64,000 bases of DNA. It comes from Tridacna crocea. Taxonomy: Eukaryota > Mollusca > Bivalvia > Cardiida > Cardiidae. Position 1 is the first letter of the stretch. Each line of letters starts with the position of its first letter. Under the pieces are notes generated by a model that saw only the letters and a list, made by a program, of their open reading frames with translations, did no database searches and had not been told where the DNA came from. This document shows positions 1 to 64,000 of the stretch, one piece after another. The stretch covers positions 31,027,210 through 31,091,209 of the forward strand of contig OX031073.1 of NCBI GenBank assembly GCA_943736015.1, read 5' to 3'. The position numbers and the translations under genes are program-made.

Positions 1-150
1 CCAGTACTTTGCACAATACTGATCTAAAGTCACTGGCTGCTTCCATACATAAACATTGCCAAAGCAATGCTCAGACAAAGGAATGGTTCCTGTTGTGATG
101 ACTTTCATCAATCTTGGAGAAGACACTGGCTTCGCTAGGGTATCAACCTA
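1..150 (-). other. Short open segment at the window edge, unassigned
   Basis: Reading the minus strand, bases 1-146 are open for about 49 codons (LAKPVSSPRLMKVITTGT near the start, later VYVWKQPVTLDQ). A CTAG before it would be a phase-compatible acceptor for the giant gene, but the residues do not look like the expected second part of an Ig domain and the pyrimidine tract is poor. It could also be transposon-derived. Function unknown. Confidence 0.2.
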
Positions 151-1308
151 GTAACTCCCTGTATTCAAGCCGTTTATTGCATGCATTTACATACTGACCT
201 CTACTTTCAAAACAAAAAAGAACAAAGAATAAAACAAAGAATAAAATAAAATTTTCTCTAATTTCTAATTTTCTTGCAAAAATCAAATGCAACTAATATA
301 TTTTGAACACAGCAATAAAAAGAAATTATTTAATTCAAAGCAACACAAAACTATACATTTCTACAGCTATTACCTCTTTACCAAACAACAAAATCCTAGA
401 CTTGTTCAAATAAAAAGCATTTGCAGACAACAATTGATTGTGGCTAAAATGATAGAATATGCTCTTGAAAAAAGAGAAATTGTTGTGGGATTATAATGGC
501 AAATGCAATGATTTGAGCCATATCTGATTTATCATCTGCAAATATCTTTATCTAGAACAAGTCCAAAATTTTGTCATTTAATAAAGAATTGAACAGAAAA
601 CACTCAATTCAAACAAAGACATGAAGTTTTTCTACTAAAGAGAGCTAATTTATTTCTCTATATTAATAAACTATACTTAGCAACTCAACGTTTTCTAACC
701 TTTCACCTTGCAATCCATAGTTTTAACAAGCATTTTTGTTGAAACAATATTCCCGCCAAAATGATTTAATTGACCTCATAACTTAAAGTCGCTCCCAGGT
801 GGATATTTTTCATAGAATAAAAAAAAAAGCTATATCTGTGGAATGGATTATTCTACACATGAGGCAAGTTTTATGAAATTCTGTCCAATGGTATTGGAGA
901 TATTCTCCCGGAAAGATAGATGGTCAGACAGATGGAAGGATGGACGGAAGGATGGACAAGGCTAAAACTATATCCTTCAGCCTTTGGCTGGGGATGGTAA
1001 CAAGGAAGGAGTGGGTTTTTACAATCCCAGAAAAAGTGAAAATGTACACAACCCGCATTTTCTCCTTTTTCTATTATCTGGTAAAACTAGAAATGTGTCA
1101 CAATAATGGGTACCTCTGTACTGTGACTTTGACCTTTGAGCTGGCAACAGGTTTGTTGCATGCAACACGTTGTCTTTCAATTGTGATTATTTGTGCCAAA
1201 TTATTTGGAAGCTATTTGCAGGACAAGAATATAGTTATTTACTTATCACAGACATACATACACAGGTACACACATGCGGCAGGTGTAACACTATTTCTTC
1301 CAGCACCT
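151..1308. other. Intronic A+T-rich DNA, nothing assigned
   Basis: Intron of the giant Ig gene. Around 440-640 there are traces of the palindromic MITE (a GATCTGC-like third and a reversed end), too eroded to delimit. A degenerate GGA/GGAC microsatellite lies at about 918-958. No exon is seen. Confidence 0.5.
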
Positions 1309-1537
1309 TTAACTTTTTACCAAATGACAAGATTGTAGACTGGTCCAAATTGAAAGCACTTGCAGACGACGAAATGAACATAACACACACCTTGAAATAG
1401 GTTTCCAGCAGGGTAGAAAACATTGTGAGAAAAGAAGAAAATTCTGGTTACCAGCATTTTCTCCTTTTCCCACTATGTTTTCAAAAGGCTTCTACCTCAG
1501 CATCATAAAAACAAGGGATTGTTTAGTAAAGGGTTAA
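1309..1537 (+). mobile_element. Palindromic MITE family 1, full copy
   Basis: The element that recurs throughout the window. In this orientation it reads TTAA, a CTTTTTACC-type end, ACTGGTCCAAATTGAAAGCA, then GGTAGAAAACATTGTG, a central palindrome around TGGTTACCAGCATTTTCTCC, and ends AGTAAAGGGTTAA. TTAA at both ends and CCC-type termini match the target and terminal pattern of piggyBac-type transposons. No coding capacity. Orientation '+' is used below for copies whose ACTGGTCCAAATTG side comes first. Confidence 0.8.
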
Positions 1538-1601
1538 TGATGGCGGAGGCACAAAAGACTAGATCTATCTATAGTCACAATAATTTTCATGCTTTTAAAA
1601 C

Positions 1602-1880
1602 CTGAAATTTCCCATGTCATCATCAGGCTTTCCCCTTCATTCACAACCTCATCACTTTGTTTTGTAGATACTTTGGGAGCTGGATTGACCTTCACCTCCA
1701 CTTGACCTTGACCTAATTCAACACCAGTGACCTTGACACTATAGACACCCTGATCTGTGGTGCTGCTTGATGACACAGAGTATGTAAGGACATCTTCCAG
1801 TAACTGTTGTACATGAACAGTGTCTTGTATAACAGGATTACCATCTTTGAAAATTTCAACAGCACTGCCCTCTGTTAGTC
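1602..1880 (-). CDS. Giant Ig protein, exon 14 (type A): end of Ig12, start of Ig13
   Basis: A 279-base phase 1-1 exon, the last one found in the window: [53 protein letters not shown]. It is two codons shorter than the other type-A exons ([10 protein letters not shown] lacks the extra residues) and more diverged, so it lies outside the most recent duplications. The gene must continue below base 1. Confidence 0.87.
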
Positions 1881-4800
1881 CTGGAAACAGTAAGAAAAGT
1901 ATCACAGTTTTCCATTGAAAATGGTTGTTTGTTTGGAATTTACCACCATTTTCATCATTATTTCAGCTATATCCCAGCATCCAGTTTACCTATTCATGGT
2001 ATCCTATGGTTTTTCATAACTTTTTCCGAGACAGCAAATATTTGGCCTGGCCAAATTGAAAGCATTTGAGGGTGACAATTTAGATGTTGCTGAAATGTTA
2101 AGATTTACCCTGGAGGTGGGGGAGAGGTGTAGAAAACATGATGTGAAAATTCTGGTTTTCCAAGACTTTCTCCTCTTCACACAGTGTTTTTTACGGCCAT
2201 CTCCCTTAGGTTTGTTAAAATGTGGGAGTATATGGTCAAGGATTAAAAAAACTATGTCCTCCTTGAAATTTGATTGAAGTAATGTAATCTACAGTATAAG
2301 TAATGTGCCAAGGTGTTTTGATCTAAGGTCAGACACAAAAAATGTGCTGTCTAATCTCGATTTTCACCACATGCCCAATCAAATGGAATAGCACATAATC
2401 ATTGAATGAACAAGCCATGGAACGAACTGGTTTTGGAATGAAAAAGCCCAGGATCACGCGATCAGTTGGCAAATTTTGTATCATTGTGCCAATAGAAGGA
2501 TAGGAGTGAGTGAAGCTATTTTCAATAGAGAAATTAGTATTTCCACGATCAATTGCCTCAGCCAGTGTATTTCCAATTAAATATCAGAGTGCTATTGAGA
2601 AATTCATTTGCCTATGAAAAATTGAGTTTAATTGGGTTTACTTCCTTTGGCTTTGCACAAAATATGATACATGTCTTCAAAATTCAATATTGAACTCATA
2701 GCAGTATTGTCTTCGACAATTACAACAGAAATGCTAGTAAACATGTTTTTCTCATTTTTCCCAAAGATCCTCTGCAATTTCGAAGAAAAATCAGTTTATC
2801 TACTTCATGTTTGTTGTCTGTAAATACTATCAGTCTGAACTGGTCAATTGTTTTTTGACATATAGTGAAGGGTGAAGAATAAGTCTGAACCTGTTAATTT
2901 CCATTTCAGCTCAAGTGTTTCCCCTTCTTTCAAAGTGGTACATTGTTCATCTGTCAACACCTCTACTTTTGGAACTTTTGTGACCTTGACCTGTACAGCT
3001 CCATCCTTGACCTCTGTGTCCTTGACCTTTATGCAATAAAGGCCTTCATCTGATACCGAAATAGATTCGAAAGTGAGGGTGTAGATTTGACCTTCACAGG
3101 TCAGCTTGCATTTCTCATTTGTTTGAAGCTCTGACACACCCTTTAGAACAACAACATCACTTTCAGATGCACCTACAAAAAAACTAGACATAATTAGAAA
3201 TGTTACAGGCTGTTGGTTGCCTTGAAACAATTTCGTTGATCATACCTTCTGAAATAGTACACTAATCAAAATGAAAATTGCAGCTGCAAAAGATCTCATT
3301 GTTGGGAGCTTCCACCACAATGTCAGCCAATTCTTTTAATATTGTGGGAGAAGAATAGGACATGAAATTGAAACCAGACAGACACCGAGCTCCTGATAAG
3401 AAGGAGTGATGGTATTCTGTAGTCATTATTTCTCTTTGAACCCTAAGTTGTGGGTACTCATGAGATGATTCTAATGAGTACTCACAATATAGGGTTCAGT
3501 AGAGAATAATTAATATTTTCAATTTTTAAATCAAAATCAGTCCCTCCATCTGGAGTTCTGCAACAGACTTAAATGAATACATCCTCCCTTGTTTTCCTTG
3601 TTGGGATTATAACAAGATGGAAGTAACACATTGCTGTGTTTTGAACAGTTTCAGAAAAATATTTGTTTTTCTTTCAACAATATTTTTCCTGTTATGAACT
3701 AGTCTAACACAGTTACAATTACATATATTTATTACCAATTTTATCTGGAAATGCTTCCAGATTGTGTCTGAGCGTTAGTTTTTGGCTATGCTTTCAAATC
3801 AAACATACCTCTTTATAAACATGTAGAAACACTGTTGCAATAGATTAATGTTTTAAAAAGTAGTCAAACATAAGTGTTTAAAGTTTAAAGAATGATTTGT
3901 ATAGCTATGCGAGTTGGCCAGGAAATGATAAGAACAACAATAATACGGAAGAAATCTATCACCACAGAAAACCATTTTACATGTTACAAACCTGATATTT
4001 CCCATGTTATCGTCAGACTCTCTCCCTCCTTAACAATCTCCTTGCTCTGTTTTGTTGATACTATTACTTTTGGAGCAGGGATGACCTTTACCTCAATTTG
4101 ACCTTCACTTTGGTCAATTCCAGTGACCTTGACACTATAGGTGCCTTGATCTGTGGGACTGGCTGTTGATACACTGTATGTCAGGACATCTTCAGACAAA
4201 CTTTGTATGTGAGAACTGTCTTGTGTCACAGGAGTGTTGTCTTTGAAAATTTCAACAGTGCTTCCCTCTGTTAGTCCTGAAACAGTAGTGAATGGCATGA
4301 CCATACAAAGTGTTGCTTCTATCCATAGAAACTTGTTTGTTAGTTTTGTATTATCTCATCACCAGACGAAAAAATTTTAGACTGATCCAAATTGAAAGAA
4401 TTAGCAGATGTCAAAATTAGAGTGCCTCAAATATTGAAAATTGTTGTATTATCTCATCAGTAGACGACAAAATTTTAGACTGATTAAAATTGAAAGCATT
4501 AGCAAATGTCAAAATTAAAGTGCCTCAAAAATTGAAAATTGTTTTGGGAAGGGTAAAAAACAGTGTTAGAAAAGGAGAAAATGCTGGTTACCGAGATTTT
4601 TTCCTTGGCCCATAATGTTACTAAAAGGCTTCTTTTTCAGGGTTGTGAAAACCCGGAATTGTCTTGGAAATAGTTATTCATTGGTTTTATCATTATTTCA
4701 GCCTCACCATGGTGGCCAGAGCATCTTTGCATTGTTTCTGAGTATTTTTCAATCATTTACCAAACAGTCCCTGAAAATTACGACCCTGAGGTAGAAGCCT

Positions 4801-7800
4801 TTTGAAAACATTGCCGGAAAAGAAGAAAATGCTGGTAACCAGCATTTTCTCCTTTTCCCACAATGTTTTCTACCCTGCTGGAAAAATTTCAGTTATTGAG
4901 TTACGTTCATTTTGTTGTCTGCAGTTATATGTGTATAAGCCAAAGTAATTGTTATAAACTCTGGGGTCCAATTTCAGCTCCAAGGTTGTCACTTAACACA
5001 TCTAAAAATAGTAGAAGTCTACTGATTTGAACTACATACCAAATATGGTAGCCTTTGGCTATAAATTATGGTTTAGAACCAGATAACATTTTAAGTTGAT
5101 AGAAGTACAGTAACTCTTTACCAAACAACATTTACAGACTGGTACAAATTGAAAGCATTTGCAGACGTCAAAATAAATGTGAGTGAAAAATCGAAACTTG
5201 ACTTGGGAAGGGTAGAAAACATTGTGCAAAAAGGAGAAGATGCTGGTTACTAGCATTTTCTCCTTTTCCCACAATGTTTTCAGAAGGCTTCTAATTCAGG
5301 GTCGTCAAAAGTCATCACTGTGTGGTAACTGAAGCTATATGCCAAATATTCAGTAACCCTACGCCTTACGGTTTTGGACAAGATAGTTTACAAAGATTTT
5401 TAATATTTTTCTTTTTTTTTTTGACATTTCAGACAGACTGTTAACAGGAATGAAACTGTTTTAAGAAACTCTGAACAGAACCACGGCAGAAAAATTTTTG
5501 TGAAGTTCAGTCAAAATTGGATCAGCAGGCTCAGAGAAGATGATGTGATTACAGACACTGGGCAATGACTAGTCTCTGGCCTGTGGAGCTTAGCCCTCTA
5601 CCACACAATTTTTGAAACCCTGAGAAAGAAGCCATTTGAAAAAAATGTGGGAAAAGGAGAAAATGCTGGTAACCAGCATTTTCTCCTTTTCCTACAATGT
5701 TTTCTACCCCATCAATTAAAAATTGCACCATTTGAGCCACACTGAAATTGTGGTCTGCTAACCTTTCAGTTAGGACAGGGCTAAAATTTTGTCAACTGGC
5801 ATAGAGTTAAGTAAGTCCAAACCTGTTAATTTCCATTTAAGCTCTAGTGTTTCCCTTTCATTCAAGGTGGTACACTGTTCATCTGTCAACACCTCTACTT
5901 TTGGAACTTTTGTGACCTTGACCTGAACTGCTCCATCCTTGACCTCTGTGTCCTTGACCTTTATGCAATAAAGGCCTTCATCTGATACCGAAATAGATTC
6001 GAAAGTGAGGGTGTAGATTTGACCTTCACAGGTCAGCTTGCATTTCTCATCTGTTTGAAGCTCTGACTCACCCCTCAGAACAATAACATCACTTTCAGAT
6101 GCACCTACAAAAAACAAGACATAAATAGATGTGCCACAGGCTGTTGGTTGCCCTGAAAAAAATTACGTTGATCATACCCTCTGAAAATGTAAACTAACCA
6201 AACTGAAAATTGCAGCTGCAAAAGACTGTTGGGAGCTTCCATCACAATGTCAGCCAATTTTTTTAATACTGTGGGAGAAGAATAGGACATGAAACTAAAA
6301 TCCGACAGACAAAAAGCTCCAGATTAGTGGGAGTATGGTATTCTAAAGTCATTATTTCTCTTTGAGGCCTATATAGTGGGTACTCATGAGATGATTCTAA
6401 TGAGTACTCACAACATAGGGTTCAGTGGAGAATAATCAATATTTTCAATTTTGAAATCAAAATCACTCCCTCTATCTGGAGTTCTGAGATAGATTTTATC
6501 TGGGAATGCTTTCAAATTGTGTTTAAGCATTAGGTTTTGGCTATGTCTTCAAAGTGAAACATACCTCTTTATAAACATGTACAAACACTGTTGCAGCAGC
6601 TTAAAGTTTTAAAAAGTACTCAAACACAAGTGTTTAAACTTTAAAGAATGATTTGTATAGCTACACAAGTTGGCCAGGAAATAAAAAGAATAAAATAATA
6701 AGAAAGAAATCTATCACCACGGACAACCATTTTATGTGTTACAAACCTGATATTTCCCATGTTATAGTCAGACTCTCTCCCTCCTTAACAACCTCCTTGT
6801 TCTGTTTTGTCGATACTGTTATTTTTGGAGCAGGGATGACCTTTACCTCAATTTGACCTTCGCTTTGGTCAATTCCAGTGACCTTGACACTATAGGTGCC
6901 TTGATCTGTGGGACTGGCTGTTGATACATTGTATGTCAAGACACCTTCAGATAATTTTTGTATGTGCGAGCTGTCTTGTGTCACAGGAGTGTTATCTTTG
7001 AAAATTTCAACAGTGCTGCCTTCTGTTAGTCCTGAAAACAGTCATTAAAGGCATGACCATTCTATGTGTTGAACCTAACCATAAACAGTCGTTTGTTTGT
7101 TGTGTACCAACTCTTTACCAGACAACAAAATTTTGGACTGATCCAAATTGAAAGCATTTACAGACATCAAAATTAAAGTGACTCAAAAATTGAATATTGT
7201 TTTGGGAAAGGTAGAAAACGTGAGGAAAGGAGAAAATGCTGGTTAACAGCATTTTCTTCTGGTCCCATAATGTTTTTAAAAGGCTTCTTTTTCAGGGACG
7301 TGAAAACCTGTAGGTCTAATTTCACCTCCAAGGTTATCACTTAACAAATCCAAGTCTAGGTAGCAGTCTATTGGTTTAAACTACGTCAAATTAGGCAGCC
7401 CTTGGCCACATGGTTTAGAAACCAACAACATTTAACCCTTTACCACACAATGACGACTTTTAATGACCCTGAGCAAGAAGCCTTTTGAAAACTTTGTGGG
7501 AAAAGGAGAAAATACTGATAACCAGTCTTTTCTCCTTTAACCACTAAGTTTTCTACTCTAAGAAAAAATGCATCATTAGAGACACTATAAGATTATTGTC
7601 TGCAAATGCTTTTGATCTGGATAGGTAAAAAATTCTACTGTGTGGTATAGGGTTAAAGTTGAAAGAACCATTAAATGAAGCTAAATGCTAAATATTGGGT
7701 AACCCTATGCCTTATGATTTTGAACAGAATAGTTAACAAAGATTTCTAATAATTTTCTGTTTTTTTTTTGACATTGCAGACAGAGTTTTAACAGAAATAA

Positions 7801-10800
7801 AATTCTTTCAAGAAAGTCTAAATAGAACAATGGCAGCAGGATTATTTCTGTGAAGTTTGGTCAAATTGGATCAGCAGTTTCAGAGAAGATGATGCAATTA
7901 TAGATTACAGACACTAGGCAATGACATGAGAATGCTAGTCTCTGGCCTGTGGAGCTTAAAATAAGTGCAAACCTGTTATTTTCCATTTAAGCTCAAGTCT
8001 TGTCCCTTCTTTTGAAGTGGTACACTGTTCATCTGTCAAAACCTCTACTTTTGGAACTTTTGTGACCTTGACCTGTACTGCTCCATCCTTGACCTCTGTG
8101 TCCTTGACCTTTATGCAATAAAGGCCTTCATCTGATACCAAAATTGACTCGAAAGTGAGGGTGTAAATCTGACCTTCACAGGTCAGCTTGCATTTCTCAT
8201 CTGTTTGAAGCTCTGACTCACCCTTCAGAACAATAACATCATTTTCAGATGCACCTATAGAAAATTAACATAATTAGAAATGTTGCAAGCTGAAAAAACA
8301 TCCCCTGTTGGTTGTTCAAAAAGAAATTTGGTTGATCATACTCTCAGAAATAGTAAACTAATCAAAATGAAAATTGCGGGTGCAAAAGATCTCATTGTTG
8401 GGGGCATCCATCACAATGTCAGCCATACTGTGGGAGAAAAATAGGACATGAATTTGAAACCAGAAAGACGGACAGATTTAGATTTAAAAATCCTCCCCTG
8501 TTTTCGTTGGTTGGGATTATAACAAGATAAATGTAATACATTGCTGTATCTTGAACTGTTTCAGAAAATTGTTTTCTTTCAACAATATTTTTCCTGTTTT
8601 GAACAATTCTAATACAGTTACATATATCCATTTTTATCTGGAAATGCTTTCATATTGTGCTTGAGCGTTAGTTTTTGGTTAGGCCTTAAGGTAAAACATA
8701 CTTTTTTATAAACATATAGAAACACTGTTGCAATGAATAAATGCTTTAAATGTTTAAAGTTAAAAGAATGATTAGTATAGCTACACGAGTCAGCCAGGCA
8801 ACAGAAATCTATCACCATGGAAAACCATTTTATGTGTTACAAACCTGTTATTTCCCATGTTATAGTCAAACTCTCTCCCTCCTTAACAACCTCCTTGCTC
8901 TGTTTGGTTGATACTGTTATTTTTGGAGCTGGGATGACCTTTACCTCAATTTGGCCTTCACTTTGATCTATTCCAGTGACCTTGACACTATAGACACCCT
9001 GATCTGTGGGACTGGCTGTTGCTACATTGTATGTCAGGACGTCTTCAGACAAACTTTGTATGTGAGAACTGTCTTGTGTCACAGGAGTGTTATCTTTGAA
9101 AATTTCAATAGCACTGCCAGCTATCAGTCCTGAAAATAGTAGTTAAAGGCATGACTATACAAAATGTTGCCACTATCCAAGAAAAAAATTGGACCATCAT
9201 CAATAATATCTAGGTTTTAACTCATTAACCCTTTCCCAAACAATCCCTGGTTTTTACGGGTCAGGAATAGAAACCTTTTGAAAACATTGTGGGAAAATGA
9301 GAAAATGCTGGTAACCAGCATTTTCTCCCTTTCCCGCAATGTTTTCTACCCTATCATATAGAAAAATCATCTTTTTAGCAATTGTTAATTTGTCATCTGC
9401 AAAATGCTTTCACTTTGGTCTGGTCCAAAATTTGCCGTTTGAGAAAGGGTTAACAAAGTACAATATTTTAGGCTTGTCCAAATCGAAAGCATATGCAGAT
9501 GACAAAATAAAAGTGACAGAAAATTTAAAATACATAATTCAAACCTGTTATCTTCCATTTCAGCTCTAGTGTTTCTCCTTCTTTCAAGCTGATAGACTGT
9601 TCACCAGTCAATACCTCTATTTTTGGAATCTTTGCGACCTTGACTTTTACTGCTCCATCCTTGACCTCTGTATCTTTGACCTTTATGCAGTAAGTCCCTT
9701 CATCTGATAATGAAAGTGATTCCAAAGCAAGAGTGCAAACTTGACCTTCAAAGGTCAGTTTGTGTTTTTCATCTGGTTGAAGCTCCAAATCATCCTTCAG
9801 AACAGTAACATCAGTTTCAGATGCACCTACAGAAATAAACATAACATGAAGAGTGTAACATATTGCTATATTGGACTAGCGGTAATGAAAATCTTTTTAT
9901 CTTTTAGTTTGAGCACATTACTAGGATATGCAGTTTAACATCTTGTGTCAAGCTTCCAAACATCTTACAATATGAATAAATTTGAAGAACTACAAAGAAT
10001 GAAGAGATTGAAAATCCCCCGTTTTTGATTATATTCGTGTTGGAAAGAAGCCAGCAGCATGGACAGAGTCTTGTGTGAAATACTGGTACTGGCTGGAGCA
10101 GTATGACTGAAAATAATCATGAAAATATTATGAAATATTGAAGTAAATCATTGAGCACTTCAATGAAATGATATTCACTGCTAAAAAGACTTGTTTTGAA
10201 TCAAGCGAATTACAGGTGTTGTATGTGTTGTATGTGTTTTTGTTAAGGGTCCATAATGATCATCGAACTCAGGACCTTCAGGACCTCATAACCTAAAGGT
10301 CCCGAGTTCGATATGCGGGAGCGGAGGTCAACTTTGCGATTTTTCATTGGCCCACACATTCGGCGCGAGTACTGGTGTAGTTTCCAGGAAGCAGAATCGA
10401 GAAAGATTAGTATAAGTTGTAAGAACTTGTTTCTCAATCGATGTAAAATAAATATGTTTAAACTAAGGGTCCATAATGAAATATATACATGTATTGAGCT
10501 CCTTTCTTCAGTGATATGGCATTTCATTAAATAGAAAAAAAAATACATGTAATTGTCTGTGGCTTACGATAAACAAAACAATATGAGTAGAAGTACATGT
10601 AATACATGTAATTGTCTGTGGCTTACGATAAACAAAACAATATGAGTAGAAGTTTCATAAAAGTTTTGTCCAATATTGGTTCATAATGGAAATATACATC
10701 AAGCCTCCTTTTTCCATGACACTGCATTAAATAAAAAAAAAAATAAATAAATAAAGCTGACTATCAAAAGGCACAAATATTATGGAAATTCATCAATTCT

Positions 10801-13800
10801 GTCAAGGATTTTAGAAGATATCTTTATGGATGAATAAACAGACAACATTAAAACTGTATCACCTCACCTTTACAAAAAATACCAACAAATACTAAATACT
10901 GAAACAAGATGAATTACCTATGATTTTCCACTTTAACTCTAAGAATTTGCCTTCAGCAAGACTTGTGTTGGATTCATCAGTCAGTAATTCAACTTTTGGT
11001 ACAGCCTTGACCTTGAGCTCAATTTCACCTTCAATTACATCAGAGTCTTTGACTTTGATTCCATAAACTGACTGGTCAGACATCATGGCTGTTTCTATAG
11101 TGACAACCAAAGTGTCACCCTCTAAAGAGATCATTCTCTTGTCATCACAATCAATGGCATTCTTTTCTTTAAATATGGTGATATCATCAAGAGTGATACC
11201 TACAAATAGATGTAGATCTATATGATTATCTACCTTACAGCTTTGATTTTTAGAAGAGAATTCAGATCAGACCATAATAATTTTTGTGGACATGATATCA
11301 GTAGATTAACCCTTTACCAGCAGAAAATTTTTTAGTCTTTTCCAAAGTGAAAGCATTTGCAGACGACAATTTCAGTGTGGCTCAAATGGTATAATTTTTC
11401 TTTGATTAGGTAGAAAACATTGTGTAAAAGGACAAAATGCTGGTTGGCAGCATTTCTTCTTTTTCCACAATGTTTACAAAAGGCTTCTTTTCCAGGAGTG
11501 TCAAAAGTCAGAATTGTGTGGTAAAGGGTTAATATCAGAGTGCATAAAATAGATACAATTAAAATGAATTGAAATGTGATACATCAAAACATATATGTAG
11601 GAAAAACTTTTTTCTTTCCCCACAATGTTTTTTTTCAGAGAGACCTACAAGTTCATAGGCAAAAGTATAATGAAAGTTTCAAACATTTTACCCAACACAC
11701 AGGAAAGAAATAATTTAACCCTTTACCACACCATGCCGACTTGACGACCCTGAGAAAGAAGCCTTTTGAAAACTAATGCTGGTAACCAGCATTTTCTACT
11801 TTTCCCACGATTTTTTCTCTCCTTTCAAATACAAATTTCAAATTTTCAGTCACTTTTATTTTGTTGCCTGCAAATGCTTTCAATTTGGACCAGTCTAAAA
11901 TTTTGTTATTTGGTAAAGAGTTGATTAAGCCTTTGCCTGACAATTCAGTGTTTAAACCACCCAAAGAATTTCTTTTTTTGAAAACATAGCAGGGGCATAC
12001 TTTTGAACAATTTCAAAGACAAATCACATCATATCAGTCACATTAATTTGCTTCCCTTAAATAATTTTGATTTAACCCCTTACCAAACAACAAAATTTTA
12101 GACTGGTCCAAGTTGAAAGTGTTTGCAGACAACAAAGTTAATATGACTAAAGAATTAAAATAAGTTTTAGGAAGGGCAGAAAAAATTGTGGAAAAAGGAG
12201 AAAATACTGGTTATCAGCATTTTCTTCTTTTCCCACAATGTTTTCAAAAGGCTTCTCTCTCGGGGTCGTTAAAAGTCTGGATTGTGTGGTAAAGAGTTCA
12301 AAAAGCCTAAAACTTCTCATCAGGTAAAGAATTAAACTGACCTGTTACTTTCCACGTTATGGCTATTTTTTCTCCTTCCTTCACACACAACTGTTTTTCC
12401 CGTGCTGAAATAGTCACAGGAATTTTGGCAAGTTCACTAGAGTCTGGAACAGTCTCCTCAATGTCTGGTACATGATCAGTTTTTTCCTTCTGTTCTGGTA
12501 TAATTTCTTCCTCTCTCACATCCAATATAACTTCCTTAGAGTCAGTCTCATCTACTGATATGCCTTTTGAATCTGCTTCTTCCACTGCTGGCATGCTTGC
12601 CTTTTCTTCTACCTTAGTTTCTGTCTTCTGCTCTTGTAATTCTTGCATCTCTGGAACCTTTTCTGTTTTGTCTTTCTTCACAGGTTGAATCAACTCTTCT
12701 TGAATTTCAGTCTCAACCACATCCTTGGTTTCAATGGCTTCTTCAGCTGTATCATTGGGTTTAATGGTTTCTTCAGCTTCATCCTTGGTTTTGACAATGT
12801 CTTCAGTTATATTATTGGGTTGAATGATCTGTTCACCTCCATCCATAGTTTGAATGACCTCTTCGGGTCTATCACTGGATTGAACAATCTCTTCTCCTTC
12901 ATCCTTTGTTTGAACAGATTCTTCTGGTATATTCTTGGTTTGAACAGCCTCTTCAGCAATTTCCTTAGTTTGAACAGCCTCTTCAACTATTTCATTGGTT
13001 TGAACAGTCTCTTCAGCAATGACCTTAGTTTGAACAGTCTCTTCAGCAATGACCTTAGTTTGAACAGTCTCTTCAACTATATCCTTGGTTTGAACAGTCT
13101 CTTCAACTATATCCTTATTTTGAAGAGTCTCTTCAGCTTTATCCTCGGTTTGAACAGTCTCTTCAGCTATTTCCTCGGTTTGAACAGTCTCTTCAGTTAT
13201 ATCCTCGGTTTGAACAGTCTCTTCAGCTTTATCCTCGGTTTGAACAGTCTCTTCAGCCTTATCCTTTGTTTGAACAGTCTCTTCAGCTATATACTTGGTT
13301 TGAACAGTCTCTTCAACAATATCCTTGGTTTGAATATTCTCTTTTTCTTTATCATTGGTTTGAACAGCCTTTTTTGCTATATCCTCGGGCTGAACAGCCT
13401 CTTCAGCCTTATCATTGGCTAGAACAGCCTCTTCAGCTATATTCTTTATTTGAACAGTTTCTTCAGGTAAAGTCTTGGTTTGAACAGTCTCTTCAGCTAT
13501 ATCCTTGGTTTGAACAGCCTCTGCACTTATACCCTTGGCTATTGCTTGAAAAGTCTCATCTACCATTTTTTCAATTCTTTCTTGTTTAACTGCATTGTTT
13601 TCCTTTTCAGTTGCAAATGTTGTTGTAACAGTAGCTTTTTTAGTGTCATCAACATTCTTAGAAATTCTTAAAAAAGAAAGAAAGAAATTAGAACAGTTAT
13701 AGGTTGATAAGTAGCCAGGGGCCCATATGTGGCCTACTACTGGATAAAGTAAAAATGATGAAAGGACATCAACTTCTGTAATAGTCAATAAATTCAAATG

Positions 13801-16800
13801 AAAACTGAAGGTGCACATGCTCTAAGTTCTAAAGAGATGTGTCACTGAGAAGTGACTGATTCTTCCTTTCCCCCCCCCCCCCGAACACACACACACAAAA
13901 AAAAAACTTCCCTTTATCAGCTATTCACTGAACAATGCCTATGGACAAACACTTCTAACCTTGCCTTGACCTTGACCTTCAGATAATTTGTGAATAACAC
14001 ATAAATTAACTGTGGTTAACAATTCTGCAGTGACACTGAAATTAATTCACACTTACAGGCGAGACACAAACATTTCCCCCAAAGAATGCATTTGAATTGC
14101 CATGACCTTGACCTTTAACCTCCAGACACCCTTCTTGTGCATGATTCATCAATTTAGTGTGATTTAAGATTTGTGCAAAAGCATTGTGAAATCAGAGAAG
14201 GGGGAAAAAGTTAAGGTGCAGACACAATATACACATTTGACCTTGCCTTAACCTTGACCTTTGAACAAGATTCATTAGCACAACACTTCTTGTTTTTTGA
14301 ATAGTTGACAACTTTACATAGTTGTATTGAAATTCAGTCATAATTTAAAAAGTTAAAGGTCATACATGAACATAACCACCCAAAATTTTCCTTTTTAGAT
14401 GTATTAGATATATTTCACATTGCTGTAACCTTAACCTTTGCCTACTGGCATTTTTTTTTGGTTTGCAACATAATGTGTTTATTTGCTTTATAATTTTGTC
14501 GAGATATTCTGAATTTGAGGCACAGCAAAAGAAGTAATATGCCTGACAAAACACTATCCCAACATATTTGATTTTGCTGCAATTTTGACCTTTAACCTAC
14601 AAACATGATTCTTGTGCACATGACACGATGTCTTGATGTGACTGACATTTGTCCTAAGTTATTCTGCAACTGAGTCATAGGGAACAAAGTAATAAGCCAG
14701 ACACAAATACATCCTATACCCTGCAGTTCCTCAAAAAAAGAAACATTTGACCTTGCTGTGACCTTGATCTTTAACCCATGTACATGAATTTTGCGCTCTA
14801 GTGTACATAGTCTTGATGTGGTTAACATTTGTGCAGTGATTTTGACATTAAGTGATAGGAAAAATAGTTATGGCCATGACAGAAAAATTGACTTAAAATC
14901 GGTGATCATCATTTTCTCCTTTTCTCACAATATATTTCAAAAGCTGTATTGCTTAGGGTCATCAATTTATTGCTTTTAATTAGTTGTCTGCAAGTGCTGT
15001 CAGTTCGGTCAAATTTACAATTCTGGTGTTTAACTCATTACAAAACAACAAAATTTTAGGCTTGTCCAAATCGAAAGCATTTGCAGACGACAAAATATAA
15101 ATGACTGAAAATTTGAAATTTGTTTTGTGAAGGGTAGAAAACATTGTGGGAAAAGGAGAAAATGCTGGTTACCAGCATTTTCTCCTTTTCCCACAATGTT
15201 TTCAAAAGGCTTCTTTCTTAGGGGTGTCAAAAGTAGGGATTGTGTGGTAATGGGTTAATTAAACAGTCACTGCAAAGAGTATGAGATAAAGGAAAACAAC
15301 ATTCTCCGCCAGTGAAAAGTTCTTGGACATTTGTAACTCCTAGCCTATTTTTGCTAGAAGAACTGTCAAAATGTCATACAGTGTAGGATCAAGATCAGAC
15401 TGCATTTTTTTCTACAACTTTCTACTGATCTACACTGTCTGCAAAACCAAACAAATTTTTGTGTTTATTCTACAAGCTAATATGAGTGATAGTTTAGCCC
15501 ATATCCACACAATCCCTACCTTTGACAAACATGATAAAGAAACCTTTAGAAAACACTGTGGGAATAGGAGAAAATGCTGGTAACCAGCTTTTTCTCCTTT
15601 TCCTAAAATGTTTTCTACTCTTCTTGAGTAAAGTGTCAATTTTTGGGTCACCTTTATTTTGTCGTCAAAAAGCTTTTAATTTGGACAAGTCTAAAATTTT
15701 GCCATGTGGTAAAGGGTTAACCCTTTAGGCCTTTACCACAAAATACCAAGTTTTACTGACCTTGGCATAAAGCCTTTTGACAGCTTTGGGAAAAAAGAAC
15801 TTGCTGGTACCAATAGAATAAGTTTGAAAATGTGTCGTTTGATAAAGACGTAATTACCTTTCTTCAATAGCAATGACGTTGACCTTGATCTGGCTATCTG
15901 TGACCTTTGATCCTGATATACCTATGCAGTAGATACCAGTATCATTGAGCGAGGCAGAGGGAATGTTTATGATGAAAGAATCTGAGCTCAAAGTCAGTTT
16001 ACATCTGTCATCCTGTTTTACCAATGAACCATCCTTCAACTCTGTGAGGTGGGTTGCATCTACCCCTGTATATAAAAGGGGGGAAAAAATCAGCCATATT
16101 TTTCAGTCTAGGATATAACAAGAAATGCTTTAGCCATTTACCACACAATCCAGAGTTTATTTCTTTACTACATGAGAAAATTTTAGACTGGTCCAAATTT
16201 AAAGCACTTGAAGACAACCTAAAAAAGGTGACTGAAAAATTGAAATTTGGTCTGGGAAGGGTAGAAAACACTGTGGGAAAAGTAACAGCATTTTCTCCTT
16301 TTCCTACAGTGTTTTCAATAGGCTTTTTTCACGGGGTGTTAAAAGTTGTGTGGTAAAGAGTTAAACAACACTGAACAGGGTCAAAAAATTCACTTGTTTG
16401 TTCGTCCTTACTAGTAAAAATTTGTTGAGGGCAAGTGGATTATCCTTCTTTGTCTAACTGTAGGATGAGAGCAAAATGGCAGGAAGACAAGTAAGGATTC
16501 TAAAATTTTTGAACCCTGCTGAGACAAAAGTGCCTTTTGAAAACATTGTAGGCAAAGGAGAAATGTTGGTAATCAACAGTTTCCCTATTTTCAAAAGTAA
16601 TTTCAATTCTTAAAATGACATTTAATGTGGTTTAAATCAAATAATCTTTGGTATCTTTCGTTGACTTTTCAAATTCAAGGACTTCAATTGGCCATAAAAT
16701 GAATAACTTTTTCCATTTCCAAAAAGTATTCTCAACGTGAGAAATTAACAAAATTTGACCTTATTACTGAAATACATGAAAAAGAAAATAAAAAAAAAAT

Positions 16801-19800
16801 ATCCTTAAATCTTTACCACACAGTCCCGAGTTTTAACAACCCCAAGAGAGAAAGCTTTTGAAAACATTATAGGAAAAGAAGAAAATGCTGGTAACCAGCA
16901 TTTCTCCTTTTCCCATGTTTTCTAGCCTTCCCAAAACTAATTGCAATTCTTGATTCACACTAAATTTTGATTTGTTGCCTGCAAGTGCTTTCAAATTGGA
17001 CCAGTCTAAAATTTTGTTGTTTGGTAATGAGTTAAAAAGACAGGAGTCAGTCAAAGACAATTACACAGGTATTGTATCAAGACGTATTTTATCAAGACAT
17101 ACATCACAAAAATTTGAAAATAGTACCGACGTTCAAAAAGCAGGTTGGTGACTTTACAATTAGTAAAAAAAATGTCATCACGCTATTTGAATACCATCCT
17201 GCATAATTGATGTAAATTATTTATCACATGACATTTTCATAGATCTTTGCCATTATAGCAATACTTGTACAGAAATATAGTTTGTCTTACATTTGTCTAT
17301 CTTTTTGAATTTTGATGGTTTATCAGCTGTTGCAAAAATTCATTTATGATTCATTTTTTAACCCTTAGTCTGTTAAGAGTGACTGAGGGACCTTCTGAGC
17401 ACAGATTTGAACAAGATCAGACTGTACAACCTTTCTGATAAGGAGATCTTTCTCCAAAACAAGAATACAGATATTATTGGGACAGTAATGGAAGAAATCT
17501 TTACCAAGGGTTGAGAGTGGAATACAAAGTATGTTATCTGTTGCCCCTCATAAATTTCTGGTATAGCCCCTATTTTTTCTGTTGAGGGGCCAGTTGCCCG
17601 AACAGTTTTGACTTTGAAAATGAACCCTGTATTAACAATTATATAAACAGATTATGTTAAATTTACGGGCACTTAAATGGATTTATACGACTGACATCTG
17701 TAGAATGAGTAAGCAAGATGAGATTGCATGTATGTACAGCCTGATCTTGCAATATACGCTAAGCAAAATAAACTTCCTGTCACAAACAGTAGGATATGGA
17801 TTATATCATCGAGGTATTGTAGAATACTGGAATTTTGCACCCTCAACCAGTTACATCAAAATTTACCTGTTATTTTCCATTTCAAGCACAATTCTTCCTT
17901 TTCCTTTACAGTAATCTCAGACCTTTCTGCAATGACCTTCACCTCTGATACTCCTGGAGTGACCTTGACCTCTACTTGACCTCTGTCATCTTCTAACCCA
18001 TCGACATGGAGAGAATATATTCCAGCATCTTCAAGGGTTGGTCCTTCTAGGGTAAGGACACAACTCTTGTCATCCACTGAAATCTTTACATGGTTACTCT
18101 CACTTAACACCTTACCATTTTTACGAATTGTGATTTTCTTACTAACATTTCCTGTAAGAAAAAAAAAAAGAATATTGAAGTCAGTGTCTAGATGTTTTTA
18201 CCATAGACAGAAACTTGCTTACTCCTGAACTCTTTCCCAACAACAAAATTTTAGACTTGTCCAAAATTGAAAACATTCGCAGATGACGAAATAAACGTGA
18301 CTCCAAAATTGAAACCGGACTTTTTGAAGAGAAGAAAACATTGTAGGAATAGGAGGAAACGCTGATTTCTCCTTTTCCCTCAAAATTTTTAAAAGGCTTT
18401 TTTCCTCTGGGTTGTAAAACCAGGACTGTTTGTTAGGGGTTTATACCAAACAAAATATCCTCGGGTGCCCAAACTGCACCCCTCTAAGCTTTATTTTGGT
18501 TGGTTGGTTGTATTGGGGTTTAACGCCACTTTAACAGCTGAGGTCATATCATGGCGGTCAGTGACGCACATGTGTTTCCTGGCTTTCTCACACCGGTACT
18601 TACACTACTTTCTTTCCAAAGCCACCGACTACTTTTCTCACATGCTTCCGCAGAGGTGAGAGGCGCAAATACGCCGGAAAGAAAGTTTGCCTCAACCGGG
18701 TAGCTTTATTTTGGAAAAGAACTATAAATAGATAATATACAAAAGGAAAAAAAATGCACAAGTCAAATATCTTCTGTTGCCATCAATCTCGATCAAAATT
18801 CATGTGAACGATAATTTTAAACTTCCAAAACTAGTTCTAGTAGCGTCAATAAAGGTGGTTTACCAATGGTTATTGCTTTAGGATGCACCTTTCCTTGTAA
18901 CCTGTACCCAAGAGTGGTGAGAGGTACATTAATTTAGCAGCCCTGTTAATTGGCATGTTCTTCTCTAAAATTTCTTGCAATATGAGAATATTGTTTATTT
19001 GTTCTTCTGATCTTTTGAATTCAAAAGGAGAGTGCGAATATCAGTTAAGGACTGTTGGACGAAAACCTATCTATTAAGATTTGCTTGACCTTAAAGAAAT
19101 TTGTTTTGTCACATGATTTTCATTCATAAAATGTAAATCTTTGCAGACAAAGCACTTCAGACATGTTTACAGTTATATTTCATAACTTTAGAGGTGATCT
19201 TTGACAAAACAAAAATGCATTACGAAAATACACAAAAAAAACAGTAAATCTAAGTGGACATAAAAATTGAGACAAATATCTGCCAAAAGATCTATATCAA
19301 TTTGAGGTGAAAACCATTGGAATGTATTTATTATGGCGTACTAAAAACTTTTCTGTCTGTCAGTCTCACGCATGCTGAAAAATCAGGAGATTTTGATGAA
19401 AATGAGACAGGTGGCTGAGTTAGGGAAGGAGTAGAGTTTGGGCACCGACAATATTAAATTTGTGAACCCTGGAGCAGGGTTACCATAGGGCTACAATTTG
19501 AAGATTTTCTAGGGAAATCTAACAGATGTCACTACATATCAAATTTGGTTGTCATTGGCTTTATGGTTTTGGATAAGAAGACTTATTTTAATGATTTTCA
19601 TTATCTTTTAAACATGTTGCCATGGCAACAAGAATTTTTATTGGAATTTTTTCAAGGCTTGAAGAATGTGTTAATATGGATCAATTTCTTCACGAATTTC
19701 TTGAAATTCATTTTTGTAAGTCTACTGTATGATTTCATTGATTTGTAACAAAAACCGTGTGCTTTTCATATTCAAATTGAAAACCAATCGGACGCAGGAA

Positions 19801-22800
19801 CCAAATAAGGGCGCGGGAACCAAAGAAGTCGGTCGAAAAATATTCCTTTCAACGTCTTCCCGTTGAATGATTTTAAACAACGTGCTGTTTGAGTGCCAAT
19901 ATTTGTAGACTCTTTTTTCATTTTTGACACAGAAGATCTCTGTGGTTTAAGATGGAATCTTGACAAGCTCATCAAATATCAAATTTATCTTCTCAAAAAA
20001 AAAGGCGGTTTATGACATCCATAGAGTGTTTGCTTGAGGTCTATTCTGTGGTTGAAGAATTAAGTTCCGCATGTGTCAAATATAACTGATTTCATATAAT
20101 TTCAGTAGGCCTACTCCGTGAGTTTCATTGTTCTGCCATGCTTCACATGGAGCGCTAGCTATCGGTTCTTCATAAAATTCACTGGTCTCGGGCCCATGGA
20201 CTCGGGTTATTGTCGAACCCTACCGCGATACATCACACCAAACAAGTCGTCATATAATTATAGATTCATAAAAATCACATCAAGCAAGCCGTCACATAAT
20301 TATAGATTCATAAAAATCTATGTTGTATAACAACCGACTGTATCAGATATAGAGCTATCTGACTCGTGACCTGGAGGTTGAAGTACTGGTGTTAGAAAGC
20401 CAGGAGCCAGATGGGTGTGTCAGTGACCGCCATGATATGACGTTTACAAGCTGTTTACATGGCTTTAAAATAAAGGACAATACAAACTGTATCATCAAAT
20501 ACAATGGTCCTTTGACATGCTGCAAATTTACCAATTACATAAAGTTTTGACCTTCCCGAACTGCACACGGTGACTTGGGTCGAATGCATGTAATGCAGAT
20601 GCACGTAGGCTAATGAGTCACTTTGTTTTTAATCAAAGCATTTCAAAAATGCTTTCAAATTGGACAAGCCTTAACCCTTAGGTTGATGAGCGCAACTTAA
20701 ATGCCTTTTGCTGACAGTGCAGATCAAGATCAGACTGCACAGAACGTGCAGTCTGTTGTTTGATCAACATTGTCCGATAAGAAGATATCTGTCCGAGAAT
20801 ATATACACACACACTTTTGAAATAGACAAAAAATAAATATTTTTACTATTGGCTTGAAAGCATCATTTCACTTGTTTAGGAGGATAGGGGTTAGGTATTG
20901 CCTTAAAGAACTAGGAAATCGATGAAGGTTTTAAAATAAACACATACCGTTTATTTTCCACTCAATTTTGGCTCGTTCACCCTCCATTATATTCATCTCC
21001 GGGTCTGTCATTACTTCAAATACCTTTAAGGTCTCGTGTGAGTGACTGTCAGCAAGCAATGTATCATCTTTTACTTTTTTGACTCTAGCCTCCTCTTGAA
21101 GATTTGTTGTCGTCACTGCCTGAACCTTTTCGACATTAGAACTTGTGACTTTTTCAAAAAAGGCTTCACCGTTTTTCATAGTCTCGCTGCCGATTTCTAC
21201 AGTTTTGCTATGACTTTGTTTGTTGGTCATAGTCGTGTCAGATAATTTTGAAGATTGATCGATGGAGACAAAGGACTCCGAATATGTTTGTTTGCTAACA
21301 GATTGTTTATCGTAGGTACCGAAAGACGCCGAAGTTTTCGACCCCTCTCTGATTTCAAAAGAGCTGCTTAATGATTTATCAAGATTAAGGTCTGTGATAT
21401 CAGAACCGCCGTTTTCAACTGCATGTCTAGCTCTAGCCTTTTCGCGTGCAGCCTTTCTGATGGCAGAGATTGAGTCGGATTTTTCTGCTTTTAAATCTTT
21501 GGAAAATTTCATAGTTGTATAGTCAGTCGATTGTAATGAGTGATCAGAACTTTCATGAAGATACTGCCTCTTTTGTTTTGTAGGTCCTGATGAGAAGGTT
21601 ATATCTGACTCGCTCGAGAAAGAGCTTCCTCGCGAGGTGATACCACTGTCGAAAGTTGCTTTGCGGCGATAGTCGCTGGATCTGCTCATACTATATGATG
21701 AACTTTCCTCGTAAATTCGGCTTGATTCTAAACCAAGCAAGCTGTCCTCGGAACTTCCCGATGACCAGCGTTTGGAGCTGTAAGACTTATCGGAGAAATC
21801 ACGTGACCTCCGGAACGCCATCTCGTGGATCGAGGTTAGATCTTTGTCGTTATCAGTCGATGTTTCTAAAATACAATGATACATTATGTATTAAAAACTT
21901 GTCTCATTATATTACTGAGCTTTGAAAAGAAAGGCACTGAACTCTAGCTTCTCACGTCAATCTTCTCACGTGTTAATCGTATTTAAAAAAAAAAAAAAAG
22001 TCTAAAGTAGCCTCTCGAGGTAATTTTAAATTCTCATCAAATTTTTGCAAGCCTCGATTGAAAGTCTCAATATCACAAATATGCGCCGATTAGGTGCAAT
22101 CGTATTCAAATGCGGAAGTCATATAAAAGCAGATGGGGTTCTCTATAAAAGACCGTCCTGTTATTTAAAAACTCAAATTGCAACTTTCTGCTGAAAGTAG
22201 CCACACAGATTTTACACACATGCAAAGACAGATAGATATGCAGTATTTTACAAGACAATGATATTTACAGCAAAAATTTAAAGGTGGCCCTTCAGATTTT
22301 GGGACGAAAATTTTACAAAAATACAAAAAAATCATCCTTATACTCCCAAAGCCTTATAATTTTCATTCATTAAACCCCAGTAGTCGAAAACCATCCGACA
22401 ACTAGATAAATTAGAGATTTACTACAGCCCAGGTCGACACTGATTAGAAGGGAAACACGGTCTATTTTTACATGAGCAACTCGCTCATTTACATACTGGA
22501 AATATACAGACGAAGCTTCGAACACAGCGTTCGAAGTTCTAGACATTATGGAAAATAATTATATGTTTGTTATGTTATGGAATTTAATAGTGGCAGATTT
22601 TTAATGTCACATACAACCAGTTGATTATCCTGTATTTTGCAGACTGATCTCGGATCTGGTCTGTCCGCTCGGATCTGATCTGTCCGCAAAATGATTATTG
22701 TTGTAAATATTAATGTTGTTGCTGAATCTAGTTAAAATAACATCACATTTTTTTTTTTATATATTGAGCTTAGGCCTAACCTTTTCCCAAACAACAAAAT

Positions 22801-25576
22801 TTTTTACTGGACCAAATTCAAAGCATTTGCAGACGGCAAATCAATTGTAATGTAAATAATGTTTTTCTTTTGCCAATGAAAGAGTAGAAAACGCTGTGGG
22901 AAAAGGAGAAAATGCTGTTTACCAGCATTTTCTCCTTTTCCTACAGTGTTTTCAAAAGCCTTCTTTCACAGGATCTTGAAAATCAGGGATTGTTTGGGAA
23001 ATGTTATATATACAGATAATGTTTTTTCCCCTTTCATTTACTTTTTGTCAGATAGATAAAATAAAATTAATCATATTCCTAATCACACATCATGTATGAC
23101 GTAAGGCAGCATTTACTGATAAGCCAACCATAGGAGTTAACACTTGGTTCTGTTTTCACCGTGGTAATAACCCTTTACCAAATAATTCCGTGTTTTTACA
23201 AGTCTGAAGAAAAGCAGACCTTCGAAACAATTTGGGGTAAAAGAGGACATGCTGGTTAACTGCATTTTCTCACGCTGTTTTCTACCTCTTTTAGAGATAA
23301 ATCACATCATTTAAGCCTCATGTCATTTGTTTTCTGTAAAACGGTTTCAATTCGAATAAGTATAATATGGTGTAGTTTAGTAATACTGTAGTTTGTAGAA
23401 GCTCATATCACGGCGAGCAGCCGAGCATTGGCACTAGCATGCGGCACTTTTGTTTTTAAATGCCATCATATTCTGTGCAAAACCATGCATAGTAAAGAGT
23501 AAAATTCAGATTGTGTTATTATATTCTGTTCTGATATAAACTATAGATATTGAAAGGGCAAACATATTCTTGTAGATAATGTCAAACATCACGGTACATC
23601 TCGGTATGATTTGTCTGGTTTTCTCACTAACTTCCCTGCGTTATTAAATATCCGGACTAATTCCGACCTGGAAGGGCACATATACTACCCTGTTTAGACG
23701 GTTGTGGATGCATATGAGTAGACACAAGATCAGACAGCACAAAAAATACAACAATTGTGAGAAAATGAGGAAATTTGTCATAAATTGTATATTTTCGGTA
23801 TTTTTGAGAACTATGGAGAATGAATTAGTCTTCTATTTGCCATACTGTTTGAAAACCTGTCTGTAAAATTTTTGTCGATGAGGTTAAGGGTAGCGGAGCT
23901 GACTGGTCACACCATGAGCTGTAATGATTTATCTCTGTTAATCACATACAGAGTGAAAGACGATGGATTTTCTCCTCAATATGATATCATAGCATCATTA
24001 TACTATATACAAAAATATTACAGACTTACCTAAGTAAATGTTAAGTTATGTATTGGTATCGAAGTATAATTGTATGTAAAACTCATGATATACATGTATG
24101 TATTGTAGCATGGCGTAACTGCCTATTACTATGATTAATATCATTCTTTATCCACTTAACATAACAATGCGGCATTAAAGAAGTCCCTAGTTTATCGTAT
24201 AAGGAGCTGACGATTTTTTTTTGGCCTATAATGTCATAGCATACCAGAATGCAACATTCGTAAAGGAAAAGCATAATTGTAATTAAGATTGTTATATCGT
24301 ATCATGAAAAATCATGAAATTTTGTAGCTTGACTTAAATGAACTTTATTACGATTTATACTATTTTTTGTTACGTAGCCTATAAGAATCACAGAAGATGA
24401 TCTTTCCGATGATATTATTGCGAAAAAATGTGTTACAGCATGGAATATTCAATGTAAAATAATTTATGTTATATAGAAGCGCATTATAAATGTGTGATAT
24501 GGCAAGATATATTGCCCATTATCTGACAACAGAGGTTTTAATGCACCCCCCGTGACGCATATACATGTATTATACGAAACGTGCCATCATACAATAATTA
24601 TGAATCCATCAGATTAATTTTATTCTAAAACCAACTTAAATGTGTGTTAGAAAATCTAAAAATAGCAAAAAGCATCAACCGTGCAGGCTGACATGGATCG
24701 ATGCTTTTTGCAGATGTCTTAAAACCCTTTTTCACAGAGCATGGTTCATATATAATGTCATGTAACGGTAGAATTAACAAGTTATATACAAGTTCCAAAA
24801 CTACCACACGACATCCATTGATGTTAATATTTGTGTTAAAAACTGTGCCAGAAACCAGATTAGCTGGCACATTACGAAACGCTGCACATCTACATATCGT
24901 ATCATGTAGACAAATTACTTATGATTATGACAATGAGTTGTTCGTGTACCCTTGTCCTTAGATATAGGGCCGTGGAACCAAGCACAGCCTTCACTATTCG
25001 ATTACTCAACACTTCTTTATTCAAACGTGCTAACAAAATAATTCATTGTTCATTCGAACATGCAGCAAAGTGAACCTGTCAGTAAATCTGATACATTTTA
25101 AAGTGTAGATGCTGTTTTAGAAAAAAAAACAATGGAGTACCCATCAGTTTTGACAAGCGTCTTGTAAAATATGAATAAATTGTTTATGATTAGAGCTTTG
25201 TCTACCTTTGTCATGGGAGATAAATGTAAAGGAATCGAGTAGACCTCCAGCCGTCATTATTAACACATGTTATTTGATTTCTTATTCAAACATACCATAA
25301 TTCGAATGTAGATCTATTATTATTAGTAAATGTTATGTATATTTTGGTGCGGGTAATATTTGAGAAAACAATAAATGTCAGTAGTAATTAACGCCTTGTA
25401 ACGTACCTGCAGATTTATAATGGTAAGTATAACTTTGTCTACCTTTGTCGCGAGAGCTATAGGAGTGGTATAAAGTAAAGATAGATAGATAGATATTTAT
25501 TTCACGTGTACATAATAATGTACATCATGTTACAAAAAGTTACATTCACAAATCAGCAATAGTCACAGTGACATCA

Positions 25577-25635
<59 letters not shown>

Positions 25636-28600
25636 TACAGTTTCTTATTCATTTATCATGAAGTAAATATAGGAAGATGTAAATAAAATACTATTTAATC
25701 TGCAGGACTGTTTAATATCACTTTACCTGCCTTTAAGGTCAGTACAAACTCAGATCAGACTACACAGCTCGTGCATTCTGATCCTAGATTTATACTTTCC
25801 GCTATTAATTTTGGTTAGCATTCCTTTTATTGAATGCAAACTTAATGAATGTGCGTACCTTCTGAGCAGTATTGTAATCTACAGATTTCATCAAACTTAT
25901 AAATTTAAACATACTTGGTCTAACATAGTACTTTTTTTTCGATATATTTCTTGCGAAGACTATAGTAAAATGGACATTCAATAATGAAATGGTAATCATC
26001 ATCTATACAATTCATATCACAATATATACAAAATCTTTCATTTCTGGAAATTCGGATTCGGCCGTGTCTTCCGGATTCAACACGTAGAATATGGGAAGAC
26101 GTGCGGACATACATTAGTCAAACATGCTGCTCTACTTCTTTATACACTTTGATTCTCTGTTCAAACATGCTATGATTTGAATGTAGATCTATCTTATGTC
26201 TCTTTAGTCTACGTTTGTCCTGACAGATAGCCTTAATTCTTTGTCGTTTACCATAATTTCGGTTATATCAATGTACCTATCCATGACTTCCTGAAGTTTC
26301 ATTTTATCAATGCAAGCCCTTGAAAGCGCATAACATTTTAATCAAGCAAGTGGCTGTCGTTCCTTATAATAAACATCGTTTAGAGGTGTAGGAAGAAGGT
26401 AGCAAAAAGGACTATCATTAACCATTAGAGGAATTCAAATTGCCACCAACTTTACAATGTAAGCAAAAAATAGCTACCTTTTCTCATAAAAAGCGTCTAG
26501 CGGTATGGGTAGAAGGAAGCCAAGAGGACTATCACCAACCGTCTGGGAAAATCAAAATTCTACGATAGTTCGCAGATACATACAACTCGAACCATCTTTA
26601 TGGTCTTTATCGTGGTTAAGTTTGTAAACTATAGATTAGAAAGCGTCTCATTGGTTCCTTAATGACAGTTTATGGAATTTTCGACCAATGGAATCACGCG
26701 TTACAACTCACTTTCACGAGATGAATTTTCTGATACAATTTTAGTAACATTATCCCCAATTACTTCATTCATATTGTTCGTTTCAAATATCACCTTTCGC
26801 ACAGTAATTATAACTTAACCTTGCATTATGGAAGGGGGGTTAATTACATCTGCAAAAAGTATGACTTGGGTTAGCCTGCGCATTCCATGATGGCTGACCT
26901 GAGTCGAAATCTTTTGCCATTGAATCAAATTTCTGCATATCAAAGGCCCAGTCTACCTTATTGTTAAGTCTATTGTTAGATAAGATTATATTTGTGGATG
27001 TTCATAGCATTACGGAAATACATTTTAAGAACATATTTATTCAATGTATAATTACATACTTGAGTGTCTATTGCCATGCTTTGATCTTTGATACCGACAC
27101 AGGTGAAAAACTATGCGGACAAACAGGAAAATTGTCCATTTGGCACAATGTTTTGACAGACATTTGCATCAGATGCATCAACATAGATGTAAGATAAGGG
27201 GGGGGGGGGGTGAACATAATCGAGATCATGTGACATAAGTCGTTATTCGGATGCCCTTTGTCATGGTCGTTATTTTTCCCAGTAATTTGTCGGGTAATTA
27301 ATACCACGTGTTACCAATGTGGTGTGGGGATGGTGTTGGCAATGAAGTGCGAAGCGTTTCCACCTTTTAATAAGTAGTTTTCTTTTTACCCAAAACTTGC
27401 CCATTTTATGTGAGTAGCGCTCTACAAAGGGGGTTTGTACTGCATTACATAAAGCCTTTACCACACGACAAAATTTGAGAATTTACCATATTGAAGTAAT
27501 TTATATGAACATTTCAAATGTTTTTAGTTGATGTATATGTCTGTTAAAAGGTAGAAAACATTGTTGGAAAAGAAGAAAATGCTGATTACGAAATATTTGA
27601 ATGCCCCTTTTCGCGTGTGTGTATGCCATATATTGACTCTCATACATTCAGATATTATTAATTTTACCCTCATTAAATTTAGAATTAAAACATGATAAAG
27701 AAAGAGGGAGTGCTTGAGACGATCAGTCTGCAAGTACACGCAGATTTATCATGGTCAACACACTAGAACTGCACAATTCATTCATACGGTCGAGCAAAGC
27801 AGTTTAAGTGCGAATATTGTATGTCTAGACGAGAACAGAATTGAATAACATGTGCTTATTACAACTAATTATTGCGATAAACATACTTTATCAGTTACAT
27901 ATAGGTGTCACTGCATGGCGGGCAAGATATCATGCTGTCTGCATTGTGTCTTATCTCAATAACAATATGGTGTTCATGCGCGGATCCAGATATCTTTCTC
28001 GGGGGGGGGGGGGGGGGTCCCACCGAAAACGCACTCGTCTTATTATTATGATACTTAGATTTCCAGATTTCAGTGGATGTAAGCCGTTTACAAGAAAAGT
28101 CAACGTTTCCAGTTCTAACCACAAGGAAGTCTCCACATTTAGAGCCTTTTTGTTTAAATTTATGACTGTATTTTACATAAATTCTGTGCAATATCAAACC
28201 AGTACCATTTCACGAATCCGATAACCACATTTTTGCCAAAATTCCAGGGGAGGTCCGGACCTCCGGTCCCCCCCTCTGGATCCGCCCATGGTGTTACCTT
28301 TGTTTGTTACCTTTGTAAAAATGTACAAAACTAGTCACGCAAAGCCTAGGTATGGCCAAAAGCCCCATAAGACAAAAGCCCCAAAAGCACAAATACCTAA
28401 TAGGACTAAACCCAATAAGGCAAAAGCTCCTATACAGCTAAAGGTCTTATAAGACAAGCTCCTATAGGACAAAAGGTCTCATAAAACAAGCTCCTATAGG
28501 ACTAAAGGTCTCATAAGACAAGCTCCTATAGGACTAAAGCCCCCATAATGCAAAAGCCCCCATAGGACTAAATGTCTCATAAGGCTAAAGCTCCCATATG

Positions 28601-29387
28601 TCTAAAGCCACCATAAGGCAAAAGCTCCTACAGGACTTATTTTGTAGGATAACATTAGGGTGGAAATAGTCCACTACATTAAACTATAATGTCAAAGAGG
28701 GGAAAAAATAGTTACACAAAAGAAGGTGTGTATCTTTTCTCACTCTTGACGGAATTAGAGTACTTGTATATTAACAGACAAAGCTCCTGTAGGGCTAAAA
28801 CCTACATAAGACAGAAGTTCCAAAAGGACTAAAGGTCTCATAAGGCAAAAGCTCCAAGAGGACTTAAGGTCTCATAAGAAAAGCTCCAAAAGGACTAAAT
28901 GTCTCACAAGGCAAAAGCTCCTATAGGACTAAAAGTCTCATAAGGCAAAAGCTCCCATAGGACTAAAGGTCTCATAAGGCAAAAGCTCCCATAGGACTAA
29001 AGTTCTCATAGGGCAAAAGCTCACATAGGACTAAAGGTCACATTAGGCAAAAGCTCCTATAGGACTAAAAGTCTCATAAGGCAAAAGCTCCTTTAGGGCT
29101 AAAGGTTTCATTCGGCAAAAGCTCCCTTAGGACTAAGGGTCACATTAGGCAAAAGCTCCATTAGGACTAAAGGTCACATTAGGCAAAAGCCCCCTTAGCA
29201 CTAAAGGTCACATTAGGCAAAAGCTCCAATGATCTCAACACGAAAAAATGGGGAAAAAAAGCCTAATCTTAGTTTCTTATGGGCATTTTCTAACTTTTAT
29301 CTTGAGCTTTTGTGTTGTTTTTTCTACGTTTAAGTGAAAATTCTGGTTTAGAGAGAGAGAGAGAGAGACAGAGAGACAGAGAGAAAC

Positions 29388-29460
<73 letters not shown>

Positions 29461-32400
29461 TGTTGACTGTTTCTGTTTTACTAAAAAGATTAAATTAAAC
29501 GTTCAAGCCAATGGCAACCCCCCCCCCCCCCCCCCCAAGAAAATGCTACTTTAAACTTATTTTTGAAAAGATAATTTCCTATCAGATATTGTAGATTCAA
29601 GATCAGACTGCAAGTTCTGTGCAGTCTGATCTTGATCTACACTGTCTGAAAAATGTCAGTGTGTAGCGGTTAACGATCTAAAGGTTAAAACGAGGGTAGT
29701 TTTTCGCTGAAAGAAAAATCCTCCTCTTTCCTTATGTTTTCTGATATTGTTCATTTTTAGAACAGAAAGGCTGTATGGAGTGGGTATACAAAGTCTGTAT
29801 TGTTCTGCTAAATTATACAGAAATTTTTTATATGAGTCTACTCTTATCTGGGCAATAAGATTTTAGACTTGTTCAAATCTGAAGTATGTGCATACGACAA
29901 GTTAAATGCAGCTCCGATGACGAGAGTATACACTCGGAAGAGGAGTTAAAACAGTATGGGAAATGAAGAAAATGCTGGTATAACCACATCCAATTTGTTC
30001 TACCTTTTCATTCAGTTTGAACAACTATCTTTTTTTTTTTATCCGGTAAAAGAGTTAACATTTTACCAAATAATTCCGAGTTTTTGAAAACATTAAGGGA
30101 AAAGGAGAAAATGCTGGTACCCAGCATTTTCTCCTTTTCCCAAAATGTTTTCTACTCTGTTACAGACAGAAATTATTAACTGAACCACGCGAAATTTATC
30201 GTTTGCAAATGCTTTGAATTTGGTCGAGTACAAAATTTTTTAGTTGAGTATAGAGTTAAAAAGATGCACTTACATAAAATGGTTCATTGTTCAAAAAGGC
30301 AAACGTGTGTGTGAATCTTTTTCATGATTGTTTTCTAGTCTACTTTGCGCTTTTGTTTTACGTAGTTTATATGGTATCGCGACTTTTGATCCCCTTCTCA
30401 ATTTTTTTTTCCAACAGAAAAATGGTTCATTACTGCGTCAGAGATTATGTCAGTGTGTCTGTCTACGTCAGCATCACAAAAGTAGCTTTGCTACCAAAAA
30501 TGTATTGTCTAAAATACATAAAGACAGTACATTAATAGGTCATAGAATAATCAACGAAAGTTATTAAATTACTTATTAGTACAAGAAAAGGGTATACATC
30601 CCACAATGCGTTTTCAAGATTATGAATAAGCGACATCGGGTACTGATCAACGGATGCAACCGTGGTGTTATACATGGGTCCAAAGAGACGCCTGCAAGCC
30701 TGCAGAATAAACTTGTATACGTAACCAGTAATCTCCCGTTACCGTCTGACAGACGACAATCGACACGATGTCATTCTATCCGTAAAATAAACATATCCTC
30801 CATTTTGACCAATCGCGACTTATAATTTATTCACTCGAGACCAACATACAAGAAAATAGGTCAAAACCCAGCTTATAAAGCTACGCCGCGAAAATATGTA
30901 CATCTGAAGGTAGATTAAATGAAGAAGTGGGGAGAAATTTATATTATTAGCCATACTATTATTTCCCGATTATCTCAAGTATTATTTCTCCCGGTGGGTA
31001 TGCCACTGATGAACCACAAAAGGGCTTTTCGCTGTCTATACATTACCTCATACAGATAACATTTTTTCCCGTCTTGCAGTAGGTTACTTTAACCCTTTCC
31101 CAAACAATTCCTGGTTTTTACGGGTCAGGAATAGAAGCCTTTTGAAAACATTGTGGGAAAAGAAGAAAATGCTGGTAACCAGCATTTTCTCCTTTTCCCA
31201 CAATGTTTTCTTCCCTATCACATAGAAAATCATGTTTTTAGCAACTGTTAATTTGTCATCTGCGAAATGCTTTCAATTTGGTCTGGTCCAAAATTTGCCG
31301 TTTGGGAAAGGGTTAAAGAAAAATGTAGCAGATAAAGAACGTTCTTGTCATGTTGAAGAATTATTTCGTCATGTAAGCTTTCGATGGTTTAAAAGGATTC
31401 TTTTTCACTGCCAGTAAATCTTCGATATTTTGATCATTTTTCGAGGTTTTAACCCTTAACCCTTTACCACGTGACAAAATTTAAGACCTATGCAAATGGA
31501 AAGCATTTGCAGATGACATTTCACAGTGCTTCAAATTATGCAATTTTGCTTTGATAAGGTAGAGAACTTTGTGGGAAAATAAGAAAATGTTGGTTACCAG
31601 CATTTTCTCCTTTTCCCGCAATGTTTTCTAAAGGCTTTTTCCTCAGAGTCATCAAAAGTCGTCATTGTATGGTTAAGGGTTAAGCTGTTAAGCGCGATTT
31701 ACTGACTCTCTGCGGACAGTGTAGATCAAGGTCAGACTGCACAGAACGTGCAGTCTGATCTTGGATCTACACTGTCCGATAACAAGAATCATTTTTTTCC
31801 CTAAAACTTAGTTTTAGATAGCATTATTACTATTGGCGTGAATGTTTCTCCAGAATTTTCTATGTTTGAAAGTAACACAGTTTCTGATTGGCTAAACCAT
31901 TTGGTTTAGCCAATCAGAAGCTGTTTTACTTTCAAAGTTTGGAAAATTTTGGAGAATAAGACAAAGAATGTTTTTAAGAATGGTTGGTGAATACGGGCCC
32001 ACGTCACAGTTGGCACAGTGTAGACCTAAGATCAGACTGCGCGTTCAATGCACTCTGATCTTAGATCGCATTTTGCAATGAAAGTGTAAAATTCGTTCCT
32101 AGGAATATTTGCTTCAGTAATGAATTACACTCGGGTATTATTTCTCTCCATGATTAGTGCCACCAGGTATGGGGCTGATAAGCCAGAAAATGTTAACTCT
32201 TTACCAAACGACAAAATTTTTAGACTGGTCCAAATTGAAAGTACATGCAGATGACAAAAGAAACGAAACTCAAACATTGAAATTTGTCTTTTCCAACAGG
32301 GTAGAAAACATCGTGGAAAAGGAGAAAATGCTGGTTACTAGCATTTTCTCCTTTTCCCACAGTGTTTTCAAAAGCCTTCTATCTCAGGGTCGTAAAAACT

Positions 32401-34729
32401 AGGCATTGTTTGGTAAAAATTGAAAACACTTGCAGACGACAAAATCAACGAAACTCAAACATTGAAATTTGTCAGTTCCAACAGGGTAGAAAACACTATG
32501 GGAAAAGGAGAAAATGCTGGTTACCAGCATTTTCTTCTTTTCCCACAGTGTTTTCAAAGGCCTTCTATCACAGGGTCGTAAAAACTAGGGATTGTTTAGT
32601 AAAGGGTTAAATATTGATAATCTCACAGTTTACGTGAAAATGATTCCTGCAGTAATACCTTTGACTATTTTTACATTAGCACAAGCTTTTCTTTGAATGG
32701 TAAATTTGACCCCGATTTCAACATTATTTCTCCCGCCCGAGTGGCTCTGTAGTGAGCGCGTCGGACTCATGACCTGGTGGTTATGAGTTCGATACCCGGT
32801 TGAGGCGAACTTTCTTCCCGGCGCATTTTCGCCTCTCACCTCTGCTGGAGCATGTGAGAAAAGTAGTCAGTGGCTTTGAAAGAAAATTGTGTTAGTGAGG
32901 AAGCCAGGAAAGACATGTGCATCACCGACCGCCATGATACATGACCTTAGCTGTCAAAGTGGCGTTAAACACTACTACCAGAACTAACTTCAACATTATT
33001 TCAGTCGCCCATTTTAACATTGCCTCTGTCGCATCACAGGGACAGCTCACCTAGTCAAGGGGTTTCGGAGGGTTTTATCAGTACTATTTTGGTACTTTAT
33101 GCACTGTTCGGAATAAGCTTTAGACATGTGACTGGAAAGTAAAAAAATGCTTATTAACAATCTTATAGTTCAAGTAAAATCCTGCTGTGAAACCTTGACG
33201 TGTTTTTCTCCCAAAATCGCAAAATGTTATATTTAAATGGTGTGTTTTACGCAGCTTTCTCCATTATTTCAGTTGCATCACAAGGACAACTCTCCTATTC
33301 AAGTTTAGTCAAGATTGTTCCATCAGTTTTCGGCTGGTGCTCAAGGCATTGGCCAAGAAAAAAATCTCTCTTGACCAGAAAGGCCAGCCCCTGCTGGTGA
33401 AAACGTCTGAAAATTTCTCATGCAATCAAATTGCTTGTCCTAAAATTTTGAATTGAACTCATTTTTAGAATGTTTGTTGAATATCACATCTCAAGGCAGT
33501 ACACCCGTAATACTTCTAGTGCAGCATGGAATAAAATTTCTTGTTTGCAGATAAATATCAATTTTTACATAATTATATAATACTTTTGCACATTTTGGAA
33601 CGATAAAAAATTCCCTTCATGTCTCTCTTCAAATTATCATCTTCCTTTGTTATAAGAATATAGTGGTTATAGATTTATAAATGACAATTCTAAGAAGAAA
33701 AACAAGGTTAAAGTAGTACAATAATACTCATTTTTAATCATAGCAAATTTTGTACGATAACATTAGGGTGGAAATAGCTGTTTTCTATGGATCCACTACC
33801 TTAAACTGTAATGTCACAGAGGTTATAGATTTATAAATGACAATTCTAAGAAGAAAAACAAGGAAAGTGTGGTTCGGTTAAAGTAGTACAATAATACTCA
33901 TTTTTAATCATAGCAAATTTTGTACGATAACATTAGTGTGGAAATAGCTGTTTTCTACGGATCCATTACCTTAAACTGTAATGTCACAGAGGGAAAAAAC
34001 ACAGTTACACAAAATGAGGGTGCGTATCTTTTCTCCCTCTTGATGGAATTAGTGTACTTGTGCATTAACCCATTACCACACAATCCCTACTTTTGGCGCC
34101 CCTGAGAAAGAAGCCTTTAGAAAACATAGTGGGAAAAGGAGAAAATGCTGGTAACCAGCATTTTCTCCTTTTCCCAAAATGTTTTCTACCCTTCACAAAA
34201 CAAATTTCAAATTTTCAGTCACTTTTATTTTGTTGTCTGCAAATGCTTTCGATTTGGACATGTCTAAATTATTGTTGTTTGGTAATGAGTTAACAGACTC
34301 CCGATTGTTTTTTTTTTCATACGGTCAGAAGTTTAGTTTAAACATATTTATTTTACATCGATTGAGAAACAAGTTCTTACAACTTATACTAATCTCTCTC
34401 GATTCAGAAGTTTATGTAAATATTTCCAGTGAATGCTCGACTTCTAATTCAGAATGTTATAAAACATGGTCAATGACTGACACCTAATCTCGAGAAACAT
34501 TTGTTCTTTCAACTTTTTGCCACAGATTCCTAAGCTTGAAATACCATGTCGAACAGATTGCTGGACAAAAAGAAAATGCTGGTAACTATAGATGATATTG
34601 CCAGAAAGACCCTCATAATGTTTTCAACGGCTTTTTTTCGTGGGGTCGTGAAATACGTTAATCTTTGTTTAACTATGAATACTATCATTATAATGAGCAT
34701 GACATTTATTTCGATGATTATTAAACTCT

Positions 34730-34762
<33 letters not shown>

Positions 34763-34804
34763 CCACTTCTTTCCAGCGGCTCCTCTCTTTCTCTCTCTCC
34801 CCCC

Positions 34805-34864
<60 letters not shown>

Positions 34865-34890
34865 CTTTCTACTACTCTCCAGTGCCTCCT

Positions 34891-34934
<44 letters not shown>

Positions 34935-34960
34935 ACCTTTCTACTACTCTCCAGTGCCTC

Positions 34961-34991
<31 letters not shown>

Positions 34992-37886
34992 ACTCTCTCA
35001 TTGTCAGTAAAAAACCTAACATTAGACACGAAACATATTTTGTAAGAGGACAGAAACTCAGAGAAAACATACTATTTTTCTGCAAAGCCTCAAGAAGGCA
35101 CCATCTGTTTTCACTCTTACACCATAATCAGTGCCAAAAATAACCTTTTCAAGCGGTATGGATTAAAATCAAAGTGTACAAAAGGCGTAGTCTGATCTTT
35201 GATTTACACAGTCTGCATATTTGTTCGCATTTTGTTATCTATGATGGAAAGTTTTCCACCATTTGTGAAAAAAAAATATGCAAAGAAAAACTGCCTTCAC
35301 CATTAGACAGCGAAAGATTATATTGAGGACAAACAGACTTGCCTGATTCTTACCCTTGTGTTTATTGAACTGGATGCATCTTCCAGACTCTTTACCAGAC
35401 CACAGCATTTTGAATTTGTCCAAGTTCATTAACTCTTTAACCACACAATCCCGACTGAGAAAAAGGCCTTTTGAAAACATTGTAGGAAAAGGAGAAAATG
35501 CTGGTAACCAGCATTTTCTCCTTTTCCCACAATGTTTTCTACACTTTCCCAAAACAATTTTCAGTTTTTCCACCATATCTATTTTGTCGTCTGCAAATGC
35601 TTTCAATTTGGACAAGTCTATGATTTTGTCGTTTGGTAAAGAGTTAGAAGCATTTGCAGACTACGAACTCAACGTGGCTCAAACGATCGAACACTAGAAT
35701 ACCTTTGAAACGTGAAAAAAGATACACACATGTTGTGGGTGGAGAGAGAATAATGCACGTTCAGTATTATTCAAATAGGACGGAATTCTGAAAAAAGATT
35801 CTAGAATGGGTTAGTTAGTGCTTCGTAGATGTAAGATAAGATTACTTCCCATGCAGCCTGATCTTGATCTATGCCGTTCACAAAGGTTATATAAGTATTA
35901 TTTATAATAGTAGTAAAAGTATGAAACAAAAAAGAAAAAAAAAACCCTCCGTCTTATATGGGTCGAATAAGGCCAAATAACTTTCATGATCAAGTAAATT
36001 TTAAAATGAGACTGCGGGCCGTGTGAATCTACTATCAGCTTACACGTTTTCTACAGTCTAATCTTGATCTACGCCATCGGCAAAAACAATATGTGCTTAT
36101 GATAGTTAAAGGATAAAAAAAAACAAGAAGTCTTATCCAGCATTCAAAGTGTTTCCCATAAAACCCAATAACTATAGATGTCAATAGCATGTTAGAATGA
36201 GATAGAGGACGGTGTGGATCTAAGATCAGACTGCACGTTCTGTGCAGTCTGATCTTGATCTACGCCGTCCGCAAAAGCTGACTATGTCTATGAATATGAG
36301 AAAAGATTAAATAGAACACACACCCCCGTCTTATCCAAGATCCAATGTGGTTCGAATTAGACCCAATAATTATCAAGGTGAAGCAGCTATGCCTATCTCG
36401 AGATACGAAAGCAGAAGTAAATATACAGAGGAATACCAGTAATTAGATCTATACAGCAAGCTGACCCTTTATACCTTATAGAAATAATTAACATGTTTTT
36501 ATGATATCATAAAAACAAGTTCGTTTTTTTTTCCTTTGTAGTAGATAATTAGTAATATTACGTGAATCGGAGCAAATGCAAATGTAACGAGCGATCAAAA
36601 AATGAGATAAAGTTACAAAAAATATTACCCTGCAGGAAAAATGGGCAAGTTTACCCTTTGCATCTGATAGGAAACAAAGCTCACATAGAATTGTAAATGC
36701 AATTTTCTTCCCATTTAATGGGAAAAGGCACAAGTGACAAATCACAAGCAAGTCGAAATAAAATTGTTGTACAATGAAATCTTTTTTCTGGCAGACAGAT
36801 CATTTACGCCTTACATAGATAATTTTAAATAATATAATTCGAAAACATCATACAAGCACGATTTTTATGCCTTTGTTATTTATAAAATGTGACAATTATA
36901 GGGGAAAATGAAAATGGGCAAGCAGGATTTAAAATACAAAAAAAACTTGGGTATTTGTGTTCTTCGGAAATTCAGCATTAATCTAGCAATCAATCGACCA
37001 ATCAATCAATTAATCAATCAATCAATTTTTGACAGAAAGGAGGAAAAAAAAAAAAAGATTTTCAGATATGCCATCAAAGGTGCAGATTATGAGAAATAAA
37101 CAGTAATCATAGGAGCATTAATTAATAATTACGATAATAACACGTACCATAGCAAATAATAAATATCATCATGCAATATAATTACATAACATACGCCTTA
37201 TATTCTCGTTAAAAGTAAAAATATCAATTTTATTAGTCACAACTATCTATTGACAATTAATTTGATCGTAAATTTTTATAGAACATGAAATATACATAAG
37301 TTTCGAATAAACCTATGCTTTCATAAGCTTAAGAGGCTGTTGTGGCATGAAAGTAAGATAAGACCGCGTCGATGCCGTCTAATCTTTGTTTACACTGGTA
37401 GGTTTTTTTAGTAAAGTCTTTTATCTTATCTATTTATTCATTTATTTATTTATTTATTTATTTATCTATTTATCCATCTATCTATCTTTAATTTACTTAT
37501 TTTTATGAGTCTAAATAAAGGATTGTTTGCAAGAGATCTACTGGGTTCAAGCTTTCTTTCTATAGGAGAGGGTTTTGGGAGAATCAAGGAGGATCATGGG
37601 ATACTATTCAACATTTACCTTTCACGTAAAGCTGGGCTGAAGTTTCTGCACTCCCCTCAGAATTTTGTGCTCTGCATTCGTATACTCCCTCGTCTTTGAG
37701 CGTAACGTTCTCCAAAACGAGTACAACGCAGCCTTCCGGTGTATACTCACATTTATACCTCGGGTGAGTTGTTACATTGATACCGTCTTTGTACCAGCGG
37801 ATGGAGGGCCGAGGTAGTCCGATTACTTGACATTCAAATCGCTTGCATCCACCAATGACGGTCGACGTTATATTTTGTTCTGGCAT
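1602..37886 (-). CDS. Titin/obscurin/twitchin-class giant Ig protein, 5' part (14 coding exons)
   Basis: Gene-level entry. Fourteen exons joined by GT-AG introns with matching phases give about 1,849 residues from an ATG at 37886; the gene continues below base 1. Order: Ig1; Ser-rich linker of about 275 residues; Ig2 and Ig3; an acidic linker with about 27 decapeptide repeats; Ig4 to Ig12; the first third of Ig13. The Ig units keep the C-strand Trp and an F-strand DxGxY motif, and many lack the paired cysteines, as in cytoplasmic muscle Ig domains of titin, obscurin and twitchin. No signal peptide or membrane segment is visible, so an intracellular sarcomeric or cytoskeletal scaffold is inferred. 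No kinase, SH3, RhoGEF or Fn3 domain lies in the window, so the exact orthologue cannot be named. Confidence 0.85.
2040..2255 (+). mobile_element. MITE family 1, degenerate copy
   Basis: CCAAATTGAAAGCATTTG and a damaged centre (AAAATTCTGG...TTTCTCCTCTTC) are recognisable; the ends are eroded. Lies in the intron between exons 13 and 14 of the giant gene. Confidence 0.6.
2891..3172 (-). CDS. Giant Ig protein, exon 13 (type B): end of Ig11, start of Ig12
   Basis: A 282-base phase 1-1 exon: [53 protein letters not shown]. The B-type domain has Cys in the KCKLTCEGQ stretch and at the F strand (LYCIKV), unlike type A. Confidence 0.87.
3992..4276 (-). CDS. Giant Ig protein, exon 12 (type A): end of Ig10, start of Ig11
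   Basis: A 285-base phase 1-1 exon: [53 protein letters not shown]. Partner of the type-B exon at 2891. Acceptor and donor are intact. Confidence 0.87.
4352..4668 (+). mobile_element. MITE family 1 with duplicated head
   Basis: The first 90 or so bases (ATTTTAGACTGATCCAAATT through GAAAATTGTTG) occur twice in tandem before a single body with a damaged palindrome. This is a partial internal duplication, not two insertions, because only one centre is present. Confidence 0.65.
4753..4945 (-). mobile_element. MITE family 1, reverse copy, truncated end
   Basis: Starts near ACCAAACAGTCCCTG, has AGCCTTTTGAAAACATTG and an intact centre (GCTGGTAACCAGCATTTTCT); the far end after TTGTTGTCTGCAG is eroded. 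Confidence 0.7.
5110..5328 (+). mobile_element. MITE family 1, full-length copy
   Basis: AACTCTTTACCAAACAACAT end, central palindrome with mismatches, end GTGTGGTAAC. In the intron between exons 11 and 12 of the giant gene. Confidence 0.75.
5590..5795 (-). mobile_element. MITE family 1, reverse copy near exon 11
   Basis: CCCTCTACCACACAATTT end, GAGAAAGAAGCCATTTG, intact centre, then GGACAGGGCTAAAATTTTG. Its right end lies about 28 bases from the exon at 5823. Confidence 0.7.
5823..6104 (-). CDS. Giant Ig protein, exon 11 (type B): end of Ig9, start of Ig10
   Basis: A 282-base phase 1-1 exon: [46 protein letters not shown]. Together with the intron upstream of it, this exon is a near copy of 2891-3172 and its neighbouring intron, which points to tandem duplication or gene conversion. 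Confidence 0.87.
6747..7031 (-). CDS. Giant Ig protein, exon 10 (type A): end of Ig8, start of Ig9
   Basis: A 285-base phase 1-1 exon, close copy of 3992 and 8845: [50 protein letters not shown]. It differs mainly in [14 protein letters not shown]. Splice sites are preserved (acceptor TTTCAG, donor CAG|GTTTGT). Confidence 0.87.
7105..7310 (+). mobile_element. MITE family 1 copy
   Basis: AACTCTTTACCAGACAAC end and GGAGAAAATGCTGGTTAACA centre; the far end runs into AAAACCTGTAGG and is eroded. Confidence 0.65.
7432..7656 (-). mobile_element. MITE family 1, full copy with TTAA ends
   Basis: TTAACCCTTTACCACACAAT at one end and GTATAGGGTTAA at the other; centre diverged (AATACTGATAACCAG). Confidence 0.8.
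7973..8254 (-). CDS. Giant Ig protein, exon 9 (type B): end of Ig7, start of Ig8
   Basis: A 282-base phase 1-1 exon. [20 protein letters not shown] at the start, [20 protein letters not shown] at the F-G strands, [10 protein letters not shown] at the end. The frame is open across the whole exon. It is nearly identical at base level to the exons at 5823 and 2891, for example over the segment reading CTTTATGCAATAAAGGCC on the plus strand. Confidence 0.87.
8845..9129 (-). CDS. Giant Ig protein, exon 8 (type A): end of Ig6, start of Ig7
   Basis: A 285-base phase 1-1 exon. It begins [20 protein letters not shown] and has [19 protein letters not shown] at the F-G strands, then [13 protein letters not shown]. 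Type-A exons have Ser where Ig domains usually have the F-strand Cys, so no disulphide is possible. Near-copies lie at 6747 and 3992. Confidence 0.87.
9225..9453 (-). mobile_element. MITE family 1, full copy (CCCTTTCCC subtype)
   Basis: TTAACCCTTTCCCAAACAAT to GAGAAAGGGTTAA, with CTGGTAACCAGCATTTTCTC in the centre. The TTTCCC ends and the sequence GGGTCAGGAATAG match the copy at 31089, so these two form a subfamily. Confidence 0.85.
9454..9543 (+). mobile_element. Half MITE family 1 beside splice donor of exon 7
   Basis: Only the leading half is present (ATTTTAGGCTTGTCCAAATC through AAAGTGACAGAAAATTT). It abuts the full copy at 9225 and runs up to the donor of the exon at 9545, so in the transcript the intron begins with MITE sequence. 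Confidence 0.7.
9545..9826 (-). CDS. Giant Ig protein, exon 7 (type B): end of Ig5, start of Ig6
   Basis: A 282-base phase 1-1 exon. [20 protein letters not shown] begins it, [19 protein letters not shown] marks the F-G strands, and [13 protein letters not shown] starts the next domain. It is clearly related to the B exons at 7973, 5823 and 2891 but is the most diverged of them. Its donor lies immediately beside a half-length MITE copy at 9454-9543. Confidence 0.85.
10260..10463 (+). mobile_element. SINE with 16-bp target-site duplications
   Basis: The 16-base sequence TAAGGGTCCATAATGA lies directly on both sides (10244-10259 and 10464-10479), the mark of LINE-assisted insertion. The body has an RNA polymerase III box-B-like GAGTTCGATATGC near 10306 and an A-rich 3' end (TGTAAAATAAATATG). 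The first 50 bases form an inverted repeat: ATCGAACTCAGGACCTT is the reverse complement (one mismatch) of the box-B region. A related 3' tail is at 34333. Confidence 0.8.
10560..10760. repeat. Local duplication of about 57 bp plus A-rich tract
   Basis: ACATGTAATTGTCTGTGGCT followed by TACGATAAACAAAACAATAT occurs twice in tandem (starting about 10543 and 10600). It is followed by an A-rich (AAAT)n run at about 10731-10755. Intronic. Confidence 0.6.
10918..11199 (-). CDS. Giant Ig protein, exon 6: end of Ig4, start of Ig5
   Basis: A 282-base phase 1-1 exon. It completes Ig4 ([12 protein letters not shown], then [22 protein letters not shown]) and begins Ig5 ([23 protein letters not shown]). 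It is of the type-B length class (282 bases) but more diverged than the later B exons. The F-strand residue that is usually Cys is Gly here (VYGIKV). Confidence 0.85.
11306..11532 (+). mobile_element. MITE family 1, full copy
   Basis: TTAACCCTTTACCAGCAG to GTGTGGTAAAGGGTTAA; the centre is diverged (GCTGGTTGGCAGCATTTC). Confidence 0.8.
11715..11927 (-). mobile_element. MITE family 1, shortened centre
   Basis: TTAACCCTTTACCACACC to TTTGGTAAAGAG; one palindrome arm is deleted (AAACTAATGCTGGTAACCAG), so this copy cannot form the full hairpin. Confidence 0.78.
12072..12299 (+). mobile_element. MITE family 1, full copy 42 bases from exon 5
   Basis: TTAACCCCTTACCAAACAAC to GTGTGGTAAAGAGTT. Lies just inside the intron downstream of the decapeptide-repeat exon's donor. 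Confidence 0.8.
12342..13666 (-). CDS. Giant Ig protein, exon 5: acidic decapeptide-repeat linker and start of Ig4
   Basis: A 1,325-base exon (phase 2 to phase 1), about 441 codons, fully open. After [13 protein letters not shown] it enters about 27 tandem decapeptides of the form [10 protein letters not shown]; central copies are close to identical and edge copies diverge. A further Glu/Lys-rich stretch of about 110 residues follows, then the start of Ig4 ([16 protein letters not shown]). The composition (Glu, Thr, Val, Lys, Gln; almost no aromatics) predicts an extended, highly charged linker, analogous in position to spring or spacer segments such as titin PEVK, but it is not Pro-rich and I do not recognise the motif. 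The 30-bp DNA repeat should be length-variable between individuals. Confidence 0.85.
12640..13545 (-). repeat. Coding 30-bp minisatellite inside exon 5
   Basis: About 27 copies of a 30-bp unit, read on the plus strand as variants of TTGGTTTGAACAGTCTCTTC plus ten bases (AGCTATATCC type). The period is a multiple of three, so copy-number changes keep the frame. Central copies (about 13000-13300) are the most uniform. Confidence 0.9.
13869..13909. repeat. Poly-C, CA and poly-A tract
   Basis: A C run, an ACAC run and an A run in succession. Intronic low-complexity DNA. Confidence 0.7.
13960..14880. repeat. Diverged tandem array carrying TGACCTTGACCTTT motifs
   Basis: At least six blocks with CCTTGACCTTGACCTT or GACCTTGACCTTTAACC recur about every 130-190 bases, with shared flanks (CATGATTC, GACACAAACAT, ATTTGTGCA). 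Units are too diverged for exact borders. The same kind of motif is common in mollusc introns. The reverse strand contains TCAAGGTCA, a sequence bound by ERR/FTZ-F1 nuclear receptors; functional use here is not implied. Confidence 0.65.
14888..15034 (-). mobile_element. Half MITE family 1, reverse
   Basis: Starts at the centre (CATCATTTTCTCCTTTTCTC) and runs to GTTTAACTCA; the other half is missing. It abuts the full copy at 15030. Confidence 0.6.
15030..15256 (+). mobile_element. MITE family 1, full copy with perfect hairpin core
   Basis: TTAACTCATTACAAAACAAC to GTGTGGTAATGGGTTAA. The centre is an uninterrupted palindrome from GAAAACATTGTGGG to CCCACAATGTTTTC with one central base. Confidence 0.85.
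15494..15720 (-). mobile_element. MITE family 1, full copy
   Basis: TTAGCCCATATCCACACAAT to TGTGGTAAAGGGTTAA; centre GCTGGTAACCAGCTTTTTCT. Confidence 0.82.
15721..15856 (-). mobile_element. Internally deleted MITE family 1 at donor of exon 4
   Basis: CCTTTACCACAAAATACC head, AAAGCCTTTTGACAG, then most of the body is missing and the end resembles TGTCGTTTGATAAAGA. It lies between the copy at 15494 and the exon at 15858, so the first bases of the downstream intron are MITE-derived. Confidence 0.6.
15858..16065 (-). CDS. Giant Ig protein, exon 4: end of Ig3
   Basis: A 208-base exon, phase 1 at its 5' side and phase 2 at its 3' side. It holds only the C-terminal two thirds of Ig3: [12 protein letters not shown], then [14 protein letters not shown] at the F strand and [13 protein letters not shown] at the end. 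It differs from the other Ig exons in not carrying the next domain's start, because the disordered repeat exon follows. The phase change is matched exactly by exon 5 (AG plus A gives Arg). The intron right after its donor is a shortened MITE copy. Confidence 0.83.
16130..16364 (+). mobile_element. MITE family 1 with extra reverse head
   Basis: Begins with a reverse-type end (CCATTTACCACACAATCC) and 30 bases later a forward head (TCTTTACTACATGAGAAAAT); the rest is a forward copy ending GTGGTAAAGAGTTAA. Either a nested insertion or a recombinant. Confidence 0.65.
16495..16610 (-). mobile_element. MITE family 1, degenerate half copy
   Basis: CCTTTTGAAAACATTGTAGG and GTTGGTAATCAACAG mark it; ends are lost. 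Confidence 0.5.
16805..17035 (-). mobile_element. MITE family 1, full copy
   Basis: TTAAATCTTTACCACACAGT to TTTGGTAATGAGTTAA; centre GCTGGTAACCAGCATTTCTC. Confidence 0.82.
17358..17520 (+). mobile_element. Palindromic MITE family 2, diverged copy
   Basis: TTAACCCTTAGTCTGTTAAG head followed by ACAAGATCAGACTGTACAAC; the second palindrome arm is mostly lost. Family 2 is typified by the copies at 53435 and 60764. Confidence 0.55.
17867..18151 (-). CDS. Giant Ig protein, exon 3: end of Ig2, start of Ig3
   Basis: A 285-base phase 1-1 exon. It completes Ig2 (D to G strands, with [10 protein letters not shown] at the F strand and GQVEVKV at the G strand) and starts Ig3 ([19 protein letters not shown]). 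Acceptor CTTACAG and donor AG|GTAAAT are good. The split point, one residue past the W-K-I-T-G motif, is shared with the later Ig exons. Ig2 has no F-strand Cys, so no intradomain disulphide is expected. Confidence 0.85.
18226..18442 (+). mobile_element. MITE family 1, diverged copy
   Basis: AACTCTTTCCCAACAACAAA head, GACTTGTCCAAAATTG, a shortened centre, end GACTGTTTGTTAGGGG. Confidence 0.65.
18494..18703 (-). mobile_element. SINE, 5'-truncated, reverse orientation
   Basis: Matches in reverse the body of the SINE at 32734: TTTAACGCCACTTTAACAGC, ATCATGGCGGTCAGTGACGC, CTCACATGCTTCCGCAGAGG, and ends near GCCTCAACCGGG where the tRNA-like head would begin. Ends in a TTGG repeat. Confidence 0.75.
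18710..20340. other. Intronic sequence between exons 2 and 3, nothing coding
   Basis: Mostly unique A+T-rich DNA. A 38-base local duplication lies at about 20240-20325 (ATAATTATAGATTCATAAAA twice). No exon-like segment with splice sites is seen. Confidence 0.5.
20345..20465 (+). mobile_element. SINE fragment
   Basis: GACTCGTGACCTGGAGGTTG and GTCAGTGACCGCCATGATAT correspond to the SINE at 32734, with an internal gap. 3' end lost. Confidence 0.6.
20671..20897 (+). mobile_element. MITE family 2 copy
   Basis: TTAACCCTTAGGTTGATGAG head, palindromic core AGATCAAGATCAGACTGCAC...GTGCAGTCTG, then GAAGATATCTGTCC and an eroded end near GATAGGGGTTAG. Confidence 0.75.
20948..21865 (-). CDS. Giant Ig protein, exon 2: Ser-rich linker and start of Ig2
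   Basis: A 918-base phase 1-1 exon. About 275 residues are rich in Ser, Thr, Lys and Asp (for example [20 protein letters not shown]) with no globular fold visible; a short basic stretch, [15 protein letters not shown], sits near the middle. The last 35 or so residues are the first third of Ig2: [22 protein letters not shown], cut after the C-strand Trp. Such Ser-rich segments between terminal Ig domains are common phosphorylated or disordered linkers in titin- and UNC-89-type proteins; phosphorylation here is inference. No stop or frameshift. Confidence 0.85.
22776..23006 (+). mobile_element. MITE family 1, full copy
   Basis: CTAACCTTTTCCCAAACAAC to GGGATTGTTTGGGAAATG; near-intact palindrome around GCTGTTTACCAGCATTTTCT. 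Confidence 0.75.
23166..23385 (-). mobile_element. MITE family 1, diverged copy
   Basis: TAACCCTTTACCAAATAATT head; the second palindrome arm is deleted. End near GTATAATATGGTG. Confidence 0.65.
23390..25480. other. A+T-rich intronic stretch, little recognised
   Basis: No exon or full element seen. At about 24667-24750 a fragment (GTGCAGGCTGACATGGATCG then GCTTTTTGCAGATG, ACCCTTTTTCACAGAGCATG) is shared with 49088-49180 and marks a further repeat family. Confidence 0.5.
25480..26125 (-). mobile_element. LINE 3' end (non-LTR retrotransposon), frameshifted
   Basis: On the minus strand, 26114-25920 reads [19 protein letters not shown], then [20 protein letters not shown] and YSLRKKYI. This is the Cys-x2-Cys...[11 protein letters not shown] motif that closes the reverse transcriptase protein of many animal LINEs. 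The match continues in another frame ([18 protein letters not shown]...IKFAFNKRN, to 25805) past a run of eight T, so the copy is frameshifted and dead. The 3' side ends in a GATA tract near 25483, with a GA repeat at 25579-25631. Confidence 0.75.
25579..25631. repeat. (GA)n microsatellite
   Basis: About 26 uninterrupted AG units, inside the LINE 3' region. Confidence 0.95.
26370..26560. repeat. Local duplication of about 120 bp
   Basis: GTAGGAAGAAGGTAGCAAAA ... GGACTATCATTAACC is echoed by GTAGAAGGAAGCCAAGAGGA CTATCACCAACC about 115 bases later. Diverged tandem duplication in the first intron. Confidence 0.5.
27198..27210. repeat. Poly-G tract
   Basis: Run of G bases; low complexity. Confidence 0.8.
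27446..27595 (+). mobile_element. MITE family 1, partial
   Basis: AAGCCTTTACCACACGACAA head and GGTAGAAAACATTGTTGGAA are clear; the copy ends inside the palindrome (AAATGCTGATTACG). Confidence 0.6.
27975..28287. mobile_element. hAT-like MITE with 8-bp target duplication
   Basis: Flanked on both sides by ATGGTGTT (27967-27974 and 28288-28295). The ends are inverted repeats: GCGCGGATCCAG on the left and CTGGATCCGCCC on the right. A G run of about 17 lies just inside the left end and a C-rich run inside the right end. An 8-bp target duplication with short inverted ends is the hAT pattern. At 313 bp it has no transposase. Confidence 0.75.
28345..29235 (+). repeat. Minisatellite with unit of about 34 bp
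   Basis: About 20 imperfect copies of a unit like AGGACTAAAGGTCTCATAAG followed by GCAAAAGCTCCTAT. The first dozen units are irregular; units after 28790 are more regular. Interrupted at 28636-28780 by an unrelated segment that also occurs at 33735-34068. Confidence 0.88.
28636..28780 (+). repeat. Insert in the minisatellite shared with 33.7-34.1 kb
   Basis: GGATAACATTAGGGTGGAAA, ATAATGTCAAAGAGGGGAAA and GTGTATCTTTTCTCACTCTT all have counterparts at 33743-34045. Probably a dispersed repeat; class unknown. Confidence 0.65.
29350..29456. repeat. (GA)n microsatellite with ACAG interruptions
   Basis: About 100 bases of AG with regular GACAGAGA breaks; its translated RERERE frame is an artefact. 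Confidence 0.95.
29519..29536. repeat. Poly-C tract
   Basis: Uninterrupted C run of about 18 bases. Confidence 0.9.
29588..29660 (+). mobile_element. MITE family 2 core
   Basis: TTCAAGATCAGACTGCAAG and GTGCAGTCTGATCTTGATCT form the palindrome; outer parts are lost. Confidence 0.65.
29840..30000 (+). mobile_element. MITE family 1, degenerate
   Basis: ATTTTAGACTTGTTCAAATC and GAAGAAAATGCTGGTATAAC; only the first half is clear. Confidence 0.5.
30055..30259 (-). mobile_element. MITE family 1 copy
   Basis: TTAACATTTTACCAAATAAT to GAGTATAGAGTTAA, with an intact centre (GCTGGTACCCAGCATTTTCT). Confidence 0.78.
31089..31316 (-). mobile_element. MITE family 1, full copy (CCCTTTCCC subtype)
   Basis: TTAACCCTTTCCCAAACAAT to TTTGGGAAAGGGTTAA, terminal inverted repeat of about 13 bases, flanked by the TTAA duplication, and a nearly perfect palindromic centre. 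One of the best preserved copies; useful as the reference for the subtype seen at 9225. Confidence 0.87.
31456..31683 (+). mobile_element. MITE family 1, full copy
   Basis: TTAACCCTTTACCACGTGAC to GTATGGTTAAGGGTTAA; shares its last TTAA with the family 2 element that follows. Confidence 0.8.
31680..31830 (+). mobile_element. MITE family 2, core and head
   Basis: TTAAGCTGTTAAGCGCGATT head, then GTGTAGATCAAGGTCAGACT and its inverted partner ending CTACACTGTCCG. Confidence 0.72.
31838..31998. mobile_element. Palindromic MITE family 4
   Basis: A central inverted repeat, CTGATTGGCTAAACCA / TGGTTTAGCCAATCAG, flanked by further inverted arms (GAAAGTAACAC versus TTTACTTTCAAA; CCAGAATTTTC versus GAAAATTTTGGAG). 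A second copy is at 47946-48137. Confidence 0.75.
32005..32085 (+). mobile_element. MITE family 2, core only
   Basis: GTGTAGACCTAAGATCAGAC followed by the inverted CTCTGATCTTAGATC. Confidence 0.6.
32193..32610 (+). mobile_element. Two MITE family 1 copies fused head to tail
   Basis: A full copy (TTAACTCTTTACCAAACGAC ... AGGCATTGTTTGGTAAA) runs directly into the second copy at AATTGAAAACACTTGCAGAC, which lacks the terminal 40 bases and ends TTTAGTAAAGGGTTAA. Both hairpins are nearly perfect. The near identity of the two bodies suggests unequal exchange rather than separate insertion. Confidence 0.78.
32734..32985 (+). mobile_element. tRNA-derived SINE
   Basis: Head CGCCCGAGTGGCTCTGTAGT contains a box-A-like stretch and GAGTTCGATACCC (32785-32797) is a box B. 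The body has CTCACCTCTGCTGGAGCATG and ACCGACCGCCATGATACATG and the end has AAGTGGCGTTAAAC, as in the truncated copies at 18494 and 20345. It is not a functional tRNA gene: no cloverleaf closes. Confidence 0.8.
33655..34068 (+). repeat. Tandem duplication of a 155-170 bp unit
   Basis: GGTTATAGATTTATAAATGA through ACTGTAATGTCACAGAG occurs at about 33663-33818 and again at about 33819-33990; the second copy has an 18-base insert (AAGTGTGGTTCG region). The sequence continues through GGTGCGTATCTTTTCTCCCT to TTAA and matches 28636-28780. Confidence 0.8.
34065..34293 (-). mobile_element. MITE family 1, full copy
   Basis: TTAACCCATTACCACACAAT to TTTGGTAATGAGTTAA, perfect central palindrome. Confidence 0.85.
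34333..34410 (-). mobile_element. SINE 3' tail fragment
   Basis: Reverse complement of the 3' end of the SINE at 10260: TTTAAACATATTTATTTTAC and GAGAAACAAGTTCTTACAAC, then AATCTCTCTCGATTC. Confidence 0.7.
34729..35000. repeat. (CT)n microsatellite with an embedded higher-order unit
   Basis: CT repeats broken three times by related segments; two read CTACCTTTCTACTACTCTCC AGTGCCTC and the third ACTTCTTTCCAGCGGCTCC. The block repeats every 60-70 bases. The long open frames on both strands here are low-complexity artefacts. Confidence 0.9.
35165..35225 (+). mobile_element. MITE family 2, core remnant
   Basis: GTAGTCTGATCTTTGATTTA plus ACAGTCTGCA; one arm only. Confidence 0.4.
35389..35690. mobile_element. 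MITE family 1 inserted into another family 1 copy
   Basis: Inner reverse copy at 35429-35645 (TTAACTCTTTAACCACACAA to TTTGGTAAAGAGTTA, intact hairpin). On the left is the start of a forward copy (CTCTTTACCAGACCACAGCA ... GTCCAAGTTCA), and on the right its continuation (GAAGCATTTGCAGACTACGA). The junction falls at a TTAA in the older copy, as expected for a TTAA-specific insertion. Confidence 0.75.
35840..36285 (+). mobile_element. Three MITE family 2 remnants in a row
   Basis: Cores at about 35845-35885, 36010-36085 and 36205-36280. The last is the best: GATCTAAGATCAGACTGCAC and GTGCAGTCTGATCTTGATCT followed by ACGCCGTCCGCAAAAG. They lie 165-195 bases apart with similar flanks (CCAATAACT, TCTTATCC), so this may be a tandem array of one element. 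Confidence 0.65.
36980..37027. repeat. (AATC)n microsatellite
   Basis: CAATCAATCAATTAATCAAT-type repeats. Confidence 0.85.
37345..37405 (+). mobile_element. MITE family 2 remnant
   Basis: GTAAGATAAGACCGCGTCGA followed by GTCTAATCTTTGTTTACACT; weak. Confidence 0.35.
37427..37490. repeat. (TTTA)n/(TCTA)n microsatellite
   Basis: About 60 bases of TTTA then TCTA units. Confidence 0.9.
37619..37886 (-). CDS. Giant Ig protein, coding exon 1: start codon and Ig1
   Basis: Starts [20 protein letters not shown] and ends VKG before a phase-1 donor. It encodes one complete I-set Ig domain of about 85 residues: B-strand Cys (RFECQV), C-strand Trp (IRWYKDG), F-strand DEGVYECRA and a closing strand AQLYV. 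An in-frame TGA lies about 20 bases upstream of the ATG, and a TTTCAG acceptor lies further upstream, so the 5' end of this exon is probably untranslated and at least one earlier non-coding exon should exist. Unlike the later Ig domains it is encoded by one uninterrupted exon. An N-terminal Ig domain also begins titin and obscurin. Confidence 0.85.
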
Positions 37887-37929
37887 GGCTTTTTGGTATA
37901 TTGTTCAAGTTTGACAAGCTATGATCTGA

Positions 37930-39545
37930 AATATACATAAAATAAAAAAAAACTTCAATAGATTATTTGTTTATTTACTTGCTTTGTAAGCAAGCAAATT
38001 AACATTGAAACAAAAGACCAACACTTGGGGGAAAAGTTAATAAAAAAAACCCAGAAAATTTGAAAGAATTGATTTAATTATCTGTTTTGAATGAAAAGGA
38101 GAAACACTGATACAGTTTGGAAACAACGCTAAAGAGAAATAAACAAAGGAATGAGCGAATACAAAATATGTTTGTACGAATTAGTTATAGTTTTGGGGCC
38201 TTGTTTGAAATTGGCTGAAAAAGAATCTGGAACAACACTTATTTTGAAAGTCAACTGTATTTGAAACCAGTTAGTTAACCTATAAATAAAGGAAACTCAT
38301 GCTTGTATTTATTTATATGATCTGGTATGGTCAGATTTTTTATGAAATTGCATTACCCTAACAAAGTAACTTGTACAGTTTTAAAGCATTTGCATACGGC
38401 AAATGGAATCATGCTCAACTTACTCAATTTATGAAAGTGTGGATAAAAAATGTAGGAAAAAAAGCTGTTTACAAGCATTTTTTTCCTTTCAACACACTGT
38501 TTCGAAAGCCTTTCTGCCACAGTCGTTAAATTATAGGGTTGTGCAGTAAAACATTTCAACCTAACTATGAAATAAATTTATCATCCATCCTATACATTTT
38601 GCACAGTAATCTGCAAAAGGAGAATTGCCCCCACCCTCTTTCTGAATCAGACAGTTATTAACTGATACGAAAACAGTAAATCTTAGAAGTAGATATACAT
38701 GTAATTTAGTCTTTTTCTATGTCTTCTGAAAAATTATAACCCCAGATTTCTGTTCCATAAAGATAAAATAACCTACAGCAGTTTTACGGAATGAAACAGT
38801 TTTAATTCTGTGTAAGCATAAACCAACTAAATCATTGTTTGATTGGTTTATGCTTAGATGCATATTTTTTTTTTTATTTTAAAAGAAATTTAAGCTTCGC
38901 TGCATTTCTTGACGACAGCAGGGTAAAAGCAGACACATGTATATGAGTATACATATTTTTAAATCAGCTTTAAAACATTTTTGACTGACTTACAGTAACG
39001 CCTATCTTGAAAAGATTCCCTAGCCTGAGCTATGTTTTAATTGCTTGTCCATTGTTGTGTTTTTAGATCGTTTTCTACAGTCACAGCAATATACATGCAA
39101 CACACTGATAACGTCATGTATTTTAACCGTTGGAAGGTATGTAACTCTTGCTGTTCCGATTTCAGCAATCGGACATGTTACGACCCTTCGTTGACTAAAC
39201 CTTATCTAAACCTTAGCTAAACCTGAGATAGCATTTAATCCAGCTGTTGATGTTTACTAAAATTTTTTGTTATCTCTTACAATAGTGAACATCACGGGAC
39301 AGCGCTGGAGGCTGAGTATCTGTCGCATTAATATCTTTTCCCTTTTATTCTCGGATGATTTCATTGTCTTTCTGAGCATATGTTCGATGATAAATCGATA
39401 TTAAAAAATCGATCATTTCCCAACAACAGTATGGTTCCTATGTGTGTCATGAGGAATCCCTCTCCCCTTTCAATCTCCAGTATCGTACAGGCACCGGAAA
39501 CTTTAGTTAGTACATTGAAGATTGAACTAAAATTGCAGGACTGGT
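37930..39545. other. Upstream region of the giant Ig gene's first coding exon
   Basis: No coding exon recognised. A degenerate family 1 MITE lies at about 38350-38560 (AGCATTTGCATACGGCAAAT). A hairpin lies at 38813-38856. The TTTCAG acceptor near 37925 implies that the promoter and a 5' non-coding exon of the minus-strand gene lie at higher coordinates, but I cannot place them. Confidence 0.45.
38813..38856. repeat. Perfect 14-bp inverted repeat
   Basis: TAAGCATAAACCAA (38813-38826) and TTGGTTTATGCTTA (38843-38856) with a 16-base loop. Confidence 0.8.
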
Positions 39546-39773
39546 CAACACATTACCAAACGACAATATTTTAGGTTTGTCCAAATCGAAAGCATTTGCA
39601 GACGACAAAATAAAAGTGGCTGAAAATTTGAAATTCGTTTTGTGAAGGGTAGAAAACATTGTGGGAAAAGGAGAAAATGCTGGTTACCAGCGTTTTCTCC
39701 TTTCCCCACGATGTTTTCTAAAGGCTACCAAATCAGGGTCATAAATACCAGGGACTGATTGGGAAAGGGTTAA
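39546..39773 (+). mobile_element. MITE family 1, full copy
   Basis: CATTACCAAACGACAATATT to ATTGGGAAAGGGTTAA; hairpin centre has one mismatch in each arm. Confidence 0.82.
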
Positions 39774-39789
39774 TCAAACAATCGATCTA

Positions 39790-39965
39790 ACGGTTGATTA
39801 ATCGATGGATAGACGGATGGATAGATGGATTCATACTTATTGACATTAATTGAACTGGACTGAAGGACGGAAAAATGAATGGATAAATGTATGGATGGCT
39901 GGATGGACAGACAGACGAACCGACGAAAGCATTGACCGACGGAGAGATCGATCTATCGACTGATT
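39790..39965. repeat. Degenerate GGAT/GGAC microsatellite
   Basis: GATGGATAGACGGATGGATA-type repeats mixed with GACAGACAGACGAACCGACG. Confidence 0.8.
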
Positions 39966-39974
39966 ATTGGATTG

Positions 39975-40295
39975 ATTTAGAATTGAAAGCCGTTGCTAAC
40001 AACAAATTGATGTGGCTCAAAAGACGACTTCGGCCATTAATTGGGTAGAAAACATTGCGGGAAAAGGAGAAATTGCTGGTAACCAGCATTTTCTTCTTTT
40101 CCAACAATGTTTTCAAAAGCCTTTCGAAATTAAGGCCGAAGCCTATCATTTTCTACTTTTCTCACAGTGTTTTCAAAAGTCTTTTAATATTAGAGTCAAT
40201 TATTACCAGCATTTTCTTCTTGTTCCTCCACAATGGCCTCTAAAGCCATGGAAGCTTATGGTTAATAAAAATCAGAATTGTGCGATTAAGGGTTT
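39975..40295 (+). mobile_element. MITE family 1, rearranged with repeated second arm
   Basis: After a normal centre (GCTGGTAACCAGCATTTTCT) the second arm motif (TTTTCTTCTTTTCCAACAAT... GTTTTCAAAAG) recurs two more times at about 40145 and 40205. Ends in GTGCGATTAAGGGTTTAA. Confidence 0.6.
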
Positions 40296-40549
40296 AAAAA
40301 GATTGATAAAGGAATAGGCCTATCCATCAAATCGGGGGTTAATGTTAACACAAGACGTAAAGTAACATTCACACAACCAAGATATGAATAATAAATCTGT
40401 TAAAATATGTCACCAATTTGGAAAATAACGGTAACTGAAAGAGTAGAAAAGACAATAAAAACCGTTAAAAAAAACCCCGTCCACTTAAACCGTAAAAAGT
40501 ACTCACGCATTCGTCAAGTATTGTTTATCCAAACGGTTTAAAAATAGAT

Positions 40550-40945
40550 GAGAAAATGAGTTGAGTGAGTAATGTTCAAAATTAATGTGAGAAGTATTAA
40601 AAAATCGCTGAGCAATAATCATTATAGAAGTGAGATGTATTCACAAAATCAATGAGTAATGTTCACTAATAGAGTGAGAAGTACTCACGAATTCTGTGAG
40701 TAATGTTCAGTTTAACAATGAGTAGTGTTCATGAAACTGGTGAGTAAAGTTCATTGTTACAGTGAGTAGTATTCACGAAATCAATGAGTAATGTTCAGTT
40801 TCAGGGTGAGAAGTGCTCACGTTGTTGGTGAGTAGTGTTCACAGTTACAGTGAGTAGTATTCACAGAATCAGTGAGTGATGTTCAATCTGATAGTGAGAA
40901 GTACTCACGAAATTTATGAGTAATGTTCACTTTGACAGGTGAGTT
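40550..40945 (+). repeat. GTGAGTAATGTTCAC minisatellite
   Basis: About 15 alternations of GAGTAATGTTCA and GAGAAGTACTCACGA or GAGTAGTATTCACGA modules, spaced 24-33 bases. Two module types alternate in part of the array. Intergenic; no TIRs seen. Confidence 0.82.
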
Positions 40946-41119
40946 ATTGTGACAGAAACCGTTTATTGGAAAAAAAAAAGATTTTTAAAAGCTGTCTATA
41001 TTTACCGTTATCGCCTCAGGTATAAATAACTTTTTAAATCAGCTTGACCGTCATGCATTAGGTCGACGTTTCTTCGCCCTTCACTTCTCACCGCGTTAGC
41101 AAATGATGTTTATGCTTGC

Positions 41120-41222
41120 TAAGCGCGAATCAAGTACCTTTTCCGGACAGTGTAGATCAAGATCATACTGCACGGAACGTGCAGTCTGATATTGGATCTA
41201 CACTGTCCGTGAAGGAGGTATT
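41120..41222 (+). mobile_element. MITE family 2 core and flanks
   Basis: TGCTAAGCGCGAATCAAGTA head, then CAGTGTAGATCAAGATCATA and GTGCAGTCTGATATTGGATC inverted partner, CTACACTGTCCG. Confidence 0.72.
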
Positions 41223-41289
41223 TTACCACACAACATAAATTTGAAATATCAAATATGGGTTTGTACTGTAGGCTTGGGAGTTCATTTTA

Positions 41290-41355
41290 CTTAATCTACA
41301 GTTCACGGGTCTGTGTATAGAAACGGCAATGCGGAGGTCGTAAGTTCGATTTTAT
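41290..41355 (+). mobile_element. Possible tRNA-like SINE fragment
   Basis: GCGGAGGTCGTAAGTTCGAT resembles the box B region of the other SINEs. Short and uncertain. Confidence 0.35.
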
Positions 41356-41578
41356 CTTTAGTATTTACTATTTAGTGAGTTCAAAGTAAGTTTATATCTC
41401 GTGACAAATAAACTTTACCATATGTTATATAACGTTACTCCCCCATCATCGCAAAAGTAGTGTCCAAGGCTTGAAATTAATAGATTCCAATAAACAACAC
41501 AGTTGATCATAGTTTCGACGATGGTAATGTGGGAAAGTAGCCAGTAACTTAGGAAGAATTTGTGTGCAATACTTGCCA

Positions 41579-41812
41579 TTTACTCTTTACCACACAATCC
41601 CGACTTTTAACAACTCTGAAAGGGAAGGCTTTTGAAAACATTGTGAGAAAAGGAGAAAATGCTGGTAACCAGCATTTTCTCCTTTTACCCACAAAGTTTT
41701 CCGCCCTATCAATGACACTTGTAAGTCATCATTTCAGCTACATCTAATTTGTCGCCTGAAAATGCTTTCAATTTGGTCTAGACAAAAATCTTGTCGTGGG
41801 GAAAAGATCTAA
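41579..41812 (-). mobile_element. MITE family 1, full-length copy
   Basis: TTACTCTTTACCACACAATC head, intact centre, end CTTGTCGTGGGGAAAAGATC. Confidence 0.78.
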
Positions 41813-42619
41813 AAGAAACTTAAGAAAACATAGATAGGTGCACACGCCAAAGGGGTACATGTAATATAATGTTGAAATTGGTGTTCAATGCCTATCAACC
41901 AACCAAACAAAGCAAACAAAAATCCGACAAAACTTTTCCTCTTGCATCTGACAGCTTTTAAAAGCAGCCTGTGCAGGCTGACCTGGCCAAAGGACCATTC
42001 TACTCCAATGATTTATTTTGTTGTTAGACAAGATTGATCTATGGATTCATTATAATATGGTGATATGGTTTGTATCATGTAACATGGAGATACAAGAGCA
42101 TGGATAACATTATCTCCCGCTAGATGGCATTCTATAAATACTCATCTATCTAATTTGGGCATCCTGGTTACAGAGCCGAAGCACTTTCCTACGCGACAAC
42201 CGTTACCTTGAATTTCAAACTAAAATAAACGTTTACTCAATAAAACGCCACCTCGTGCAATCCACTCAGCTATGATCAGCAGTCTAGAGAAATCTGGAGC
42301 TAAATCAGGTCTCATTTCTCCTCAAACGTATTGATAAAAGCTATTTTCTACATTACTACTTTATAGAGCGTAATATTACAGTCAGTCCGCTTTTGGGGCT
42401 AGTGATGCGTCATATAAGACAGTCGAATCTTCGAAGAATATGACATGCGCAGACAACGGCATGGATCAAACTAAATCAATAAGCCATTGGCTAGGGTGTG
42501 TGAAGTTGGCAGTAAGTTTGATAATCGCAGTTCAATATTCAATATCGAAATCAATACGCGGATGAGTTGAATTTCATGTCGCAGTAATTCGGCTTTGTTT
42601 TTTTCAAATTCAAGGGATA

Positions 42620-42945
42620 GTTACGAATACTAATGTACTCTGATCTGAATATCGAAATGAATATCATGCCAGCAGCAGATTCGCGTTTTTTTTCTGCACA
42701 GACATATAAATAGTCAATGAAATCGAATGTCGATTTGAATATCGAAATGAATAGGCCTATCATGCCAGCAGCAGATTCGCGTTTTTTCCTGTATAGGCAA
42801 ATGGATGGAATATAAAATCGAATGTCGAAATGAATTTCATGCCAGCAGCAGATTCGCCTTTTTTGTATGGATATATGGATGGTGTATGAAATCAAATATC
42901 GATTTGAATATCGAAATGAATTTCATTCTAGCAGCAGATTCGCGG
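42620..42945 (+). repeat. Four copies of a 70-110 bp direct repeat
   Basis: Each copy contains GAATATCGAAATGAAT followed by CATGCCAGCAGCAGATTCGC and then a T run (copies near 42650, 42738, 42826 and 42908). Unit lengths differ by indels. Immediately followed at 42948 by a family 2 MITE half core (GTTCTGTGCAGTCTGATCTT). Confidence 0.85.
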
Positions 42946-43608
42946 TTCTGTGCAGTCTGATCTTGATCTACATTGTCCGCAAAAGATCTGAGTCGCGTTC
43001 AAAAAGCATTAAATAGTATGATTTTTAGGCCAGAGAATCCCTCTCAAGGGATTTCCTTGCCTATAGGGATCGTAAGCTGCCTTTTCCGGACTACTTTCAG
43101 ACAAAATGTTGAATGGTGTGTCCACTCGATATCGCTGAGTCCGCCAAAAAAACTAGTTTCCCTCAAAGCTTTCATCTGCAAAATGCCATGGATTTGGAAG
43201 GGTATTACGACCCTTAAATAACTGATGAGTGTGTATCTTTTATCCCGTTTTCGTCATTAACATTGACCTAATAAAGGGGTAACCTAATAAACTTAGCTTT
43301 ATCCGGCAGTTGTGTATTCCTACGCGCTATACGGTTAATATCTATAACGTTGTGTTGTTGTGTTGACATTTGAACATATGTGTCACAAAACGCGTCTCCG
43401 CTGAAATGCGATTGTAAATAAAGCAAACTACATATAGAATATTGGCCCGTGTTATACGTTTATCACTTTTTCTTAATATGTATATAGACTAAATCTAGGG
43501 TACTTTGACTGTGGTGCTTTCTACACCGACAAAAATCAACTATTTCCCACGAGTGTGTCTACTTCTCTGCATACCGCCCGCTGTTGTGATAGCAATTTTC
43601 GACAGCTG

Positions 43609-43805
43609 GAGAAATCGGCCCCTGGAAAAATCGTCCCCAAACTGCTTGGAGACGATTTCTCCGGAGAAATCTGGTAAAATCGTCCCCAAATAAAATTTTA
43701 GAGAAATCGGCCCCTGGAAAAATCATCCCCAAACTGCTTGGAGACGATTTCTCCGGAGAAATCTGGTGAAATCGTCCCCAAATAAAATTTTAGAGAAATC
43801 GACCC
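43609..43805. repeat. 92-bp tandem duplication with an internal palindrome
   Basis: GAGAAATCGGCCCCTGGAAA begins at 43609 and again at 43701, with only a few differences. Each unit contains the palindrome GATTTCTCCGGAGAAATC. A third partial unit (GAGAAATCGACCCC) follows. Confidence 0.85.
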
Positions 43806-44139
43806 CAACATCAAATTTCATCCATATCGTTATTCAAGTTATCTATAAAAATTTTTTTGAAACTTCGTTGTCTTTAGTACGTACATTATGTGTATTAGTT
43901 ATTTGGTAGTTTTGCCATTATTTATAACTGCCTATTTCACACTGATAGGATGTATTTTACACCTTATACACCTGTCAGAAATAGATTACACCTGTGTGAT
44001 TCTTAAAATATGTATTTGATTGACTTTGATTTGAAACTAAATAACTGCTTATATTTTTTTCTGTAGTGGTTCGCTTGTCATTTAATGTATTTTTTTATAT
44101 TCATATATTCCCATTATTGTGATTTATTGTATGAAGATT

Positions 44140-44460
44140 TTTTTTCATTCTCTCTCTCTCTCTCTCGTATATTTTCCTGCCCTTTACTATTTGTACATTT
44201 TCCATCGCCCAATACGAGATTCATGTCCAGCCGTCAATCGTGAAGTCACCAGTTCGATCCCATAAAGTGTGTTTTATTGAATCACATCTCTGGTTACTGT
44301 ATATTGAAACCCTTTTCCACAAAAGCATTTCCTCCTTTTCCCACAATATTTTCTAGTATTTGAAAGACGAATGTTACTTTTTTATTAACATTTGATTTGT
44401 CTTCTGCAACTGCTTTCAACTTTTTTCCAGAAAAAAAAAGTCTTTTGGTTAAGGGAGATT
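44140..44460. mobile_element. SINE scrap and half MITE family 1
   Basis: A CT microsatellite at 44150-44166, then CACCAGTTCGATCCC (box-B-like, near 44250), then the second arm of a family 1 MITE (CATTTCCTCCTTTTCCCACA to TTTTGGTTAAGG) at about 44305-44455. Confidence 0.5.
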
Positions 44461-44469
44461 TTTGAAAAA

Positions 44470-45855
44470 AAAAAACACTTATTTACAGAGATTCAAAGGA
44501 CTTAGATTTCAGAAACCTGTATGTTTAGTATGTGATGAGAGAGAATTGTACCCTATCACAATACCTGTATTTCTTCAATAGGAAATTGACAGAGCTTGTG
44601 GACTCTTAAAGTGTACTTCGCTACCAACTGAACTATATGCCACTGATAAAACCATCATTTTAGCAACACTTCAGTTGTATGCAAGATGCTTTCAATGTTG
44701 ATAATTCTGAAAATCTGGGGATTGGAGGCATACTTACTAGTGCAAGCTACAAATATCTTTCAAACAGCCTATTTTCTCTCTCTCTCTCTCAAAATTACGT
44801 TACACCAGCCAGGCTGATTTAAAAAGCGTGTTGTCTACAGAGCATCCTGATTTTGAGACAAAACCACAATGTTTTTCAAGGCTCTTTCGGCTAACACCAT
44901 GTTAAATTTTGCTTCTGATGAAGCACCTTACTTTATCATCTGTAAAAGTTCCTTATAAATCTCAGTTTTTAATTGTAATTATATGTTGGTCCTATAATAT
45001 CTCATGAAGTGATTACTAATTTCATGTGGGTCATCAATGGAAATTGAATAGAAGTAGTTGATTTGGCAATTAAAATAGTGATAAAACATTTTTAATACAT
45101 GTATACGATCTACTGTGCGATGTAATTAACAATAAAGAAACTTGTCATTTGATTAGGATAAATTTTGGGGAAAAATATGCTACTGTTAATAGACGACTCA
45201 TAAATGTGAAAAATAACGTCATTCAGGACTTCACATGTTTTCAGAAAATTTAGATAACCAAAGTCGGTATTGCACCGATTGAATAGTTCAATTTTGGCTT
45301 GAGATTGTTTACAAGCACGACAAATTACTAAGTATTCTAAGCCATTATCAAGCACCCCATTACTGTGAGCACATGCCTAGCTCTGGCTTAACTAGTTTCT
45401 GGCATGTGCTTTCTTATATCAATTCAAAATTTCCTGTTAAAACCAAGAATTCCAGGGGCTTAGTGGGATCCGCTTGTATCCCTGTCCGTCTACCTGTTTG
45501 TATTAATTGAAATTGACCTCCTGTATTGTTTCGTATCCTCAATTTCCTGGCCTTCAGTACTATCAGTACTTTGATTATCAATTTGCCTGGTATTTGACCC
45601 CCGATTGGTATTGCTGTTGGCATTTTACAGTCAAGCAGTTTTGTTTACAATCAAATAAACAAAAAATGGTACTTACATGTACTCGTTTTTTCCTCTGAAA
45701 TTCCTCTTACATGAAATCCAAAACACATGAGTATACGATTTTAAAGTTTAATAAATCCTTAATTGTAATAAAAACCCCAAAATTCCAACTGCAAGTTTGA
45801 TATAATAGCACCGTGCAGCATAGTAACGTTCAGTTTACTGTCTTGGGCATGTAAT
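44470..45855. other. Intergenic stretch with one unassigned open frame
   Basis: The minus strand at 45355-45110 has an 81-codon open frame (MLDNGLEYLVICRACKQSQA ... FHIYESSINSS). It reads like protein in composition but I recognise no family. No exon context or promoter can be assigned. The rest shows nothing. Confidence 0.3.
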
Positions 45856-45857
45856 TT

Positions 45858-46020
45858 TTTAACATCGATTATGAAACAAGTTTCTTCAACTATTATCAAT
45901 CATAGCTGACTGGAAACCTTCTCCGGTACGCCGCTGTGTTGGAAGCGCCAAAAGTTGAATTCACTCATCACGGATATCAAACCCAGAACGTTTGGTGCGA
46001 GAGGCAGACACTAGTTAACC
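45858..46020 (-). mobile_element. SINE copy, diverged
   Basis: The reverse strand has GGGTTTGATATCC (box-B-like) and a 3' tail AACTTGTTTC...ATCGATGTT close to the tail of the SINE at 10260 (TTGTTTCTCAATCGATG). Confidence 0.55.
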
Positions 46021-46335
46021 TACACTACTGAAAATGCAGTCTGATCTTAATCTATGCCAACCGATTGTAAACTTGTGCATATCAGATCAAACTATTTCTG
46101 CTTTAAGTGGGTTGTGCTGTTTGTCGTCGAAAAGAGTCGGATTTTTTTCATTGGTTTATTGTCTTGAACTTAATATTTAATAACTTTTTTCTTATAGATC
46201 GTAGAAAAAATCCATCTAAATGATCAGTTACATCTTGTATAGCTTACCCTGCGCATTTGAGGATAATGAAGATCAAGATCAGATTGCAAAGCCTGAGCAG
46301 TCTGATCTTAAATTTATACTGACAGCTATTTAATG
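46020..46335 (+). mobile_element. Two MITE family 2 remnants
   Basis: AATGCAGTCTGATCTTAATC at about 46035, and GAAGATCAAGATCAGATTGC with the inverted GCAGTCTGATCTTAAATTTA at 46267-46318. Confidence 0.6.
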
Positions 46336-46494
46336 AGTTATTTGTAAAACACTGGTCGTAATCGGGTTGCTGTTACTTATCTTTCTCCTTCTACCCTTAT
46401 ATCCTGCTAAATTAATGAGTGGAAACTTCATGGCCGACAGTGAGAAACCCAAATTCTGCTGGTTCAGTGTTATTTCGTGGGAAAAGATATTGCC

Positions 46495-46580
46495 TTATCG
46501 GACAGTATAGATCCAAGATCAGACTGCACGTTTTGTGCAGTCTGATCTCGGATCTACATTGTCCGCTGAAGGTCTTTTAA
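46495..46580 (+). mobile_element. MITE family 2 core, well preserved
   Basis: GGACAGTATAGATCCAAGAT and its partner ATCTCGGATCTACATTGTCC form a palindrome around CACGTTTTGTG. Confidence 0.75.
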
Positions 46581-46612
46581 TCACGCTTAGCAGCCCAATG
46601 GCTAGTTATGAA

Positions 46613-46690
46613 TGCCGACCGCGGTAACTGAGTCGGTGATGCACAGTGCTTTTAACCCAAGAGTCACTGGTTCGATTCCATGCTTTTCTC
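46613..46690 (+). mobile_element. tRNA-like SINE head
   Basis: GACCGCGGTAACTGAGTCGG (box A side) and CACTGGTTCGATTCC (box B). It does not fold into a standard tRNA with an anticodon arm. Confidence 0.5.
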
Positions 46691-46768
46691 AATTCTTATC
46701 GAGCCTTTCATTGCCACAGGATTCGATACTCTCCCATTGACGAGCATTTTTTCAACGATGGATGTATG

Positions 46769-47022
46769 GCTTGCAACACGTGAAAAGGGGCATTCGGACA
46801 TTTGCGTATTTAAAGTGTCATTTCAGATCAGACTGGGCAGTCTGCGCAGGCTAATCCGAAACGACGATTTCCGCTTTTATGTAATTTTCTGTTTGGCGCA
46901 AGTCTACTGTAGCACAAAATCTAATACAGTCGTAAAGTGCCGTCTTGGATCAGCCTGCGCGGACTGCGCAGGCTGATCCCAGATGGCACTTTACGCAAAT
47001 GTCTGAGTGCCCCCTTTTTATG
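46769..47022 (+). mobile_element. Palindromic MITE family 3
   Basis: Starts GCTTGCAACACGTGAAAAGG GGCATTCGGACATT and ends in the inverted AATGTCTGAGTGCCCCC. It has inner inverted arms around AGCCTGCGCGGACTGCGCAG. A second copy is in a MCRS1 intron at 62605. Confidence 0.82.
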
Positions 47023-47187
47023 GGTGTTATAACCGATATGGTAGGATAGCAGCCAGTGGTTTGAGAGGTACGTTGTGCGACAATCTTCTAGGATAGCATG
47101 GATATAAGCTTTATGAGAAATTTCTCCTTTTGTCAAAATGTTTCTGGCGTTGTTAAGAAAGAACATGTCACAGTATACCAGTGGTTC

Positions 47188-47275
47188 TAAGAAGAAGAAG
47201 GAGGAGGAGGAGGAGGAGGGGGAGGAGGAGGGGAAGAAGAAGAAGAAGAAGACGACGACGAAGAAGAAGAATAAG
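47188..47275. repeat. (GAA)n/(GGA)n microsatellite
   Basis: About 85 bases of GAA, GGA and GAC units. Confidence 0.92.
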
Positions 47276-47433
47276 AATTATCAGTATTATCAATGAAAAT
47301 TGGAGCAACACTGAGCAAAAAAAAATAAGTTGTAGGAAATACCCTTTCCAGTGAAATAACTCCGTTCGGATAAACAAACTTTATAAATAGACTAATCGTT
47401 TCTAAGAACAGCTTTAGAGTGTTTATTCTTCAT

Positions 47434-47656
47434 CCAACCCTTACCAGACTATGCCGAATTTTAACGACCCTTAAGGTTGAAGGCTTTTCAAAACATGGAA
47501 GGAAAAGGAGAAAATACTGGTAACCAGCATTCTCTCCTCCTCTTACAATTTTGTTCTATTCTTGAAAAAGTCAAACTACTACGAACATTTTATTGTCGTT
47601 TGCGAAGGGTTTTAATTTGGGAAAGTCTAAAACTTTGTTTATTTGTCCAAGTGTTA
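47434..47656 (-). mobile_element. MITE family 1 copy
   Basis: CAACCCTTACCAGACTATGC head, GGTAACCAGCATTCTCTCC centre, end TTGTCCAAGTGTTAA. Confidence 0.72.
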
Positions 47657-47707
47657 ACTCAGCGGTCAAAGGTACTTTGATAATCTTTACCTCTTCGATT
47701 GCTGAGC

Positions 47708-47757
47708 GAGATAGACAGATAGATAGATAGGGACTGGGTGAGTGGACGGACGGACAG

Positions 47758-47792
<35 letters not shown>

Positions 47793-47870
47793 CGGGCAGA
47801 TAGACAGACTACACGGATTGATGAATAGACGGTTGGATGGGTTGGTGGATAGATGGGTGAGTTGGTCAAA
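47708..47870. repeat. GATA, GA and GGAT microsatellites
   Basis: GATAGATAGATAG at 47715, AG run at 47760-47790, GGTTGGAT-type units after 47820. Confidence 0.88.
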
Positions 47871-47945
47871 GGTTGAGTAATTGGTATCTTGTGTTACTTT
47901 CAAAATAATTTCGGTCATATCAGAGCGACAGCTCACATATATCTA

Positions 47946-48137
47946 GGGACCATATTCACCTACCATTCTTAAGAACATTCTCTGTCTTATTCTCGAGAAT
48001 GTTCTATGTTTGAAAGTAACACAACTTCTGATTGGCTAAACCGAATGGTTTAGCCAATGAGGTTATTTTCAAACTTGGAAAATCTTGGAGAATAATTCAA
48101 GGAACGTTCTTCAGAATGGTTGGTGAATAAAGATCCT
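47946..48137. mobile_element. Palindromic MITE family 4, full copy
   Basis: Outer inverted repeat GACCATATTCACCTACCATT versus GAATGGTTGGTGAATAAAGA. The centre CTGATTGGCTAAACC / GGTTTAGCCAATGAG matches the copy at 31838. Confidence 0.8.
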
Positions 48138-48305
48138 GCTTTTCGCCTGTACTAGCTCAGGGATCTGAAGTGCCTTGCTCAAGGCCACTTTCGAGGTAGA
48201 GGAAACGGTGCTTCCAGTGAGAATCAAACCTGTTAGCTCTAGGTTGAGAACTTTTAATGAAAGAGTCGACCTTGCAGAATACTGAATAACGCCATGGGCA
48301 ATATT
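48138..48305 (-). mobile_element. SINE-like fragment
   Basis: AAGTGCCTTGCTCAAGGCCA and the following AGAATCAAACCTGTTAGCTC resemble the conserved core and inverted box B of animal SINEs. Confidence 0.5.
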
Positions 48306-48363
48306 ATCAACATTTCCTGAAAGTAAGCAACTGATAAGCCCGACCAAACCACAAAACTCAGGG

Positions 48364-48584
48364 TTAAACTCTTTATTAAACAACAAAATTAAAAATTTTC
48401 AGGCTGGTCCAAATTTAAAGCATTTGCAGAGGACAAAATAAACAATGCTCAAAAAATGAAATTGGTCTTTAGGAAGGGTAGAAAACATTGCGGGAAAAGG
48501 AGAAAATGCTGGTTACCACAATGTTTTCCAAAGACTTTTTTTCCCAAAGGCGTCAAAACTCGGTATTGTGTGATAACGAGTTAA
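48364..48584 (+). mobile_element. MITE family 1, one arm shortened
   Basis: TTAAACTCTTTATTAAACAA to GTGTGATAACGAGTTAA; the second arm lacks about 25 bases (GCTGGTTACCACAATGTTTT). Confidence 0.75.
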
Positions 48585-48857
48585 CTTTTACCTAATGACA
48601 AAATTTTAGACCAGTCCAGAATGAAAGCACGGATGAAAACAAAAAGAGTATGATTCAAAAATAGAATTTGTTTTGGGAAGAGCAGAAAACAATGTGGGAA
48701 AAGGAGAAAATGCTGGTTTCCAATATTTTCTCCATTTCACACAATGTTTTCTACCCTATCAGAGAGCTCAAGTTCAAATGCAAAATTTTGAATCTATTAT
48801 CTGCTGATGTTTCTGAAATAGAAAGAGTCCAAAATTCCACGTTTGGGAAAGGGTTAA
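48581..48857. mobile_element. Fold-back MITE family 1 recombinant
   Basis: Left half is a forward head (AATTTTAGACCAGTCCAGAA) and right half is also a head in reverse (GAAATAGAAAGAGTCCAAAA TTCCACG...GGGAAAGGGTTAA). Both outer ends are therefore of the same type, unlike normal copies. Confidence 0.65.
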
Positions 48858-49080
48858 CCTTTTACCACACAATGACGACTTTTGATGACCTGAGGAAGAA
48901 GCCTTTTGAAAACATGGTGGGAAAAGGAGAAAATGCTGGTAACCAGCATTTCCTCCTTTTCCCACAATGTTTTCTACCCCATCAAAGGAAAATTGCGTCA
49001 TGTGAGCCACTATGAAATTGTCGTCCGCAAATACTTTCAATTTGGATAGGTCTAAAATTTTGCTATGTGATAAAGGGTTA
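48854..49080 (-). mobile_element. MITE family 1, full copy sharing TTAA with neighbour
   Basis: TTAACCTTTTACCACACAAT to ATGTGATAAAGGGTTA, intact centre. Third in an end-to-end run of three. Confidence 0.82.
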
Positions 49081-49087
49081 CAGAAAG

Positions 49088-49185
49088 GCAAGCAGTTTCG
49101 ACACAGGTCGACCTGCACAGGCTGTCCTGGGTCGATATCGTTTGTAGATGCGTGGAACCCTTTTTTCATAGAACAGAGAGCAATC
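49088..49185 (+). mobile_element. Repeat family 5 fragment
   Basis: GTCGACCTGCACAGGCTGTC CTGGGTCGAT, then TTTGTAGATGCGTGGAACCC TTTTTTCATAGA; shared with 24667-24750 and weaker traces at 41955 and 54525. Confidence 0.6.
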
Positions 49186-49289
49186 TATTTTGGTCTTTAC
49201 AGTGGGCGTGCTTAACCTTTTAGTCATGATTGATACCTGAAAAAAACCTTCTCTAACGGTGGAATAGTTTTTGAAAGCGTATAAAATAT

Positions 49290-49432
49290 TTTGAATTACC
49301 AGTGTCTACAATATCAGTAATTCTTTGAAAGGGAAAAATAAATTGCTCGATACCAATATTTTCTCCTTTTACCACAATGTTTTCGAAAGTCAAGGTCGTT
49401 AAGACACAGGATTGTTCAGTGAAGGGTTAAAG
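49290..49432 (+). mobile_element. MITE family 1, second half
   Basis: ATATTTTCTCCTTTTACCAC arm to GATTGTTCAGTGAAGGGTTAA. Confidence 0.6.
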
Positions 49433-49738
49433 AAGTTGTTGAAAAAGATTAATAGAGTAGTATGTATTTCTTATCGGTTCTAAGTTCTATTCCCTCCCCT
49501 CCATGATCTAGTACTAAATTCTCTGAAATGGTGATTATTTTGTTAAAAAAGAGGGGGGAAGACCTATAGTTTGTAGAGGTTCAGCTGAAGAGGAGTGTGA
49601 AAACATCGTGAGAAATGGAGAATTTGCTCATTTGTGCAATTCCTCTTGTTGCCACAATAAATTCAACTATTATGTTTTGTGTGGACGTCGACATTTCTTT
49701 CAAATAAAAGAGTAAATAAATAAAAACAGCTATTTATT

Positions 49739-49972
49739 AATTAGCCCGTTACCAAGTAATCTCTAGTTTTAACCACTCTGAGATAGAAGCCTTTTGAAAA
49801 CATTTTGGGAAAATGAGAAAATGCAGGTAATCAGCATTTTCTCCTTTTCCCACAATGTTTTCTACCCTGCTGGAAATAAATTTCAATTTCTGGGTTTTAA
49901 GTTTATTTTGTCGTCTGCAAGTGCTTTCAATTTGGACCAGTCAAAGATTTTGTCGTTTGGTAAAGTGTTTAA
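49739..49972 (-). mobile_element. MITE family 1, full copy
   Basis: TTAGCCCGTTACCAAGTAAT to GTTTGGTAAAGTGTTTAA; centre mostly intact. Confidence 0.8.
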
Positions 49973-50934
49973 TGATTTTTTTTCACTAAGAGAATGGCCA
50001 AGTATGTGAAGAAAGGAGCAATCGGGCAGTGGAATTGATTCGCATTGCCTCAATGTTTTTTTCCTTCAACATAATCAGCCGTCGTAAAATCAAGGTGTAA
50101 ATATTTGCACTAATGAAGTTTTGAATGAAGCCAGCAAAGGATAAACTTCGGGCGGTCGAACAATAAACCGTTTTGATAAAAACCATCGATGTTGCAAGGT
50201 AACCTCTATAATCTGGGCGAAAAATCTCCGAGCTATACATACATGTAGACTAAAATGTACATGAACTGTCGAATTTTATCTCTGAACTTTTTTTGGAGGT
50301 GTAAATCATATTCTAAATCAAAGATTCATTTGGACATAACGGCAAGAGAACAAACTGAAATGTGCTTTCCGAAAATAAGACGGGACTATCGCATTGTCCG
50401 TCTGTCCGTGTGTCCACTATTGCATTTCGCATCGGGGAGTCCATCGGCTTTTATCAGAGATTCTATATAACAAGGATTCTGTACATTTTGTTATGTTCGA
50501 TCCCTGATTTTAACGATGTTTTTGCGACAAACTGCCCTTCTCACTCTCTGTCACTCTCCCTGCCTCTCCGAGTAACGCCAAGCAAACACGACTTATCTGA
50601 CAAACCTTCATTCCATACTGAATTGATTGGTCGATTGATTGATTTTTGATAGACCTTTTACTCCCGCTTTCAATATTGTAACAAATCACGCCAACAACTA
50701 ACCTACTCATAATTATGTTTCCTTGGTTCACCAGCACCATGTAGGTAAGGCTACGCTACGGCCCTAAAAAGTTTTGTTCAAGAAAACTCTCGCAAACAGC
50801 CGAGGTGTACATGATATACTAGTATATGTTCGGGGCATATTATCTGATCAGATCACGAGAAATTTCATTGCAGTATAATGAAAGGATTTGTATTCATTTT
50901 CGGATAGTCGAAGACTAGTTAGTGTGTCATCGGG

Positions 50935-52656
50935 TCAAATATTGTACAACTTAATTTGTTTCTTCCTGAATTGATCTATGAGTATGAATTTGTCACAGGA
51001 CTCATTGAAATACAGTCTTGCCGGAAGTGCTATTCCGTCACTTCCGTTAAGAATCTCCCGGATGTATTCTCCATTAGCACTAAGCATGTGTATAAGAGAA
51101 TTTGTACTCCAAACAACATAAACATTACTTTCATTGTCTGTAGTAACGAAAACAGGATTGAACAAATCAGGGTCGTACACCAATCGAATATGACCTTCAG
51201 TTATGTCAATGAAAACAACCTCGTGAGTGTTACACGCCAGTATGAGTGTTTTTCTGTCTTTCGAGATAGTGAACGCGTTGCTAGCCGCAAGTTTCTTGGT
51301 GGCATCATCATCTAGTTCCAGAGCTCCGAGGTGCTCACCTTCCAATGAAAACTTACGTATTTCGGCGCCTTTAGTCCCGATAGCAAACAGCTTCACTTGA
51401 ATGTATAGAGTTTTCTCACTCTTTTCATAATGTATGCCAAAACACATTTCAAATATGTATATTTCTCTGAGGATGGTTGCCTCCCCTGGAATAACTCTAA
51501 CAAAACGAATTTTACGTTCAGCATGAAAAGTAACGACAACGGTGTCTGTGTCAACAGGTTCCACGTGCCAAGGTAAAGATGGAAAATTTAGCAACGTTTC
51601 CAGAGAATTCTGATATACCAAATAACTGAATAGTCTCTTCCCCGCGGGGTCAATTAAAATAATGTGTTCATCATTAAGCCATGTACAATCGTTAAAAGTA
51701 TCCGTGTCTTTAATTGCAAAAGATTGCATCAGCTCTGGCTTTTTCCAATCTAAAACTGCTTTCTGTTCACTTGGTTTTGTACTTGCTAGGTCAGTTTGAT
51801 GTTCTGTAAATATACATGTACTATCTTCCGACTCAAACAAAGACCTTATGTTTGTTTCTAAGAATGAAATATCAGGTATTGTTAAAGCCTTTCTTTCCTC
51901 TGCCTTGGCCTCATTAACGAGTTTCTTTAAATCTTGAACATGTTTATTTAGTTCTGTATTGCCTAAAAAAAGTTTAACATTATCCTTCGACTGAAGAGCA
52001 AGCACAGTAGATTCTTTCAACTTTCTTGACTCGTATGTCTTGTGTGTTAATTCCCTCTCACGCTTCCTGATACCGTCCAATATCTCCTCGTGGGTTCCTT
52101 CGACCCTCTCAGTAACTCGTTTTGCAAAATCATCAAATAGTTCGTATAGAGTTTTTTTCAGTCCGTTTAGTTTCGTTTTGCAAGATTCCTTTGCACTGTC
52201 GATAGCATCACGTTGATTTCTCTGTCCTTCAAACACATTTGTGGTGTCGATTGCAAGATTGTCATACTTCTCTATTGCTTCAGTATCTTTAGAATTCTGT
52301 TTTGCTCTGTGTGCAGCATCAACAATAGATGTTACATCTTCGCCTCGCGCCTGAAATCCCTGAGCACATTCACCACAGCAAAGAACGTTATCGTTTCCAC
52401 ACATAAACACCACTTCTTCGTCGAGATGGTCAGGACATCGTCTAAATGCTTTCAGAAATGAATGTGTTATGTCCCGTGGGGCATCGTGGATTTCAATCAG
52501 TTTATGTCTGCGTGTTGCTCTATTTCTCGAGTGTTTATTTTTACAACTATTGCATTTCCTTTCGTCACATTCAAAGCAGAAAACGGTAGCAATCGATTCG
52601 ATTTCTTTCCTCTCGCACGGTTCACAAACAGCATGGTCCAGGTTATCGTCTGTCAT
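50935..52656 (-). CDS. B-box zinc finger / coiled-coil protein, RING-less TRIM-like
   Basis: Single open exon of 573 codons from MTDDNLDHAVCEPC to a TGA. B-box 1 is about residues 11-52 (CEPCERKE, FCFECDERKCNSCK, TRRHKLIEIH). B-box 2 is about residues 67-105 (CPDHLDEEVVFMCGNDNVLC, CGECA). A Lys/Glu-rich coiled coil spans about 125-265. The C-terminal 260 residues carry propeller-like strands (TWLNDEHIILIDPAGKRLFS; FSLEGEHLGALELDD). No RING precedes the B-boxes, so E3 ligase activity is not supported; such B-box proteins are numerous in bivalves. The frame extends 24 codons upstream to 52728, but an acceptor-like TTCTCTTAAATATAAG ends 3 bases before the chosen ATG, which also has A at -3. Confidence 0.85.
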   Translation of the reverse strand: MTDDNLDHAVCEPCERKEIESIATVFCFECDERKCNSCKNKHSRNRATRRHKLIEIHDAPRDITHSFLKAFRRCPDHLDEEVVFMCGNDNVLCCGECAQGFQARGEDVTSIVDAAHRAKQNSKDTEAIEKYDNLAIDTTNVFEGQRNQRDAIDSAKESCKTKLNGLKKTLYELFDDFAKRVTERVEGTHEEILDGIRKRERELTHKTYESRKLKESTVLALQSKDNVKLFLGNTELNKHVQDLKKLVNEAKAEERKALTIPDISFLETNIRSLFESEDSTCIFTEHQTDLASTKPSEQKAVLDWKKPELMQSFAIKDTDTFNDCTWLNDEHIILIDPAGKRLFSYLVYQNSLETLLNFPSLPWHVEPVDTDTVVVTFHAERKIRFVRVIPGEATILREIYIFEMCFGIHYEKSEKTLYIQVKLFAIGTKGAEIRKFSLEGEHLGALELDDDATKKLAASNAFTISKDRKTLILACNTHEVVFIDITEGHIRLVYDPDLFNPVFVTTDNESNVYVVWSTNSLIHMLSANGEYIREILNGSDGIALPARLYFNESCDKFILIDQFRKKQIKLYNI

Positions 52657-52779
52657 TTTCTTATATTTAAGAGAACAACAACGAAAGAACAGTCCGGTAA
52701 GCCAATTAAAGCAAGTCAATATGCTCATAGCGAGAAAAGTGTGTCAATTGCGAAATATGCGAAACCAAAATATTCTTGG

Positions 52780-52935
52780 GCAAAAGTGAAATTGCTGGAA
52801 AGTAATATTTTCTCCTTTCTACCAAAATGTTTTCTACAAATTTCAAATAAAAGTCACAGTTTTTGAGCCACGTTTAGATTTACTTAGTCGTCTGCAAATC
52901 GGCTTTCTCTATGGACAAGTTTAAAAATTTCATCT
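52780..52935 (-). mobile_element. MITE family 1, partial
   Basis: ATATTTTCTCCTTTCTACCA arm through TTAGTCGTCTGCAAATCGGC; starts inside the palindrome. Confidence 0.55.
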
Positions 52936-53434
52936 TCTGACGTCATGCTGTCACGACAAGCACAGTCCAAAAATCTCACATCCTATTTCTGAAGTATATA
53001 TGTATAAAAATGAAGCACAAATGACTCACATTTTTCACTATTTGTTTGGAGACGGTTCATCTTTACACTTGATCGATCACAATCTCATAGAAAATGGCCC
53101 CGAAAAATGAGTCTTGTGTGACGAGGGTATTTTCGATGATATGACTCGACTGAACCGAATGGGAGCGAAGGTGTGCAGGAAAGAGATACTTCTTATCGAC
53201 TTCTTTGAAAATGTTCTTTCTCCCGCTTTGAAGGCTTATCATGTAATTTTTCCGTGTTTTTCTTGACAAATATTTTTTTTCCTTTTATAGAAAATGAATA
53301 TCACAATGGTAACAAATGTTGCAAAGGAACGTTGAATGCCCTTTGTTCTTTTTACTCGGGTCGGATGAAAACACGTATAAGAATGATAGTACTAAAACTA
53401 GTAATCGGGTGACACCTTGCATCGGATGAGTGAT

Positions 53435-53650
53435 TTAACGCTTTGGTTGCTAACCGCGACTGGCTGACTTTTTGCGGACGGTGCAAATCAAGATCAGACT
53501 GCACAGAACGTGCAGTCTGATCTTTGATCTACATTATCCAACAAGAAGATATTATTCCTCAAAACATAACTTTAAAACAGAATTTTTTGGGTTGTTATAT
53601 AGTATCGAATTGAAATTTTAATTTTAGTTATCTAGCAGGTTAAGGGTTAA
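53435..53650 (+). mobile_element. MITE family 2, full copy with TTAA ends
   Basis: TTAACGCTTTGGTTGCTAAC to GTTAAGGGTTAA. Core GATCAGACTGCACAGAACGT plus GCAGTCTGATC palindrome lies off-centre, near the left end; the right half is not palindromic. Confidence 0.78.
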
Positions 53651-54124
53651 GATCGTGGTCAATCGTTACCAAAAAAGTAGCGTATGAGAATCTCATTGGC
53701 CGCTACATACAAAAAATATAGCGATTAAAACCGATATCACGAGTCTGATAACATGTGCTTTACCCCGCTTTCAACAGAGTTCCAATAGGCTCAAGTCTAA
53801 CCGGGAGTTCGGCCTATAGGCCCGAAGGCATCTCGACAGACTGCTCACTTGTATATGTAGATTTAATTGCAAATATGTTTGCTAGTCTATTACTAGGCAA
53901 TGGCAGATTTCCAATTCCAGAAAGCTAATTAGTTTGAGAACTCATCATATTGACAAGGGGTCCCGATGTTAGCTTAAGTAGGTCCACAGACCGCCCAGTG
54001 GCATTTGGCTTACTGCAACACACGCATGCGGGAGGACTCGGTCTGCTTCAGATGTAGCATAGAGTTGTCGTTTGCTTGTTTGCAAGCAGATAAATATTTA
54101 TGCGGCGCTCTCGCAAAAAGGGAT

Positions 54125-54360
54125 TTAACCCTCTACGAAACAGTCCCTGGTTTTTACGACGCCGAGAGAGATCTAGAAGCCTTTTGAAAACATGGTGGGA
54201 AAAGCAGAAAATGCTGGTAACCAGCCTTTTCTTCTTTTCCCACAATGTTTTCTTCCCTGCTGGAAACAAATTTCATTTTTTGAGTTATATTTATTTTGTC
54301 GTCTGAAAGTGTTTTCAAATTGGACCAAACTAAAAATTTTGTCGTTTGGTAAAGAGTTAA
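54125..54360 (-). mobile_element. MITE family 1, full copy
   Basis: TTAACCCTCTACGAAACAGT to GTTTGGTAAAGAGTTAA; centre GCTGGTAACCAGCCTTTTCT. Confidence 0.82.
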
Positions 54361-54577
54361 TGTTTCTCCGCGATGCTTTAAATACCAAGCAACTGACCAT
54401 CAAAATTATGGGTCCATAAAATTCTTTTTTTTCTCCAAAAACCAACTGAATCATAAGATAAAATGGTCCTTGGACATACAGAAAAAAATTACACATGTAG
54501 CAAAGTGTAGTGATATATCACAGCCAGCTTGTTCCGACTGCACAGGCTTACACTGGTCAATACTTTTAGTAGATGCT

Positions 54578-54803
54578 TCATCTCTTTACCAAACGGTAAA
54601 ATCTTAGACTTGTCCAAATTGAAAGCACTTGCAGACGACATTATAAATGTGACTTGAAATAGAAATTTGTTATGGGGAGGGCAGAAAATATTGTGAAAAA
54701 AGGAGAAAATACTGATTACCAGCATTTTTTCCTGTTCACACAATTTTTTGGCCTCTATCCTCAGGGTCGCTAAAAGTCGGGGTTGTGTGGTACAGAGCTG
54801 AAC
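54578..54803 (+). mobile_element. MITE family 1, diverged copy
   Basis: ATCTCTTTACCAAACGGTAA head to GTGTGGTACAGAGCTGAA; hairpin arms carry several mismatches. Confidence 0.72.
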
Positions 54804-56204
54804 TCATTTGCACAGCTGGTCTACAATATGACTTTTATATAATTTCTGTGTCTAAACTTCTAGGTCTAAAACGTTAATAGAGCTAGAAATATTTAGAATA
54901 TTTAGTATAATGAAACAAATTCTTTAATTTGCTCAACATCTTTAAATTTCTTGGTTCAAAAGATTCAAATATCCCCCCCCCCGAAACTGGAGACGATAAC
55001 AACATTATCCGTAGTATATAGTCCGTTGTGGTTTTATCGACACAGAAATTAAAATGGCGTTCTAATGAAAAAATACACTTCCGTCTGCTGAAAAATTATG
55101 TTAAAATCAAAGAATACTTAAAGTCAGTAGCGTTTTTAGTCAATACAGGTTTGAAGTACAATATGTCTTAACGTCTTCTCTTGTAAGAAAAAAAGGAAAA
55201 ATAAATATTACGATACCAGAGCCGCACTGGACACGACAAAATGGTTTACAGTCAAAACGTACCCAAACCAAAACGTACCCAAGTCAAAACGTACCCAAGT
55301 GGAGTCAAAACGTACCCAACTGAAGTCAAAACGTACCCAAGTGGAGTCAAAACGTACCCAATGTGAATCAAAATGTACCCATGATTTTTATGGTGTTTTT
55401 ATCTTCCATCTTTCCACAAATGAATAGAAATATTGTTTTCGCCATCTTGATGATGATAATTTTTAATTCTGCTTTATTTCAAATTTGCCTTACATGATTA
55501 AAACAAATAATGATCGAAGCATATCACAGATCATATAGCTAAGTCTATCAAACGCTTCATGATAAAAGTACAGTGTGTCTATCTCTCTTTTTTAGGCAAA
55601 TACAATTAACATTAGGGAAAAAGCATCAGATACCTTGATATTGTTATCCATCATTATTAATGTTATATTTTATCAATAAAAAATAATCGGGAAAAAAATC
55701 TTCATAAGAATTAGCACTTTCATAAAAATGAGATACATTAATTACATTTTTCGGATAACAGAAGGTGCAATTTTCACACCCAAAAAGAGTGTAATAAGCT
55801 ATAATTATGTGGTGAATAAATTAATTATTCACAGTGGTATTTTAGCTGCTGTATATTACCTGATTATATATTTGAATGCTTTGTAAATATTAATGATTTG
55901 AGAGACAGTTTGCTTTGGATGAAAAACTGAAAGGTTGATTTTTTTCTTAAATTCCATTAAATGCTCTGATGGAAAGTTTCCTCATATTTTCCTTTTCTTC
56001 CCTTTGATTTGAAAGTTCTTCTTTGTAACATCTTTATTATCAGGAAATTCCCTAAACATGGATAAGCAAAATATTTTGTTGTCTGTGAGTGGTGACTCGG
56101 TTACACCTTCTTGTAAATATTTACACAATTTTTCAGTTAATTAAGATATTAACATTTAGAGGGCGAATATTAAAGATATAGTCTGCACTGAAAATATTGT
56201 AAAC

Positions 56205-56392
56205 TTAACTCTTTACCAATCAATGAAATCTTGGACTCTTCCAGATTGAAAACATCTGCAAACAGCCGTTATAATATAAGGCTTCGAAGGTTAAAAAACA
56301 TTGTGAGAAACGGGAAGAAGTTGTTACAATGTTGTAAAAAGCTATTTTTCAGAAGGATTGTAAATACTACAGATTGTGTAATTAAAGGTTAC
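56205..56392 (+). mobile_element. MITE family 1, degenerate, inside the 2.9-kb element
   Basis: AACTCTTTACCAATCAATGA head, GGTTAAAAAACATTGTGAGA, the palindrome largely deleted, end GTGTAATTAAAGGTTA. Confidence 0.6.
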
Positions 56393-57269
56393 CTAGTGCT
56401 TTTTGTGTTTGAAAAAAAAAAAACATGTTCAACAAAATATCATTGAACATTTTCATCTTAAACTTAAATTGGCTAGATCTAACTTACTTTTTGTTAACTT
56501 TGAAAAGGGGCTAGGTGGTGAATATAATTAATACTATGTAGACTAGTCTAGGTTGGCGTTACCGATCGCCAAAATCGCCATTGGCGATTAAATCTTATTG
56601 CTGGCGACTAAAAACAAGGAAAGTGCCGATACTGGCGATTTTAAAAAATGTGATCAGAGAAAATGGCCGACTGTCAAATTGTTATCAGGTTTGTATATTG
56701 AACACTTTCATAACTGTGAAATCGGCCTACGCCAACTTGATTATCATATATACCGGCTATCCTAAGCTCTTAAACCCTTGTATCTCCCTTAACTATCCGA
56801 TAGACCAAGACCGGATAAGAGTTGCGCTCTGCCAGTTACCGAGTGCGCTTGTTCTATAAATAGAATACATTCGTGAACAATCGCAATTTTTTGGACAGTG
56901 TGGTGCTTAATGGTACATGAAAGTGAAGTTTTACTTTCGTTTATCGAGTAAATTTGACAGCATCAATGGCGATTTTTCTCAAATACTTAACCTTTTAAGG
57001 TTTGTGTGGCCTTATAAGATTCTTTTCTAATGAAGTCCCTTTTGTAATAATGAATGCTGGGTCTATATTTCGCCAAATGAGTTATATATGTAACCCGTTA
57101 TCTGATAATTTTCGGAGATCGGCATCTTCAAGAAAGGTAAAGTGTGAAAGGGTATTTCTTAGATCATTTGCAAGACAAAACAGATATTTTGCATTGCATT
57201 TAATCAAAATCATAAATAAATCATAAGTATAAATATCTCTGGCAATGCATGAATTAATGACTGGTATGC

Positions 57270-57440
57270 AGAAATTGAAAGAGCTGTTGAGCTGCCTTTT
57301 CAAAGGTAGAAAACATTGCTGGAAAAAGAAAAAAATGCTGGTTTCCACCATTTTCACCCTTTTCCTAGAATTAATAATAGCCTTCTTCCTCAGGATTGTT
57401 CAAACTGAGGATATACGATCCCTGGTGTGGTGAAAGGTTA
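57270..57440 (+). mobile_element. MITE family 1, partial, inside the 2.9-kb element
   Basis: GGTAGAAAACATTGCTGGAA and AAATGCTGGTTTCCACCATT, end CTGGTGTGGTGAAAGGTTAA. Confidence 0.6.
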
Positions 57441-58354
57441 AGCCTGATTAAAATATGCATTTTATTTTCTTTTATGGAACTTTTTGATCATTCACCAGCC
57501 TATAAGCACAGGAATTTGTAGCTGACTTTCAATACTTGGCTCTCTCATGTATGTAATGAGACCATCAAAAATATCTTAAAAGAACAACGCCTTAAATATT
57601 ATATCAGTGATGCAAAGCTGTAGATCTAGATTTATATTTACCATACAGGACTCATTGCCATGAAATACTCAGAAATTGACACTAAGTAAAACTTTAAAAG
57701 TAATAAGGCTCAGAGACTGATCCCGGGTTTTGACTGACAAAACTTCTGGCTACTAAAAATTTTTGGCTGGCGCCAACCTAGCTAGTATTGTGTACAAATA
57801 GTTGTAATCATCTTTTATGAAAATAAAACTGTTAATGACAACTAGTTTGTTACACCTGATTAGTCCTGACATAAACACATTACCCATTATTGAATGTAAC
57901 GTAGGATTGAAACCATGCATCATTTTTAAAGAATTAAAAGGATATAAAGTGAGTGTGGAGTTAAAACATCCTTAAAAGGTAAGATACATGAAGTTTTTAA
58001 TCTATAACCAATACTGAAATTATTTCAATGAAAATTTTACTTTGGGTACGTTTTGACTTAACTTTTGGGTACGTTTTGACTTATTTTTTGGGTACGTTTT
58101 GGTTTGGGTATGTTTTGACCGCATCCCGACAAAATGATTCTTCTTTTTTTGTTTCACAATCACAGGTGATAAACGCTTTCAAAGTGGAGACCTGGCAGAT
58201 TTGTGAAAATTGTGTTGAATCACTTTTCTCCTCCTTTGTTTGCAACATCAAAATGATTGCTTATGAATGATAGTTCGTTTCGACTGGTTTGAATTTGCTG
58301 ATTATAGTTTGTCCCCAAGAAAAATGGAACCGAAAGTTTTAATCTGAACATTTG

Positions 58355-58532
58355 ACAGACAAATTCGAGCAAGAAGTCTTTTGAGAATACTGTAGTTACA
58401 AGCATTTTCTTCTTTTCCCTTTTATACTCGTCCGTTTTTTAAATAATTCTTATCACTTGAGCCTCTTTAATTTGTTGTCTTCAAATGCTTATGTGGACTT
58501 GTCTAAATTTTTCTTGTCTGGTAAAGCGTTAA
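58355..58532 (-). mobile_element. MITE family 1, partial, abutting next copy
   Basis: Begins near AAGAAGTCTTTTGAGAATAC, end TCTGGTAAAGCGTTAA shares its TTAA with the following copy. Confidence 0.6.
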
Positions 58533-58756
58533 CCCATTACCACACAATCCCTACTTTTGAAGCCCCTGAGAAAGAAGCTTTTAGAAAACATTGTGGGAAA
58601 AGGAGAAAATGCTGGTAACCAACATTTTCTCCTTTTCCCACAATGTTTTCTACCCTTCACTAACAAATTTCAAATTTTCCGTCACTTTTATTTTGTCATC
58701 TGCAAATGCTTCCAATTTGGACCAGACTAAAATATTGTCGTTTGGTAATGGGTTAA
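58529..58756 (-). mobile_element. MITE family 1, full copy just upstream of MCRS1 start exon
   Basis: TTAACCCATTACCACACAAT to TTTGGTAATGGGTTAA, near-perfect palindrome. Ends 97 bases before the MCRS1 ATG. Confidence 0.85.
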
Positions 58757-58809
58757 CTCATGTATTATCTATATTTTACAACAATAAATGTCCTGCAACT
58801 TTCTCTTAG

Positions 58810-58852
58810 GATGTAATAAGTTTACCATACATCACTGTTGGCTGACACCAAT
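58810..58852 (+). promoter_or_regulatory. Probable 5' UTR of MCRS1 with start-stop uORF
   Basis: TTTCTCTTAG at 58800-58809 is a good acceptor, so the exon probably starts at 58810 and an upstream non-coding exon exists. An ATG at 58811 is directly followed by TAA, a minimal start-stop reading frame 36 bases before the main ATG. An in-frame TAA at 58817 bars N-terminal extension. Confidence 0.5.
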
Positions 58853-59102
58853 ATGGAAGGTATAACGGATATAAGTGAGACTGCAAGTCTCACTGCCCCA
58901 GCAGTTGCTCCATCGCCAATAATAATGAAACCTACAGCAACACCAACCCATCAACCTCATGTTACTCGGTACATGCCAACCCCAGATCTGTCTGGCTCAC
59001 AAGAGAGAAGGAGCTCAAAGCGATCTATTAAAAGGAAGCGTTTTGATGATGAAGTGGTAGAATCTAGTTTACTTAAACAAGAAAGGACTAGAGACAGGAA
59101 AG
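58853..59102 (+). CDS. MCRS1: MCRS1 exon 1 (start exon)
   Basis: ATG with A at -3, 83 codons plus one base. MEGITDISETASLT opens it; a Pro/Thr-rich low-complexity stretch follows; the basic segment RRSSKRSIKRKRFDDE (a likely nuclear localisation signal) is the conserved part. Donor AAAG|GTAAAT. Confidence 0.9.
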
Positions 59103-62100
59103 GTAAATTTTGAAATAAGGTCTGTTGCAAAGCTTTGTTTGGTTAGTGTTAAGTGCCATTTTCAACATTGTTTGAGTAATGTGGCACTGGCAAGTTATCC
59201 TGTTTTTTTCTTCTATCATTCTATCGCTACAGAGATGCACGTAGAAAATAAATTTGGAAAAAAAAAAGATATAATGTGGTTGTGAATTTCAAACTTTATT
59301 TGTTATAGTGAACCATGTAATTAGATGAATTTTATAGGTGTATGTTGACATGCATGAAAGTTGTGAATCAAAATATTGACTGAAATCAAACTTCTATCAG
59401 ATATGAGATTATTTTTAGACAGTTGAAATTCCAGTGGATAGTGCATGGAGTAATATTAGCAAACTGTATTGCCACAGTACATTGTCTTTTGCTAGGTGAC
59501 ATTTTTTAACTCTCCACCAAATGACATAGTTTTGGAATAGTCCAAATTGAAAGTATTTGCAGAGGACAAAAATTTGAATCAAAAATTGAAATTTGGTTTG
59601 GAAAGGGTAGAAAACATTGTGGGAAAAGGAGAAAATGCTGGTTACTGGAATTTCCTCTTTTCCTAACATGTTTTCAAAAGGCTCCTTTCTCAGAGTCGTT
59701 AAAAGTCGGAATTGTGTGGTAAAGAGTTAAATACACATCTATATAGATCAGATTTGGAAATTTTTGGTACACAATTGGACTCCTTTTCAAAATGGCAACT
59801 ATTACTTTGATTTTTTTCAAAATGAAAATAAAAGTATTCAGTAAAATGCTACCTAGCACAATTCATTTAGCTATGGCCATATCACAGCAGTCTGTGCATC
59901 TATAACTAGCCCAAAATTTTGTCTTTTGCATTTAACCTATTACCAAACCAAGTATTTTAGGCTTGTCCAAATCAAAACCATTTGCACACGACAAAATAAT
60001 AACGATTGAAAATTTTAAATTTGTTTTTGTTAAGAGTAGAAAACATTGTGGGAAAAGGAGAAAGTGCTGGTTACCAGCGTTTTCTTCTCTTACCACAATG
60101 TTTTCTAAAGGCTTCTTTCTCAGGGTCGTCAAAAGTAGGAATTGTGTGGTAATGGGTTAAGTCATTATACATGAATTTACTTCATAGTATCTGGACAGTT
60201 CCCCGAGTTGGAAAAACCTGTCAAAGAAACATTGAAGAAAGAAGTGAGCACTATTGTGCCTGTTCCAGAGAAGAAGAAAGTCTCTACTGGAAAGATCTGT
60301 AAGGTAAAGTAATTTTTCCTTTAGTTTTTTCTTCATTGTTTAACCCTTTACTCTATAGATACTCATTTTGACGTATTAACATCAGACAGCTTTTGAAAAC
60401 ATAGTGGGAATGCAGAAGACAAAATAAAAGTGACTGCAAATTCGAAATTTGTTTTGTGAAGGGTAGAAAACATTATTGGAAAAGGAGAAAATGCTGGTTA
60501 CCAGCATTTTCTCCTTTTCCCACAATGTTTTCTAAAGGCTCCTTTCTCAGGGTCATCAAAAGTAGGGATTGTGTGGTAGTGGGTTAAAGAGTTAAGGTTT
60601 CCAGGAAGCAGACCTTCCGAGTTTTTGATAAACATTGAAAAGTTATGTTTCACAACATATGTGAAATGAAAAAGTTAAAACTAAATACAAGGTTATTACA
60701 CATATTCCTCTACCAAAGTTGGCGAACAATCCATAGTTTTAATGACTCTGGTGAGGACAGATTTTAACCCTTAAAGCCCTTGAGCCAAATTAACTTGTTT
60801 TTGTGGACAGTGTAGATCAAGATCAGACTGCACAGAATGTGCAGTCTGATCTTGGATCTACACTGTCCACTATTTTGTTTCATATTCTGGCCAAAAAATC
60901 CTTAGTACAGTAATATTTTAGATGTCTTTCCTATCTAAAAATTTTCTTGTATTAATTCAGCACTTTAAGGGTTAATGGTTTACCAAACAACAAATTATGC
61001 ACTTAACCAAATTGAAAATATTTGCAGTAGACAACTTGTTGGTAATAGTATCCTAAAGGATGGGAATTGCGTTCAAAAAGGGAGAAAATGTTGTAGGAAT
61101 AGGAGAAAAATGCTGTTTCCTCAGGATCATTAAAAGAGGGAATTGTGTGGTAATCAGTTTTAAAAATTGTTGGAGCAGAGAAAATACATGTAGTCAGTAT
61201 TTTCTCCTTTTCCAACTATGTTTCCTCTCTTTTCAAAGACAAATCCCATCAGATGCGTCTCATTTTCATGACATTTGAAAACATAATCCTTTGTTGGATG
61301 ATAATTAAATTTTGTGGTTTTGAAAAGACCTTTACATCTGTTTTTAAAGATGTATACAGAATTTGATTTTGTTTCAGAGAAAGAGAACATGCATTATAAT
61401 TAGCAAGTTAATTACATGTATAATATCTTTTTCAGACTTCAAAGACAAAGAGCAGATCAAAGAAGCCAAAAGTTAGGGTAAGTTAGGAATTCATTTTTTA
61501 ATTTTTTTTTATTTTTGGTGACTTCAAGCTACGGTTGCAATCGCATAAGAAGTTAAAACACCTGCCTTCAGGGGTAGAGGTCAAAGATTTGAATCCAGAG
61601 GGATGCGGTTTTTCTTCCCATATGGTTTATGGGTGAGCCACTAACCAGTTATGTGAATGCTATTGGATGTGTACCTGCCGGGTGCCTTTGATTAAAAATT
61701 AGGTCTGGCAAAGTGAATGTGTCCGTAGTGTCTAATAAAAATTAGGTCTGGCAAAGTGAATGTGTCCATAGTCTAATTAGCCACATATTGAATTTGAACC
61801 TTTTCTATTATTTCTGTTATCTTGATGTATGAAGTCCAACAAAAGCCCTGTTTCCTCTGTTGGCCTTGAAAGTTTTGATCCTGTACCCAGCAATCACATG
61901 CTTTCACAACCCTGAGGAAGAGGCCTTTTGAAAGCATTGTGGGAAAAGGAGAAACTGCAGATAACCAATGCAGAAGTTACAGAGATTTCAGTGTTTGAGA
62001 CACATTAAATTTACCATCTGCAAATACTTTGACTTTGGACATGTCCAACATTTTTTGACCTTCATCTTCTTTTTGATATAAAATTTAGACCTTTCAGTAT

Positions 62101-63445
62101 TGAAACATTTTTAGAAAACGTTTAACTCTTGAACTGTAGACCAGTCCAAATTGAAAACTTGTGCAGATTACAACATAAGCATAGCTCAAAAATTGAAATA
62201 TTTCTTTGAAAGGGTAGAAAACATAGAGAAAGAAGGAGAAAATGCTTGTTACAAGCATTTCCTCCTTTTCCTACAATGTTTTCAAAAGGCTTTTTTTTCT
62301 CAGGGTCATTAAATTTGTGATTGTGTGGTAAAGAATAGTTAAAATGGGACTCAAATAACGAAACTGATCCCTGAAAAGGTGGAAAACATGGTGGGAATAT
62401 GTGAAATACTGGTCACCAGAATTTTTCTCCTTTTCCAACAATGTTTTTAAAATCCAGTTTTCCTTGTGGATGCTGAAACTTTGGATTATTGCTGAATGGT
62501 TTATTTTAATTTCAGCCACCCGCACCAGCTTCAACAAAAGACCTTGGACGATGGAAGCCTACGGATGATTTGGCTTTGATAACAGCAGTTCAACAGGTAA
62601 ATAAGGCTTGCAACATGCAAAAAGGGGCATTCGGACATTTGGGTAAAGTGTCATCTTGGATCAGCCTGCGCAGTGCATGCTGACTGATCCAAGACAGCAC
62701 TTTATGACTGTTTCTAGATTTTGTGCCACAGTGGACTTGCGCAAAACAGAAAATTACATGAAGCGGAAAGTGTTGTTTCTGATTAGCCTGCATGGACTGT
62801 GCAGGCTGATTCGAGATGGGGCTTTGTGCAGATGTCCGAATGCCCCTTTTGGCATTTGGCACGCCATATGTGAAATACTTACACCATCTGTTCAATTTTT
62901 GTTATTAAAATAGTAGGAAAACATTCTTTGAAAACGAGACTACTAGCATGTTGCCATCATTTTCCAGTAACATGTTTGAAGTGAACTACAGTAGGAGATT
63001 AGATTTTATCTTTTTTTTTTTTGTTAGACAAGTCTATCTAGGGTTGAAGCTTTTCTAAAGGACATTGAAGGAAATGAACTCTTTACCAAATGACAAAAAA
63101 AATCTACTAGTCTAAATTGAAAGTATTTGCAGATGACAAAATTTGGATCAAAATTTGAAATTCAATTTGGGAGGGTTAGAAAACATTGTGGGAAAAGGAG
63201 AAAATGCTGGTTACCAGCATTTTCTCCTTTTCCCATAATGTTTTCAAAAGCTTTCCTTCTCATGGTTGTTAAAGGTCTGGATTGTGTGCTAAAGAGTTAA
63301 AGAAAGATTGTAATCTGAAAGTTTATCTTTTGCAGACCAACGATCTGACTGCAGTCTATCTTGGGGTGAAGTTTTCCTGCAAGTTTACACTAAAAGAAAT
63401 TCAAGAAAGGTGGTACAGTCTTCTGTATGATCCTGTAATCTCTAA
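58853..63445 (+). CDS. MCRS1: Microspherule protein 1, N-terminal part (5 exons, gene cut by window end)
   Basis: Gene-level entry: exons 58853-59102, 60188-60303, 61437-61478, 62516-62596 and 63336-63445 join in phase to about 200 codons. MCRS1 is a nuclear protein of the INO80 remodelling and NSL acetyltransferase complexes with a conserved N-terminal domain and a C-terminal FHA domain; the FHA part lies beyond the window. Identification rests on RRSSKRSIKRKRFDDEVVES in exon 1, TKDLGRWKPTDDLALITAV in exon 4, and LGVKFSCKFTLKEIQERWYS plus LLYDPVISK in exon 5, which closely follow vertebrate MCRS1. No frameshift or missing splice site was found. Confidence 0.92.
59506..59730 (+). mobile_element. 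MITE family 1, full copy in MCRS1 intron 1
   Basis: TTAACTCTCCACCAAATGAC to GTGTGGTAAAGAGTTAA; palindrome with a few mismatches (GCTGGTTACTGGAATTTCCT). Confidence 0.8.
59932..60160 (+). mobile_element. MITE family 1, full copy 27 bases from MCRS1 exon 2 acceptor
   Basis: TTAACCTATTACCAAACCAA to GTGTGGTAATGGGTTAA. The branch point for exon 2 must lie either in the 27 bases left or in the MITE's end. Confidence 0.83.
60188..60303 (+). CDS. MCRS1: MCRS1 exon 2
   Basis: A 116-base exon, phase 1 to 0: VSGQFPELEKPVKETLKKEV, then STIVPVPEKKKVSTGKICK. The acceptor ACTTCATAG at 60187 restores the frame; a second AG at 60198 does not fit the phase. Low-complexity Lys-rich linker, poorly conserved in the family. 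A MITE ends 27 bases upstream. Confidence 0.82.
60340..60587 (+). mobile_element. MITE family 1, full copy in MCRS1 intron 2
   Basis: TTAACCCTTTACTCTATAGA to GTGTGGTAGTGGGTTAA. The left part has an unusual extra segment (GACGTATTAACATCAGACAG CTTTTGAAAACATAGTGGGA) from the opposite end, so it is rearranged; the hairpin is intact. Confidence 0.75.
60764..60975 (+). mobile_element. MITE family 2, full copy in MCRS1 intron 2
   Basis: TTAACCCTTAAAGCCC to CACTTTAAGGGTTAA: TTAA at both ends and inverted ends CCCTTAAAG/CTTTAAGGG. The core GTGTAGATCAAGATCAGACT...TGATCTTGGATCTACAC is a palindrome of about 55 bases with a few mismatches. Best family 2 reference in the window. Confidence 0.85.
60976..61290 (+). 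mobile_element. MITE family 1, two damaged copies
   Basis: Forward head TTTACCAAACAACAAATTAT at 60979 ending GTGTGGTAATCAG near 61154, then another centre (GTAGTCAGTATTTTCTCCTT) continuing to about 61290. Confidence 0.5.
61437..61478 (+). CDS. MCRS1: MCRS1 exon 3 (14-codon microexon)
   Basis: A 42-base phase 0-0 exon: TSKTKSRSKKPKVR, basic. Strong acceptor (TCTTTTTCAG) and donor AGG|GTAAGT. Being in frame, it can be skipped without a frameshift. Confidence 0.78.
61515..61800 (+). mobile_element. SINE-like repeat with duplicated 3' end
   Basis: AGAGGTCAAAGATTTGAATCC is box-B-like. Near the 3' end AAAAATTAGGTCTGGCAAAG TGAATGTGTCC occurs twice, 45 bases apart. In MCRS1 intron 3. Confidence 0.55.
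61895..62065 (-). mobile_element. MITE family 1, one palindrome arm missing
   Basis: CACAACCCTGAGGAAGAGGC, GTGGGAAAAGGAGAAACTGC, then a jump to ATTTACCATCTGCAAATACT. Confidence 0.6.
62122..62342 (+). mobile_element. MITE family 1, full copy in MCRS1 intron 3
   Basis: TTAACTCTTGAACTGTAGAC to GTGTGGTAAAGAATAGTTAA; palindrome around GCTTGTTACAAGCATTTCCT. Confidence 0.75.
62516..62596 (+). CDS. MCRS1: MCRS1 exon 4
   Basis: An 81-base phase 0-0 exon: PPAPASTKDLGRWKPTDDLA then LITAVQQ. The start of the conserved MCRS N-terminal domain. Acceptor TTTTAATTTCAG, donor CAG|GTAAAT. A family 3 MITE starts 9 bases after the exon. Confidence 0.9.
62605..62860 (+). mobile_element. Palindromic MITE family 3 in MCRS1 intron 4
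   Basis: GGCTTGCAACATGCAAAAAG GGGCATTCGGACATTT to the inverted GATGTCCGAATGCCCCTTTT. Inner palindromes GGATCAGCCTGCGCAGTGCA and GATTAGCCTGCATGGACTGT. Starts 9 bases after the donor of exon 4. Confidence 0.82.
63074..63300 (+). mobile_element. MITE family 1, full copy 36 bases from MCRS1 exon 5
   Basis: GAACTCTTTACCAAATGACA to GTGTGCTAAAGAGTTAA with a near-perfect hairpin (GAAAACATTGTGGGAAAAGG arm). Confidence 0.82.
63336..63445 (+). CDS. MCRS1: MCRS1 exon 5 (last in window)
   Basis: A 110-base exon starting in phase 0: TNDLTAVYLGVKFSCKFTLK, then EIQERWYSLLYDPVISK, cut in the last codon. Highly conserved across animals. Acceptor TCTTTTGCAG, donor AA|GTAAGT. The next exon lies past 64000. Confidence 0.92.
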
Positions 63446-64000
63446 GTAAGTAGTCAAGGGGTGGCTTAATAGAAGCCCTGGATTAGCAGAATTATTTCAG
63501 AAAATTAAGGATAATTATTGGGACATAATGATGGTCAGATGGGAAATTAGGGAGAATATTGTGTCAAGAATAGGTAAAAATATGTTAGGGACATATGGAT
63601 AGATGCATTTCATGTAACATTAAAAATGGAATACTGGTCAGTTGCATTGACCATAACACAAGCCAAATGACCTTTCTGTAAACACGAGTTTGGCATGTCC
63701 CCCTCCCCCTTCCCCCTTAGTAACATGGTATTTCGGTTGTCAAGCCTGACAAGCTATCTAGAAATTGTGTCAGACTTTTTTGTTGTTTACATGACACCCA
63801 ATGCTGCGTTTTCATTGGCCGATAAGATGATGGTAGACCTGTTAATCAAAATTGGCTGAAAGGTCAATTCAAACTAAACAAAATGAATCATAGCCATTTA
63901 AAGATAATTGCATTCATGTGACTTCTATTGTGACAGAATTTATATGAATGGTTGAAAGCATGACATTGCTGTCAAAGCTTGCTTTGTAATATTTATCGTT
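63446..64000 (+). other. Start of MCRS1 intron 5
   Basis: GTAAGTAGTC donor side. No further exon, and no clear repeat, can be made out before the window ends. Confidence 0.6.

Follow-up and report, generated by a model that had tools for sequence, protein, structure and literature searches.

The stretch of DNA considered here, a window of 64,000 nucleotides from the bivalve Tridacna crocea (contig OX031073.1 of assembly GCA_943736015.1, positions 31,027,210 to 31,091,209), carries on its minus strand a series of exons that encode immunoglobulin (Ig) domains, and one of these exons contains a long tandem repeat. The repeat exon (13666..12342, minus strand; 1325 bp) is a single open frame of 441 full codons that starts in phase 2 and ends in phase 1, and its splice sites, the joined frame and a Pfam match to the joined Ig domain indicate that it encodes an acidic spacer of about 412 residues followed by the first half of the next Ig. 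In the direction of translation, 47 non-repeat residues lying within a predicted helix of low confidence (13525..13665) precede the decapeptide array itself (12715..13524), which is followed by 95 acidic residues that are barely repetitive (12430..12714) and by the first Ig half (12343..12429), the latter recognized by translation and by Pfam on the joined exons. Tandem Repeats Finder places a 30-bp minisatellite with the unit GAAGAGACTGTTCAAACCAAGGATATAGCT at 12721-13538 (period 30, 27.3 copies, 78% matches, 0% indels, score 789), and 27 decapeptide units, whose consensus contains neither Ser nor Pro, can be read from the translated exon at 13524..12715. An earlier sequence-only reading of this DNA, which described about 27 tandem decapeptides encoded by a 30-bp minisatellite in a single open exon, is confirmed on this point.

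The array has a sharp period at 10 residues by autocorrelation (z = 20.7 against 300 shuffles). The residues that flank it show weaker periods, with z = 3.3 at both 30 and 41 residues in the 47 that precede the array and z = 3.7 at 31 and 2.5 at 10 in the 95 that follow, and these are perhaps the traces of decayed units. It should be stressed that the openness of the exon is weak evidence by itself, since a repeat whose period is 30 bp brings open frames with it; on the plus strand, the array region has two further open frames, one of 260 codons and one of 176.

The splice sites read from the sequence match those of the neighboring exons. The sequence directly before the exon start is TTTTTTAAG, the acceptor reads TTCTTTTTTAAG|AAT and the donor CAG|GTCAGT. 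The preceding exon, E3 (15858..16065, minus strand), holds the latter half of the Ig that precedes the spacer and ends in phase 2 at AAG|GTAATT, the phase in which the repeat exon begins, and E5 (11199..10918, minus strand), which holds the second half of the Ig after the spacer, begins in the phase 1 in which the repeat exon ends. When seven exons are joined in order, one frame contains no stop codon, as compared with 89 and 133 stops in the other two, and the exact exon joins rebuild an Ig domain on either side of the spacer (Pfam I-set E = 1.4e-6, 28.7 bits before it, and E = 7e-6, 26.5 bits after it, with a cut-off of 23.7). The proposal that the exon is flanked by intact splice sites in matching phases is thus borne out, and its proposed location between the third and fourth Ig domains is correct when a separate upstream I-set exon found by Pfam (37847..37626, minus strand), which probably belongs to the same gene, is counted as the first. 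With the repeat exon alone skipped, the three frames contain 30, 34 and 74 stops, and skipping it together with E3 leaves one frame open. Further upstream on the minus strand, joined frame and Pfam identify E2 (17867..18151) as one Ig half followed by another, and exon N (20948..21865), recognized by composition and the joined frame, is Ser-rich (about 20% Ser) and ends in the first half of an Ig. Each of E2, E5, E6 and E7 begins midway through one Ig and stops midway through the next, with a length that is a multiple of three. Recurring TTGACCTTGACCTT-like words are present in the intron that lies upstream of the repeat exon (13960-14560).

Downstream of E5 lie eight further Ig exons, E6 to E13 (1600..9830, minus strand; splice sites of E6 and E7 located by script, the others by eye), of two types that alternate in the pattern ABABABAB. 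Within a type, the inner copies share 89–94% protein identity and the outer copies (E6 and E13) 70–74%, and identity between types is 28–41%; judged by these identities, the exons form a recent two-Ig super-repeat beside the minisatellite. Elsewhere in the window, tandem arrays outside recognized exons comprise units of 32–34 bp (28400-29230) and of 22, 44 and 88 bp (40564-40944), and a dispersed repeat, probably a transposable element, occurs on both strands at many sites in the window and in the downstream loci (e.g., 34155-35700). Upstream of the Ig gene and on the same strand there is an uninterrupted frame of 602 codons (50935-52743) that is TRIM-like, with a B-box zinc finger (Pfam E = 1.5e-6). 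A search of the whole 64-kb window for RNA families and tRNAs returned none of either.

The identity of the host gene was addressed by scanning 344 kb of the same genome around the window for domains. On the same strand, the downstream order is more Ig domains, then Ig and Fn3, kinase pieces, Ig and Fn3 pieces, a second kinase and an acidic frame, such that many tandem Ig domains, in the window and downstream of it, lie N-terminal of the kinases. The kinases are in tandem about 170–195 kb downstream, in the order PK1, Ig, Fn3, PK2; relative to the window start, the first set of kinase pieces lies at about -156.5 to -163.4 kb and the second kinase at about -177.6 to -180 kb. Pfam Pkinase matches the joined PK1 pieces with E = 3.5e-24 and a PK2 piece with E = 4.6e-21, and between the kinases the joined pieces match I-set (E = 1.5e-14) and fn3 (E = 2.7e-13). 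The window exons and the downstream kinases would belong to one gene, given their shared strand, order and phase. The usual motifs of a kinase include HRD and DFG, and at these positions PK1 has YLDM and NFT and PK2 has NL and DFT; PK1 at least looks like a pseudokinase, and both kinases may be. PK1 of Drosophila obscurin is reportedly a pseudokinase.

The layout PK1, Ig, Fn3, PK2 is that given for the obscurins (PMC10129394), and because of this kinase order the host gene is filed here as obscurin/UNC-89/SPEG-like; from its domain layout it looks unlike a titin, which was rejected as host on the tandem-kinase arrangement. The nearest relatives of the kinases among solved structures do not decide between a titin and an obscurin-type host: titin kinase (1tki) is closest to the PK2 piece (first among the best 60 of 1020 matches), and for the PK1 pieces, among the best 60 of 500 matches, first place goes to myosin light chain kinase family member 4, with a chain named Obscurin (8ak2) ranked 42nd. 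SH3, DH and PH domains would mark obscurin/UNC-89 proper as distinct from SPEG; no significant match to any of them was found in the 344 kb (best DH E = 1, best PH E = 1.7), in a weak test that used single consensus queries without a positive control. Titin-type Pro-rich PEVK units were also looked for, and Pro accounts for just 2.2% of the array and 2.9% of the whole spacer. The earlier proposal, a giant muscle Ig protein set beside the titin class, is corrected on this point: the layout of the host is that of the obscurin/UNC-89/SPEG tandem kinases, not that of titin. For Mytilus, obscurin is reported as one of the genes whose fold change in muscle exceeds 400 (PMC4581086), which is relevant to the present gene only by analogy.

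Searches with the repeat exon itself yielded little. The only Pfam match is to HC2, which at 16 bits (E = 0.014) falls short of its cut-off of 40, and a known domain inside the exon was rejected on this basis; no PDB relatives were found at E up to 1. A DNA search of the same genome, in which very common words were skipped, found only the locus itself (one match from one candidate). A protein search of the same genome gave 8 matches among the 150 scored of 191 candidates; three are the array itself, and the five outside it, at 30–46% identity and with internal stops in two of the five, are taken from their sequences for low-complexity matches. Myosin exons, read for a sign of the phylum, did not resemble the muscle gene, and neither they nor a ferritin exon compared with PDB spoke for or against a mollusc. 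No published description of the decapeptide repeat was found in the openly licensed literature that was searched.

The spacer was also examined for its composition. Charged residues make up 40% of it, with a net charge of -0.17 per residue, 0.7% aromatics and little Pro, and it falls on the disordered side of a charge-hydropathy plot. AlphaFold2, run without an alignment, gave a mean pLDDT of 39.5, mostly 26–45 across the array, with confidence low throughout, which is no proof of disorder; no secondary structure was predicted past residue 59 of 441, and a helix was predicted with modest confidence at residues 7–59. From these predictions the spacer is probably intrinsically disordered. The sequence-only reading had called the motif not Pro-rich and the segment not a simple PEVK, which agrees with what was found. 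Its description of an extensible linker stands as regards a charged, Pro-poor and probably disordered segment between Ig domains; extensibility itself is a further step that we infer. If each of its 412 residues is assumed to add 0.36 nm, the spacer would have a contour length of about 148 nm, and assumed persistence lengths of 0.5–1 nm would give it a resting size of about 12–17 nm.

The repeat spacer is one of several acidic segments in the gene. Three more lie between Ig domains on the minus strand downstream of the window, in exon B (-4800..-5648 relative to the window start; 849 bp, 190 residues as cut), exon C (-7311..-8396; 1086 bp, 270 residues as cut) and exon D (-15373..-15698; 80 residues as cut), and a fourth is a C-terminal acidic open frame of 767 codons, rich in Lys and Glu, located beyond the second kinase and on its strand (about -181.0 to -183.3 kb). 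Glu makes up 17–19% of these four segments versus 21% of the repeat spacer, net charge per residue is -0.12 to -0.18 versus -0.17, and aromatics are 0.5–3.7% versus 0.7%; Pro is more variable, at 1.6% in B, 0.7% in C, 10% in D and 5.5% in the C-terminal frame. Autocorrelation of B, C, D and the C-terminal segment revealed no clear tandem period (highest z 2.6). Since the four other segments are similar in composition and have no repeat, it is composition, not the decapeptide, that seems to matter. B and C have lengths divisible by three, and D, like the repeat exon, follows an exon whose length is not a multiple of three (E20, 220 bp) and starts in the same manner. The stretch EDTVQTEKA in spacer C was considered as an ancestral seed unit for the array and rejected, as shuffled sequences match as well: 51 of 60 codon shuffles equaled or exceeded its 16 of 21 bases, and 184 of 200 residue shuffles did so for its 6 of 8 residues.

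The array carries signs of unit duplication. Neighboring units have a mean identity of 0.785 versus 0.745 when their order is shuffled (none of 5000 shuffles reached 0.785), and two pairs of units are identical, 16 with 17 and 10 with 13. The match to consensus per 30 bases is 26–29 in units 8–20, 23–28 in the first seven and 21–24 in the last seven. Of the evolution by change in repeat number that had been suggested from the sequence, past growth by duplication of units finds support in the likeness of neighbors and the identity of units 16 and 17.

Whether selection has acted on the units bears directly on a more modest account of the locus, in which a minisatellite expanded within a tolerant linker as nearly neutral filler, with no function that depends on its length and with only the open frame and solubility under selection. 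Two measures fit this account. When the same changes were moved to random positions, the simulated nonsynonymous share was 0.757 as compared with 0.760 observed, and changes at four-fold sites (18/108) and at second codon positions (32/270) do not differ significantly (Fisher P = 0.24); from these comparisons, amino-acid identity in the units looks neutral. There is no bias toward conservative replacement beyond simulation (BLOSUM P = 0.38), and two of the other five frames have a lower nonsynonymous/synonymous ratio (0.64 and 0.53) than the coding frame (0.85); both results count against the reading of the exon as an acidic spacer. In favor of that reading, the array contains no stop codon where 5.5 would be expected, an outcome seen in 0.1% of 3000 simulations, and mean unit charge is more negative than simulated (-1.93 versus -1.25, P = 0.002), with the proviso that the units are not independent and the P values therefore too small. 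The unit charge also speaks against filler, as does the presence in three other linkers of the gene of acidic spacers of similar composition. On balance we regard filler as unlikely, although it is the strongest of the competitors considered here.

One further feature of the array counts against the spacer reading. Over the 27 units, 40 changes fall in the first half of the unit and 81 in the second, and the same imbalance holds at third codon positions (11 versus 31). Neither a requirement for spacing alone nor selection on residues alone would give such conservation of the first half, third positions included; it may come from uneven homogenization or from a role at the level of nucleotides. 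GAAGAG-like runs act as splicing enhancers, and the purine-rich runs of this kind in the array might assist the splicing machinery in recognizing an exon of unusual length, whose skipping alone breaks the frame. However, spacer exons B and C are long as well yet contain no repeats, and the units are not independent, such that uneven homogenization could yield the same first-half pattern. We therefore rate a role in the RNA as very unlikely.

A third alternative looks to the core of the decapeptide, where the triplet [TVI]Q[TV] occurs 18 times in the 27 units (16 VQT and 2 IQT). As a multivalent docking strip, the [VI]QT core would bind a partner, for instance the dynein light chain LC8, whose dimers, at as many as 18 VQT or IQT sites spaced ten residues apart, might zip two obscurin-like chains into a stiffer rod. 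The LC8 motif permits T, V or I before the Q and T or V after it (PMC3078936), a VQT site in LCA5 binds LC8 with a low-micromolar Kd (PMC9481538), and multi-site partners are known, with five sites in Nup159 and seven in Drosophila ASCIZ (PMC10046861). Like these partners, the array would present tandem Q-T anchored triplets along a disordered chain, but its flanks and spacing are unfavorable. Specifically, the array has Glu at -3, a position that favors positive residues, and mostly Lys at +2, a position that favors Pro, Asp or Glu, and dense charge lowers binding (PMC6607443). An 8-residue motif in a 10-residue unit also leaves a gap of 2 residues, when a 3-residue linker already gave heterogeneous complexes (PMC10046861). 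There is no support in the array for motif-level selection on VQT, V4 having changed six times at codon position 1 and once at its four-fold third position, and such a triplet is found once in C and is absent from B and the C-terminal segment. Both the docking of LC8 and the resulting rod strike us as highly improbable; if true, rod length would be read from minisatellite copy number, and a muscle giant would contain an element switchable from spring to rod.

The interpretation that we favor, and consider somewhat likelier to be right than wrong, is that the exon codes for a disordered, acidic entropic spacer between two Ig domains of an obscurin/UNC-89/SPEG-type tandem-kinase protein. It starts from what the analysis shows: an exon with a tandem repeat, an open frame across the joined exons, an acidic composition, a structure prediction free of any fold and the similar acidic segments of the same gene. 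Translated in muscle, the spacer would hold two stretches of stiffer Ig chain apart and yield under low force, probably as an entropic spring. The minisatellite would have grown within an acidic spacer, giving rise to the decapeptides, and each further copy would add ten residues, or about 3.6 nm of contour at the assumed 0.36 nm per residue, such that spacer length would follow genomic copy number.

Such an acidic spacer has precedents. In UNC-89, the chain between the kinases is disordered and acts as an entropic spring (PMC12812942), and this UNC-89/obscurin segment, which is reported to be elastic, resembles the present one as a long disordered stretch in an obscurin-type protein (PMC12812942, PMC10129394). 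That segment lies between the kinases, whereas the spacer described here is found among the Ig domains, a long way N-terminal of both kinases, and is built of tandem decapeptides. The PEVK region of titin is likewise a charged, extensible and repetitive segment beside Ig domains (PMC3859903), extensibility being carried over to the present spacer by analogy. PEVK units, in contrast, are Pro-rich and about 28 residues long, as opposed to the 10-residue, Pro-poor units found here in a tandem-kinase host. In C. elegans UNC-89, the KSP region consists of short tandem motifs inserted between Ig domains. The KSP insertion of M-band titin also places short tandem motifs between Ig domains (PMC4413555). 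The KSP motifs of titin and UNC-89 are phosphorylation sites, unlike a consensus unit that has neither Ser nor Pro.

Overall, the locus is a fresh example of a familiar design, not a new kind of system, and what it adds is a case in which a minisatellite has come to occupy one of several acidic segments within a single gene. Should the spacer be translated, the genome would fix its length, and not skipping of the repeat exon, since skipping that exon alone shifts the frame. The locus would then offer a natural series of spring lengths, in which copy number could vary among individuals or species against an otherwise constant protein. One repetitive and four non-repetitive acidic segments in the same gene would also provide a built-in control for the view that what such springs conserve is composition, not sequence.
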